Origin: Cyanobacteriota bacterium
Lineage (GTDB): Bacteria; Cyanobacteriota; Cyanobacteriia; PCC-6307; Cyanobiaceae
Length of the DNA: 48,536 nt
Reading direction: 5' to 3'
Assembly: GCA_026389265.1 (NCBI GenBank)
Contig: JAPLIE010000099.1
Coordinates: 1 to 48,536, forward strand
The first letter of the stretch is position 1. The number at the start of each line of letters is the position of its first letter. A model generated the notes under the pieces. It had not been told where the DNA came from and did not search any database. It saw only the letters and a program-made list of their open reading frames with translations. Below, in pieces: positions 1 through 48,536 of this stretch. A program made the translations under genes and the position numbers.

Positions 1-1
1 C

Positions 2-1084
2 AACCATCTATCGCTTTTATCTCTGCAAAAGGGTTATGGCAGCGAGCAAATGGAAACCTGCTCTTTCAAGGATAGGTTTGTCAGTTGCCAGCCCCAGGTC
101 TGTGACACATGGGATTTTCTGGAAACCGCAGCCATCATTGCCAACTGCGATCTGGTGATCACAAGCGACACATCAGTGGCTCACCTCGCTGGCGGCATGA
201 GAAAAAAAACTTGGCTCCTGCTTAAGAAAGTTCCTGAGTGGCGTTGGGGGTTAGAAGGTGAAACCAGCTTCTGGTATCCCTCAATGCGGCTGTTTCGCCA
301 GAAGGAGCGTGGAAATTGGGATGATGTGATGGAGCGAGTGGCCGAGGAGCTCCGGATGTGCTTTGGGGTCTCAGTAAGACCTCAAGCAACCCCTTCAAAA
401 GAACCTAGGGCAGTCTTAAATCCCGAGCCTGAGGAGAAGAAGATTCTAAACGTTCTTGCACCCATCTCCTCAGCAGTGCCGAAGATTACTGCAGACGAGC
501 TATTTCATCTTCTGGGGAAGAGGGCTCCGACAATCAAGACATGCTATCAACTTCTTAGGCACAGCAGCAATTTATCAGTCTTAGAGCTGGGCACTACAAG
601 AAGCTTTAGATCAGGAAGCATAGAAATCAATGAGTATGATCCGAGGGTAGCCAATTGGGACTGGGGTGCAGGCTGTTTCACTGCGACAATAAAGATCCTT
701 CTTCCTGCTGCGAACTTAACATCTGTGGACCCCAACCATGAAGCGATCCAAGTCTCACGGACTCTCGCTACCGCGATTGGAGCGCAAGTTAACTATTTCC
801 AAACAGACTCAACTAACTTCTTGAGATCTACCGAAGAAGCCTTCGACCTAATCTATATGGACCATGCCGAAGCTGGCACAAGTGATGCCTGTGCGATTCT
901 TCATAGAGAAGACGCGTCAATCATCAAAGCCAGAAATCTTGTTAAGAAAGATGGACTAATACTTATAGATGACGCGTCGGGAAGATTTGGCAAGGGCATG
1001 TATAGCGTGCCCTATCTTGTCGATTCTGGATTTATGCCGATATCACATGGATCATATCAAGCGCTCTTTAGGAGAGACTATTGA
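2..1084 (+). CDS. GT9-like C-terminus fused to class I SAM methyltransferase (5' partial)
   Basis: The reading frame is open to the window edge, so the gene starts upstream. The codons before the ATG at 50 read LSLLSLQKGYGSEQ, which matches the LISLQKG-type segment of glycosyltransferase-9/TPR proteins, so that ATG is internal. The first ~100 visible residues resemble the nucleotide-sugar-binding end of a heptosyltransferase-like GT9 domain (DLVITSDTSVAHLAGG, then a Trp-rich stretch). After a charged linker comes a Rossmann methyltransferase-like domain: VLELGTTRSFRSG (motif I), LTSVDPNHEA (acidic strand 2 end), FDLIYMDHAEAG and LVKKDGLILIDD. The product probably acts in surface glycan assembly or decoration; substrates are not predictable. 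The base composition is clearly more AT-rich than the rest of the window, suggesting transfer. The domain families are moderately sure. The fusion could be local. Confidence 0.7.
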   Translation, partial: NHLSLLSLQKGYGSEQMETCSFKDRFVSCQPQVCDTWDFLETAAIIANCDLVITSDTSVAHLAGGMRKKTWLLLKKVPEWRWGLEGETSFWYPSMRLFRQKERGNWDDVMERVAEELRMCFGVSVRPQATPSKEPRAVLNPEPEEKKILNVLAPISSAVPKITADELFHLLGKRAPTIKTCYQLLRHSSNLSVLELGTTRSFRSGSIEINEYDPRVANWDWGAGCFTATIKILLPAANLTSVDPNHEAIQVSRTLATAIGAQVNYFQTDSTNFLRSTEEAFDLIYMDHAEAGTSDACAILHREDASIIKARNLVKKDGLILIDDASGRFGKGMYSVPYLVDSGFMPISHGSYQALFRRDY

Positions 1085-1307
1085 TTTTGCCAAATAATGC
1101 CATAACTCCTCTGCCGTGAGAATGCTCTGATTTTTGACAAGCATGCTTAACTTGATTTTTTTAACAGCTGCCGGAACTCCTATGGTATTAGCTCTCCACC
1201 TTCACTCCAGCCAAGGCCGTTATATCCACATCAAGCAACCGTCCCGATTGGCTCAAATTGATCTGAGGTTGGCACCCCTCCCCACCCAACCATCCCTTGA
1301 ATAGCCC

Positions 1308-1688
1308 ATGAACGACATCCGCATACCTGTTTCGATCGGGGAGCTGGTTGACAAGATCACCATCCTTGAGATCAAGCTCGAACAGCTGCAAGCAACGGCG
1401 CTCCTGAACGTGGAGAGCGAGCTGGCCCTACTGCGGGAGGTGCTGGCTGCCACGGGCCTGATGATCGATCCGGAGTTGTGGCATGAACTGGCGGCCACCA
1501 ACCGCTCGCTGTGGCGGATTGAAGACGACATTCGCGAGCTGGAGCGTTTGGGCAGCTTCGCTGCTGAATTCGTCGCTTTGGCCCGCTCTGTATACCGTAG
1601 CAACGACCGCCGCGCCCTGCTCAAGCGACAGATCAATCAGCGCTACGGCTCCTTGATTGTGGAGGAAAAGAGCTACGCTCCTTATTAG
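1308..1688 (+). CDS. DUF6165 family protein
   Basis: This 126-residue protein has the start that I associate with the DUF6165 family (IRIPVSIGELVDKITILEIK) followed by a Leu/Glu-rich helical middle and a basic C-terminal segment ending in KSYAPY. It has no signal peptide or membrane segment. Members of the family commonly lie in lipopolysaccharide or glycan clusters beside TPR/GT9 proteins, as here, but no biochemical role is established to my knowledge. The ATG at 1308 is chosen because the conserved segment begins immediately after it. The gene sits 223 bp downstream of the glycan gene on the same strand, with base composition intermediate between that gene and the GC-rich DNA that follows. 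Confidence 0.75.
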   Translation: MNDIRIPVSIGELVDKITILEIKLEQLQATALLNVESELALLREVLAATGLMIDPELWHELAATNRSLWRIEDDIRELERLGSFAAEFVALARSVYRSNDRRALLKRQINQRYGSLIVEEKSYAPY

Positions 1689-2060
1689 AGACTCCTGAAG
1701 AAAGCAAATCCCTTTTGGCGAAACTTGTTTCAGTGAGAGGGCTCCGAAAACTAGTCGGGTACGGGGCAAGCATTGATTGCTGCATCTGTTTATCCCCATA
1801 CAGGTACCCCAAGTAGCATAAAGGCTAGACATCAATCGCGGAGTTCTACTTGCCTTTTGCGGCACACTTGACCCTGAAAATCGCTTGGTGCTGCTCTCGG
1901 TATTGATGCCATGGTAATAGCTAACTCATGATCTAGCGTTAATTGAGCTTTCTGACCAGGCAGAATCGCGGCTGGTCGGATCGCCCCGTAGGCCTCAACC
2001 AGCACCCCATTCGCCCAGGCCATCGCACCCAGCACCGCCCCCTGGTTAGGTTCCCGGGCC
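1689..2060. other. intergenic region, 372 bp
   Basis: No gene could be supported here. A minus-strand open frame enters from the photolyase gene and continues to 1832, but most of it is antisense to that gene. Its last ~75 residues (1832-2059) are not covered by another gene and look like ordinary protein, yet no family is recognised; it may be a gene remnant. The region separates the AT-richer glycan locus from GC-rich chromosomal DNA and must hold the photolyase promoter, which I could not place. Confidence 0.4.
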
Positions 2061-3650
2061 ATGGGCTCGCTGCAGATCGTTTGGTTCAAGCGCGACCTGC
2101 GCACGGCCGACCACCAGCCGCTGCTGCAGGCCAGCCGGCTCGGAACGGTGCTGCCGCTGGTGGTGGTGGAACCGGATTTTTGGCGGCAGGATGATGCCTC
2201 GGCTCGCCACTGGGCCTTCTGCGCCGAGGGCCTGGAGGAGTTGCGATCGGAGCTGGCACGACTCGGCCAGCCCCTGGTAGTGCGGGTTGGCGCGGTGGAG
2301 GAGGTGCTGGAGCGGGCCCGCCGCCAATTCGGCGTCGACGGGCTCTGGAGCCATGAGGAAACCGGCAACGGCTGGACCTACGCCCGCGACCGGCGCGTCG
2401 CCGCTTGGGCCCGCCAGCACGGGATCCCCTGGCACGAGATTCCCCAGTTCGGTGTGATCCGCCGGCTGGCCAGCCGCGATGGCTGGGCCCGCCGCTGGGA
2501 GGCGCGCATGGCCGAGCCGCTCGCCTCGCCCCCGGCTGCGCTGGCACCCCTGGCGGGCCTCGAACCCGGCCCGATTCCCACAGCCGCCGAGCTGGCGCTG
2601 GCGCCGGACCCCTGTCCGGGCCGCCAGCAGGGAGGCCGCCGGGGGGGACTGGCCCTGCTGGAGAGCTTTCTGCACAAGCGCGGCGCCCGCTACCACCGCG
2701 AGATCTCCAGCCCCACCACCGCCTTCGAGAGCTGTTCGCGGCTCTCGGCCCACCTGGCCTGGGGCACCCTCTCGATGCGGGAGGTGGTGCAGGCCAGCCG
2801 CCTCCGCGGCGCCGCCCTGCGCTCTCTGCCACCCGATGCGCGGGCCGAATGGCCCCGGGCGCTGCGGGGTTTCGAGGAGCGGCTGCACTGGCACTGTCAC
2901 TTCATCCAGAAGCTCGAAAGCCAGCCCGATCTGGAGTTCCGCGAACTGCACCCGCTCACTGCCGTCGACCAGAGCGCCGCCGATCCGGAGCGGCTGGCGG
3001 CCTGGTGTGAGGGGCGCACTGGCCTGCCCTTCGTGGATGCCTGCATGCGCGCCCTGGTCGCCACCGGCTGGATCAACTTCCGCATGAGGGCGATGCTGAT
3101 GTCGGTGGCGAGCCACCACCTGGAGCTGCCCTGGCGCTCCACGGGCCTCCACCTGGCCCGCCTCTTCCTCGACTACGAGCCCGGCATCCACTGGAGCCAG
3201 TGCCAGATGCAGGCGGGCACCACCGGCATCAACACGATCCGCATCTACAACCCGATCAAGCAAGGCCAGGACCACGACCCCCAGGGCGTGTTTCTGCGCC
3301 ACTGGCTGCCGGAACTAGACGCCGTTCCCCTCCTCCACCTGCACGAACCCTGGACCCTGCCGGGTCTCATGGCGCAGCGGCTTGGTTTCGCCCCCGGGGT
3401 GGACTACCCCCACCCGATCGTGGATCCGATGGCCGCAGCCCGCGCGGCGCGGGAGCGGCTCTGGGCCCGCCGGCAGGAGGGGGGCTTTTCGGCACTGGCC
3501 GATGCGATCCAGAAGAAGCATGGATCCCGCCGCTCTGGGCTGGCGGCCAGCTCTGGGAAAGCCAGTGGCGCTGGGCGCCGGCGACGGCGGACGGCATCAG
3601 CGGTGAACGATGGTTCGATTCAGTTGGGACTCGATCTGAATCTCGGTTGA
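2061..3650 (+). CDS. cryptochrome/photolyase family flavoprotein
   Basis: The 529-residue protein has an N-terminal alpha/beta photolyase domain (LQIVWFKRDLRTADHQPL, residues ~4-135) and a helical FAD-binding domain (~180-480), with FHWHCHFIQKLE-like, DACMRALVATGWINFRMR and RIYNPIKQGQDHDPQG signatures. It should bind FAD and use blue light for DNA repair or signalling. Aligned by eye with E. coli photolyase, the residue facing flavin N5 (Asn378 there) falls in YEPGIHWSQ and is not Asn or Asp, and the nearby tryptophans differ. It therefore belongs to a divergent clade and I do not assign CPD repair. The last ~45 residues are a basic, Ser/Ala-rich tail. The ATG at 2061 begins the conserved domain; no strong Shine-Dalgarno is visible. 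It converges with doxX. Confidence 0.85.
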   Translation: MGSLQIVWFKRDLRTADHQPLLQASRLGTVLPLVVVEPDFWRQDDASARHWAFCAEGLEELRSELARLGQPLVVRVGAVEEVLERARRQFGVDGLWSHEETGNGWTYARDRRVAAWARQHGIPWHEIPQFGVIRRLASRDGWARRWEARMAEPLASPPAALAPLAGLEPGPIPTAAELALAPDPCPGRQQGGRRGGLALLESFLHKRGARYHREISSPTTAFESCSRLSAHLAWGTLSMREVVQASRLRGAALRSLPPDARAEWPRALRGFEERLHWHCHFIQKLESQPDLEFRELHPLTAVDQSAADPERLAAWCEGRTGLPFVDACMRALVATGWINFRMRAMLMSVASHHLELPWRSTGLHLARLFLDYEPGIHWSQCQMQAGTTGINTIRIYNPIKQGQDHDPQGVFLRHWLPELDAVPLLHLHEPWTLPGLMAQRLGFAPGVDYPHPIVDPMAAARAARERLWARRQEGGFSALADAIQKKHGSRRSGLAASSGKASGAGRRRRRTASAVNDGSIQLGLDLNLG

Positions 3651-3786
3651 TCGTGGCGGCGGGTTGCCGAACAGGCCCGGGGCACAGTCTCAAAGCCTTG
3701 GGCACCGAGTGGATCCAAAAAACTGGCGACGACTGAGGTAACGCAGCCGCCGCACTCGTTCGCAGGGGCGGAGGTATCGGCCGGAA

Positions 3787-4461
3787 TCAGTCCCGGCTGT
3801 TGCCGCTAACCGTCACATAGGCCGGGGAGAGGGCCGAGGTGACCTGATCGTCGTCGGGGGTGTCGCCAGGCTCTTCAAGCAGGTCGTGCACGATCGCGCC
3901 ATCGAAGGAGAGGCGGCCGCCTCCCAGCAGCAGCAGGGCGAGGCTGCCACCGAGATACAGCACCACCAGCTCCAGCACGTAGATGTTCAAGCCGGCCGTG
4001 AGGATGTGCTGGTAAGCAGCCACGCTCATGGTGCCGGTGATCGCCAGGGCCCCCAGCGGGGTGAACAGGCCGAGGATGAGCAGCCAGCTGCCGATCAGTT
4101 CCGAAAAGCCGGCGGCGTAAGCGAAAAAGAGCGGGAAGGGCAGGTGCAGTGACGCCACATAGGTGTCTGCGAACTGCTGGGGATCGGCGAGCTTCTCCTG
4201 ACCGTGGTGAATCATCATCACGCCGATCGCCAGGCGCAGCAGCAGAAGCGCCGCGTTGGCCAGGGGTCCTTCGGGCAAGAAATAGGCCGCAGCCAGACGG
4301 CGCAGGGCAGCCGAACGATCTGCCGCGCCCCCAAACGCGACGGCAGGATCGCGAACCACGACCTCCTCGGGCTTTGCGGAGCGGCTCAGCAACACGAACC
4401 AAAGGGCAATACCGGCGGCGAGGAAGCCGGCGAATAGCTCGAGCAACAGGGGGGTGGACAT
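3787..4461 (-). CDS. DoxX family membrane protein
   Basis: This 224-residue protein opens with a membrane segment (LLLELFAGFLAAGIALWFVLL) and carries a four-helix DoxX domain from about residue 75: LLRLAIGVMMIHHGQEKL, an FFAYAAGFSELIGSWLLILG helix, and two further hydrophobic helices. DoxX proteins are small inner-membrane proteins linked in some bacteria to thiol or redox homeostasis; a specific role here is unknown. The ATG at 4461 is chosen because the upstream open frame contains only the repeat region and the antisense of the neighbouring endonuclease gene. The acidic C-terminus (EEPGDTPDDDQ) is probably cytosolic. It stands 379 bp downstream of the endonuclease gene on the same strand, separated from it by an unusual repeat. 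Confidence 0.85.
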   Translation of the reverse strand: MSTPLLLELFAGFLAAGIALWFVLLSRSAKPEEVVVRDPAVAFGGAADRSAALRRLAAAYFLPEGPLANAALLLLRLAIGVMMIHHGQEKLADPQQFADTYVASLHLPFPLFFAYAAGFSELIGSWLLILGLFTPLGALAITGTMSVAAYQHILTAGLNIYVLELVVLYLGGSLALLLLGGGRLSFDGAIVHDLLEEPGDTPDDDQVTSALSPAYVTVSGNSRD

Positions 4462-4595
4462 GGAAGACGGCCTGATGAAGACAGTCTGACAATCCCCGTA
4501 AAGAAACGTGAAGCAGCTGAGAGGCTTGCAATCCCGGCATCCCAGGGACAGGGAGCCAGGGACGGCGAAACAACGCACCAAAACACCGTGCCGCC

Positions 4596-4795
4596 GAGAA
4601 GCAAAGCGCTGAACAGAGGATCCATGAACAGGAGAGCACCGAGCAGGGGAGCCCTGAACAGCAGCGCACTGAACATCAGAGCGCCGAGAAGCGAGGCACT
4701 GAGACGCCCTGACCAGAGGAGCCCCCAACAAAGAAGCACCAGAAAGTGGAGCGTCGATAATCGGAGCGTCGATCAGCGGACCGCGGAGGCAGATA
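4596..4795. repeat. degenerate 15-bp tandem repeat in 379-bp non-coding stretch
   Basis: Between the endonuclease stop (4841) and the doxX start (4461) lies a stretch with strict 15-nt periodicity. The tetramers GAAC, GAGC or GAGA recur at 4611, 4626, 4641, 4656, 4671, 4686 and 4701. A second register appears near the end: GTCGAT at 4753 and 4768, and GAGC at 4749 and 4764. Read on the minus strand, two different frames give pentapeptide-repeat-like strings (for example LIDAPIIDAPLSGASLLGAP in one frame and ALLFRAPLLGALLFMDPLFS in another). This could be a frameshifted pentapeptide-repeat gene remnant or a non-coding repeat whose period happens to equal five codons. No start and stop delimit a convincing gene. 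The rest of 4462-4840 holds nothing recognisable. Confidence 0.75.
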
Positions 4796-4840
4796 GGCGA
4801 CCAGCCGAACAACAATGTGTTGAACCGGAACGCTTTGCGG

Positions 4841-5632
4841 TCAGCCCAACTCCACCACCAGGCCGGCATGGTCGGACAGACCGGCCGCGCGCAGCTCCTG
4901 GGCGTAGCGCACCGAGCGGATCCGCGCATCGAGGGGCGGTGAGGCCAGGGCGTGGTCGTAGCGGAAACCGTTGCCCCGACTGGCGCTGAACCAGCTGTAC
5001 TCCTGCTGCTGGGGATGGCGGCGCCGCCAGGCATCCACCCAGCCCTGGGCCAGCAGCCGCTGGAACCAGGCGGTGCAGGGAAAGGTGCGGGTCTGGGAGT
5101 CGAGCAGCGGGATGCCGCAGTTGAAATCACCGATCAGCAGGCTCAGCTCCGCCCGCCAGGCCGGCGGCAGGGCCAGCAGCGCCTCGAACGGGGCGATCTG
5201 GGCTTGCTTCTGGGGGAAGCGCACCGCCACCAGATTGAGCAATTCGGCCCCTCCCTCCTGCTCGTCCTGGACCCCTTCATCCGCCTCGCCCAGGGCCAGA
5301 CCCGTTGTCCGGCCAGGCCAGCACAGCCGTGCCTTCATCAGATACACCGGCGCAGCGGGGTCGGCGCCGGGGCCGGCCGGGCGCAGCGGTGCGGCGCTGA
5401 GGGGCCAGCGGCTGGCGATCAACACCCCATTGGAGCGAGCATCGCCCATGGGGGAGAGCACCTGCTCCCCCAGGCCCAGATCGGCCAGGCCCTCCAGCAA
5501 GGGGTCGCGCCCCTCGCTGCGGCGCACCTCTTGCAGGGTCACCAGATCGGGATCGATCGCCGCGATCGCCGCCAAAATCGCCTCTCGCCGGCCACCGCCG
5601 CCGTGGAGGATGTTCCAGCTCAGCACCCTCAT
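4841..5632 (-). CDS. endonuclease/exonuclease/phosphatase (EEP) family protein
   Basis: This 263-residue protein is a single EEP (ExoIII/DNase I-like) domain. Visible family motifs are the start MRVLSWNILHGGG (metal-binding Asn), VTLQEVR (metal-binding Glu), LLIGDFNCG (GDxN) and LSDHAGLVVE (terminal SDH). Members hydrolyse phosphodiester or phosphomonoester bonds in DNA, RNA or small molecules with Mg. The ATG at 5632 overlaps the ligase stop (ATGA at 5629-5632), so the two are probably translationally coupled; a longer in-frame extension would only add a Gly-rich stretch. Being the last gene of the ligase/primase operon suggests a DNA-end or abasic-site processing role, which is an inference. 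Confidence 0.85.
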   Translation of the reverse strand: MRVLSWNILHGGGGRREAILAAIAAIDPDLVTLQEVRRSEGRDPLLEGLADLGLGEQVLSPMGDARSNGVLIASRWPLSAAPLRPAGPGADPAAPVYLMKARLCWPGRTTGLALGEADEGVQDEQEGGAELLNLVAVRFPQKQAQIAPFEALLALPPAWRAELSLLIGDFNCGIPLLDSQTRTFPCTAWFQRLLAQGWVDAWRRRHPQQQEYSWFSASRGNGFRYDHALASPPLDARIRSVRYAQELRAAGLSDHAGLVVELG

Positions 5633-7887
5633 CCCGCCTCCTTCCCCACCACCTTCCAGCCCCCTACGAACAGCTTGGCCCGCCACTCCTGCAAGAACTG
5701 GCGGATCTGCTCCTCGGAGCTGCTCACCCGGATCTCATGGTTGAGCGGCGCTTCACGGTTGGGGCTGTAATCGGTGATGTGGAGCACATAGGCGGGATGA
5801 TCCGGGCTGAGGGTCTCCTTGTTGGTTTTCCAGAGCAGCAGCTTGCGCACCAGCGTGGCTCCCTTGAGCACCTTGGTGGCCACCGCGCGCTCCAGCACCG
5901 TGCTGGCCGGCAGGCGCAGCTCGGCGGCATTGCGCTCCAGCTCCGGGATCTCGGTGATGTCGGACAGCTGACTGAGGCGCAGATCCTCCGGCCGTGCCTG
6001 TTTGTCGTCGCGCAGCCGCACGAACTGAGGCGAGATCAGGCTGCACAGCGGCAGGCGCCGCACCCCCTCCCAGCGGCGTTCGCTGCCGTGCCAATCAAGC
6101 ACCATCCGATCGATCGTGCTGCCCAGCGACGTGCGCGACACCACATCGAGGCAGGAGAGTTCGGCCACCAAGCCCGGCTCCACCATGCGGTAGCCCACCT
6201 GGTCACTGTTCACCTCCACGTAGTCGCTGGCCACCAGCCGCTGATTGAGCAGGGTGAGCAGGGAGGCGCGCAACTCATCGCTGAAGCCGCCCCCCACCCG
6301 GCCCACGATCTGGAAGCTGTCGGCATCGGTGGGGATCGCCACCAGCAGGCTGTGGAGCAGGCCGGTGCGGTCGTCGATGCCCTCGGAGAAGCCCACCACC
6401 GCGAGATCGAGGCTGTGGCGCGGCTTGATCTTGAAGATGCCGCTGGAGTCGCTACGGGTCACCACCCCCTCGGCCCCCTCCTGCTCCACCCATTGGCGGT
6501 ACTGCTGAAACACCCGCTGGCGATCGCCGCGCACGGTTTCCACCACCTGCACCCGATCGCCGCCGGCGAAGAGGCGCTGGGCCGCCTCCAGGGCATCGGC
6601 GTAACGCCCCGAAGGATCCTGCCCGTCGAGCTCATACACGTTGAACACCGCGAAGCAGAGGCTGTCGACCTCCGCCTGGCTGGCCGGATTGCGGGCCACC
6701 CTGGTCACGTCGTGGACCCTGGGCCTCTTGCCATCGCTGCGCCGCACATACAGCTCGCCGCCCAGCAGGGCCGAGCGCACCCCGGCCGCCTTCAACAGGG
6801 CGGCGGCCTCATCGAGGAAGGGAGCTCCGATGCGCACGGTGCCGCCGGGGTTGAGGCTGAGGCAGGCGCCGTCGCGGTAGGCGAGGCAGGTGAACTCACC
6901 GTCGATCTTGCGGGAGATGAAGGAGTCGTCGACGGCGGGCAGGCGCTGCTGGGCGGTGTCGAAGTCGAAAGCCCGCATCGTTTCGCCGAGATCGCGGCGC
7001 CGGCGCCGGGCCTGCCGCAACCACTCTGGATCCACCAGGGTTTCGGCGCCGCCGCTGCGGTAGCGGCCCAACAGGATTTTCAGCGCTGACGCATCCACCA
7101 GGGGGTGCTCTTCGCTGGCCGGTGGGGCGGAAGGTGCGCTGGAGGCGGGGGCGGCCACCGCGGACTGCGAACCAGGCCGGGACGCCACGGATTGACCAGC
7201 AGGAGCATCGGCGGCTTCCGTGACGCTGATGGGTGAGGTGGAAGCAACACCCGCCGACGGTGCCGGGGGCTTCAGCGCCGACCGCCGACCCCGGGCGACC
7301 GGCTTGGGCGGTGCGGCATCGGTGGAGGGTGCGGCATCGGCGGCCGGATTTGCATTGGCGGCCGGAATTGGATTGGCGACCGGTGTTGCATCGGCGGATG
7401 CTGCGGGTTCGGCTGAAGCGGCTGGCGACGGCTCCGGCAACGCTGGGCTCGCCTTGTCGGCAGGGGTGGCTGCCTTCCCGGTCGGCTTTCGGGTCGGTTT
7501 TTCGGAGGCCTGGACGGCCTTCCGGGATGGAAAGTCCGCCGCGGCCGATGGGGCGCAGTCTGGTTGGACGGCGGCGGCTCGGGCGCGAGCTGATCGGGAG
7601 GCTGCCGGCGCGGGCGTGGAGAGCTGGGTGGGGGGGTTGGAGCTGGACGCCTTCGATCGGGTGGCTTTCGGCTTCGCCGACTGTGGGGTGGTGGCCTTGG
7701 ATCGGGAGGTGATCGCTTCGAGCACTGCCGGCTGGGGGGTGGCGTCTTGGCCGCTGGCGGGTTGTGCGGCAGCCGCTGCGGCAGCCGCCCGCCTGGAGGC
7801 CAGAGAGTCCGTGGGCAGCTCCGTGCCAGTCGCCATGGGAACAACGGAGCTGGCCTCAGCTGCACCGGCTCGACGACGGGTCGTCAT
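5629..7887 (-). CDS. ATP-dependent DNA ligase with long low-complexity N-terminus
   Basis: The protein has 752 residues. The catalytic part starts near residue 256 and contains the nucleotidyltransferase motif SRKIDGEF with Lys327 as the predicted adenylated lysine (KxDG), then a GGELYVRR motif III-like segment and TRSDSSGIFKIKPRHS (motifs IV-V region). It should seal nicks in duplex DNA using ATP. Residues 1-256 are almost entirely Ala, Pro, Ser, Thr and basic residues; they are probably disordered. This part appears truly translated: the ATG at 7887 overlaps the TGA of the upstream gene as ATGA, and the frame is open throughout. An 18-bp periodicity is visible around 7310-7390. The gene overlaps both neighbours by 4 nt. 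No Ku gene is present in the window. Confidence 0.85.
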   Translation of the reverse strand: MTTRRRAGAAEASSVVPMATGTELPTDSLASRRAAAAAAAAQPASGQDATPQPAVLEAITSRSKATTPQSAKPKATRSKASSSNPPTQLSTPAPAASRSARARAAAVQPDCAPSAAADFPSRKAVQASEKPTRKPTGKAATPADKASPALPEPSPAASAEPAASADATPVANPIPAANANPAADAAPSTDAAPPKPVARGRRSALKPPAPSAGVASTSPISVTEAADAPAGQSVASRPGSQSAVAAPASSAPSAPPASEEHPLVDASALKILLGRYRSGGAETLVDPEWLRQARRRRRDLGETMRAFDFDTAQQRLPAVDDSFISRKIDGEFTCLAYRDGACLSLNPGGTVRIGAPFLDEAAALLKAAGVRSALLGGELYVRRSDGKRPRVHDVTRVARNPASQAEVDSLCFAVFNVYELDGQDPSGRYADALEAAQRLFAGGDRVQVVETVRGDRQRVFQQYRQWVEQEGAEGVVTRSDSSGIFKIKPRHSLDLAVVGFSEGIDDRTGLLHSLLVAIPTDADSFQIVGRVGGGFSDELRASLLTLLNQRLVASDYVEVNSDQVGYRMVEPGLVAELSCLDVVSRTSLGSTIDRMVLDWHGSERRWEGVRRLPLCSLISPQFVRLRDDKQARPEDLRLSQLSDITEIPELERNAAELRLPASTVLERAVATKVLKGATLVRKLLLWKTNKETLSPDHPAYVLHITDYSPNREAPLNHEIRVSSSEEQIRQFLQEWRAKLFVGGWKVVGKEAG

Positions 7888-8618
7888 GACGCCACACCCC
7901 CGGATGGCGCCTGCGGCGGTGGATCGGGTCGCTTCAGCTCAGCGTTGGAGAGGTGCAGGAGCAGGGCGTAGCGGTCGCCCTCGACCCGCCCCTCCAAAAA
8001 GCCCCGGTAGGGAAGGCTGCCCCGCCGGAACACCAGCGGATCGCGCCCGCCCTTGCCGCCGCCGATCAGCATCAGGCTGTCGCTGGCGGCCAGCTCGCTG
8101 GCCATGCCGTGCAGGAAGTCGTAGGTGAGGCCGTTGATGTGGAGGATCTGGAGCAGGTCGCTGAAGATGTAGCGGCGCACCGCCTCGGCCTTGGCGATCC
8201 GACGGCCGGTCCAGGCCAGGGGAATGGCGCCGTTGGTGTTTGCCTCGGCCCGCTGCAGGGCCCGCCGCTCGATCACCACGCCGCAGGGATCGCGCACCAG
8301 TTCATTCTGCTGCACCTGGTACACCGGCTTCTCGGCCGGGTCGATGAACACCCGCGACAGAAACCAGAGGCTCTGGCCGAACCGTTCGGTATCCACCTCG
8401 GGATCGCCCTCCACCAGGGCGCGGGCGATCGCCTCCGGCTCCCCGAAGCGGCTCTGCAGCGCGTCGAGGTCGTGGTCGACGGTGGAGCGCAGGATGCGAT
8501 GGGTGGTGGGGTAGCCGCCATCGGGCCCCAGCCAGCGGATCGGCTCCCGCGCCCGCAGACCCACCGCCTTCACCACGGCGTCCCGCTTGCGGCTATCGGC
8601 GATGTTGATTTCGGGCAT
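7884..8618 (-). CDS. conserved-looking protein of unknown function in ligase operon
   Basis: I do not recognise a family for this 244-residue soluble protein. It starts MPEINIADSRKRDAVVKAVG, has no signal peptide or membrane helix, and mixes charged helices with likely beta segments (QSLWFLSRVFIDPAEKP; CGVVIERRALQRAEANTNG; SLMLIGGGKGGRDPLVFRRG). The C-terminal 20 residues are Pro/Ala-rich. The TGA at 7884 overlaps the ligase ATG, so its amount is likely tied to that of the ligase. Its retention in a tight operon with a ligase, an EEP nuclease and a primase suggests an accessory DNA-binding or scaffolding role; this is guilt by association only. Confidence 0.65.
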   Translation of the reverse strand: MPEINIADSRKRDAVVKAVGLRAREPIRWLGPDGGYPTTHRILRSTVDHDLDALQSRFGEPEAIARALVEGDPEVDTERFGQSLWFLSRVFIDPAEKPVYQVQQNELVRDPCGVVIERRALQRAEANTNGAIPLAWTGRRIAKAEAVRRYIFSDLLQILHINGLTYDFLHGMASELAASDSLMLIGGGKGGRDPLVFRRGSLPYRGFLEGRVEGDRYALLLHLSNAELKRPDPPPQAPSGGVAS

Positions 8619-8741
8619 GGGTTCGAGGGGAGGGGGTGAGCGAGGGTGGGGCGAGCGCTCCTGGTTGAAGGCGGGGAGGTGTCCTGGTCGGGAGCCGTGC
8701 AGGACGAACGAGGCTGGGGGAGAGCGGAACGGATCGTCCGC

Positions 8742-9371
8742 TCAGAGCATGCGGAAGTCGAGATCGGCTTCGGCTTCACCGGGCAGCGGCTCCTCCTCCA
8801 CCTCCACGCCGCAGCGGGCGACCTGGTCCAGGCTCACCAGCCGGATGCGGTTGGCATCACCAATCAACAGCCACACCGTGCCGTCCTCGCCCCGCAGCAG
8901 GAAGGCCGGATCGCTGGCCACTCCACCGCGCCAGCTGAACGGGAAGCTGAAGATCGCACCCGACTCCAGCGCGGAGGCCAGCTCGGCATCGAGCGGCCCC
9001 TCCAGCGGCGTGAGGGCATAGGTGAGGCGGATGCTGTGCTCCAGCAGCCGGTCCACCGCCACGGTCTGCTCCAGGGGGATCGGCCCGTCGAAGCTGGAGG
9101 GGATGCGGGGGAGGGGAGCGCCATCGGCGTCGACGGCGGTGAGAGCCTCGCCATCGATCCAGCGACCGTCGGGAGCGAGGTGGCCGATGGCAGTACCACC
9201 CATCGGGATCAGGGTGTGGCCGTCGGCGGCGAGGGTGGCGAGGCTGCAGGGGTGGCCCTGGTTGTCGAGGGTTTCCAGGGAGCGACTGCCGTAGAGGCGG
9301 CCCCGGTCGACCTTCTCGATGGCGCAGGCCAGGCTGCGGCCGCCATAGCTGAACTGAAGGGTGCGGGCCAT
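8742..9371 (-). CDS. protein of unknown function, 209 aa
   Basis: No family was recognised. The protein begins ARTLQFSYGGRSLACAIEKVDRG, has no membrane segment, and looks mostly beta-rich with an acidic C-terminus (VEVEEEPLPGEAEADLDFRML). Composition and third-codon GC fit a real gene. It lies 123 bp upstream of the next unknown gene and 99 bp downstream of the primase gene, all on the minus strand, so it probably belongs to the same transcription unit. The ATG at 9371 is the only good start; no strong Shine-Dalgarno precedes it. Confidence 0.6.
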   Translation of the reverse strand: MARTLQFSYGGRSLACAIEKVDRGRLYGSRSLETLDNQGHPCSLATLAADGHTLIPMGGTAIGHLAPDGRWIDGEALTAVDADGAPLPRIPSSFDGPIPLEQTVAVDRLLEHSIRLTYALTPLEGPLDAELASALESGAIFSFPFSWRGGVASDPAFLLRGEDGTVWLLIGDANRIRLVSLDQVARCGVEVEEEPLPGEAEADLDFRML

Positions 9372-9470
9372 CGGGGAGGAAAGTCACGCCCACCGCAGGG
9401 GTGGCACTGAAGGGAATCGGAACGCCATGGACGGCCCCAACGGTGCCGCACAGGAGTGATCAGCCAGGGA

Positions 9471-10826
9471 TCAGCCGCTCGGGCCACAGAGGCGCCGCAC
9501 CGCCGCCAGGGCCTCCTCGAAGGCCCGGGGACCGTCGTCCAGCGGACGGCAGCTCACACCCCGATCGTCAACGTAGGCCGAGGCGATCGGTTTGCCCACA
9601 GCGAGGGCGATCTCCTTGTAGGCGAAGCCGTGCTGATCGAGCCAGGCCCTAATCCGCTCCTCGATGCGCCGCTGTTCGGCCTGGGCCGCCCCGTCGCTGG
9701 CCCGGGCCGAACGGCCACCGAGCCGGGCGGTGTGGATCACGATGTCGGCCTGCTCGGCTAGGGCCCGCGTGAACTCCACCGCCCCATCGATCGGATCGCC
9801 CAGCTCCTCCGCGCCGCGGGCGTAGGTGCGATTCACCAGCACCCCATCAAGATCGAGGCACACGGTGGGCCTGCCAGCGCCGCTGAACCGCCGTTTGCGA
9901 GCGGCGGCGCTGCGCTTGGGGGCAGGGGGCGATGGGGCGGCGGAACGGGAGAACGGGGGCGATGGGGCGGCGGAAGGCGGGGTCGAAGCCAACAAAACGG
10001 AAGGCTCCACCAGCTCGCCTGGGCCGGATGCACCGCCCCCTAAGCGGACCGGCGGACCGGCGGAAGCGGGCTCGACTGGCGGCGGTGGCGGCCCCGGAAT
10101 CACCTGCAGCATCGCGTCGATGGCGGCATGGCCCTCCAGCCAGGGATCGCTCAACCATTCCTCGCCGCTCCACAGCTGCGAATAGTGGGGCTGGGTGTGG
10201 TGCATGCCGGGCAGGCGAAACCAAGCGTTGAGGCTGCCGGGGCGCGGCTGCTTGGGAAACACCTCCGGCTCCTCCTCCAGCTGGTTGGCCTCCCAGGTGG
10301 TGGCCACGGCCTTCACCAGGTCGAACACCGCCTCCGTGGGGGCCGGTTCGGCGAACAGCACCCAGAGGTGGAAGCCGCCGCGGCCGCTGGAATCGAACAG
10401 CAGGGGGTCGTAGCCCCGCTCCCCGAAGGCCCGCCACCAAGCCAGGGCGCCGGCCAGATTGCGGCGGGCCCTCACGTCGGCACCCACGGCATCGAGATCG
10501 TGGTTGTCGATGTCGATGCCCAGCCAGCGGCTGGTGCCCTCCTGGCTTTCGGCGTGCAGGCCGATCAGCTGGGGTCGATGCAGGCGGCGGCTGGCGAAGT
10601 GGCGCGCCAGCTTGTCGAGAGTCACCCGGTCCTCGCCGCGCATCTCCGGCACCGGCAAGGTCATGGCCTTGTACGTGCGGCCGCTCTCGCGGGCCTGCTC
10701 GGGCGAGAGCAGGGCGTACTGGCCCCACACATCGCGGCGGTTGACCAGGCGCTCCATGGCCCAGTCGGCCAATTCACGGGAGCGTTCATTCCACTCCTCG
10801 CCAATGATCTCCTCGCTGGCCGCCAT
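9471..10826 (-). CDS. archaeo-eukaryotic-type primase domain fused to HAD-like phosphatase
   Basis: The protein has 451 residues. Residues ~30-240 resemble an archaeo-eukaryotic primase/polymerase: WLGIDIDNHD supplies the metal-binding D105/D107 pair, SSGRGGFHLWV the second motif with His153, and NAWFRLPGMHHTQPHYSQLW the third region known from TOTE-like and mobile-element primases. Residues ~245-318 are a Pro/Ala/Ser linker containing a 21-bp direct repeat. Residues ~320-451 are a HAD-superfamily phosphatase: TVCLDLDGVL (D325, D327), VIHTAR (motif II Thr), a VGKP Lys and YVDDRG (motif IV). A polymerase that extends DNA ends joined to an end-cleaning phosphatase is plausible. The ATG at 10826 is preferred to a TTG one codon upstream. 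The ferritin-like stop is 28 bp upstream. Confidence 0.75.
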   Translation of the reverse strand: MAASEEIIGEEWNERSRELADWAMERLVNRRDVWGQYALLSPEQARESGRTYKAMTLPVPEMRGEDRVTLDKLARHFASRRLHRPQLIGLHAESQEGTSRWLGIDIDNHDLDAVGADVRARRNLAGALAWWRAFGERGYDPLLFDSSGRGGFHLWVLFAEPAPTEAVFDLVKAVATTWEANQLEEEPEVFPKQPRPGSLNAWFRLPGMHHTQPHYSQLWSGEEWLSDPWLEGHAAIDAMLQVIPGPPPPPVEPASAGPPVRLGGGASGPGELVEPSVLLASTPPSAAPSPPFSRSAAPSPPAPKRSAAARKRRFSGAGRPTVCLDLDGVLVNRTYARGAEELGDPIDGAVEFTRALAEQADIVIHTARLGGRSARASDGAAQAEQRRIEERIRAWLDQHGFAYKEIALAVGKPIASAYVDDRGVSCRPLDDGPRAFEEALAAVRRLCGPSG

Positions 10827-10854
10827 CAACGCGCCATCCGCTGCCCAACCGCCA

Positions 10855-11745
10855 TCAGTTGCCCGTGGCGACGGACGGCCGCAGGTGCTGCAAGCCGCTG
10901 AGGAACATCGGGATGAACTGCTCCACCAGCTTCTCGGGCTTGTCCTGCCACACCCGCTGCGCCGCCAGAAAGCGCGTTTTCTGCAGATCCGGAGCGAGCA
11001 GGGCTTGGGGCAGGCGCTCCATCAGGTAGGCGGGCCGTTCCCAGACCGGCAGGGTGTTGCTGATCTCCACCAGATTCGCCAGGCGGCGCAGCTCGGCGCC
11101 GGCGGTGATGTCCATGCCGGCCTCGAAGGCAGCGTGCTCAATCAACGAATACTTGTTCTTGGCCGCGTTGACGCGGGCGCGGTGCTCGGCGCTGCGGCTT
11201 GCGATTTTGCCCAGCCAGCGGCTGCCCCAGCTCACATGGGTCGCCTCCTCGGGAAGGATCTTCTCGAGGGTCTCGCGGATGCGGATGTTCTCCTCCGTGG
11301 CGGGAGCGTGGCGCAGGGCATGGATATGGGCCGAGAAGGCCTGGCAGCCGCGCTTCTCGGTGGAGTTGATCGAGGCGAGCACCGCGATCAGGCCATCCTC
11401 CTGCTGGATCTGGTCGCCGCTCTTGTCGAACAGCCGGTTGAGCTCATCGATGTAGGAGCCGGTGGGGGGATTACCAATCTCCTCACCGAGGTCGCACAGC
11501 AGGTCGGTGAGCCACACGGCATGACGGGCCTCGTCGCTGATGTGGTGGGAGAGCTCACGGCAGAGGTCGCGGGGCTGGCCATCGAGGGCCTCGATCAGCA
11601 CGGTGAGTTCCTGGCAGGAGCGCTGCTCGTTGAAGCGGTAGCTGTTGAGGAAGAGCATCTGCACCTTGCGCTCTTTCACCACCTCGGCCATCACCTGGCG
11701 GGGCCCCATGTTGTTGACAAGCTTGCGGGGATAGGTGACGGCCAT
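10855..11745 (-). CDS. ferritin-like domain protein
   Basis: This 296-residue protein is all-helical in appearance and carries ferritin-like di-metal motifs: an early Glu in RFNEQRSCQEL, then ELSHHISDEARHAVWL (ExxH type) and later EKILPEEATHVSWG (EExxH). It could bind iron or act as a diiron oxidase; the exact substrate is unknown. The ATG at 11745 (MAVTYPRKLVNNMG) is chosen over a start 50 codons upstream because the extra stretch is low-complexity and lies in the divergent promoter region facing the MscS gene. It is first in the minus-strand set that continues with the primase gene 28 bp downstream, so it may be co-transcribed with the DNA genes. A redox or iron link to that set is inference only. 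Confidence 0.75.
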   Translation of the reverse strand: MAVTYPRKLVNNMGPRQVMAEVVKERKVQMLFLNSYRFNEQRSCQELTVLIEALDGQPRDLCRELSHHISDEARHAVWLTDLLCDLGEEIGNPPTGSYIDELNRLFDKSGDQIQQEDGLIAVLASINSTEKRGCQAFSAHIHALRHAPATEENIRIRETLEKILPEEATHVSWGSRWLGKIASRSAEHRARVNAAKNKYSLIEHAAFEAGMDITAGAELRRLANLVEISNTLPVWERPAYLMERLPQALLAPDLQKTRFLAAQRVWQDKPEKLVEQFIPMFLSGLQHLRPSVATGN

Positions 11746-11988
11746 GGCCAGGGTGATGTCCGGTTGTGAAGTGATCGTAAGTAGGCCAGAGCGGCAGCGC
11801 GGCTTCCGAGCTGGGCAAAGCCCTCCTTCCCCCGCAGACTGGGCCGTGCCAGCCCTCCCATGTCCTTGCCGCCGCCCAGCCGCCGCCAGCTTCAAGTCCG
11901 AGGAGCTGGTGGGTGGGAACAGGCTTCCGTGGTCGCTAACCGCGTCAAGGCCCCGCCAAGGTGGAAGAGGGCGTTATCCACCCTCGCC

Positions 11989-13968
11989 ATGGCGGGCGAG
12001 GGGCGACAACTCCAGCGCGGACTGCTGAAGACGGTGCTGACGGTGCTTCTGAGGAAGGGGCTTCTGAGCACGGTGCTGTTGAGAATGCTGCTCTTGAGAA
12101 TGGTGCTGTTGGGGATTCTGTTGGCTGGCCTGGTGAGCCAGACCCCCCTGGCGGCCGCCCCGACAACCATGGCTCCCCCCCAGGCCTCGGCGCCCCGGCC
12201 CCAGGAGGCCGGAGAAGTGCGCGACAGCGGCAGCTTCCACCGCGCCAAGGTGCGCATCCTCGGCATCCCGGTGCTCACCGTGGCCTCGCCGGTGGTGACG
12301 GGTTCCGCCGGGCCGGATGCGCGGCAGCGGGCCCAGGTGATTGAGGGCAACCTCGAACTGCTTTACCGCGCCCAGGAGGTGTGCACGGAGGCGGAAAGCC
12401 TCGGGGAATTCATCCTCGATCAGTTTTTCCTGCGCAGCGGCAAGCGCACCTGCGACAGCAACCAGCTGGGTCTGCTGGGGGATCCCGGCGGCCTGAAGGT
12501 GGAGGTGGCCGCCGGCAGTGGCGGCCCACCCGTGCTGCAGGCGCGGGTACCGGGAAGGGATCTGCCCCTGCCGCTGCTGATCGTCACCGATGACGACGCC
12601 CGGCTCAACGGCACCACCCCCCAGCGCCTGGCGGAGCGTTGGCGGCCCCTGCTGGAGCAGCGGCTGCGCTTCGCCCGCCACCTGCTGGAGACGGGGGTGC
12701 TGAGGCGCCGCTTTCGCACCATGGCGGTGCTGGAGCTGGTACTGGGGTGCCTGCTCTTCGCGGGCCTGGGTCTCTGGAGCCTGGTGAAGCGCCAGCTGGG
12801 CCGGCTGGAGCTGCAGGAGACCCTGGCCCTGGCCGCCTCCCAGCCGGGTTCGCCGCCAGCACCAGCCTCGGCGGTGCTGGCGGCGAACCCGGCTGGCCTG
12901 AGCGATCGCACCGCCCAGGGGCACGCCGGTGCAGCCGGCGTCCCAACGACGGCCTCCGGCGCCAAGGGCCCACCCCTGGCGGCCTCCGGCCCACGGCACT
13001 CCTTCGCTACCGCTGACCACCACCACCGCAAACGCAACCTGCTGATCCCGGCGCTGCACCTGCTGAGCCGCACCCTGCTGGCGGCTGTGCTGCTGCTGTT
13101 GCCCCTGATGGTGGGGGTGGCGGTGTTGGCGGTGCCGGGACAGATCCCGCTGGCGATCGATTTGCTGCTCCAGCCCTTCGGCGTGGTGGGCAAGCTGCTG
13201 CTCGGCTGGCTCCTGGCGCAGCTGCTGCTGGCGGTGCTGGCGGCGCTGCTCAGCCAGTGGAACGGCAATCCATCGCTCACGCCCGAGCGCCGCGCCCGCC
13301 GCAACCAGCGCTATCGCAGCCTCCAACGCGTGGCGAAGCGGCTGGTGCATCTCGCCTGCATCGCGCTGGTGGCCCTCTGGGTGCTGGTGGACATCCCTGG
13401 CGTGCGCGACCTCTCCAGCCACGCGCTGATAGCCAGTGGCGCCCTGCTGGGTGCCCTGGCGCTGGTGTTCCAGGACCTGCTGCGCGATGTCGTGGCCGGC
13501 CTCACCGTGCTCCTGGAAGACCGTTATGCGATCGGCGATCAGATCACGGTGGGCGACCTCAGCGGGGAGGTGATCGACGTGGCCCTGCTCAGCACCGAAC
13601 TGCGCAGCCCCGACCAACGGGTGATCGTCATGCCCAACAGTCAATGCAAGCAGGTGGTGAACGCCACCAAGCTGCGCTCCGGCCAGGAGCTGCGACTCAC
13701 CCTCGCCCACGGGAGCGCCGATCCCCGTCGGGCCCTGACGGTGATCGAACAGGCGGCAAGCGCCCTCGCCGCCGATCCGGCATGGGGAGCCGAACTTCTG
13801 GAGCCGCCCCGGCTGCTCGGCCTGCGGCAGGTGAGCCCCGAGGGGCTGGAGGTAGCCCTGCTGGTGGTGACGCGGGCCGGTCGCCAGGGCGGAGTGGAGC
13901 GGGAGTTGCTGCTGCGGCTGGTGGAGGCGCTGCAGGCCGCAGATATTCCCCTGGCGGAGCGGCCCTGA
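11989..13968 (+). CDS. mechanosensitive ion channel, MscS family
   Basis: The protein is ~659 residues from the chosen ATG. It begins with a very Leu/Val-rich segment built on a 15-bp repeat, ending LAAAP like a signal peptide; then comes a periplasmic domain and several membrane helices, and the MscS core: the pore helix LIASGALLGALALVFQDL followed by GDQITVGDLSGEVIDVALLS and VIVMPNSQ, which is the characteristic TM3/beta-domain junction. It should release osmolytes under membrane tension. A Pro/Ala/Gly-rich loop (about 12840-13030) interrupts it between a membrane helix and the later helical bundle. The start is uncertain: frames are open from 11860, and no Shine-Dalgarno decides. It is divergent from the ferritin-like gene and ends 10 bp before the convergent amylase stop. 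Confidence 0.8.
   Translation: MAGEGRQLQRGLLKTVLTVLLRKGLLSTVLLRMLLLRMVLLGILLAGLVSQTPLAAAPTTMAPPQASAPRPQEAGEVRDSGSFHRAKVRILGIPVLTVASPVVTGSAGPDARQRAQVIEGNLELLYRAQEVCTEAESLGEFILDQFFLRSGKRTCDSNQLGLLGDPGGLKVEVAAGSGGPPVLQARVPGRDLPLPLLIVTDDDARLNGTTPQRLAERWRPLLEQRLRFARHLLETGVLRRRFRTMAVLELVLGCLLFAGLGLWSLVKRQLGRLELQETLALAASQPGSPPAPASAVLAANPAGLSDRTAQGHAGAAGVPTTASGAKGPPLAASGPRHSFATADHHHRKRNLLIPALHLLSRTLLAAVLLLLPLMVGVAVLAVPGQIPLAIDLLLQPFGVVGKLLLGWLLAQLLLAVLAALLSQWNGNPSLTPERRARRNQRYRSLQRVAKRLVHLACIALVALWVLVDIPGVRDLSSHALIASGALLGALALVFQDLLRDVVAGLTVLLEDRYAIGDQITVGDLSGEVIDVALLSTELRSPDQRVIVMPNSQCKQVVNATKLRSGQELRLTLAHGSADPRRALTVIEQAASALAADPAWGAELLEPPRLLGLRQVSPEGLEVALLVVTRAGRQGGVERELLLRLVEALQAADIPLAERP
12049..12123 (+). 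repeat. 15-bp periodic repeat encoding Leu/Val-rich signal region of MscS gene
   Basis: The motif CTGA/TTGA recurs at 12049, 12064, 12079 and 12094, with TTGG at 12109, each step exactly 15 nt. It encodes hydrophobic pentamers (RKGLL STVLL RMLLL RMVLL). The period matches that of the non-coding repeat near 4611-4701, which also contains CTGA-like units, suggesting a shared repeat family co-opted into a signal/anchor segment. The relationship between the two is by eye and tentative. Confidence 0.6.
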
Positions 13969-13978
13969 GCGCATCAGC

Positions 13979-15499
13979 TCACTGCGCCATCCACAGGCTG
14001 GCTGTGCGTGCCGGCAGTTGAAAGGTGTAGATCGGGCCCTTGATCTCAGGCAGCATGCTGCCGGTGAGACTTTCGCGATAGGGGTGATTCCATCGGAAGC
14101 GGAAGCGCGTATCCACGCTGACCGAGCGTGGCTCGGCACATTTATTGATGCCAACGATTCCATCCTCCAGACGCCGCCACAGCAGGATGCAGGAATCGGC
14201 GGCCAACATCTCCATGGGCTTGCCCTGCATGCGGTTGTGGAAGGCGATCATCCGCTTCATGGATTCACGATTCCAGACATTGCGCCAGCGCCCTTGATTA
14301 GAACGCCCAGCGGAGCGATCGTCGAACACAAGCGGGGTGCCACCATCTCTGGCCAGGATGTAGGCATAGGCAAGGTCTTCGTCCACGGAACTGGATGCAT
14401 TCTGATCGAAAATCAAATACCGGAATCCATCGTTGTAAGGAATGTCGTGGGTCACCACAACCGTGACAGCCCGATTGTTTTCCAAAGCGTTGCCGGTGGA
14501 ATAGGGGAAAGCGAGATCGGAAAGCGGACTGCCAAAAGCGAAAGCCCGCTTGATTTGATTGAGTAGCGGGAAGTCATAGGCCGCAAAGGAGGTTGGTAAC
14601 TCGCGAAGATAGGGTTCAAGAAACGTCTGATAGTCAGCTGACCCCACTCCTCCTGAGGTGATGATTTCAGCGAAGACATGGGAATTCTGGGCGACTGCTT
14701 CTGGCACAAAAGACTTGATTGCCTGATTGGGCATGTGTTTGGCGGCATCGATGCGAAACCCCCGAACTCCGAGATTATAAAGCGCCTGGATGTACTGCCT
14801 TCTCTGATCATTTACCCAGCTGCGATCAGGGTCGGTGTCATTCAGATCGGGAAGGCCGGGATCGGGAGCATTGCCGCAGATGCGATCGCGAAGAACTGAT
14901 GTCTTATTGGTGTAATCAAGGATGCAGGCTGGAGGGTGAAAGTCCTGGGCGCTGAACAAACCATCGGGTTGTCCATCATCAGGCAGGATGCCGTTGTCCA
15001 GCACGCCGTTAGCATCGCGATCGCCATAAAGGATTTGGCGCTGCCAGTAGCCACGATTGGATCGGTATTGGGCCAGTGTGGCAACGCCCGGGGAACTGGT
15101 GGCCGCATTACGCTCGTTGGCCATGTGATTGACAACCACATCCGCGTAGGTCCTGACCCCCCTGGATTTGAGTGCCTCTATCGCCGCAACGAAGGATTGC
15201 TTGTTACCGTTGCAGTTATCGATAACGCGCCAATCCTGAGGCTGATAGCGAAGCCACCATTCGCAACCGCTCGTTTTCGGGGATTTGATCGGTGGTGTCA
15301 TCAACACCGCCTTGTAGCCAGCCGCAGCGATGGCATCCGCTTGTTTCGCGATGTCCGCATAAGACCAGTCGAAGGCGTGCAGGATCACATCGGCCCGGCT
15401 CGACCCGCCAAAGCCCGGCAGAAGTCCGCTCACACTCAGCGCGAGCACACTCACGGGAGCAGCAAGACGCAGCCAAGTCAGCCAGCTCAGCCGGATCAT
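13979..15499 (-). CDS. secreted alpha-amylase family (GH13) enzyme
   Basis: This 506-residue protein has an N-terminal signal peptide (LRLAAPVSVLALSVSGLLPGF) and a GH13 TIM barrel. The four conserved regions are visible: DVVVNHM (I), GFRIDAAKH with predicted nucleophile D251 (II), VFAEII with acid/base E278 (III) and VVVTHDIPY with D352 (IV). It likely hydrolyses alpha-1,4-glucans outside the cytoplasm. Region I and the DLND...W insert resemble bacterial and streptomycete-type amylases. The length fits a barrel plus a C-terminal beta domain. The ATG at 15499 precedes the signal peptide directly. It stands alone on the minus strand, 201 bp downstream of the DUF1254 gene. The triad is intact, so the enzyme is probably active. 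Confidence 0.85.
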   Translation of the reverse strand: MIRLSWLTWLRLAAPVSVLALSVSGLLPGFGGSSRADVILHAFDWSYADIAKQADAIAAAGYKAVLMTPPIKSPKTSGCEWWLRYQPQDWRVIDNCNGNKQSFVAAIEALKSRGVRTYADVVVNHMANERNAATSSPGVATLAQYRSNRGYWQRQILYGDRDANGVLDNGILPDDGQPDGLFSAQDFHPPACILDYTNKTSVLRDRICGNAPDPGLPDLNDTDPDRSWVNDQRRQYIQALYNLGVRGFRIDAAKHMPNQAIKSFVPEAVAQNSHVFAEIITSGGVGSADYQTFLEPYLRELPTSFAAYDFPLLNQIKRAFAFGSPLSDLAFPYSTGNALENNRAVTVVVTHDIPYNDGFRYLIFDQNASSSVDEDLAYAYILARDGGTPLVFDDRSAGRSNQGRWRNVWNRESMKRMIAFHNRMQGKPMEMLAADSCILLWRRLEDGIVGINKCAEPRSVSVDTRFRFRWNHPYRESLTGSMLPEIKGPIYTFQLPARTASLWMAQ

Positions 15500-15700
15500 G
15501 GCACAACCAGCGCAAAGGAAAGAACAGACAAAACAGCCTCCCTAGGCAAAAAGATGTATCTGTTGAAACAATCAACAGACGGGGACTGTCAGGAAAGATG
15601 AGGCGATCCGATGCAGATTTTCGGTCCGACGCAGATTCGCGATCCGAATCCAGCTGCGGATCATCCGCCTAGGAGTACGCCGCCCAGGCGGACGAAGGCT

Positions 15701-17151
15701 TCAGGGCTGGATCAGGGTGATGTCATTGAGCTGCCAGGTCTTGCTGAAGTAGGGCTCGGTGGGACCATAGAAGCGGAAATAGGCGAACCAGCCCTTGCCC
15801 GGGATCGTCTGGATCCAGTTGGTGGCTCCGGCGGGCTTCACCGGCCCGAAGAACACATCCACCGAGCCATCGGCATTGGTCACCAGATCCGGTTTGCGGG
15901 AACTGAGGTCGGCGGCGCCCTGGGGTGTGATCACCGGACCGCGAGTGAGGTTGTCGTAGAGGGTGATCGACCAGAACTGCTTCACCGGCGCGCCGGCCGG
16001 CACCCGCATGCGGTAGCTCCTGCCCCCATCAAGCCACTGGCCGCGGGCATCCTTCGAGGCCTCCAGGTACACCTGGCCAAAGCCCAGCGCTCCTCGAACT
16101 GCACGCGGCGTTTGTCGGGCGATTCCTGGTCGAGGTCGAACAGCACCGCATATTCCCAGTGCTTGCCCGGGTAAACCGTGGCGCCGGGGGTGCGCTTGTC
16201 GTAGGCGATGGTGCGGGCCATCAGGTCGCCCAACTGGGCCGCCTCGCCGAGGATCCGCGCCTGGCGGGCATCGGGCTTGAAGGCCTGGCCCGGCGCAATC
16301 CCCAGCGGCGACAGCATCCCGAAGATCATGCGGTCGCGGGGGGCAACGGGCTCATTGGCATAGAGCTCACTGAGCAGGCGCCAGTAGTTGAGGTCGGTGG
16401 GCTGGGCCGATTGCCAGGGGCGACCGCCCACTTCGCTGTACCCGGTAGCCGGCGGATTCGCCCGCTGGTTCCAGCCGTAGAGGCGATGCTGGCGCACGGT
16501 GGCCTCGGCCACGGCCTTATCCGGCGCCAGGCCGCGGGTGCCGAACCACACCTGGTTGCTAGGCGAACGGAAGATCCGGTAGCCGGGCGCCACCACCTCG
16601 GGCCCACCGGGGGGAAGGATCAGGTACTTGCCGCCGGCGCCCTTGTCGGGTCCGGTCTGGCCAAGGTCGGTGACCGGCTGCTGCCAGATGTCGAGCACGC
16701 CGCCGGCGGTGAGCCCGGCCGGCACCTCCACCACCAGCGGCCCCTGGGCGGCCAGATCCCAGAAACTGAAGCCGTAGAGGGTGGTGATGTTGGGGGTGAG
16801 CATCCCCGCCTTGTCCTTGAGGGTGCGATACAGCAGCACGTCGCCATTGCGCACGCCCATGGTTTTGGCCTGGGCGTCGTAGAGGGCCTTGAAGCCCACC
16901 GCCGGCAGGGCCCAGAGGTAGGCCTGGGTGGCGCGCTGCAGGTCGAGTTCGTCGTAGAGCTTCTGGGCGGTGGCCTTGGTGGGGTAGCCGTTGTGCAGCT
17001 CCAGGGCGCCCAGGCGGGTGGTCACACTGGTGGTGGCCGTGCCGACGGCGGGCGCTGGGGCCGCCCCGCCAGGAGCGGCGATGCCGCTGATCGGGGCTAG
17101 GGCGAGACCCAGCCCCATCACCAAGGGCAAGGAAGGAAGGTGACGCAGCAT
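15701..17151 (-). pseudogene. DUF1254/DUF1214 secreted protein, frameshifted
   Basis: The protein starts with a signal peptide (LPLVMGLGLALAPISGIAAP), followed by the DUF1254 domain (residues ~45-330), then loses frame after VQFEERWA. The C-terminal DUF1214 domain continues in another frame (YLEASKDARGQWLDGGRSYR ... YFRFYGPTEPYF) to 15701. On the coding strand the junction reads CGCTGGGCTTTGGCCAGGTG; one extra G in the GGG run (plus-strand CCC, 16083-16085) restores R-W-G-F-G-Q-V-Y-L-E and one continuous ~483-residue protein. Both halves are otherwise well kept, so this is a fresh frameshift or a sequencing error. The biochemical role of DUF1254/DUF1214 proteins is unknown to me; they are typically exported. 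Confidence 0.8.
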
Positions 17152-17587
17152 CGAGGGCGCGAAAGTTGCAGGCCTGAAACAAGCTAATCAGGGCAATCGG
17201 CGCGTACCAGCGCCGCTTCCCAGCTGGAAGGCAGCGCCAGAGCGAGGAAAGAAGAAGCGAGAAGAACCATTGTGAGAGAAGTCTCTTCAGCTTCTTTTCC
17301 AAATCCGACGCCCTCCTCTGGTCGAAACAGAAGATCAGCGCAAACCAACCCACAGAAAACGCAACTCCCCATCGGCGCACCGCCCGGAGGCCGGCCCACT
17401 CCCTCTTGCTCCACTTCATGACGCGCCACTGCATGATGCACCCCCTCCCGACGATCCAGTTCCTGAAACTGCACGCCCCAACCGCCGACCCTTGGAGCCA
17501 TGCCAGTCACCGCTCAGCTCCGGAGCCTCCCTCACGCCCCAGCGGCATGGCTGCCGGAACGGAATCCAGCCGCCCTAGCCTCAGCCC
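17152..17587. other. 436-bp intergenic region between divergent genes
   Basis: It separates the minus-strand DUF1254 gene from the plus-strand deacetylase gene and must hold both promoters. Nothing firm was found. A 28-codon minus-strand frame (17267 down to 17184, beginning MVLLASSFLALALPSSW) looks like an isolated signal-peptide stub but has no body and no good ribosome site. Several purine-rich runs occur around 17240-17280. Confidence 0.4.
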
Positions 17588-18502
17588 GTGCGCCCACCGC
17601 TCATTTACCACCCGGCCTATTCGGCGCCGCTGCCCAGCAGCCACCGCTTTCCGATGGCCAAATTCCGGCTGCTGACGGAGCACCTCAGCCGGTTGGATCT
17701 GCTGCGGCCGGAGCAGGTGCATCAGCCCCTGCCGGTGCCCCGCCGCTGGCTGGAGCTTGTTCACCCGCGCCACTATCACCAGGCCTTCGCCCGCGGCGAA
17801 CTCGGCCCGGCGGCGGAACGCCGCATTGGCCTGCCGGCCACCACGCCCCTGGTGCGGCGCAGCTGGCTGGCGGTGGGCGGCACCGTGCTCACGGCCCGCT
17901 TGGCGCTGCAGCACGGCCTGGCCTGCCACCTGGCCGGCGGCACCCACCACGCCTTCCCCGACTACGGCAGCGGCTTCTGCATCTTCAACGATGTGGCGAT
18001 CGCCGCCCGGGTGCTGCTGGCCGAAGGCCTGGTGCGCCAGCTGCTGGTGGTGGACCTCGACGTGCACCAGGGCGACGGCACGGCGGCGATCTTCGCGGAC
18101 GATCCGCGGGTGTTCACCTTCTCGGCCCACGCCGCCTCCAACTTCCCGCTGCGCAAGCAAGCCAGCGACCTCGACCTTCCCCTCGCCGATGGCCTGGAGG
18201 ACGAAGCCTATCTGGCGGCGATCGGGGCCGTGCTGCCCGATCTGATCGAGCAGGTGCAGCCCGACTTGGTGCTCTACAACGCCGGCGTCGACCCCCACCG
18301 TGGCGACCGCCTGGGCCGCCTCTGCCTCAGCGACATCGGCCTGCTGCAGCGCGACCGGCTGGTGCTGGAGGCCTGCCTGCGGCGGCGCATCCCGGTGGCC
18401 ACGGTGATCGGCGGCGGCTACGACGACCTCAACCCCTTGGTGGAGCGGCATGGGTTGGTGTTCAGGGCCGCCAGTGAGATGGCTCTCCTCCACGGACTCT
18501 GA
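17588..18502 (+). CDS. histone deacetylase family (acetoin-utilisation-like) deacetylase
   Basis: This 304-residue protein covers a whole HDAC-family domain: PLIYHPAYSAPLPSSHRFPM at the start, GGTHHAF with the paired active-site histidines, VVDLDVHQGDG giving Zn ligands Asp and His, and LVLYNAGVDPHRGDRLG giving the last Zn-ligand Asp, then a GGGYDDL glycine loop. It should remove acyl groups from lysines or small amines. Physiological substrates of the bacterial members are mostly unknown. The start is GTG at 17588, immediately before the conserved Tyr-His segment. It converges with the GMC gene 30 bp away. Confidence 0.85.
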   Translation: MRPPLIYHPAYSAPLPSSHRFPMAKFRLLTEHLSRLDLLRPEQVHQPLPVPRRWLELVHPRHYHQAFARGELGPAAERRIGLPATTPLVRRSWLAVGGTVLTARLALQHGLACHLAGGTHHAFPDYGSGFCIFNDVAIAARVLLAEGLVRQLLVVDLDVHQGDGTAAIFADDPRVFTFSAHAASNFPLRKQASDLDLPLADGLEDEAYLAAIGAVLPDLIEQVQPDLVLYNAGVDPHRGDRLGRLCLSDIGLLQRDRLVLEACLRRRIPVATVIGGGYDDLNPLVERHGLVFRAASEMALLHGL

Positions 18503-18532
18503 GGTCCTGGGGGCCGCTGCCCTCGTCTCTGC

Positions 18533-20200
18533 CTACCGCCCCAACTCCACCCGAATCGCCGCGGCGATCCGCAGGGCGTTGGCCACGATCGTGAGCCCCG
18601 GGCCCACCGAAGGACAGCCGGGCAGGATCGAGCCATCGGCGATCCAGAGGTTCGCCACCTCGTGGCTACGGCCCTCCAGGTTCACCACCGAGCGGGCCGG
18701 ATCGCTGCCCAGGCGGCAGGTGCCGCAGGCGAAGCCCATCACGCTCTGGGGGGCCTCGCCGCGGGGATAGATCGGCGCCCGCTCCACCACGGTGGTGGCT
18801 AGATCGCGCTCCACCTGCTGCATCACCGCCAGCCAGCGGTACACCAGCCGGTCGTGGGCCTCGCGGTTGTTGGGCAGGTCGTTCACCACCACCCGCTCAC
18901 CCCGCAGGCTCACCCGGTTCTCCGGATCGGGCCGCACGGCGCTGGCCACCCACCAGCTCACCGAGCGGTCGGCCAGCCACTCCAGGGCTGGATCGGGCAG
19001 CAGCCGGCTCACCAGCGACAGCACCGGCGGCGATTCGGCGAAGAGCGGATCCTGCAGTACGCCACCGCCGCCGCGCACCACGCCGAGGGCGTAGTCGACG
19101 TTGCGGTCGCCGTCGTGGAAATCGGTGAGGCCCAGGCCCGGCCCATAGCGGCCCGAATGCACGATCGATGAGCGCTGCAGCATCGCTGTGAGCTGGGGGC
19201 GCATCAGGTTGCGGCCCACTTGATCAGAGCCATTGGCCATGCCGCGGGGGTGCCGTTCCGTGGCGGAGCGCAGCAGGATCACGGCACTGGCGATGGCGCC
19301 GGCCGCGAGCACCACCTGGTGGGCGCGGAACAACCAGCGCTGGCCAGCGATGCGGGCCTCCACGGCGCGCACCTCGCGGCCGCTGGCGGAGCCATGCAGG
19401 GCGAGCACCTCGGCGCCGGTGCGCAGCTCAAACCCCGGGAAGCGGCGGGCCCGCTCCAGGCCGAAGCCCTCGGCATCCCCGCTGGGATCCTCCACCGATT
19501 CGCTCACGGTGAGGGGCAGCCGGTAGGGATGGAGCCCCTGGCGGCGCAGGTCATCGCGCAGCAACTCCTGGAACGGCTGGAGGGGGCAAGCCGCGAGGGG
19601 GTAGGGGGCGGAGCGGGGCGGTTCGGTGGCATCACAACCGGCCTCGCCATGCACGCGATAGAGAGCCTCGGCGCGTTGATACCAAGGTTCGAGGTCGGCG
19701 TAGCGCAGTTCCCAGTCGGGACCGGGGCCCTCCTGCATCGGCAGGTGGCAGAACTCCCGCTCGCGCATCCGCTCCAGCACCCCGCCCCAGATCTTGGTGT
19801 TCCCCCCCGGGGCCATCACCATCTGGGGGGCGAAGGGGTCGCCATCGGTGCCGATCCACTCCTCACCCGGGTGGTAGCGGCGGCGGCGGAACAGATCGAT
19901 GTTGGCCACGTTCTGATCCGCCAGCGGCAGGGGCGTTCCCCGCTCCAGCAGCAGCACCGCAAGGCCCGCCTCGGCTAACTCGCCAGCCAGGGTGCCGCCG
20001 CCGGCGCCGCTCCCCACCACGAGCACATCAAACTCGCGCTCCTCGATCAGCAGAGCGCCGCCAGCGCCCAACGGCGCCGTGCCTGAAGCAGCACGGCCCG
20101 CCGACGCGGAAGCTGGCAGGCGCGAACCGGGTACCGCCGCACCCTGCACGTCTTGAGGCTGCACGGTGCCCGTGTCAACTGCGGCAGGGGATCCGCTCAT
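18533..20200 (-). CDS. GMC-family FAD oxidoreductase coupled to oxidase operon
   Basis: The protein has 555 residues. A Ser/Ala/Pro-rich N-terminal ~50 residues precede the Rossmann FAD motif FDVLVVGSGAGGGTLAGELA, then GNTKIWGGVLERM and the C-terminal GTCRLG and NLWIADGSILP signatures of GMC oxidoreductases. Such enzymes oxidise alcohols or sugars and, in membrane-linked types, pass electrons to quinones or cytochromes. No signal peptide is clear. The conserved C-terminal NP-x-LTI segment reads VGPGLTIVANALR, so the usual Asn appears to be Gly. The ATG at 20200 overlaps the subunit III TGA (ATGA at 20197-20200), making it the last gene of the oxidase operon; a role feeding electrons into that chain is an inference. 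Confidence 0.8.
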   Translation of the reverse strand: MSGSPAAVDTGTVQPQDVQGAAVPGSRLPASASAGRAASGTAPLGAGGALLIEEREFDVLVVGSGAGGGTLAGELAEAGLAVLLLERGTPLPLADQNVANIDLFRRRRYHPGEEWIGTDGDPFAPQMVMAPGGNTKIWGGVLERMREREFCHLPMQEGPGPDWELRYADLEPWYQRAEALYRVHGEAGCDATEPPRSAPYPLAACPLQPFQELLRDDLRRQGLHPYRLPLTVSESVEDPSGDAEGFGLERARRFPGFELRTGAEVLALHGSASGREVRAVEARIAGQRWLFRAHQVVLAAGAIASAVILLRSATERHPRGMANGSDQVGRNLMRPQLTAMLQRSSIVHSGRYGPGLGLTDFHDGDRNVDYALGVVRGGGGVLQDPLFAESPPVLSLVSRLLPDPALEWLADRSVSWWVASAVRPDPENRVSLRGERVVVNDLPNNREAHDRLVYRWLAVMQQVERDLATTVVERAPIYPRGEAPQSVMGFACGTCRLGSDPARSVVNLEGRSHEVANLWIADGSILPGCPSVGPGLTIVANALRIAAAIRVELGR

Positions 20201-20862
20201 CGGCCCTGCCACAGGTAGAGGAGGGCGAACAGCACGATCCAGATCACATCCACGAAGTGCCAAAACAGGCCCACCGACGTCACACCCGCTTCGCCGCCGT
20301 CGTAGTTGCCGGGGCGGAAAGAGCGCCAGAGCATCAAGGCCATCAACAGCACGCCGGTGATGACATGCAGGCCGTGGAAGCCGGTGAGCAGGTAGAAGCA
20401 GGCGCCGAAGACGCCATCGCCCAGGCCGAAGGGCAGCCCCAGCCACTCCCGCGCCTGCCCCACCACGAACCAGGTGCCCATGGCCATGGTGAGCAGCCAC
20501 CAGAGGCGGAAACGCACGAGCTGGCGGCGGTGCAGGGCCCGCTCCGCCAGCCAGGCCACCCCACTGGAGCTCACCAGCACGATCGTGTTGATCAGGGGCT
20601 CCCGCACCTCCAGCCCCTCTACGCCCGCTGGCAGCCAGAGCGGCGCCGAGCCCTTGAGCACGATGTAGGCAGCAAACAGGGCCGCAAAGATCAGGCTCTC
20701 GGAGGCCAAAAAGATCACAAAACCGGTGAGGTTGTAGCCGCCGTGGGCGTGCTCACCAGACCCATGGCCAGGCCCCTGCTCCGGGCTGCCGGCCGCTCCG
20801 CTGCCTTGGGGCCCAGCGGTAGGGTCGAGGGCAGCGGGGGTACTGAACAGAGAATCCGCCAT
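20197..20862 (-). CDS. ctaEII: terminal oxidase subunit III (ARTO)
   Basis: This 221-residue membrane protein has the subunit III pattern: NLTGFVIFLASESLIFAALF helix, a helix with VLVSSSGVAWLAERAL, and LTGFHGLHVITGVLLMALML, ending WHFVDVIWIVLFALLYL. The first ~35 residues are a Gly/Ala/Pro-rich tail. It stabilises subunit I and may guide oxygen entry. The ATG at 20862 is chosen because AGGAGGG lies 8 nt upstream and it begins 4 nt after the subunit I stop; an alternative start 10 codons upstream would overlap subunit I. Its TGA overlaps the GMC gene's ATG. Confidence 0.9.
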   Translation of the reverse strand: MADSLFSTPAALDPTAGPQGSGAAGSPEQGPGHGSGEHAHGGYNLTGFVIFLASESLIFAALFAAYIVLKGSAPLWLPAGVEGLEVREPLINTIVLVSSSGVAWLAERALHRRQLVRFRLWWLLTMAMGTWFVVGQAREWLGLPFGLGDGVFGACFYLLTGFHGLHVITGVLLMALMLWRSFRPGNYDGGEAGVTSVGLFWHFVDVIWIVLFALLYLWQGR

Positions 20863-20866
20863 CGCT

Positions 20867-22561
20867 TCAGCCCTCCTTGAGTCGCGCTTCATAGCGCTCC
20901 TGATCAGCCACCAGGGGATGGCCGAGGCCGTAGCCGTAGGGGCCGCTGATCACCGTGGGCACGTCGTGCTCGAAGTTCTCGGCCGGCGGCGGTGAGGGCA
21001 GCAGCCACTCCAGACCGATCGCCTGCCAGGGGTTCGCTGGGGCCCGAGCCCCCCGCACCCAGGAGCTCACCAGGTTGAGCAGGAAGGGGATCATGGCCAC
21101 CCCGAGCAGGAAGGCGCCGAGGCTGGCGAGCACATTGGCCAGGGCGAATTCGGGGTCGTAGGAGGCCACCCGGCGCGGCATCCCCATCAGGCCGGCCCAG
21201 TGCATCGGCAGGAAGTTGAGCTGGGCGCCGACAAACGTGAGCACGAAATGCACCTTGCCGAGACCCTCGTAGAGCATACGGCCGGTGAATTTGGCAAACC
21301 AGTGATAAATGGCCGCATACACACCGAAGGTGATCGTGGAGAAGATCACCGTGTGGAAATGGCCCACCACGAAGTAGGTGTTGCCCACGTGCACATCCAC
21401 CGGCACCGTGGCCAGCATGATGCCGGTGATGCCGGCGAAGATAAAGTTGAACACCCCCCCCATCGCGAACAGCATCGCCGTGGTGAGCCAGAGCTTGCCC
21501 CGCCAGAGGGTGGCCAGCCAAGCGAACACCTTGATGCCGGTGGGCACGGCGATCAGCATGGTGGTGACCATGAAGACATGGCGCATCCATTGCGGGGTGC
21601 CGCTAGTGAACATGTGGTGCACCCACACGATCAGGCTGAGAAACACGATGCCAAACGAGGCGATCGCCACCACGTGATAACCAAACAGCGGTTTACGGGC
21701 ATAGACCGGAAAGATCTCCGAGAAGAAACCAAACACCGGCAACACCATCACGTACACGGCCGGATGGGAATAAAACCAGAAAAAATGCTGATAGAGCATC
21801 GGATCACCGCCGCCCTCCGGCTGGAAGAAGCTGGTGCCGAAGCTCAGGTCAAACAGCAGCATCACCGCCCCGGCGGTGAGCACCGGCAATCCCGCCAGCT
21901 GGATCGTCTGGGCGGCTAGGGCCGTCCAACAGAAAATCGGCATCCGGAACCAGCCCATGCCCGGGGCTCGCATGCGGATGATCGTGGTGCAGAAATTCAC
22001 CGCCCCCAGGATCGAGCTCACCCCCGAAATCGCCACCGCCAGAATCCAGAGGAACTGGCCGTTGATCAGCAGGCCTAGGGGGTTCTGGGTGCTGAGCGGC
22101 GGGTAGGCCCACCAGCCAGAGCTGGCGGGTCCGCCCGGCACCAGGAAGCTGGCCATCAGAACCACGCCGAACACCGGGAACATCCAGAAGGCGAGGGCGT
22201 TGAGCCGCGGGAAGGCCATGTCGGGCGCGCCGATCATGGGGGGAATCAGCAGGTTGTTGAAGCCATTGAGGATCGGGAAGAGAAAGAGAAACAGCATCAC
22301 CGTGCCATGCATGGTGTAGAGGCCGTTGTAAACACTCGGGTCAACCAGGTCCGCCGGCGGTGTGATCAGCTCTCCCCGCATGATCATCGCCAGCAGACCG
22401 CCCACCAGCAGGAAGAGCAGGGCCAGGGCGATGTACTGAATGCCGATCACCTTGGCGTCGGTGTTGAAGGTGAAGAAACGCCGCCAGTTGTCTGGTGCCC
22501 CCGGCACCGGGTGGGGAGCGCGCAGGGTGCGGGGATCAAAAGGAATCGGGGTGGTGGTCAT
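20867..22561 (-). CDS. ctaDII: heme-copper terminal oxidase subunit I (ARTO, type A2 motif)
   Basis: The protein has 564 residues and twelve or so membrane helices. All metal ligands are present: heme His85 (YTMHGTVMLF), CuB His266 with the cross-link partner Tyr270 (FWFYSHPAVY), CuB His315/His316 (WVHHMF), and His401/His403 (VVGHFHTV) for the high- and low-spin hemes. The YSHPAVY form, lacking the Glu of HPEVY, is the mark of A2-type heme-copper oxidases. It reduces oxygen to water and pumps or consumes protons at the membrane. The ATG at 22561 lies 26 bp after subunit II. Because subunit II lacks CuA, the complex fits the cyanobacterial alternative respiratory terminal oxidase, thought to use quinol. 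Confidence 0.93.
   Translation of the reverse strand: MTTTPIPFDPRTLRAPHPVPGAPDNWRRFFTFNTDAKVIGIQYIALALLFLLVGGLLAMIMRGELITPPADLVDPSVYNGLYTMHGTVMLFLFLFPILNGFNNLLIPPMIGAPDMAFPRLNALAFWMFPVFGVVLMASFLVPGGPASSGWWAYPPLSTQNPLGLLINGQFLWILAVAISGVSSILGAVNFCTTIIRMRAPGMGWFRMPIFCWTALAAQTIQLAGLPVLTAGAVMLLFDLSFGTSFFQPEGGGDPMLYQHFFWFYSHPAVYVMVLPVFGFFSEIFPVYARKPLFGYHVVAIASFGIVFLSLIVWVHHMFTSGTPQWMRHVFMVTTMLIAVPTGIKVFAWLATLWRGKLWLTTAMLFAMGGVFNFIFAGITGIMLATVPVDVHVGNTYFVVGHFHTVIFSTITFGVYAAIYHWFAKFTGRMLYEGLGKVHFVLTFVGAQLNFLPMHWAGLMGMPRRVASYDPEFALANVLASLGAFLLGVAMIPFLLNLVSSWVRGARAPANPWQAIGLEWLLPSPPPAENFEHDVPTVISGPYGYGLGHPLVADQERYEARLKEG
20871..20877 (-). promoter_or_regulatory. Shine-Dalgarno site deciding the subunit III start
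   Basis: The coding strand reads AGGAGGG with 8 nt to the ATG at 20862. It lies in the last codons of subunit I. This is one of the few strong Shine-Dalgarno sequences seen in the window and supports the shorter start. Confidence 0.7.
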
Positions 22562-22587
22562 CGGCTGATGCTCATCGAGGTGGATGT

Positions 22588-23715
22588 TCAGCCCTCGTGG
22601 GCGGCTTCGGGATCGAGGGGCACGTTCACCAGCGGCGGCGGCGCGGGCGGCACCGTGGCCCAGCCGCGGTTGCCCCGCTCCTGGCGCTGGCTCCAGAGCT
22701 CGGTGGCGGCGTTGGGGCTCGGGGCCAGGGGGCTGCGGCGGGCGGCCTGGCGCCAGCGCTCGAAGGCCTCGGCGCTCTCCACCACCACGTCGGTTTGATT
22801 GGAGGCGAAGTAGGCGCCGCTGAACAGGGAATCGCGCAGGCGATAGCGGCCCTCGCGGCTGGGGGTGAGGCGGTAGTCGATCACGCTGCCGGGCACCACG
22901 TCTTGGCGGAGGCGAAAGGCGGGGATCGACATGGCGTGCAGCACGTCGAGCGACACCAGGCGGAAGCGCACGGGGCGGTTCACGGGCAGATGCAGCTCGG
23001 CGCTGCGCACGCCATCGGGATACACAAACTCCCACGACCATTGGCGGGCGATCACCACGACCGGACCGAGTTCGGCGGCGGGATCGCCAACCCCTGGGGA
23101 TGGGCCCGTGGAGGACATCGACCTCGAAGCCCTGGAGGCCTGGGCCGCGCTTGGTTGGGACGACTGAGAGGAGTGTGACGACTGAACGGAAGTAGGCCCC
23201 GGAAAACCCGCCACCCCGTCAACCCCCACCAGCCGCAGGGCCTCGGCGGCGCCCGCCACCCGCACCTTGCCCCCCAAGCTGGCCAGCTGGCCATTCACCC
23301 GGATCGCCTGAGCAGCGAGCAGCAGCACCACCACTAGGGGGATCACGGTCCAGGTGATCTCCAGCTTCAGGTTGCCCTCGATGGGCTCGCCGTCGTCGCG
23401 GTCGTACTTGTCGGCGCGGTCGAACAGCAGGGTCCAGGCGATCACCGCCGTGCAGCCCAGCAGCAGGAAGCAGCCGATGCCCACCTCCAGGGCGAAGAGG
23501 TCGTCGACCAAGGGGGCGGCGGTGGAGGCCTGGGGCGGCAGCCAGCGGGGCACCTGGGCCATCAGCCAGCGGCTGGCCAGCAGGGCCAGGCCCACCCCCA
23601 GCGTCACCAGCAGCACCGCGCCCCGATCGATGCCGGGGCCGCCCCGGCCGGGAGACCCTGAGCCCGGAGCCGGGCTCGGGCCGGACCCTGACGCGGTGGA
23701 ACCGGAAGCGCTCAT
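22588..23715 (-). CDS. ctaCII: terminal oxidase subunit II lacking the CuA site (ARTO)
   Basis: The protein has 375 residues, a Gly/Ser/Pro-rich N-tail and two membrane helices, then a cupredoxin domain with RQWSWEFVYPDG. The CuA loop, normally C-x-E-x-C-G-x-x-H-x-x-M, is replaced: D295, L297, S299, F303 and N306 sit where Cys, Glu, Cys, His and Met belong (LRDSLFSGAYFASN). Only the upstream His260 (DVLHAMSIP) remains. Cytochrome c oxidation through CuA is therefore not expected, as in the cyanobacterial ARTO subunit II, a presumed quinol oxidase. A Ser/Gln/Ala-rich insertion of ~50 residues (about 162-215) interrupts the domain before the WSWEF strand. The ATG overlaps the DUF2231 stop (ATGA at 23712-23715). 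Confidence 0.92.
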   Translation of the reverse strand: MSASGSTASGSGPSPAPGSGSPGRGGPGIDRGAVLLVTLGVGLALLASRWLMAQVPRWLPPQASTAAPLVDDLFALEVGIGCFLLLGCTAVIAWTLLFDRADKYDRDDGEPIEGNLKLEITWTVIPLVVVLLLAAQAIRVNGQLASLGGKVRVAGAAEALRLVGVDGVAGFPGPTSVQSSHSSQSSQPSAAQASRASRSMSSTGPSPGVGDPAAELGPVVVIARQWSWEFVYPDGVRSAELHLPVNRPVRFRLVSLDVLHAMSIPAFRLRQDVVPGSVIDYRLTPSREGRYRLRDSLFSGAYFASNQTDVVVESAEAFERWRQAARRSPLAPSPNAATELWSQRQERGNRGWATVPPAPPPLVNVPLDPEAAHEG

Positions 23716-24350
23716 GGCAAGACCTGGCGCGGATCGATACCGCCTGCAAGCAGCTGGTCGGCGGTGACATGCACACCGAACTCGGCCGCCAGCTCAGCCC
23801 CGAGGGTGCCGTGCAGACCGAGCACCGCAAACAGCAGCACTCCCACCAGCAGGTACGACCACTGCACCTGGCGGCCGTAGTCGCGCCGCCAGACGAAGCG
23901 CTGGAAGCCGCGCCACACCGCCATCGCCACGATCGCCAGCAGCAGCAGCACGCCGCCAACCCCGTGCCAGAGCAGAGTGGTAGTGGCATCGAGCCCCAGG
24001 GCGCTGCGCACGCCGGGCACCGGATCGGCGAGCAGCATCTCGAAGAAGCCGGCCGCCACGGTGAGGAAGCTGATGCCAGCGCACAGCAGCAGGTTGTACC
24101 AGCCCACGTCGTGGAAGCCGCCGCGGGTGACGGGCAGGGCCAAAAAACGGAACAGACGCTTCTCCACCGGGTAGAGGGCGCCCACAAGATCAAAGGCGAT
24201 CGCGATCACGAACAGGCCGATCGTGAGATGCACCAGGTTGGGGTGGATCGGCAGGGTGTAGGGGAGATCGTTGGCACCGAGGCCGGAGGGCCGCAGCGGT
24301 GCCAGCAGGCTCCAGGCCTGGGAGGGGTAACTGCTCAAGGCGGGGCTCAC
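23712..24350 (-). CDS. DUF2231 membrane protein, second copy in oxidase operon
   Basis: This 212-residue protein has about four membrane helices and the DUF2231 signature (LPIHPNLVHLTIGLFVIAIAF), plus helix-borne histidines (LLWHGVGGVLLLL; LGLHGTLG) that could bind heme b. DUF2231 genes commonly precede ARTO genes in cyanobacteria; they may form a quinol- or heme-binding module of that oxidase, but this is not proven. The GTG start overlaps the upstream TGA (GTGA at 24347-24350), and its own TGA overlaps the subunit II ATG. Confidence 0.8.
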   Translation of the reverse strand: MSPALSSYPSQAWSLLAPLRPSGLGANDLPYTLPIHPNLVHLTIGLFVIAIAFDLVGALYPVEKRLFRFLALPVTRGGFHDVGWYNLLLCAGISFLTVAAGFFEMLLADPVPGVRSALGLDATTTLLWHGVGGVLLLLAIVAMAVWRGFQRFVWRRDYGRQVQWSYLLVGVLLFAVLGLHGTLGAELAAEFGVHVTADQLLAGGIDPRQVLP

Positions 24351-24841
24351 AGCCGGCCCTCCCGCATCGCCGCCACCACCTGCACGGTGTGGAGGCCGTA
24401 GATCCAGATCAGCTGGTTGCCCAGCAGGGTCTGCACCACGATCAGCAGGCTCAGGCCGCCGCCGGCCACCAGGAAGGCCGGCGGCAAGACCTGGGAATCC
24501 CGGCTGCGGATCACGTAGCGCCAGCCAGAAAGCAGCGAGAGCACCCCCGCCAGCGACCAGCCCAGGGTGCTGTGGAGATTGAGCAGATCGCGGGAGGCGC
24601 CATAAGGGTTGGCCAGGCCGGCCTCCACCTGGCCAAACAGGATCGCCACGAAGATCGCCACCGTGGCGAACAGCAGGTTCCAGAAGCTCACCTCAAACAG
24701 GGCCGGCCGGCGCCCGAAATAGCCGATCAGATCGAATAAGAAAGCCACCAGGCCCATGGCGATCACGAAGTGCACCACGATCGGATGGAGCGTGTCCATC
24801 CACGGCAGGTTGTGCTCGTTCAGCGGAGGCAGCAACGACAC
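24347..24841 (-). CDS. DUF2231 membrane protein, first gene of oxidase operon
   Basis: This 164-residue protein has four hydrophobic helices and the DUF2231 signature MDTLHPIVVHFVIAMGLVAF, with further histidines in LNLHSTLGW and IYGLHTVQVV suited to heme ligation. It heads the operon DUF2231, DUF2231, subunit II, I, III, GMC. The GTG at 24841 gives the full frame; an ATG at 24799 is an alternative that starts directly at the signature. The promoter must lie in 24842-24999, the divergent region shared with the HdeD-like gene; I could not place it. Confidence 0.8.
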   Translation of the reverse strand: MSLLPPLNEHNLPWMDTLHPIVVHFVIAMGLVAFLFDLIGYFGRRPALFEVSFWNLLFATVAIFVAILFGQVEAGLANPYGASRDLLNLHSTLGWSLAGVLSLLSGWRYVIRSRDSQVLPPAFLVAGGGLSLLIVVQTLLGNQLIWIYGLHTVQVVAAMREGRL

Positions 24842-24999
24842 GGGATGGGGCGGTGATCCGCCAGGGGTTACGCCAAGGTTGGCCGATCCGCAGGGAGGAG
24901 TGTCAGGGTTGTGATGGATTACTACAGCCCAATGGGTGATCCCACACCCGGAGCCACCGCGGCGGCCACGGTGAAGGCCCCCTCCATCGACCCTTCCCC

Positions 25000-25524
25000 G
25001 TGTCCGCTCCAGCCTCCCCCAAGCTCCGCTGGATCACCGCTGGCCTGCTGCTGATTGCAGCTGCCCTGGCGATCGCCCTGCCCTTCGTGTCGTCGACCCT
25101 GCTCACGATCGCCTTGGGGGGCGTGGCGATCGCCGCCGGCATCTCGCAGCTACTTCGACTCACCAGTGCCGAAGGGAAGCGCGGCAAGGTGTTTCGCGGG
25201 CTTTCGGCCCTGCTCTACCTGGTGGGCGGCATCGGCCTGCTGGTCTTCCCGATCCAGAGCGCCCTGAGTCTCACCCTCTTCCTCGGCTTCCTGCTGGCGA
25301 TCGAGGGGGTGATGGAGCTGGCGGCGGCCGCTGCCGGCGGTGGGCCGGCCCGCTGGCTGGTGCTCGCCGATGGCATCGTGACTGCGGTGCTCGGCGGGCT
25401 GCTGATCACCGAATGGCCCCTCAGCGGCACCTGGGCGATCGGCACCATGTTCGGCATCGGCCTGGCCTTCTCGGCGCTGAACCTGCTCACGGCGCCGGCG
25501 CCTGTGGAAACCATCCAGGCCTGA
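25000..25524 (+). CDS. HdeD/DUF308-like membrane protein
   Basis: This 174-residue protein consists of about six short membrane helices with Gly-rich turns (WITAGLLLIAAALAIALPFV; LYLVGGIGLLVFP; LFLGFLLAIEGVMELAAAAA; IGTMFGIGLAFSALNLL), the pattern of HdeD-family (DUF308) proteins. In enterobacteria HdeD helps acid resistance; the cyanobacterial role is unknown. It starts with GTG at 25000; the residues after it lead straight into the first helix. It is divergent from the oxidase operon and 16 bp upstream of the DUF429 gene. Confidence 0.75.
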   Translation: MSAPASPKLRWITAGLLLIAAALAIALPFVSSTLLTIALGGVAIAAGISQLLRLTSAEGKRGKVFRGLSALLYLVGGIGLLVFPIQSALSLTLFLGFLLAIEGVMELAAAAAGGGPARWLVLADGIVTAVLGGLLITEWPLSGTWAIGTMFGIGLAFSALNLLTAPAPVETIQA

Positions 25525-25540
25525 AGCGGGGCTGGCCAGA

Positions 25541-26245
25541 TTGGGGTACACCGACACACTCACGGTGGTGGGCATTGATGGTGGAGGCCGCCGCAAGGGC
25601 TTCCACGCAGTGGCCCTGCGGGAGGGCCGCTACGCCGGCCAGTTCGCAAGTCCGGAGGCCAAGGAGCTCGGCCACTGGTGCCGCCAGGTGATCGAGGCCC
25701 GCGTCATCGCGATCGATGCCCCCTGCCGCTGGAGCCCCGATGGCCGCCCGCGACCCTGCGAACGGCAGCTGATGGCGAGGGGAATCCGCTGTTTCGCCTC
25801 GCCCAGCCGCATCAAGGCCTTAGACCATCCCAGCGACTATTACGGCTGGATGCTGCAGGGCGAGGCGCTGTTTCAGGACCTGGAACCCAGCCATCCCCTC
25901 CTCACCGCGTTGCCGATCACCGGGCCGGGCTGCTTCGAGACCTTCCCCCACGCGATCACCTGGCACCTGCGCGGCGGCCATGCCACAGCCGCCAACAAGC
26001 GCGCCCAACGCTCCGAGCTGCTGGAGCATGCGGGGATCGACCTGGCTTCGCTCACCAGCATCGACCGGATCGATGCGGCGCTGTGTGCCTTAGCCGCCCA
26101 TCACGCCGCCGTGGGAAGAGCTTGCCATACCTATGGAGAGGCGCATTCTGGCTGGATTGTGGTGCCCCGAGGGCAGGTCCGCAGGGAGGGACCGACCCGC
26201 GCCACGCCAACCCTATGGGCATTGCCACCGCAGCTTGAACAATGA
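25541..26245 (+). CDS. DUF429 family protein
   Basis: This ~234-residue soluble protein shows the RNase H-like fold features of DUF429: an opening TVVGIDGGGRRKGFHAV with an early Asp, VIAIDAPCRWSPDGRPRPCE in the middle, and a later FETFPHAITWHLRGG and IDRIDAALCALAAHHA segment. Its biochemical activity is not established, although the fold suggests nuclease- or ATPase-like chemistry. The start is uncertain: TTG at 25541, or GTG at 25565 or 25568, which sit closer to the conserved strand. It is probably co-transcribed with the HdeD-like gene. Confidence 0.7.
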   Translation: MGYTDTLTVVGIDGGGRRKGFHAVALREGRYAGQFASPEAKELGHWCRQVIEARVIAIDAPCRWSPDGRPRPCERQLMARGIRCFASPSRIKALDHPSDYYGWMLQGEALFQDLEPSHPLLTALPITGPGCFETFPHAITWHLRGGHATAANKRAQRSELLEHAGIDLASLTSIDRIDAALCALAAHHAAVGRACHTYGEAHSGWIVVPRGQVRREGPTRATPTLWALPPQLEQ

Positions 26246-26264
26246 ATCTGACGCCACTTACCCT
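26235..26264 (+). promoter_or_regulatory. possible promoter for the SGNH/GDSL hydrolase gene
   Basis: TTGAAC (26235-26240) and TACCCT (26259-26264) are separated by 18 nt, at the very end of the DUF429 gene and 32 nt before the hydrolase ATG. The spacing is right for a sigma-70-type promoter, but both boxes are only partial matches and the region is short. Confidence 0.25.
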
Positions 26265-26296
26265 AAGATTAAGTACGTTTTGCTGTTTGAGCACCG

Positions 26297-27501
26297 ATGT
26301 TCAAGCCCCCTATCCATAGCGCCAGAGCCAACGCAACAGCCAGGCTGTCACAGCGACGCGGTTTCGGCAGACGCCTGCTCAAGGCCGTCTCTTTGGCCGC
26401 CCTGCTCTCGGCCGCCCTACCCATAACGGCAGCGCGGGCCGGGGTTCCTTCGCTCAGCAACCTCTTCGTATTCGGTGACAGCCTCTCCGACAGCGGCAAC
26501 GCTGGCCCTCTGACTGGATTCGCATACACCCCAGCTCCCTACGTGGGCAACCGCGCCAGCAACGGCCCGGTGGCGGTGGAATATCTCTGGCAGACATTCA
26601 ACCCGGGAAACAACAGTTTCAAGCCCTCGCTCGTGGGTGGCACGGGTGCTACGAACTACTCCATTATTGGGGCCACCACGGGGCTGAAGAACAATCTTCA
26701 GGTCTCCACCCCACCATCAGCTCTCAATGCTATTTTCGCCGACAAAGGCAGCAACTGGCAACTTAATCAGTTCAAAACCGCCTATCCCACCAGCTCCAGC
26801 TTCAATCCGGAAACCTCTCTGTTTCTGCTCTGGTTGTTTCCGAACGACGTTTTCTACTGTCTCAATACCTTAACAAACGCTACCTCGGGCGCTTGCCTCA
26901 GTGTAGGCACCAGTGCGGGCGCGGATTCAACGGCCACAAATCTCCCCTAGTTCCCGGCTTGGCGGTGAGCAACCTGATTGCCTCGGTCAACACCCTGGCC
27001 AACGCCGGGGCCCGCAACTTCCTTGTGGTGAATTCGCCAGACCTTGGATTAACACCAGCCTTTTCAGGCAACAACCCCCTTAAGGGCACAGTGTCTGCCT
27101 TGAGCCAGGGCTTCAATACAGCACTTGAAATTGAGCTCAACAAGCTCGCCACCGCCAATCCGCAGCTCGATATTGAGCTGTTTCGCGTCGACGACGCGCT
27201 CAACAGCCTGACCGACAACCCAAGCGAGTACGGGTTCACCAACGTGATCGATCCCTGCCTTACCAATATGGGCGTGTGCAGCGATCCTTCCACTTATCTC
27301 TTCTGGGACGCCTTGCATCCCACCACCCGCACCCACCAAATCCTCGCCCAGCAGCTCTACGGCATCGCCCGCGACCCGGTGCCGGCGCCGATGCCGTTCT
27401 TGGGTGGACTCGCGGCCCTGTTCTGGCGCAGCCGCCGCCTGCGGCAGCGGCTGCGCCAGAACAGGCAGGGGCAGGGAGTGCAGCTGACCAAGGCCAGCTA
27501 A
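26297..27501 (+). pseudogene. secreted SGNH/GDSL hydrolase with PEP-CTERM-like tail, frameshifted
   Basis: A signal peptide (LLKAVSLAALLSAALPITAARA) is followed by the GDSL block LFVFGDSLSDSGNAGP with the catalytic Ser, and FPNDVFY. The frame then stops at 26948-26950 after ADSTATNLP. The protein continues in another frame from LVPGLAVSNLIASV to the C-terminal catalytic pair in FWDALHPTTRTHQILAQQ (Asp and His). One extra C in CTCCCC (26942-26947) would join them into ~401 residues. The C-terminus (PVPAPMPFLGGLAALFWRSRRLRQRLR) looks like the cyanobacterial PEP-CTERM-type sorting tail. The predicted role is an exported esterase or lipase. Both parts are well conserved, so the break is recent or a consensus error. 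Confidence 0.8.
27417..27465. repeat. perfect 19-bp inverted repeat
   Basis: The arms 27417-27435 (CCTGTTCTGGCGCAGCCGC) and 27447-27465 (GCGGCTGCGCCAGAACAGG) are exact reverse complements around an 11-nt loop. The element lies inside the 3' end of the hydrolase gene and encodes its basic C-terminal tail. No T-run follows, so it is not a standard intrinsic terminator, though it could slow RNA polymerase or block 3' exonucleases between the convergent hydrolase and GGT genes. Confidence 0.9.
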
Positions 27502-27532
27502 GACTGAACCGGGCAACTCAGGCCCAAGGCCG

Positions 27533-30226
27533 TCACTCCCCCACCGCATGCGTGCGGCCCCGGCGCGGATCCACCGCCCCAAGACTGCCGCTGCCCAACG
27601 GCGCCAGCACCTCGACGCTGTTGGCCGCCCCCATCGCCGCGCTGGGCTGGAGGCGATGGCCCCTCCCCTCCAGCAGCGAGCGGGTGTCGGGGGAGAAGCC
27701 CTCCTCCAGCAACAGCCGATCGGGCCAGAGCTGGCTGTGGATACGGGGCGCCGCCACGGCGGTGGCCAGGTTGGCGCCCCACACCATTCGCTGCAGCAGC
27801 ACCTGGGCCACGGTGGTGATGATGCGGCTGCCGCCCGGGCTCCCGGTAACTAGCCAGGGTGTGCCATCGGTGCGAAACACCAGGGTGGGAGCCATGGAGC
27901 TGAGCGGTCGCCGGCCGGGCTTGATCGCATTAGCCTCCCCCTGCACCAGTCCGAAGCTGTTGGGGAGGCCCGGGGCAGCGGTGAAGTCGTCCATCTCGTT
28001 GTTGAGCAAGAAGCCGGCGCCCGGCACGGTCACCCCGTTGCCGTAGGCGAAGTTGAGGGTGGTGGTGAGGGCCACCAGACCGCCGTGGCGGTCGGCCACG
28101 GAAAGATGGGTGGTGTTCACGCTTTCGCGCCGCGGCGGCGGCGGGGCAGCGATCGCCGCGGCCGGGCGATGACGGCGCGGGTCGATGCTCTGGCGCAGCT
28201 GATCGAGATAGGCGGGATCGAGCAGATCGGGCGGCGGGCTCGCCATGGAGGCCGGATCGCCGAGCCAGGTGTTGCGATCGCGGTAGGCGAGGTTCATCGC
28301 CTCGGTGAGCTGGTGCAGCGTGGCGGCACTTCCGGCGCCGCTGGCGGCCAGAGCGGCGGGATCGAGAAGCCCCAGCAGCTGCAGCAGGGTGAGGCCGCCG
28401 CCGGGGGGCGGCATCGAGAGCAACGGATGATTCGCAAAGCGGCCGGCCAAAGGACGCACCAGTTCGGCCCGGTAGGCAGAGAGGTCGGAGCTACGGATCA
28501 GACCGCCCCGCTGGTGCATCAGGTTCACCAGGGCGGCGGCCACCGGCCCCCGATAGAAGCCGGCCTCCCCCTGGCGGGCGATGCCGCGGAGGGTGGCGGC
28601 GAGCTGCGGCTGGCGGAGGGTTTCACCGGGCTGAAGCCCCCGCAGAGCGATCAGCGCTGAACCTGGGCCGCGGGGCTGCGGGGTTGCCATCGCCATCGCT
28701 GAAGAAGGAGTTCCAGTGGCGGCAGGGGGAGCCGTTGCTCGATCAAGACCGGCGGCGCTGGGAGATCTCGGGGAACGCACAGGAGCGCCAACAGCGACCG
28801 AAGCTGATGGCATCGCGGGGCGGAGCGGGGCATCAGCCCCGCTGGACACTTGTGGTGCTGGAGATCGGAATCGGTCAAAGATTTCAGCCGCCCCAAGGCT
28901 CGCGGCCGGCCCGATGCCCCGCCCCTGAGGCCTCAGATAAAGCGCCCGCGAGGTGGGATCGGCCGCCAGCAGGGGCAGGGCGGCCGTGAGCGAATCGGCC
29001 AGTTCCCGATCCACCGGCACGCCCCGCTCGGCCAGGGCGATGGCCGGTGCCATCACCACCTGCAGCGGTAGGCGGCCATAGCAGCGCTGGGCGAGCAGCA
29101 GACCCGCCACGCTGCCGGGCACCGCCGTGCTCTGCAGGCTGCGGGTGGCCCGCTGCCGGTCGACGCTGCCATCGCCGCGTAGGAACAGGTCGGCCCGGGC
29201 GGCGGCGGGCGCGGTCTCGCGGAAGTTCACGGCCACGGCGAAGCCTTGGCCGAGCCGGAGTTCGGGGCCGTCGCTCGCGCGCAGGTCTTCCCTGGGAAGT
29301 GGGAGGACTCCGGGCCCGGCCAAGGCTGAGCTTCCAGCAGCGGGCACCCCCTGAACGGATGACGGCGGCTCTCGGAGGAAGCGTGTCGGCGAGGCCAGCA
29401 GGGCCGATCCGGTGATGGGTGTGAAGCCCCACGGGCCTCCGCCTGGCCGGCGGTCAGGAGCGGAGTGCGGAGCGCCTTGGAACAACAGGCCGGCAGCGGG
29501 CTGGACGTGACCTCCAGCGGGAAGAGTGGGGTTGGTTGGTGGTTCTACGGAAACCCTTTCATTCACCGGTGTCGCCGATTGAGCCCGAATCGCCCCCAGA
29601 CAGCCCCGGGCGCGGGCCCGCGACTCGCCCGGCAGCCACAGCACAAGGAAGCCCCCACCCCCCAGATTGCCGGCCTGGGGCAGGGTCACCGCCAGGGCGA
29701 AGGCCGTGGCCACGGCCCCATCCACCGCATTGCCGCCCTGACGCAGGATCGCCGCCCCAGCCGCTGAAGCCCGCCCCTCCTGGCTGGCCACCATCCCTCG
29801 CGCCGACCAGAGCGGCTGGAAGCGCTGGCCGGCCTCCTGGAGTTCGTTTGAAACTGGTGCAGGGGTCGGAGCGGCGGGTCGGCTGGCGGCCGTGGACAAG
29901 GAGCTGACAGCGAAGGTCCTTGGGGGCTCTGGCCGGGTCGTTCCAGCGCCAGAAGCACCATCACGGTGGCCAGGCCGCGCCAACGCAGAGCGAGCCAACC
30001 AGGAGCCTGAATCCTGGCGAGGGACGGGGAGCGTCCAGGGGAGCGATGCGTTGAAGGGGGCCAACGGCCTAAGCAGCGCCGCATGCGGCGACAGGAGTGA
30101 AAGCGGTGACAGCGAAACAGGTTGAAGCGGTGCGGCGTGAAGCGGGGCGGCGACCAGAGGAGCGGCCATCAACTGGAGGCCCGCCAGCCGCACCGGCACC
30201 CGGGAGGAGGAACGGAATCGGCTCAA
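27533..30226 (-). CDS. ggt: gamma-glutamyltransferase with low-complexity insertions
   Basis: The ~897-residue protein is far longer than the ~580 usual for the family. An Arg-rich start and hydrophobic APL-repeat segment act as signal peptide, then the GGT large-subunit segments (GMVASQEG; GGNAVDGAVATAFALAVTLPQAGNLGGGGF), STAVPGSVAGLL, the autoprocessing/nucleophile site ESVNTTHLSVAD with Thr705, GAGFLLNNEMDDF and TGSPGGSRIITTVAQVLL. It should cleave gamma-glutamyl bonds of glutathione and peptides in the periplasm. Two Pro/Ser/Ala/Gly-rich insertions (about residues 205-335 and 475-540) split the large subunit. The TTG start overlaps the upstream TGA (TTGA at 30223-30226); GTG or ATG (30169) starts further in are possible. 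It is paired with a 5-oxoprolinase. Confidence 0.85.
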   Translation of the reverse strand: MSRFRSSSRVPVRLAGLQLMAAPLVAAPLHAAPLQPVSLSPLSLLSPHAALLRPLAPFNASLPWTLPVPRQDSGSWLARSALARPGHRDGASGAGTTRPEPPRTFAVSSLSTAASRPAAPTPAPVSNELQEAGQRFQPLWSARGMVASQEGRASAAGAAILRQGGNAVDGAVATAFALAVTLPQAGNLGGGGFLVLWLPGESRARARGCLGAIRAQSATPVNERVSVEPPTNPTLPAGGHVQPAAGLLFQGAPHSAPDRRPGGGPWGFTPITGSALLASPTRFLREPPSSVQGVPAAGSSALAGPGVLPLPREDLRASDGPELRLGQGFAVAVNFRETAPAAARADLFLRGDGSVDRQRATRSLQSTAVPGSVAGLLLAQRCYGRLPLQVVMAPAIALAERGVPVDRELADSLTAALPLLAADPTSRALYLRPQGRGIGPAASLGAAEIFDRFRSPAPQVSSGADAPLRPAMPSASVAVGAPVRSPRSPSAAGLDRATAPPAATGTPSSAMAMATPQPRGPGSALIALRGLQPGETLRQPQLAATLRGIARQGEAGFYRGPVAAALVNLMHQRGGLIRSSDLSAYRAELVRPLAGRFANHPLLSMPPPGGGLTLLQLLGLLDPAALAASGAGSAATLHQLTEAMNLAYRDRNTWLGDPASMASPPPDLLDPAYLDQLRQSIDPRRHRPAAAIAAPPPPRRESVNTTHLSVADRHGGLVALTTTLNFAYGNGVTVPGAGFLLNNEMDDFTAAPGLPNSFGLVQGEANAIKPGRRPLSSMAPTLVFRTDGTPWLVTGSPGGSRIITTVAQVLLQRMVWGANLATAVAAPRIHSQLWPDRLLLEEGFSPDTRSLLEGRGHRLQPSAAMGAANSVEVLAPLGSGSLGAVDPRRGRTHAVGE

Positions 30227-33200
30227 GGCTGCGCTCCTGCTTCCGGCGAGGCTGACCGCCGGACAGCGGCGATCGTGATGGGCTCGGATCCGCTGCTCAT
30301 CCGCTCCACGCCCTGCTCCCCATCGACGGCGGACTCGGCGGGCGAGGGTTCCACCCCCCAGCCCCCGCCGCCGGGGGTCTCCAACACAAAGAGATCACCC
30401 GGCTCCATCGCCACCTGGGCCGAGCCCGCCAGCTCCTCGCAGCCGCCATCGGCCCGCAGCAACGCATTGCGGCCGCAGCGGCCCTCGCCGCCGCCAGCCA
30501 GAGCGAAGGGCGCCACCCGCCGCGAGCCCGAGAGGATCGCCAGGGTGATCGGCTCCAGCGCTCGCAACATCCGCACCACCCCATCACCCCCTCGCCAGCG
30601 CCCGATCCCACCGCTGCCGCGTCGCCGGGCGAAGCACTCCAGCCGCACCGGAAAGCGGGCCTCGAGGATCTCCGGATCGGTGAGGCGCGAATTGGTCATG
30701 TGGCTCTGCACGGCCTCACAGCCGGCGAAACCGGAGCCATCGGGCAGCACACCGGCTCCACTGCCGCCGGCCACGGTTTCGTAGTACTGGCAGCGGTCAT
30801 TGCCGAAACTGAGGTTGTTCATCGTGCCCTGGCCCGCCGCCAGCACCCCAAGGGCGCCGAACAGGGCATTGGCCACCGCCTGCGAGGTCTCCACATTGCC
30901 GCCCACCACCGCCGCGGGGAAGGTGGGATGCAGCAAACAACCGGGCGGCACCACCAGCTCGACCGGCTCGAAGCAGCCGGCATTGAGCGGGATCGGCTTC
31001 GCCACCAACACCCGGAAGACGTAGAGCACCACCGCCTTGGTGATCGCCAGCGGGGCGTTGAGGTTGCCGCCCTGCTGGGGGGAGGTGCCGCTGAAATCCA
31101 CCCGCACCCGCCTCTGCCTGTGGTCGGGGGCGACCGCCACCACGATGCGCGAGCCGTCATCGAGTTCCACGGCATGGCGACCGGGCCGGAGCCGATCGAT
31201 CACCGACCGCACCGCCTCGGCGGCATTGCGTTGCACGTGCCCCATGAAGGCCACCACCTCCGCCACGCCCCGCTGCTCGATCAGGCGATGGAGCTCGGCC
31301 TCGCCAAGCCGGTTGGCGGCCACCTGGGCCTGCAAATCGGCCAGCAAACGCTCGGGATCGCGCACCGGATGGGGGCCGGCGGCCAGCCGCTCCAGCCACG
31401 CCCCGCGATCGAAGCAACCGTCTTGAATCAGGGGCACGTTGTCGAGCCGCAGGCCCTCCTCGAGGATCGAGCAGCTGAAGGGCGGCATCGAACCGGGCGT
31501 GATGCCGCCCACATCGGCGTGGTGCCCCCGGCAGGCGACATAAAAAAGGGGGGTTGAAGCGGCCTGCAGCGCGAACACCGGCGAGATCACGGTGATGTCC
31601 GGCAGGTGGGTGCCGCCGGCGTAGGGATCATTGGAGGCGATGGCATCGCCGGGCCGCAGCGGGGGCCGCTCCCCCCGGGAGATCGCCGCCAGCAGGGCCG
31701 CCACGCTCTCCCCCATCGAGCCCAGGTGCACCGGGATGTGGGGCGCATTGGCCACCAGCTGGCCGGCCCCATCGAAGAGGGCGCAGGAGAAATCGAGCCG
31801 CTCGCGGATGTTCACCGAACGGCTGCTCTGCTGCAGCCGCACCCCCATCTGCTCGGCAATGGCCGAGAAACGGTGGTTGTAGAGCTCCAGTTGCACCGGA
31901 TCGGGCGGGGTGGGGAGGTCCGGCGGGTCGGACTGGCTATCCCCCTGGGCATTGGCTGGCGTCGATGCCTGAACCGCACCTCTCTCGTGGCTCCTCGTGA
32001 GCGCACCAGGGGCGACGGGCTCCAGCAGCAGCGCCCCATCGGGCAGCACCTGGGCTCCCCAACCAGGCTCCAGCAGGGTGGTGCCCGTGGCCTCGAGCAC
32101 CACGGCGGGCCCCAGCAGCCGCTGGCCCGCTAGCAGCTCTTCACGCCTCCAGCAGGGCACCTGGCACCAAGCCAGATCGCCAGCCGAGCCCTGGCCACCA
32201 TCGACTCCCGGGAGGCAGATGGGCACCCAGCGGGAGGGCAGAGCTGCCTGGGTCTCAACCTCCCCTCGGGCTGGGTTATTCGGGGTCGAGGCTCCGCTTG
32301 CACTGGTCCGCTCCTCCGCACCCGAGCGCTGCTGACACGGCGTTGATGCTCCCCCCGAACCGGGTCCCTGCGGTCCTTCACCGCCAGCCGGCAGCAACAC
32401 CCGCAGCCGCTCCACCACCAACGCCTCACCCTCCACCACGAAGCCGAAGCGCTGGCGATGGCGCGTTTCGAAGGCGGTGCGTAGATCGACGGTGGAGTCC
32501 GCATCGGCCCAGGGCACCTCCAGGCCCCGCTCCCCGCCCGCGGGCCGCAGCTCCAGGCTGATCCGCGCTGCGGAGGGATCGCCCGGAAGGTCTCCAGCCT
32601 CGCGGTGGGCTTGGTTGGCCTCGGCCAGCAGGCCATCGCGACGCCTGCACAGCTCGCTCAGCAGGGCCGGCTCCAGAACCCGCTGCACCACCTCGTTGCG
32701 CAGCGCCTCTTGCCGCGAAAGCCCGAGTCCATACGCCGAGAGCACCCCGGCCAGGGGATGGAGCAACACCCGTCTCACGCCGAGCCGCTCGGCCAATGCG
32801 CAGGCGTGCTGGCCGCCGGCGCCGCCGTAGCTCACCATCACGGCGGCGCGAATATCGTGGCCGCGCTGGATCGAGATGCGCCGAATCGCCTCTGCCATCC
32901 GCTCAATAGCGATGCTGCGGGCGCCATGGGCAAGGGCCTCCGGGGTGAGAACCGATGGCGAATCCATGGCGGCCGCCGCAGTCGCCGCCAATGGACCAGC
33001 AGACCGCTGAACCAGCTCGGCGGCCAGAGCCTCGAAGCCGCGCCGCACAATCGCGGCGTCGGGGGGTTGATCGCCACCGGGCCCGAATACCGGCGGTAAG
33101 GACCCCTCCGGCAGACGCCCCAGCAGCAGGTTCGCGTCGGTGATGGTGAGCGGCCCGCCACGGCGATAGCAGGCCGGTCCAGGAACCGCTCCGGCCGACT

Positions 33201-34380
33201 CGGGCCCCACCTGCAACCGACCGTCCTCCAGCCGCACCACCGATCCCCCACCGGCCGCCACCGTGTGGATCGGCAGGGTGGGGGCCTGCAGGCGCAGCCC
33301 GGCCACGGCGGTTTCAGGGCTGAGCTCGATGCCAGCGCCCGCCTCCAGATGGAACACATCGGTGGAGGTTCCGCCCATGTCGAAACCGAGGATCGGCCGC
33401 CCGGCAAAGCCGGTGGCGTGGGCCACCGCCACGGCGCCCCCTAGGCCCCCGGCGGGCCCTGAAAGCACCGTGTCCTTGGCGAGCAGCTGATCGGGGGGCT
33501 GGAGCACTCCGGCGGAGGTCATCACCCGCAGCCTCGTCCTGGGCCCAAGGGCCTGCCGCAGCTGGGCGAGGTAGGCCTGCAGCACCGGCCGCACGGCCGC
33601 CTCCACCAGAGTGGTGTGCAGGCGAGGCAGAAGCCGCGGCAGGCCGCCCACCCGGTGGGAAAGCAGCACGGGAGCGAAGCCCAATTCCTCGAGCCAGGCC
33701 CCCACCACCAGCTCATGGGAGGGGTTGGCCACGGCGTGAAGCAGGGCCACGGCGCAGCTGCGCAGCCCCTCGGCCCGGGCCTGTCGCAACTGGAGCTCCA
33801 ACGCGGGATCGCGGTGGAAGGGTTCCACTTCGCCCCCATCGGCGGCCAGGCGGCCCGGCACCTCCAGCACCCGGTAGGGGAGCAGGGGGGGGCGCTCCAC
33901 CCGCAAGGCGAAAATGTCGGGGCGGTGCTGCTCGCCGATGGCGGCCACATCGGCAAAACCCCGGTTCACCAGCAGCAGCACCGGCTCCACCCGACGCTCC
34001 AACAGGGCATTGGTGGCCACGGTGGTGCCGAGCCGCACCTCCGCCACCAGACCTTCGGGAAGGGGCTGCCCCGCCGCCAGGCCGAGCACCTCGCGGATGG
34101 CGGCCACGGCGGGGTCGATGGGTTGGGCGGGATCGCGGAGATCACCTGAATCGCGGCAGGGCTCCTCTCCAGGGAGAGCAGGCCCCTCGGCAGGGGGAGC
34201 GGCCCGTGCCGACCGCCCACGCTCTGAGAGCACCTTGCGCACCACCAAGGCGCCATCCGGGGCCAGGCCGACCAGGTCGGTGAAGGTGCCGCCCCGGTCG
34301 ATCCAGAACCGCCAGGCCCCAGGGCCACCCTCCGAGCCCGATGACGCCATGGCGGTGGCGAGCGATGTGGGGGCGATCAT
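30223..34380 (-). CDS. 5-oxoprolinase-type fused hydantoinase A/B protein
   Basis: The 1385-residue protein joins the HyuA half (WRFWIDRGGTFTDLVGLAPDG at ~23; ILGFDMGGTSTDVFHLEAG mid; YGGAGGQHACALAERLGVRR) to the HyuB half (from ~825: LELYNHRFSAIAEQMGVRLQ, HIPVHLGSMGESV, RPGDAIASNDPYAGGTHLPD, FVLETPGGGGWG). This order is that of ATP-dependent 5-oxoprolinase, which opens pyroglutamate to glutamate. Pro/Ser/Gly-rich insertions near residues ~55-80, ~660-720 and ~795-820 add to the usual ~1290 residues. The ATG at 34380 is 9 bp after the GNAT stop; an ATG at 34350 also exists. The adjacency to GGT points to glutathione or gamma-glutamyl peptide recycling. Confidence 0.85.
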   Translation of the reverse strand: MIAPTSLATAMASSGSEGGPGAWRFWIDRGGTFTDLVGLAPDGALVVRKVLSERGRSARAAPPAEGPALPGEEPCRDSGDLRDPAQPIDPAVAAIREVLGLAAGQPLPEGLVAEVRLGTTVATNALLERRVEPVLLLVNRGFADVAAIGEQHRPDIFALRVERPPLLPYRVLEVPGRLAADGGEVEPFHRDPALELQLRQARAEGLRSCAVALLHAVANPSHELVVGAWLEELGFAPVLLSHRVGGLPRLLPRLHTTLVEAAVRPVLQAYLAQLRQALGPRTRLRVMTSAGVLQPPDQLLAKDTVLSGPAGGLGGAVAVAHATGFAGRPILGFDMGGTSTDVFHLEAGAGIELSPETAVAGLRLQAPTLPIHTVAAGGGSVVRLEDGRLQVGPESAGAVPGPACYRRGGPLTITDANLLLGRLPEGSLPPVFGPGGDQPPDAAIVRRGFEALAAELVQRSAGPLAATAAAAMDSPSVLTPEALAHGARSIAIERMAEAIRRISIQRGHDIRAAVMVSYGGAGGQHACALAERLGVRRVLLHPLAGVLSAYGLGLSRQEALRNEVVQRVLEPALLSELCRRRDGLLAEANQAHREAGDLPGDPSAARISLELRPAGGERGLEVPWADADSTVDLRTAFETRHRQRFGFVVEGEALVVERLRVLLPAGGEGPQGPGSGGASTPCQQRSGAEERTSASGASTPNNPARGEVETQAALPSRWVPICLPGVDGGQGSAGDLAWCQVPCWRREELLAGQRLLGPAVVLEATGTTLLEPGWGAQVLPDGALLLEPVAPGALTRSHERGAVQASTPANAQGDSQSDPPDLPTPPDPVQLELYNHRFSAIAEQMGVRLQQSSRSVNIRERLDFSCALFDGAGQLVANAPHIPVHLGSMGESVAALLAAISRGERPPLRPGDAIASNDPYAGGTHLPDITVISPVFALQAASTPLFYVACRGHHADVGGITPGSMPPFSCSILEEGLRLDNVPLIQDGCFDRGAWLERLAAGPHPVRDPERLLADLQAQVAANRLGEAELHRLIEQRGVAEVVAFMGHVQRNAAEAVRSVIDRLRPGRHAVELDDGSRIVVAVAPDHRQRRVRVDFSGTSPQQGGNLNAPLAITKAVVLYVFRVLVAKPIPLNAGCFEPVELVVPPGCLLHPTFPAAVVGGNVETSQAVANALFGALGVLAAGQGTMNNLSFGNDRCQYYETVAGGSGAGVLPDGSGFAGCEAVQSHMTNSRLTDPEILEARFPVRLECFARRRGSGGIGRWRGGDGVVRMLRALEPITLAILSGSRRVAPFALAGGGEGRCGRNALLRADGGCEELAGSAQVAMEPGDLFVLETPGGGGWGVEPSPAESAVDGEQGVERMSSGSEPITIAAVRRSASPEAGAQP

Positions 34381-34389
34381 CGCGCAGGC

Positions 34390-35334
34390 TCACCCACTCA
34401 GGCTCCGCCCCATCAGCACGTAACGGCGGAAGGAGCGGGCGTAGGGCCGGCTCAGGGCCACCGAGGCACCCGGTTCGTGCATCAAGGCATGGATCACGGC
34501 CGTGTACCCCAGCGCCGCAGCCCGCCCATGGCAGGTTTCCAGCAACCGGCGCCCCAGGCCGGCCCAGCGCCGTCCAGGCTGCACCACCAGCGTCCTCACC
34601 ACGGCCCGGCGACCCTCCTGGGGCCCCTCGGGATGGGCCAGCAGCAGACCCACCACCTCCCCGCCATCGAAGGCCAGGAGGCTGAGGCGTGGATCAAGCC
34701 GGCTGCGCCAAGGCTCCCAGTGACGGCAGAAACCATCGAGGCTGACGGGCACAAACAACGGTTGCCGTCGGAAGCCGTTCAGAATCAAACGGTGGATCGG
34801 CTCCAGCAGGTCGTCGATCGCCAAGTGCTCCACAGGTACCAGCTGGAACGGCGAGGGCGGGTAGACGGTGAGGCGACGCCTCTGAAGATCGTTACACAGC
34901 GAGGAGACATAGCGGGCCCGGATGGCGAAGCCGGCCGCCGCCAGCCAGTCGGTCCAGCGGGGATCCGGATCCGGTTCGCCGGCGAAGGCTTCGGCGGAAT
35001 CCTGGCCCGGCTCCAACACGCGATAGGGATGCCAGGTGTCGCCATCCAGGGGAGCGAGCACGGTGGCGCAACCCCGCTGGCGAAGCTCGGCGGTGGCCCG
35101 CTCCAGCAGCTCGGCGGCGCTGCCCGGCCCACTGGCCTCCAGGCGGCCGATGCGGCCTAGCGGAACAGTCCCGCTGGGAGCCGGCGACCTCCGATCGTGT
35201 GCCAGCGGATCACCACCCGCCAGCGCCTGCGGGTTCGGGGCCTCATCAGCCATCGACGGGCTCCACCACAGCCCGCAGCGCGCCCAGCCCCCGGCCCCAT
35301 CACCCAGCTCCAGCACCCGATCGGGCTCAGCCAT
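34390..35334 (-). CDS. GNAT-like N-acyltransferase
   Basis: The protein has 314 residues. An N-terminal half holds a degenerate GNAT-like segment (ELLERATAELRQRGCATVLAPLDGDTWHPYRVL), and a C-terminal GNAT domain has VRTLVVQPGRRWAGLGRRLLETC, matching the acetyl-CoA-binding R/Q-x-x-G-x-G/A loop, followed by MHEPGASVALSRPYARSFRRYVLM. It likely transfers an acyl group to an amine; the substrate is unknown. The ATG at 35334 overlaps the DUF3419 stop by 8 nt. A later ATG after a Trp-rich stretch is also possible. It is the last gene of the radical SAM/UbiA/DUF3419 set. Confidence 0.7.
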   Translation of the reverse strand: MAEPDRVLELGDGAGGWARCGLWWSPSMADEAPNPQALAGGDPLAHDRRSPAPSGTVPLGRIGRLEASGPGSAAELLERATAELRQRGCATVLAPLDGDTWHPYRVLEPGQDSAEAFAGEPDPDPRWTDWLAAAGFAIRARYVSSLCNDLQRRRLTVYPPSPFQLVPVEHLAIDDLLEPIHRLILNGFRRQPLFVPVSLDGFCRHWEPWRSRLDPRLSLLAFDGGEVVGLLLAHPEGPQEGRRAVVRTLVVQPGRRWAGLGRRLLETCHGRAAALGYTAVIHALMHEPGASVALSRPYARSFRRYVLMGRSLSG

Positions 35335-36499
35335 GACGCAGCGGAGCAGATGCGGAAGGCACCGGACCGGGAGCTGGCGCGCCCACGGACGCCACGGGCA
35401 GGGCCTCCGCCACCACCAGCCGCCGGTAGAAGGGCACCTGATCCCGGTGGTGAAGAGCCGCAGCCAAGCCATCGAGGGCCCGCCAGCGCCCCGCTGTCGC
35501 CAGGCTGGTGTCACGCTCCGCCAGCCGATTCCAGAGCACCAGTCGGGCCCCCGGGGTCGCCCGCCGATGGAGCCGATCCAGCAGCCTCCCCGCCACCTGA
35601 GCCTCGACGTACTCGAGCACATTGCTGAGGTTGCAACCATCGATCCGGGTGTCGTTGTCGCCGCCGTCCTGGCCGGGCTCGTGCGTGTCAAGCCACTCCT
35701 CCAGTGAGAGGAGCCGCCAGCTGAGCTGATCGAGGCGGGAGCGGATCACCGAAAAACTCTCCGGCCGCAGGGCCAGGGGCAGGACGTCGCCGTAGCGCCC
35801 GAGCAGGATCCAGTGCAGGTAGGGATTGCGGAGCGGATCGGCCGCCACCATCACCCGCCGCACCTGGGCGAGCAGCTGCTCCGCCTGGGAGTCGTGGCCA
35901 TAGCGCACGAAGCTCGGATCGGTGCCGAGGGTGCCGAGGGAAGCGCGACTGAAGAACAGCCGGAACAGCAGCCGCCAGCGCCCGCCATCCCAGCTCGTGT
36001 CGTACCAGCGCTGGCGCTCGGCGGGGTTGCGGGGCAACAGCAACTCGGAGCGGCGGCGCGCCCCATGCACGAGGGGCAGCACCAGGCGACGGAACAGGGC
36101 CAGATAGCGCTCGAAGCGGGCCACCGGCAGCACGCCCCAAGCCAGCCAGGCCGGATCGGACTCCCAGAAAGCGCGGGCGGAAGGGGAAAGGTCGCTCCGG
36201 CAGCGGGTGTAGCAATCCTGGCGCCGCGCCGCCGGGCCCGCCTGGGCGCCCAGCAACACCAGCATCTCCGGGTGGCTGAGCCGGCGGAAGGCCGCCACCT
36301 TGAGCTCCAGAGCGGCGATCTGGGGCGGACTGCGATCGATCGCGATCACCCGCACCCCCGGCCGCAGCAGCAGGGCGAGGCTGTTCTCGCCGCCGGAGGC
36401 GATCGAGAGCAGCGTGGAGCCCGGCCGGGGATCCAGACCCGCCAGCAAGACGTCGGCATCCTCCCAGCACTGGCCGTAGCGTATTCGCCGTTCGTTCAC
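35327..36499 (-). CDS. DUF3419 (BtaA-like) aminocarboxypropyl transferase family protein
   Basis: From the GTG at 36499 this is a 390-residue protein with RIRYGQCWEDADVLLAGLDP, LLSIASGGENSLALLL (SAM-binding Gly loop) and VIAIDRSPPQIAALELKVAAFR, and later IDGCNLSNVLEYV and RLVLWNRLAE. These match DUF3419/BtaA-like proteins; BtaA moves the 3-amino-3-carboxypropyl group from SAM onto diacylglycerol in betaine-lipid synthesis. The GTG overlaps a TGA in the upstream gene's repaired frame (GTGA at 36496-36499), which supports it over an ATG at 36538. No membrane helix is obvious. Its neighbours (UbiA-like, PPDK-like) suggest it acts on a lipid other than the ordinary betaine lipid; no BtaB methyltransferase is nearby. 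Confidence 0.8.
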   Translation of the reverse strand: MNERRIRYGQCWEDADVLLAGLDPRPGSTLLSIASGGENSLALLLRPGVRVIAIDRSPPQIAALELKVAAFRRLSHPEMLVLLGAQAGPAARRQDCYTRCRSDLSPSARAFWESDPAWLAWGVLPVARFERYLALFRRLVLPLVHGARRRSELLLPRNPAERQRWYDTSWDGGRWRLLFRLFFSRASLGTLGTDPSFVRYGHDSQAEQLLAQVRRVMVAADPLRNPYLHWILLGRYGDVLPLALRPESFSVIRSRLDQLSWRLLSLEEWLDTHEPGQDGGDNDTRIDGCNLSNVLEYVEAQVAGRLLDRLHRRATPGARLVLWNRLAERDTSLATAGRWRALDGLAAALHHRDQVPFYRRLVVAEALPVASVGAPAPGPVPSASAPLRHG

Positions 36500-39400
36500 G
36501 ACAACCCCGGCCGCCGAGAGCGAGCGACTCGGCCCCATCCGAGGGGGCACCCGAGGAGATCGAGGCACTCGCGGTTTCCGCTCCGTGCGGCGCGGCGGCC
36601 AGGCAGCGCACCGCACCGCTGCGGCCATCCATCTCAACCCAGTCTCCCTCGGCCAGGCCGGCGGTGATGCCCCCCAGATCCGTAACCATCGGCAGCCCGA
36701 GTTCGCGCGCCACGATCGCCACGTGAGAAAGCACGCTGCCCCGTTCCACCAGCAGGCCGGCGGCATGGGGGAAGAGCAGCACCCAGCCGGGATCGGTGGA
36801 GGCGGCCACCAGGATCGGTCTATCGCTGCCACGCTGCCGCGGCGTATCAAGCCAGCGGCGGGGATCCGCCACCAACGACACGCGGGCCCGCACCAGGCCG
36901 GGCGCGCAGCCTGTCCCCTGCCAGTCCTGCGCAGGGGAGGCAGCGGGATCCGCCATGCCCTCGCCGGTCTCCGCAGGCGGCTCCGGGGCAGCCAACAGGG
37001 CGGCGGTGGCCAGGGCCGGCAGACCACGGGTCTCCAGGCGGCGCGGCAGGGGGCGCTGCTGCCGCTGGCGCTGCCAGGCCGTCCGGCGCACGTCCACCAG
37101 ACCCCGCAGATCGGCGCCACTGCCGTTGCCCTCCACCACGCCCAGCACCTCCTCCACCTCCAGGAACACCACGTCCTCCGGCTGATCGAGCAGCCCCACC
37201 CCGGCCAGGCGCCTGCCCAGTTCGAGCAGGAGGCGCCGCGCTAGGCCGAAGACGCGGGTGCGCTCAAAGCGCAGGTTCTCGCGGTTGCTCACCAGCGCCC
37301 GGGTCCGGCGCTGCAGCCAGCGCAGCAGCAGTCGCCGCAGCGGCTGGCCGGGAAGCTCGGGCCCCGCTGAGCCCGCCGGGGGCCACGGGAGCCGTTCAGG
37401 CTCCGCAGGTCTACCGGGGGGAGGGGAGGGGTGCTGCAACCGCTCCGCCATCGCGCCGATCGAGCGCAGCAGGGGCAAAGGATCCTCCCGCAGGGTGAGG
37501 GTCTCGAGCTTGAGCTCCTCAAGGCAGCGATCGCCGAAGTCGTCGAGGTAGCGCTCCAGCTCCACCTGCAGCACCGGACAGGACGCCACGGCCCTCCGCA
37601 AGGTGGACGGCTCACCCCGCTGCAGGGTGTCCACGAGATCGGGCCGCTGCTCCAGCAGGGCGGCCATGGCGCGGATGCGGCGGGGCGGTTCGGCGCTGAT
37701 CACGCTGGCGTCGCCGGCGATCCAGTCGTGGAGGGAGCCGGCTTGGGCGGGGCACCAGCGCTGGGAAAGGCCCCGCAGCAGCCCGTAGACGATCATCGCG
37801 TAAAAGTCGTTGATCAGCGGCGCATCCCAGTGGTTGAGCAGCTCCGCCTCGATGCGGCGGTAGTGGTGCACCAGCTCATCGGGGCGCGCATCGGCGAGGG
37901 CGGCCAGCTGGGAGGGGTTGAGCAGCACCCGGTTGAGCCGCCGGCGGAAGGCACGGCTGCGACTGCCAAGGCTGAGGGCATTGGCCACCAGCCCGGCCAG
38001 GGAGCGCCCCAGGTGCAGAGCCTCCAGCCAGCGGGGCGCCGGATCCGCCGCCGCCTCGCGGCGCTGCTGCCGCCGGATCTGCTCCATCCGCTCCTCGGGC
38101 AGCCCGTGCTTCACCCCGAGCATCTGCTCGAGGAAGCGGGAATTGAGCCGGTAGCCCGGCAGCAGCGCCAGCACCCGATACCAGTTGAGCAGGTTGTAGT
38201 AGATGCGGCCCTCCAGGAAGCCGATCATCCCGCCGAAGACCGCCCGGTTGCGGCGGATCGTGGCCTCCGGCACGCCCATGAAGCGGCAGAACTGGGCGTA
38301 CACCTCGCTGTAGGCCTTGCGAGCGAAGAAGAAGGTGAGGGGCGTGGTCACACCGCCATAGCTCTCCACGATGTTGCTGTTGTCCCACAGGGCCAGGCGC
38401 CCATCGGGATCGTCGAGGCCCCGCAGGGTGGTGATCGGCCGCGACTGCAACACCCACAGCCCGCCGCCCTCCAGCAGGGCCCACTCCACGTCCTGGGGCA
38501 CGCCGAAGTGGTGGCCGAGCTGGCGGACCAGGCTGGCGATCCGCCGTGCCTCCGCCTCCGGCAGGGATGGGGTGGAAAGGCGGGGCGCCTGAACCGGGTT
38601 CGTCGCTGCAACGGTTCCAGCAACCGAAGCCGAAGTGAGAGATGTAGCCGAAACCGGAGCAACAACGGAAGTAGCAACGCCTGTGGCAGCCGGCACCGGA
38701 ACGAACGCCGAAGCGGCAGCGTTCACGGGCGCGGAGACTTGGAAACCTGAATCCGAAGGGGAGACTGCAGGCTCTGGACGAGGAGAAGCAGAGCCTGGGG
38801 CGTGCTCCAGTAACGCTCCCTCCCGATCGAACAGCCAGGCTTCCCCCTCCAGCTCACCGGCCACCAGGGCGGCGGCCACCCCCGGCACGGCCTGCACCAA
38901 GGTCACGCCGCGGCGGCCACTCACCGGATCGGCCGAAAAGGCCACCCCGGCGAATCGTGGGGAGAGCATCGGCTGGATTAGCACCGCGGGAGCCAACCCA
39001 CCGCCATCGGCTCCATCCGACTCGGGTAGACCCCGCTCCCGCCGGTAGGTGGCCAAGCCCGACCCGAAGGCCGAATGCCACACGGTCACGATCGCCGCCT
39101 CCAGCTCCGCCAGGGGCACCTCCAGCTGAGTGGCGAACTGGCCGGCGTAGCTGGCCGCAGCGCCATCCTCGGAGCGTCCGGAGGAGCGCACCGCCCAGCG
39201 CCCTGCCCTCCAGCCGGCACCGCCGGAACCAGCGAGCGCCTGAGCGGCCAAACCCTCCAGAACGCCAAGCGCCCCCACCAGCTCCCGCCCCACCGCCGGA
39301 TCCAGCCGCTGCGGCAGCTCCGCCGGCCCTGGCCGGGACCGTTCAAAGGCCGAGGGAAGCAGCACCAGGGAGGGCAGCACGGGAAAACCGGCCTGGGCCA

Positions 39401-39515
39401 GCCGCAGCAGGGTGGCGGCCTTGCCCCCCAGCTCCGGCAGTCGCTCCGGATCGACCGGCTCCCCCTCCATTAACCACACGGCATGGAGCAGGGAGGGCAG
39501 GGGCGCCAGCGTCAT
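36496..39515 (-). CDS. PPDK/rifampin-phosphotransferase-like enzyme, frameshift at 3' end
   Basis: The ~1006-residue protein has an ATP-grasp domain (LGGKAATLLRLAQAGFPV; WAVRSSGRSEDGAAASYAGQ), a second ATP-grasp part ending DVEWALLEGGGLWVLQSRPI, a helical middle with NRENLRFERTRVFGLARRLL, and a swivelling phosphohistidine domain RGSVLSHVAIVARELGLPMV with His931. It lacks the PEP-binding TIM barrel, so it resembles rifampin phosphotransferase more than PEP synthase; it may phosphorylate an unknown acceptor. A Pro/Ala/Val/Ser-rich insertion occupies residues ~238-312. As printed, the frame fails to stop and runs ~800 nt into the next gene; one extra C in CCCC (36505-36508) would give a TGA at 36496-36498 overlapping the DUF3419 GTG. 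The ATG at 39515 overlaps the UbiA-like stop (ATGA). Confidence 0.8.
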
Positions 39516-40558
39516 CTGAGCCCCCCCAGCAGGGCCGGCAACCAGCCCAGCGAGAGATAGGTGGCAAGGGTCCAAAGCGCGGTGGGCAGCTCCAAAGGTT
39601 CTGGCCGTGACGACTGGGCCCTGGCGGCGGCCTTGATGGCCTCGCCGGCAGCCCCTGTGGCCTCGCTGGCGATCACAGCAGCCCCATTGGCCATCTCCGC
39701 GGGTCTTTGAATAATCAAGGGAGATCTCCGCCCGGCCCGCCCGACCGGCCGGAACCGCAGCACGATCCAGGCCAGCGAGGGAGCCAACAGCAGCAGCACC
39801 AGCGGCACAGCACGGATCTGCTGCGCGGCCACCAGGGAAAGCGGCAGGGAGAGCAGCAGCACCACCAGCCAGCGCCCCTGGGCCGGCCCCAGGCCCCAGA
39901 GGGCGCTCCAGGTTTCCACCCCCGGCTCCTCCTGGTCGGGGAAACGGATCTTGCGGGCGAATTCGATCGCCAGGCCGTTGAGATAGCAGAGCGCCAAGAG
40001 GGGGAGCAGGGCGGCTCCGGGCAGGGTGCCACCGCCCGGCAGCACCGCCATCGCCAGGGCGAGCAGGGCGATCAGGGGCACGATCACCATGTGGCTGAAC
40101 GTATAAAGCAGGGGCCGGGCCCGCAACCAGGCCGGCACCAGGAACTCCACCCCCATCAGGGCGAACCAGCCCCAGGTGAGCACCAGCAGCCACCAGGCAT
40201 CCGGCGCGACGCGCCACACCAGCAGCCCCTGCAGCACAGCCGTGGCCAGGGCCACCAGGGCCAGCTCCTGCAGGCTCACCAGGCCCCGCGGCACCGGCCG
40301 GTAGGGGCGGCAACGCTGATCGTCATGGCGATCCTTGAACTCATCGGCGATCCGCATCAGCAGGAAGAAGGCGCCGCTGCAGAGAATGGCGCTCAACAGC
40401 ACCGGCAAGGAAGGGGAGCCCCCCACCAGCCGGGCGCCGTAGAGGGCCGCCGCACCGCAGAACACCGTGATCAGGGGGCCATGGCGCCGCAGCGGAAAGC
40501 GCTCGGCCTGGTAGATCCACAGCCGCCGCGGCAGGGGCAGGTGCGCTTCAGCCAGCAT
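39512..40558 (-). CDS. UbiA-like prenyltransferase
   Basis: This 348-residue membrane protein has about eight helices and two Asp-rich motifs of the UbiA superfamily: RIADEFKDRHDDQRCRPYRP in the first loop and FARKIRFPDQEEPGVETWSA in the second. It should attach an isoprenoid chain to an acceptor at the membrane. The charge pattern after the first Asp motif (YRPVPRGLVSLQEL) is typical. A loop of ~50 residues (around 39610-39720, Ala/Glu-rich, with GCAGCCCC repeated 30 bp apart) precedes the last helix. Overlaps with both neighbours (11 nt upstream, 4 nt downstream) tie it to the cluster. The acceptor and chain length are not predictable. Confidence 0.8.
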   Translation of the reverse strand: MLAEAHLPLPRRLWIYQAERFPLRRHGPLITVFCGAAALYGARLVGGSPSLPVLLSAILCSGAFFLLMRIADEFKDRHDDQRCRPYRPVPRGLVSLQELALVALATAVLQGLLVWRVAPDAWWLLVLTWGWFALMGVEFLVPAWLRARPLLYTFSHMVIVPLIALLALAMAVLPGGGTLPGAALLPLLALCYLNGLAIEFARKIRFPDQEEPGVETWSALWGLGPAQGRWLVVLLLSLPLSLVAAQQIRAVPLVLLLLAPSLAWIVLRFRPVGRAGRRSPLIIQRPAEMANGAAVIASEATGAAGEAIKAAARAQSSRPEPLELPTALWTLATYLSLGWLPALLGGLR

Positions 40559-41063
40559 CGGAGGCCCTCCCGGAGTTCGCGACCGGTGCGGCGGTCAGCA
40601 GGGCGCGGGCCTCCTCCAGGGCAGCCGTCGCCTGGACCTCACTCCAGCCACTCCAGAGCAGATCACGGCGGACGCCCTCCTCGCTCGCCCCCTGGCTCAA
40701 CTTGCCACTCGCGTACTTCACCAGCAGATGCGACACCGACTTCTCGCCCCCGGGCCCAGAAAGCTCCACGCGGGATGGCGCTGCACCTGGGGCGGTTCCC
40801 ACTCCGGGCTTGACCCGCAGGGAGGGCACCAGCACCTGCAGCAAGGCCCCGAACAGCATGGCCACCCCCGCCCAGAAGAAGCCGCCAATGCCGAGGGTGC
40901 AGATCGTCGAAATGATGATCATCTGCAGGGCGTCGGCGAAGGAGCCGCACATCACGGTCAGCAGCACCAGCATCGGCAGCACGCCGATCAGCAACGACCG
41001 CATCGAGAAGCGCGCATCGAGCCCGAAGAATGATCGGGAGCCGGTGGGAGGAGGAGAGTTCAT
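40548..41063 (-). CDS. small membrane protein with C-terminal helical domain
   Basis: No named family was recognised for this 171-residue protein. It has two hydrophobic helices (LLIGVLPMLVLLTVMCGSF and MIIISTICTLGIGGFFWAGV ... GALLQVL), a Pro/Gly/Ala-rich link, then a small helical domain (KYASGKLSQGASEEGVRRDL, LLWSGWSEVQATAALEEA) similar to short UBA-like helices seen in other bacterial membrane proteins. The ATG at 41063 is preferred to the GTG one codon earlier. It overlaps the UbiA-like gene by 11 nt, so it is probably a partner or assembly protein of that enzyme. Confidence 0.65.
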   Translation of the reverse strand: MNSPPPTGSRSFFGLDARFSMRSLLIGVLPMLVLLTVMCGSFADALQMIIISTICTLGIGGFFWAGVAMLFGALLQVLVPSLRVKPGVGTAPGAAPSRVELSGPGGEKSVSHLLVKYASGKLSQGASEEGVRRDLLWSGWSEVQATAALEEARALLTAAPVANSGRASDAG

Positions 41064-41188
41064 CACGGCAGAAAACCTGGATGCAGAGCGGGAGGGAGCG
41101 ACGAATCAGAGAAGAGTTCAGAAACACAGTCAGTGACGGATTCGCAGAGTCATGCCGACGCGTTCAGCGAGGGTGTCAAAGCTGGCGG

Positions 41189-42250
41189 TCAGAGCCGGTT
41201 GTCGAGCACGATCTCCCAGTAGCGAATCGTGGCCAGCACCAGCGCCATGTAGCAGGGAATGGCGAAGGCAATCTCAATCGGCGCCTGCAGCAGCGGGATC
41301 GTGAAGCCCGAGAAATTGGCCACGGCACTGGGGCCGTACACCCGCAGACCGGCGGCATAGAGGCCGTATTCGATCGGTAGGGCGATGGCGGTGGCCACCA
41401 GCACGGCCATCACCATGCGGAAGGCCACAGGCTGGAGCAGGAAGAACCGGTTCACCGCCAGGGCGGTGAGGGCGATCACCAGCACCCACGCCCCCGTCAT
41501 CACCAGGTTGATGTCGCGGTAGAGGGTGCCCCAGGCGGGGAAGCCACGGTTGAGCACCATCGGCTCCACCATCAGCTCAAACAGGAGCACCGCCAGGGTG
41601 GTGAGCAGCAGCCCCCGCCCCCAGCGGATCCGCCGCACCGGAATCAGCAGGGCGTCGTCGAGCACAAGGCTCCAGTAGCGGTAGAAGCCGATCACCAGGG
41701 CGGCGAACACAGGCACGTAGTAGACGATCGCTAGCGGTACGCCGTTCACGAAGCCCCCGATGGCGGCCTCCTGCACCTCGGGGGCATAGCTGCGGATCCC
41801 TGAGGCCACCAGCACGGTTTCCAGCGGCACCGTGATGGCGGTGATCAGCGCCAGGATCAGCAGAAAGCGCGGCAGGGCCCGCCAGCGGGGCAGCAGGCGG
41901 TCCACCAGCTCCACCACCACCAGGAAGAGCACCGTCCAGCCGAGGGTGAGCACCCAGCTCACATCGCGATAGAGATAAGCCCAGCGGCCGAGGTGGGCGT
42001 TGTTCCACATCGGCGCCGTGAACAATTCGAAGAACACCACCCCCAGGGCCATTAGGGCGAAGCGGGCCGGCAGGCGATCCCGCATCCGGCTGAGCCAGGC
42101 CAGGGCCGCCACCACCAGCACCAGACCCACCAGCAGCACCCGCAGCGAAGCCGGCGTGAGGGTCTTGTCCACGCCGCAGCTGCCGCTGAGCAAAGGATTG
42201 AAGGGGATCGCGGCCATGGGAGGCCCAAAACCCAGAAGCATCCCGCTCAT
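41189..42250 (-). CDS. internally duplicated polytopic membrane protein
   Basis: This 353-residue protein has about ten helices and no family that I can name with confidence. Its two halves repeat: FFELFTAPMWNNAHLGRWAY plus LYRDVSWVLTLGW in the first matches LFELMVEPMVLNRGFPAWGT plus LYRDINLVMTGAW in the second, and each half ends with a YRYWSLVLDD / IRYWEIVLDN segment. The repeated Glu, Pro-Met, Leu-Tyr-Arg-Asp and Tyr-Trp residues may line a shared active site or channel. The ATG at 42250 overlaps the radical SAM stop (ATGA at 42247-42250). The pattern recalls small carotenoid-cyclase-like membrane repeats, but I do not assign it. Confidence 0.7.
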   Translation of the reverse strand: MSGMLLGFGPPMAAIPFNPLLSGSCGVDKTLTPASLRVLLVGLVLVVAALAWLSRMRDRLPARFALMALGVVFFELFTAPMWNNAHLGRWAYLYRDVSWVLTLGWTVLFLVVVELVDRLLPRWRALPRFLLILALITAITVPLETVLVASGIRSYAPEVQEAAIGGFVNGVPLAIVYYVPVFAALVIGFYRYWSLVLDDALLIPVRRIRWGRGLLLTTLAVLLFELMVEPMVLNRGFPAWGTLYRDINLVMTGAWVLVIALTALAVNRFFLLQPVAFRMVMAVLVATAIALPIEYGLYAAGLRVYGPSAVANFSGFTIPLLQAPIEIAFAIPCYMALVLATIRYWEIVLDNRL

Positions 42251-43503
42251 CGCGCACCTCCCGGGCTGAGCGGAGCGGCGGCCGGACCCGGCGGCGCACC
42301 TTGATTCACAAGGGCCGGCACCGGTCGGGCGCGGCCGGTCACCACGGTGGGCAGCTCCCGGCTGGCGGCATCCTTCACCTTGCAGCCGCCCCATTTGGCC
42401 TGGCGGAAATCGGGGTCAGTGCTGAGCCGCTCCCAGGCCTTCCAGAGCGGTTCCTGGAGCACGTTGCCGAAGATGGCGTGGTTGAAATCGCACGACATCA
42501 GATCGCCGTAGGGCGAGAGGTAGAGGTAGCTGGTGCCGCAGCTGCAGCCCACGCTGCGGTGGCTGCTGATGTAGGCCGAGAACACCACGCCGGGGTAGCG
42601 GGGATCGTGGTTCCAGCGGTCCGCCGAGGTGATCATCCGCTCCACCCAGGCGCCGTTATCCACCAGATCCTCACGGTGCTCGAGCCGACCGGTCGGCAGG
42701 GCGTCGAACACCAGCAGTTCATGGGCGCCCACCCGCCGGGCCAGCTCCACCATCCGCTCCAGTTCACCAGCAGCGAAGCTCTCCGGCGTGAGCGTGGCGG
42801 AGATGCCCACCGAAAGGCCCTGCCGCCGCGCCACCGCCAGACCAGCCAGGGCCCGCCCGAACAGACCCGGCGTACCGCGCAGATCGTCGTGCCGTTCGGC
42901 ATCGGCGGCATCGAGGCTCACGTACACGCTGTCGAGGCCGGCGCGGCGCAGGCCGAACGCCCGATTGGCCAGGTGCCAGCCATTGGTGAACAACACCACG
43001 GTTGAGAGGCTTTTATCCACCGAGGCCACGATCGCCTCCAGCTCGGGATGGAGCAGGGGCTCGCCACCCACCAGGTTCACAATCGACACCCCCAGGGCCT
43101 GGGCGTCGCGGATCACCCCGGCCCACTCGCTGCTGGTGAGCACGTGGCGACCCGGGGATTCCACCCCCTCGAAGAAGCTGCAGTGGCCGCATCGGGCGTT
43201 GCAGCCGTCATTCACCGCCACGCTCATCAGGTTGGGGATGTTGCTGTTCTGGACGGCGCGGTAGAGGGTGCGGGCGATGAAGTGGGCCGCCGGCGGACTG
43301 AAGAGGGCCGGGGTGGAGAGGGAATACACGGGATAGCCATCGCGGTGATGGATCACCTTGTTGTGGTTGAGGTAGATGCGGTAGAGCACATCCACGAAGT
43401 CGGTGCCGTAGCCGAGCGCCCGGGCCACCAGGAAGGTCTGGAGGCGTAGACGACGACCAGCCGCCAAACCCCTGCGCAGGAGGCTTCGAACCACGATCCG
43501 CAC
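42247..43503 (-). CDS. radical SAM/SPASM-type enzyme heading a membrane-pathway cluster
   Basis: This 418-residue protein has an N-terminal basic helical part (~90 residues), the radical SAM cluster motif DGCNARCGHCSF (C101, C105, C108), the GGEP motif (VNLVGGEPLLHPEL), a SAM-binding VSLDAADAERHD segment and a C-terminal Cys-containing stretch (VGCSCGTSYLYLSPYGDLMS followed by CDF) like a short SPASM/twitch region. It uses SAM and a 4Fe-4S cluster for a radical reaction; the substrate is unknown, and no peptide precursor gene is adjacent. The start is GTG at 43503. It is first in the co-directional set that continues through the UbiA-like and DUF3419 genes. The last ~30 residues are Pro/Ala-rich. 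Confidence 0.85.
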   Translation of the reverse strand: MRIVVRSLLRRGLAAGRRLRLQTFLVARALGYGTDFVDVLYRIYLNHNKVIHHRDGYPVYSLSTPALFSPPAAHFIARTLYRAVQNSNIPNLMSVAVNDGCNARCGHCSFFEGVESPGRHVLTSSEWAGVIRDAQALGVSIVNLVGGEPLLHPELEAIVASVDKSLSTVVLFTNGWHLANRAFGLRRAGLDSVYVSLDAADAERHDDLRGTPGLFGRALAGLAVARRQGLSVGISATLTPESFAAGELERMVELARRVGAHELLVFDALPTGRLEHREDLVDNGAWVERMITSADRWNHDPRYPGVVFSAYISSHRSVGCSCGTSYLYLSPYGDLMSCDFNHAIFGNVLQEPLWKAWERLSTDPDFRQAKWGGCKVKDAASRELPTVVTGRARPVPALVNQGAPPGPAAAPLSPGGAR

Positions 43504-43622
43504 TTGAACACCCGCTCACCATGGCCAAACCACCGCGGGACCTAGGTTTCCCCCACCGTTCTCTTCAACTTTCACTCAAGAACCGGGCCGCCAATCGCTC
43601 GTGCAACAACCGATGGCGCCCC

Positions 43623-44111
43623 TCAGCGGTAGTTCTCGAACTGCAGCGGCACCTCCACGTCCTGGGCCTTGAGCAGCTGGATCGCCTGCTGGAGGTCGTC
43701 CTTGCTTTTGCCGGTGATGCGCAGGCTGTCGCCCTGGATCGCCACGGTCACCTTCTTGAGCTCGTCGCGCACGGTTTTGGAGAGCTGCTTGGCCAGTTCC
43801 TGGCTGAGCCCCTTGCGCAGCAACACCTGCTGCTTCACCTTGTTGCCCCCCACTGCCTCGGCGGGCTGGAAATCGAAGATCTTGAGCGAGAGATCCCGCT
43901 TGGTGGCCTTCTGACGCAGCACATCCGCCACCGCATCGAGGGTCATGTCGCTGGCGGTGGTGATCGTGAGGCTGCCCTCCTCCAGCTCGATCTCGGTGCC
44001 CGAGTCCTTGAGGTCGTAGCGCTGGCCTACATCGCGGCGCACCTGATCGAGGGTGTTCACCAGCTCCTGGCGATCGAAATCGCTCACCACATCGAAGGAA
44101 AAGGAAGACAT
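43623..44111 (-). CDS. yajQ: YajQ family nucleotide-binding protein
   Basis: This 162-residue protein has the whole YajQ/UPF0234 fold: MSSFSFDVVSDFDRQELVNT at the start, YDLKDSGTEIELEEGSLTIT, KVKQQVLLRKGLSQELAKQL and VTVAIQGDSLRITGKSKDDLQ, ending VPLQFENYR. Members bind nucleotides, and in some proteobacteria cyclic di-GMP; a role in cyanobacteria is not established. The ATG at 44111 is fixed by the conserved N-terminus. It lies 119 bp downstream-facing from the radical SAM start on the same strand and may have its own promoter in 44112-44254. Confidence 0.93.
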   Translation of the reverse strand: MSSFSFDVVSDFDRQELVNTLDQVRRDVGQRYDLKDSGTEIELEEGSLTITTASDMTLDAVADVLRQKATKRDLSLKIFDFQPAEAVGGNKVKQQVLLRKGLSQELAKQLSKTVRDELKKVTVAIQGDSLRITGKSKDDLQQAIQLLKAQDVEVPLQFENYR

Positions 44112-44254
44112 TGCGCTAAGGGCTGATCCACTGCCCGGCAGCCTATGCGCCTTGACTCCGCCCCGCTCAGAGGGAGCCAGGCACCGGCCAGACCCTGGCC
44201 CTCGCCGCTGGCGCCCAGGCGTCCGAGGCTCACGGGCGAGCGCAAGAAAAACCG

Positions 44255-44480
44255 GTGCGCTTTGAGCTGCTGCGTTCAGCCCGGCCGGAAGAGAGCCGTC
44301 AACTGGAGGCCCAGTTCGCCACCCTGCCCACGCTCGCCATCCCGGCAGAGCTGTGGCAGCGGGCGATCGTCCTGGGCCAGGCCTGCCGCCCGATCGGCCG
44401 CAGCGTCGTGAGCCTCGACCTCCTGGTGGCCGCCGTGGCTCTGCACCACAACGCGGTGCTATGGCCCTGGAGCATGCGCA
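44255..44480 (+). pseudogene. truncated PIN-domain (VapC-like) toxin remnant
   Basis: About 75 residues (RFELLRSARPEESRQLEAQF ... LWQRAIVLGQACRPIGRSVVSLDLLVAAVALHHNAVLWPWS) match the C-terminal half of VapC-type PIN ribonucleases, including the Asp in SLDLLVAA and the LG-x-x-x-R-x-x-G segment. The N-terminal strand with the first catalytic Asp is absent, and no antitoxin is adjacent. After WPWS the frame continues to 44707 without resembling the family. I read it as a decayed toxin gene. Upstream sequence to 44111 shows no start of the domain. Confidence 0.65.
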
Positions 44481-44825
44481 CCGCCCTGGAGCTGCCGGAT
44501 CCGCTGTGTGCAACCGCAGCAGCTCGAAACCCCCAAGAACCCAGCCAAATGGGGCGAACCAGAAGAGAAGTCCATATGCAATACAGGGACAACACACAAA
44601 CATTAGGCACCCAATTCACGCACCACCACATGATCCATCCACGCACCATACACAGGCCAGCCTCTATCGATATCACCCCAATACTTGACCAGCAAGGTGA
44701 TGCTTAATGCTGTAGGTTTGCTGAATTGGATCCAGGGCTAGTCCCGATCCATCCCCATCCCTAAACGATTGGTCTCACCCCTCTCCCTGCCGATCCACTC
44801 CAACCGCCACCTCCCATTCCGACCG
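44481..44825. other. intergenic region, 345 bp
   Basis: It contains a locally AT-richer stretch (about 44570-44720: ACAACACACAAACATTAGG, CACCAATTC-like runs) between the toxin remnant and the protease gene, which must hold the protease promoter. Several short CCATCC/CCCATCC runs occur before the protease ATG. No gene, repeat array or terminator could be supported. Confidence 0.4.
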
Positions 44826-47800
44826 ATGGCCCAACTCCTGCTCGCTGGAACCAACCTCACTCCTAGCCCGAGCCTGGAGCAGGCACTGCAGCTGGTGGAG
44901 GCGCGTCTGGCGAGCTGGGCCAGCAGTAGCAATAGTGGCGCCTACAACGCCTTGCTGCTGCGGATCTTCGGGGCGCAGAGCAGCGAAAGCGCCACCGCAC
45001 TCCAGGCCTCCATCAGCGGCACTGGCCTGGGGATCAACTTGAAGATTCTCCCTGCCAGCTCCATGGACGGGCTTGTGGCCGCTTACACGAGCCATGCAGC
45101 CGGAGATCGTGGAGAACGCCTCGACCTCAACGCGGCCTGGCTGCAGAGCGCCAGGGCCGAGCAGATCGAGGCTGTGCTGCTTGAGAAGCTCGGCCATGCC
45201 ATCGCTCAGCGCCTCCATGGCGGCTCCGGAACCCCCGGCGTTGAAGGGGCCATCGTCTCGGCCCTACTGCGGGGGCCAATCTCAGATCACCCTGTCTACC
45301 TCCAGAACGACCAGAACGTCATCAACCACGCAGGCGGGTACCTGCTCACTGAGACCGGCAGCAGCATCAGCACCTATGGCGTTCCCGCCGGCCCGCTGGT
45401 CGCCGCGGCGGATCGGCAATCGCCCGGATTCGACGGGGCCGCCAGCCTGGTGCATGGGCTGCTGGGCACCGGCCTGCTCGCGTCAGCACAACCGACCGTC
45501 TGTCGCTGCCCGGCCTGCTCGCGGCTGTTCGTGGGCAATACCAGCTCCAGCCCCGGTGCAGGCCTGGCCACAACGGCGTTGGGCCTCGATCTCACCTTCA
45601 AGCTTCACAGCAACCCGACCGCCAATCATCGGATCTACCTCGATTTTGATGGCTACGAGCTGGCCAGTTCCGAATGGGAAAATGGTGCTGCACTTCGGGT
45701 GGGGGCCTTCTTCAGTTCACCGTTCTCTGATGCGGCCAAACAGGCAATTCAGGCCATCTGGCGCCGCGTCACCGAGGATTTCGCCCCATTCAATATCGAC
45801 GTTACCACCGAGGCACCCAGCAGTGAAGACCTAAAGAAATCAGGTGCCGGTGACAGCCGCTGGGGCATCCGGGTGGCCATGACCACCAACAGAAACCTGC
45901 TCACTAACGCAGCGATCAAAAATGCAGGGGGCGGCGGCACCGCCTACCTAGGCAGCTTTAACTGGGCCACCGATGACGTCTGTCTGGTGTTTAACGGCTA
46001 CAACGGCACCAACGCAGACTCCATCTACGCGGCGGCCGAAACCGTCAGCCACGAGGTGGGCCACACACTCGGCCTTCGCCATGACGGCGGAAGCTACGGC
46101 AGCAATGCCAGCTACTACGAAGGTCACGGCAGCGGCGATACTAGCTGGGGCACGATCATGGGGGCCCCCTTCATCAACGCCGACGAGAATGTCACCACCT
46201 GGAGCAAGGGGGAGTACATCGGAGCGAACAATCGAGAAGACGATCTCGGCATCATCACCGGCAGTGTCACCAACGCCTATGTTGCCGGTAATGGTTTCAC
46301 CTACCGGGACGACGACTACGGCAACAGCTTCGACACCGCCTACACCCTGAGTGGAGAGGCACCCAGCAGCTTCGGGATCATCGAGCGCAACACGGATATC
46401 GACTGGTTTCGCTTCCGCACCGCCTCTGCCTCCGTTTCCATCAATATCCGCAATGCCTGCCGGGTGTTCAGCTCCAATGGCGATGGGACATTCAGCACCC
46501 AGTACCTGGATGGCTTGGGGCCCAACCTCGCCATCTCCGCCCAGCTCTTCGACGCCAGCGGGCTTCTGATCGCCACCAGCACCCCCATCAACTGGCTTGA
46601 TGCCGGCTTCGGCTTGTACCTCACCGCCGGTGTCTATTACCTGAGCGTCGAAGGGGTGGGTTTGGGCAACCCCTCTGCCAATCCACCCAGCGGCTTCAGC
46701 GACTACGGCAGCCTCGGCCAATACCTGATCACCTCATCCATTACTCCAGGGGAGCCCCCAATCAGCCCTGTTGTCATCACGGCCATCAGCGACAACGTCG
46801 GCACCATCACCGCTCCGATCGCTGACGGCGCCTCGACTGACGACACCACTCCCACCATCGTCGGCACCGTCTTCGCAGCCCTGGCCCCAGGTTCCACCCT
46901 CAGGGTCTATCGCAATGATGTCTTTGCAGGTAATGCCACTGTTACTGGCAATGACTGGTCTTACACCCCGGCGACTGCACTGCTTTCAGGAATACATAGC
47001 TTCAAAGCGGCAATTTTCACCAGTTCAGGGGTGGGTGGTTCGTTCGCGAATCCGCGCTCGATCGTTGTTGACATCACCGCTCCCCTCCAGACGGTGACCA
47101 TCGCCTCCGTCACCGACAACACCGATCCGGTGCAAGGTGTCGTTGTGGCCGGCGGCCGCACCAATGACGCCACGCCCACCCTCGCAGGCACACTCTCGGC
47201 AGCACTGGGTGAGGGTGAAACCCTCAAGCTCTACAACGGCACCACCTTCTTGCTCGATGCCGTCGTCGACAACACGGCCCGCATCTGGAGCGCCACACCC
47301 ACCCTCACCACCAACGCCACCTACACCATCACCGCCCGCGTCGTTGATGCCGCCGGCAACCAGGGGCCCCTCAGTGCCAGCCGCTCCTTCATCCTCGACA
47401 CCACCGCTCCCACCCAGGCGGTGACCATCACCAACATCAGCGACAACGTCGGCACCATCCAGGGTTCCGTCGCTGATGGCGCCATCACCAACGACACCAC
47501 ACCTACCCTCTCTGGCACGTTCGGGGGGGCAACAGCTGGTGCGGCACTCGCCATAGGGGAAACCCTGAGCGTCTTCAGCAATGGCGCCATCGCCGGGAAC
47601 GCCACCGTCACGGTCGTCGCAGCTGGACAGAGCACCTGGATCTACACACCCGCCATAGCGCTCACCACCAACGGCTCCTATGTCTTTACGGCACAGGTGA
47701 TCGATGGGGCCGGCAACGGCGGACCCCTCTCGGCGCCGCGATCGATCGTTCTGGATGCCACCGCTCCCCTCCAGACGGTGACCATCGCCTCTGTCACCGA

Positions 47801-48536
47801 CAACACCGATCCGGTGCAAGGTGTCGTTGTGGCCGGCGGCCGCACCAATGACGCCACGCCCACCCTCTCAGGCTCCCTCTCCGCAGCACAGGGTGAGGGA
47901 GAAGCGCTCAAGCTCTACAACGGCACCGCCTTCTTGCTCGATGCCGTCGTCGACAACACGGCACGCACCTGGAACGCCACACCCTCCCTCACCACCGACG
48001 CCACCTATACCTTCACCGCCCGCGTCGTTGATGCCGCCGGCAACCAGGGGGCCCTCAGTGCCGGCCGCGTCCTCATCCTCGACACCACCGCTCCCACCCA
48101 AGCGGTGACCATCACCACCCTCAGCGACAACGTCGGCACCATCCAGGGTTCCGTCGCTGATGGCGCCATCACCAACGACACCACACCAACCCTCTCGGGC
48201 ACGTTCGGGGGGGCAACGGCTGGTGCGGCACTCGCCACAGGGGAAACCCTGAGCGTCTTCAGCAATGGCGCCACCTGCCTCGGTAATGCCACCGTCACCG
48301 TCGTCGCAGCTGGACAGAGCACCTGGACCTACACACCCGCCATAGCGCTCACCACCAACGGCTCCTATGTCTTCACCGCACAGGTGATCGATGGCGCCGG
48401 CAACGGCGGACCCCTCTCGGCGCCGCGCTCGATCGTTCTGGATGCGCCGATCAGCACCCCAGCCCAAGATACGCTGACTGGAATCGCCGCTTCCGCCGAC
48501 ATCTATCTGTTGCCGCAACTGAGCAGCTCACTGCTT
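44826..48536 (+). CDS. large secreted metzincin-type metallopeptidase with Ig-like repeats (3' partial)
   Basis: One frame is open for 1237 codons and runs off the window. Residues ~1-210 resemble a domain frequent at the start of cyanobacterial giant Ca-binding proteins, but its usual GHAID-type motif is altered (LLEKLGHAIAQRLHG). Then come a Cys cluster VCRCPACSR (C226, C228, C231), a peptidase domain with zinc motif SHEVGHTLGLRHDG (H409, E410, H413, H419) and a Met-turn TIMGAP (M445), a PPC-like beta domain (~490-630), and five Ig-like repeats from 46730. No N-terminal signal peptide is visible, which fits type I secretion through a C-terminal signal outside the window. The closing DTLTGIAASADIYLLPQLSS looks like the start of a cyanobacterial C-terminal surface domain. 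The Zn site is intact. Confidence 0.85.
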   Translation, partial: MAQLLLAGTNLTPSPSLEQALQLVEARLASWASSSNSGAYNALLLRIFGAQSSESATALQASISGTGLGINLKILPASSMDGLVAAYTSHAAGDRGERLDLNAAWLQSARAEQIEAVLLEKLGHAIAQRLHGGSGTPGVEGAIVSALLRGPISDHPVYLQNDQNVINHAGGYLLTETGSSISTYGVPAGPLVAAADRQSPGFDGAASLVHGLLGTGLLASAQPTVCRCPACSRLFVGNTSSSPGAGLATTALGLDLTFKLHSNPTANHRIYLDFDGYELASSEWENGAALRVGAFFSSPFSDAAKQAIQAIWRRVTEDFAPFNIDVTTEAPSSEDLKKSGAGDSRWGIRVAMTTNRNLLTNAAIKNAGGGGTAYLGSFNWATDDVCLVFNGYNGTNADSIYAAAETVSHEVGHTLGLRHDGGSYGSNASYYEGHGSGDTSWGTIMGAPFINADENVTTWSKGEYIGANNREDDLGIITGSVTNAYVAGNGFTYRDDDYGNSFDTAYTLSGEAPSSFGIIERNTDIDWFRFRTASASVSINIRNACRVFSSNGDGTFSTQYLDGLGPNLAISAQLFDASGLLIATSTPINWLDAGFGLYLTAGVYYLSVEGVGLGNPSANPPSGFSDYGSLGQYLITSSITPGEPPISPVVITAISDNVGTITAPIADGASTDDTTPTIVGTVFAALAPGSTLRVYRNDVFAGNATVTGNDWSYTPATALLSGIHSFKAAIFTSSGVGGSFANPRSIVVDITAPLQTVTIASVTDNTDPVQGVVVAGGRTNDATPTLAGTLSAALGEGETLKLYNGTTFLLDAVVDNTARIWSATPTLTTNATYTITARVVDAAGNQGPLSASRSFILDTTAPTQAVTITNISDNVGTIQGSVADGAITNDTTPTLSGTFGGATAGAALAIGETLSVFSNGAIAGNATVTVVAAGQSTWIYTPAIALTTNGSYVFTAQVIDGAGNGGPLSAPRSIVLDATAPLQTVTIASVTDNTDPVQGVVVAGGRTNDATPTLSGSLSAAQGEGEALKLYNGTAFLLDAVVDNTARTWNATPSLTTDATYTFTARVVDAAGNQGALSAGRVLILDTTAPTQAVTITTLSDNVGTIQGSVADGAITNDTTPTLSGTFGGATAGAALATGETLSVFSNGATCLGNATVTVVAAGQSTWTYTPAIALTTNGSYVFTAQVIDGAGNGGPLSAPRSIVLDAPISTPAQDTLTGIAASADIYLLPQLSSSLL
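47077..48444 (+). repeat. 684-bp tandem duplication encoding two Ig-like domains per copy
   Basis: Copy 1 (47077-47760) and copy 2 (47761-48444) are nearly identical over 684 bp (228 codons). Both open with CCGCTCCCCTCCAGACGGTG and each encodes two different Ig-like domains (a QTVTIASVTDN type and a TQAVTI...SDN type). Differences are scattered single bases, with a few non-synonymous clusters. The high identity points to recent unequal recombination; copy number may vary between strains. Confidence 0.9.

Follow-up and report, generated by a model that had tools for sequence, protein, structure and literature searches.

Which product, if any, do the seven minus-strand genes make together that fill positions 34390-43503 of a cyanobacterial window (here the whole stretch of DNA analysed, 48,536 nucleotides)? 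An earlier note, made from the letters of this DNA, had recognised radical SAM, UbiA, PPDK-like, BtaA-like (DUF3419) and GNAT families, had described overlaps of 4-11 nt at most junctions, and knew of no described pathway with such a set. Pfam bore out all five families (Table 1), and we found overlaps at four of the six junctions (radical SAM/B, 4 nt; C/UbiA, 11 nt; UbiA/PPDK, 4 nt; DUF3419/GNAT, 8 nt), with a 122-nt gap between B and C. The frame of the PPDK-like gene is open as far as 35688, giving an 812-nt overlap with the DUF3419 gene, unlike in the related locus L008, where the PPDK gene ends with a 4-nt overlap. We likewise found no description of such a pathway in open-access papers.

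Table 1. The seven genes of the block, in window coordinates, with the family matches of their products
Product	Position	Strand	Family match
Radical SAM protein, SPASM/twitch-type C-terminal Cys region	42247..43503	-	Pfam Radical_SAM 3.1e-19, SPASM 2.6e-4
B, membrane protein	41189..42250	-	Pfam: none
C, small protein	40548..41066	-	Pfam: none; other family: none
UbiA-superfamily prenyltransferase, distinct subfamily	39512..40558	-	PF01040 2.7e-11
PPDK/PEP-synthase-like phosphohistidine enzyme, RPH/PigC/RedH layout	36501..39515	-	PPDK_N 5e-33, PEP-utilizers 6e-21
DUF3419 (BtaA-like) SAM-dependent transferase, GTG start	35327..36499	-	PF11899 2.3e-49, above cut-off
GNAT acyltransferase, conserved N-terminal extension	34390..35334	-	PF00583 1.8e-9

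The seven genes form one inherited unit

Of 42 genomes of the genus, 3 carry B, and these are also the ones that carry UbiA. In the near relative G298, the genes that flank the block, yajQ and an oxoprolinase gene, are directly adjacent and the block is absent. When 13 genomes of the genus were checked, yajQ directly adjoined the oxoprolinase gene in G298, G270 and G320 and lay about 1.7 kb from it in G296; it was not found near that gene in the other nine, over stretches of 7 kb in G293 and mostly at most 1.5 kb in the rest. This neighbourhood is not genus-wide, so most of the weight of the empty-site argument falls on G298, the closest relative. The oxoprolinase (30223-34380) was ruled out as a pathway member because 39 of the 42 genomes carry it, against the three with B and UbiA.

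Outside the genus, the gene order of the block is repeated in distant genomes. At 21 distinct B loci (L010 and L028 lie on the contigs of L008 and L009, and each pair was counted once), the partners were radical SAM in 18, UbiA in 18, PPDK in 17, DUF3419 in 12 and GNAT in 12. Four genomes have the DUF3419 gene on a different contig from B, and the clusters L016, L018, L022 and L023 are split. B itself was found in 2 of 292 genomes of a phylum sample, own genome included, and in 1 of 294 Planctomycetota genomes, namely that of the query; a plasmid search with B gave no match. The recurring order in distant genomes, the joint presence and absence of B and UbiA, and the block-free site in a near relative together go beyond chance and show the seven genes to be inherited as one unit, which occurs rearranged in several bacterial groups. 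The conserved co-occurrence on which the earlier note had staked its proposal was thus found.

Predicted activities of the shared enzymes

UbiA prenyltransferases have two Asp-rich motifs. The window's UbiA protein scores 43.7 bits against PF01040 (cut-off 34.2), and its first motif, D-x3-D-x3-D, is invariant across 19 alignment rows; at the position where the second Asp motif is expected, the alignment has E-x2-R-K. In a comparison of the UbiA profile with the PDB (E <= 0.001), the sole match was the archaeal digeranylgeranylglyceryl phosphate synthase 6m31 (3e-5, about 90 residues), a weak match that spans only the region of the first Asp motif. The second motif of that enzyme is unlike the window protein's, and no archaeal-lipid partner genes were recognised with the window UbiA. 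Its weak NCBIfam matches include chlorophyll synthases.

PEP synthase proper has a C-terminal PEP/pyruvate barrel domain. This Pfam domain was not found in the window's PPDK-like protein or in that of L126, which ends with the His domain. The ATP-grasp and Ser-His motifs are intact in the alignment, and the arrangement, with ATP-grasp first and the phosphohistidine domain last, is that of PigC/RedH and of rifampicin phosphotransferase (which we take 5fbs, an entry labelled PEP synthase, to be). The NCBIfam matches to NF004881, RedH, PigC and RPH are under their cut-offs, those to RPH, RedH (204 bits against 1350) and PigC (173 against 1300) far so, and these known enzymes have other partners. 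From its sequence, we predict that the enzyme works in the RPH/PigC manner, and we do not class it as a PEP synthase.

The DUF3419 protein belongs to the SAM enzyme family that is common to the cluster and to btaAB of Rhodobacter and Sinorhizobium, and the chemistry is probably that of a SAM-derived amino-acid head group; BtaA is reported to move a 3-amino-3-carboxypropyl group from SAM to diacylglycerol (PMC3972451). The AF2 model of the cluster's DUF3419 protein (pLDDT 90.4) adopts the class I SAM fold (Z 13.1), and a sequence search gave no credible solved relative. A branch with 100/100 support parts 19 cluster rows from four rhizobial btaA rows in a midpoint-rooted tree with one long row; the cluster proteins form a subfamily outside the rhizobial BtaA clade. 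The partners differ as well from the btaAB system, in which BtaA has the BtaB methyltransferase as its neighbour: UbiA, PPDK-like, GNAT and AMP-ligase genes accompany the cluster's DUF3419, and Pfam found no methyltransferase gene besides DUF3419 in the window block, whereas a class I methyltransferase gene follows DUF3419 in Rhizobium (L092) and one lies just downstream in Sinorhizobium meliloti (L091). DUF3419 and GNAT form a single ORF in 4 of the 11 B loci that have both (L009, 705 aa; L013, 672 aa; L014, 615 aa, reaching the contig end; L017, 695 aa). The GNATs of L047 and L126 are under the Pfam cut-off.

The radical SAM, B and C proteins

The radical SAM gene adjoins B in 18 of the 21 B loci and is not nearby in L015, L016 and L022; the 25 NCBIfam matches listed for its product are all under cut-off, AhbD-, MoaA- or NirJ2-like. 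B has nine helices in its AF2 model (pLDDT 84.3) and is internally duplicated (halves align with 99.8% probability). It carries several P-x-E motifs, which we take as a link to lycopene cyclases. The CrtYcd-type lycopene cyclase profile PF18916 was matched by three of 21 B homologues (best E-value 8.7e-4), not including the window copy; the best score, 20.3 bits in L018, is under the Pfam cut-off of 27. Two of the three match over the same stretch, nearly the whole 92-position profile. B thus has a weak lycopene-cyclase-like similarity at the sequence level, and it differs from CrtYcd-type enzymes in being a duplicated nine-helix protein with 18 of 21 members unmatched by PF18916. No solved relative emerged from a sequence search, and no clear PDB match from Foldseek (best E 0.52). 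A second structural comparison gave phenylalanine ammonia-lyase (Z 7.9) and an Insig homologue (Z 7.6, rmsd 3.5, 135 residues), values that fall in the range of common arrangements; among the PDB matches listed for the model there is no lycopene cyclase, and no lycopene-cyclase sequences were found in 149 Planctomycetota genomes. C was detected by blastp in 15 of the 21 B loci. By eye, it is probably membrane-bound and has a conserved C-terminal motif; we regard it as an accessory protein.

A wider core with seemingly alternative partners

An outward search revealed a broader core of UbiA, PPDK-like, DUF3419 and GNAT genes, often with an AMP-ligase gene. Without B, this core occurs in Cyanobacteriota, Planctomycetota and on an alphaproteobacterial plasmid of Roseinatronobacter. 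The 24 loci without B comprise L047, 12 derived from UbiA (the best 12 of 29 matches, G331 itself excluded, where those with E-values above about 1e-23 may represent UbiA proteins of another kind) and 11 derived from DUF3419 (15 of 27 matches taken, of which L119, L125, L129 and L130 lack core partners). Included among them are L083 and L084, with UbiA and AMP-ligase only, and L088, a 4.1 kb contig with UbiA only. In the window and in six other B loci that reach past GNAT, no AMP-ligase gene lies beyond GNAT within the locus stretch.

We found an HMG-CoA reductase gene at 7 of the 24 core loci without B and at 0 of the 21 B loci, and the same counts (7/24 and 0/21) for a kinase-like membrane protein. 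The HMG-CoA reductase calls were verified with PF00368 or TIGR00533 in all three loci scanned; the window's own genome, 95% complete, gave no match to this enzyme. Two of five scanned kinase-like partners match PF01148 under its cut-off of 24 bits (L126, 20.5 bits; L128, 18.4 bits), and those of L047, L079 and L080 do not. This likeness to VTE5-like phytol/dolichol kinases goes with a longer C-terminal half, and no solved relative was found by sequence. The kinase-like profile also picks a phytol-kinase-like ORF in the window's own genome (5e-13), presumably a VTE5-like phytol kinase. HMG-CoA reductase with the kinase-like protein, and radical SAM with B, look like alternative modules; the exclusivity (Fisher p 7e-4) is a mere pointer because the loci are related and the two groups were drawn from different queries.

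A proposed lipid pathway and its rivals

The block probably makes a membrane lipid that joins an isoprenoid-type chain to the amino-acid fragment of S-adenosylmethionine; we infer the substrates, the order of steps and the product. The PPDK-like enzyme would use ATP, via phosphohistidine, to activate or phosphorylate an acceptor, onto which UbiA would place an isoprenoid-type chain at the membrane. DUF3419 would then add the aminocarboxypropyl group of SAM, and GNAT, fed by the AMP-ligase, would acylate the newly made amine. HMG-CoA reductase and the kinase-like protein would contribute to chain supply in one form; in the other, the form of the window, reshaping of the chain or core would fall to the lycopene-cyclase-like B and the radical SAM enzyme. 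We tentatively favour, as a real possibility, the reading that the seven genes are this radical SAM/B form of a wider lipid pathway ending in an N-acylated, homoserine-ether-like prenyl lipid. Against it, the SAM fold would also be compatible with methyl transfer, and HMG-CoA reductase might serve mevalonate supply instead of prenyl supply. The earlier suggestion, that the genes yield a modified lipid or a prenylated compound whose head group resembles an amino acid, is partly supported: the genes are a conserved unit, and it fits the HMG-CoA reductase, the kinase-like partner, the UbiA match to an ether-lipid synthase and the DUF3419-GNAT single ORFs. From its vantage point, that note had no view of the wider system's AMP-ligase, HMG-CoA reductase and kinase-like genes, nor of the weak resemblance of B to lycopene cyclases.

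The patchiness of B in both genome samples, the AMP-ligase partner and the sub-cut-off matches to RedH and PigC models would also suit a specialised metabolite, with DUF3419 as methyl- or aminocarboxypropyltransferase on a small core, UbiA prenylating it, the PPDK-like enzyme joining two halves in PigC/RedH style, and GNAT and AMP-ligase capping the product. We consider this unlikely, given that UbiA and B are membrane proteins, that an enzyme of lipid synthesis is the sole solved match to UbiA, and that Pfam shows no carrier protein, transporter or regulator among the seven genes (B and C having no family). It is quite improbable that mevalonate is the acyl unit, made by HMG-CoA reductase, activated by the AMP-ligase and moved by GNAT onto the SAM-derived amine. 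These three genes do occur together in L047, L078, L080, L081, L118 and L121, and there is a precedent in fungal siderophores, where SidI mevalonyl-CoA ligase and SidF anhydromevalonyl-CoA transferase use mevalonyl units (PMC3709128). However, AMP-ligase and GNAT also occur with no HMG-CoA reductase in the stretch examined (e.g. L019, L020, L117, L126 and L128), and the window's genome has no match to that enzyme.

A variant betaine-lipid pathway, in which DUF3419 yields a diacylglyceryl-homoserine that is later modified, could draw on the family membership of DUF3419 and on the methyltransferase gene that adjoins it in L120. We give it little credence: such a gene is missing from the window block, DUF3419 stands in its own clade, and the BtaA/BtaB route, as set out in the part of PMC3972451 drawn on here, gives UbiA and PPDK no role. 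The split clusters might hint at a chance or housekeeping neighbourhood with no joint pathway, which is contradicted by the block-free site, the co-occurrence and the conserved order and is extremely improbable.

The prenyl-lipid reading can be widened to a lipid class with a prenyl or radical SAM/cyclase-reshaped chain and an N-acyl aminocarboxypropyl head, made by one modular pathway whose two interchangeable modules set the hydrophobic part, and ranging over oxygenic cyanobacteria, phylum members outside the window's class, planctomycetes and an alphaproteobacterium. As a whole this is doubtful. If true, a membrane lipid class has been overlooked in well-studied phyla, the gene set points to producers such as Oscillatoria sp. 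PCC 10802 and Argonema antarcticum, and methionine is a label for finding the lipid. It would also give testable functions to the DUF3419 subfamily, the UbiA subfamily with the altered second motif and the unnamed B family.

The Myxococcus elb ether-lipid operon was excluded as a counterpart: in the part of PMC9131029 drawn on here, UbiA, DUF3419 and PPDK are not named among the elb genes. The comparison had been prompted by L024, where genes for an acyl-AMP ligase, a thioester reductase and PlsC lie upstream.

The block as one inherited unit

Comparison with the related genome G298 places the block between yajQ and the oxoprolinase gene. In G298 these two genes (98% identity to the window for YajQ over 163 residues; 91% for oxoprolinase over 462 residues, an alignment reaching almost to the end of the examined stretch) are separated by 56 nt with nothing between, so that relative to G298 the block was inserted or removed there as a whole. 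YajQ likewise adjoins oxoprolinase in G270 and G320, lies about 1.7 kb from it in G296, and was not seen in the examined stretch of nine further genus genomes. The oxoprolinase gene beside the block is present in 39 of 42 genus genomes, B (the duplicated membrane protein) in three, and the UbiA profile finds the identical three; in the phylum sample, B occurs in 2 of 292 genomes, the window's own included. Since the block occupies the same place in L009 and L011 as in the window, we infer that loss in relatives is favoured over gain.

Gene layout and conservation

Pfam assigns five of the seven genes (Radical_SAM with SPASM, UbiA, PPDK_N with PEP-utilizers, DUF3419 and GNAT), and the window copies of B and C (the small, probably membrane-bound protein) have no Pfam match. 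Four of the six junctions overlap (4, 11, 4 and 8 nt), and a gap of 122 nt separates B from C. The PPDK frame runs far into the DUF3419 gene. In L008, from the same genus, it stops within a 4-nt overlap; the tail of the window copy is divergent at this junction, possibly through a late change of frame or through misassembly.

Coordinates of features in the window and in compared loci
Sequence	Positions	Strand	Feature
Window	34390-43503	minus	Seven-gene block
Window	35688-36499		PPDK frame open across 812 nt of DUF3419 gene
Window	30223-34380		Oxoprolinase/hydantoinase (OPLAH), downstream of block
Window	27533-30226		Gamma-glutamyltranspeptidase, 4-nt overlap with OPLAH
L024 (planctomycete)	2-7665		Upstream of block: methyltransferase, PlsC acyltransferase, acyl-AMP ligase, carrier-thioester reductase, second radical SAM gene
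L027	1-2046		Second, different PPDK-like gene immediately upstream of radical SAM and B
L045 (Spirulina MAG retaining B and C)	8362-9464		DUF3419 gene in two frames
L079	4100-5416		Kinase-like protein
L120	7835-8776		Class I methyltransferase gene after UbiA-PPDK-DUF3419

A contig scan with B returned 19 loci, of which 17 are cyanobacterial and two carry a Planctomycetota label; L010 and L028, being the same contigs as L008 and L009, were counted once, and the window and G211 bring the set to 21 distinct loci. Several of these stop at contig edges. The partner counts are: radical SAM 18 (not found in the examined stretch of L015, L016 and L022), UbiA 18, PPDK 17, C 15, DUF3419 12, GNAT 12 and AMP-ligase 4 (L019, L020, L024 and L027). 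When ten carrier genomes were searched, nine had a DUF3419 match (only partial in G332, in two pieces in G334) and G336 had none; the gene lies on a different contig from B in G334, G335, G339 and G340. In 4 of the 11 B loci with both genes (L009, L013, L014 and L017), DUF3419 and GNAT form a single ORF. Past DUF3419, L027 carries SDR and alpha/beta-hydrolase genes. The OPLAH and gamma-glutamyltranspeptidase genes, a single long ORF in L008, likely serve glutathione breakdown.

A second form without B

Outside the B loci, a Roseinatronobacter plasmid carries, in order, HMG-CoA reductase, UbiA, PPDK-like, DUF3419, a kinase-like membrane protein, GNAT and AMP-ligase. In L078 and L080 the genes for GNAT, AMP-ligase, HMG-CoA reductase, UbiA, PPDK, DUF3419 and the kinase-like protein stand consecutively, and L126 and L128 carry a compact UbiA-PPDK-DUF3419-kinase-GNAT-AMP-ligase set of six genes (overlaps of 11, 8, 17 and 4 nt in L126). 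HMG-CoA reductase and the kinase-like gene each occur in 7 of the 24 examined loci without B (one or the other in 10), and in 0 of the 21 with B. The 24 exclude L119, L125, L129 and L130, where DUF3419 is present with no UbiA, PPDK or GNAT match. In Planctomycetota, the UbiA profile finds 21 of 294 genomes at 1e-8 and B only the query's own; within the window's phylum, 25 of 292 genomes contain DUF3419. In L129 and L130, both cyanobacterial, the DUF3419 is of another type, apart from the block, beside a desaturase-like gene (by eye) and a protein of 267-271 residues.

Protein features

The DUF3419 model (pLDDT 90.4) shows a class I SAM-dependent fold (1n2x, Z 13.1, rmsd 2.6, 162 residues) and carries a large helical insert; the predicted fold does not separate methyl from aminocarboxypropyl transfer. 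In a midpoint-rooted tree of 23 rows, a 100/100 branch parts 19 cluster-type proteins from three rhizobial btaA-type proteins and a second Blastopirellula copy, whose row is long. The PPDK-like proteins have a domain layout like that of RPH, PigC and RedH, with no third domain found; all 21 aligned rows keep the ATP-grasp V-R-S-S...E-D and 20 of them also the Ser-His motif, which L021 stops short of. UbiA retains a single Asp motif, and the position of the second reads E-x2-R-K; the UbiA profile has one solved match, digeranylgeranylglyceryl phosphate synthase (3e-5), and chlorophyll synthases match at similar strength among the NCBIfam matches listed.

The halves of B (model pLDDT 84.3) align with each other at 99.8% probability and 32% identity. 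Lycopene_cyc (PF18916) is matched by 3 of 21 B members; those of L018 (8.7e-4) and L019 (0.026) match along one and the same stretch, both under the cut-off. PF01148 matches the kinase-like protein below cut-off in L126 and L128, and not those of L047, L079 and L080; the kinase-like profile also picks up a 232-residue ORF in the window's genome, which we take to be phytol-kinase-like. The C-terminal half of the L079 protein weakly resembles DUF92 (E 0.077), the family to which the second phytol kinase belongs, and the protein is possibly a fused two-step kinase.

Proposed working

We propose that DUF3419 would form an aminocarboxypropyl amine that GNAT then acylates; the single ORFs joining DUF3419 and GNAT suggest that the product of the first step is handed on to the second. 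UbiA would work on an isoprenoid chain, as the HMG-CoA reductase and prenol-kinase-like partners suggest, and PPDK would spend ATP to activate the acceptor. In the form with radical SAM and B, these two proteins would shape the chain or core; since no HMG-CoA reductase match was found in the window's own genome, the MEP pathway would be the supply here. The step order and all substrates are putative. Mevalonate might alternatively be the acyl unit of the product, a reading modelled on SidI and SidF (PMC3709128) that we consider less likely.

We found no description of this gene combination (DUF3419/BtaA, UbiA, radical SAM and the wider partners) in a library of open-access papers. Because the individual families are familiar ones and, within this search, it is their combination that seems to be new, we class the system as a variant of SAM-head-group lipid synthesis; a new lipid class would be the bolder claim. 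At the L120 locus, where no GNAT or AMP-ligase was seen, the methyltransferase might methylate the amine in place of its acylation.
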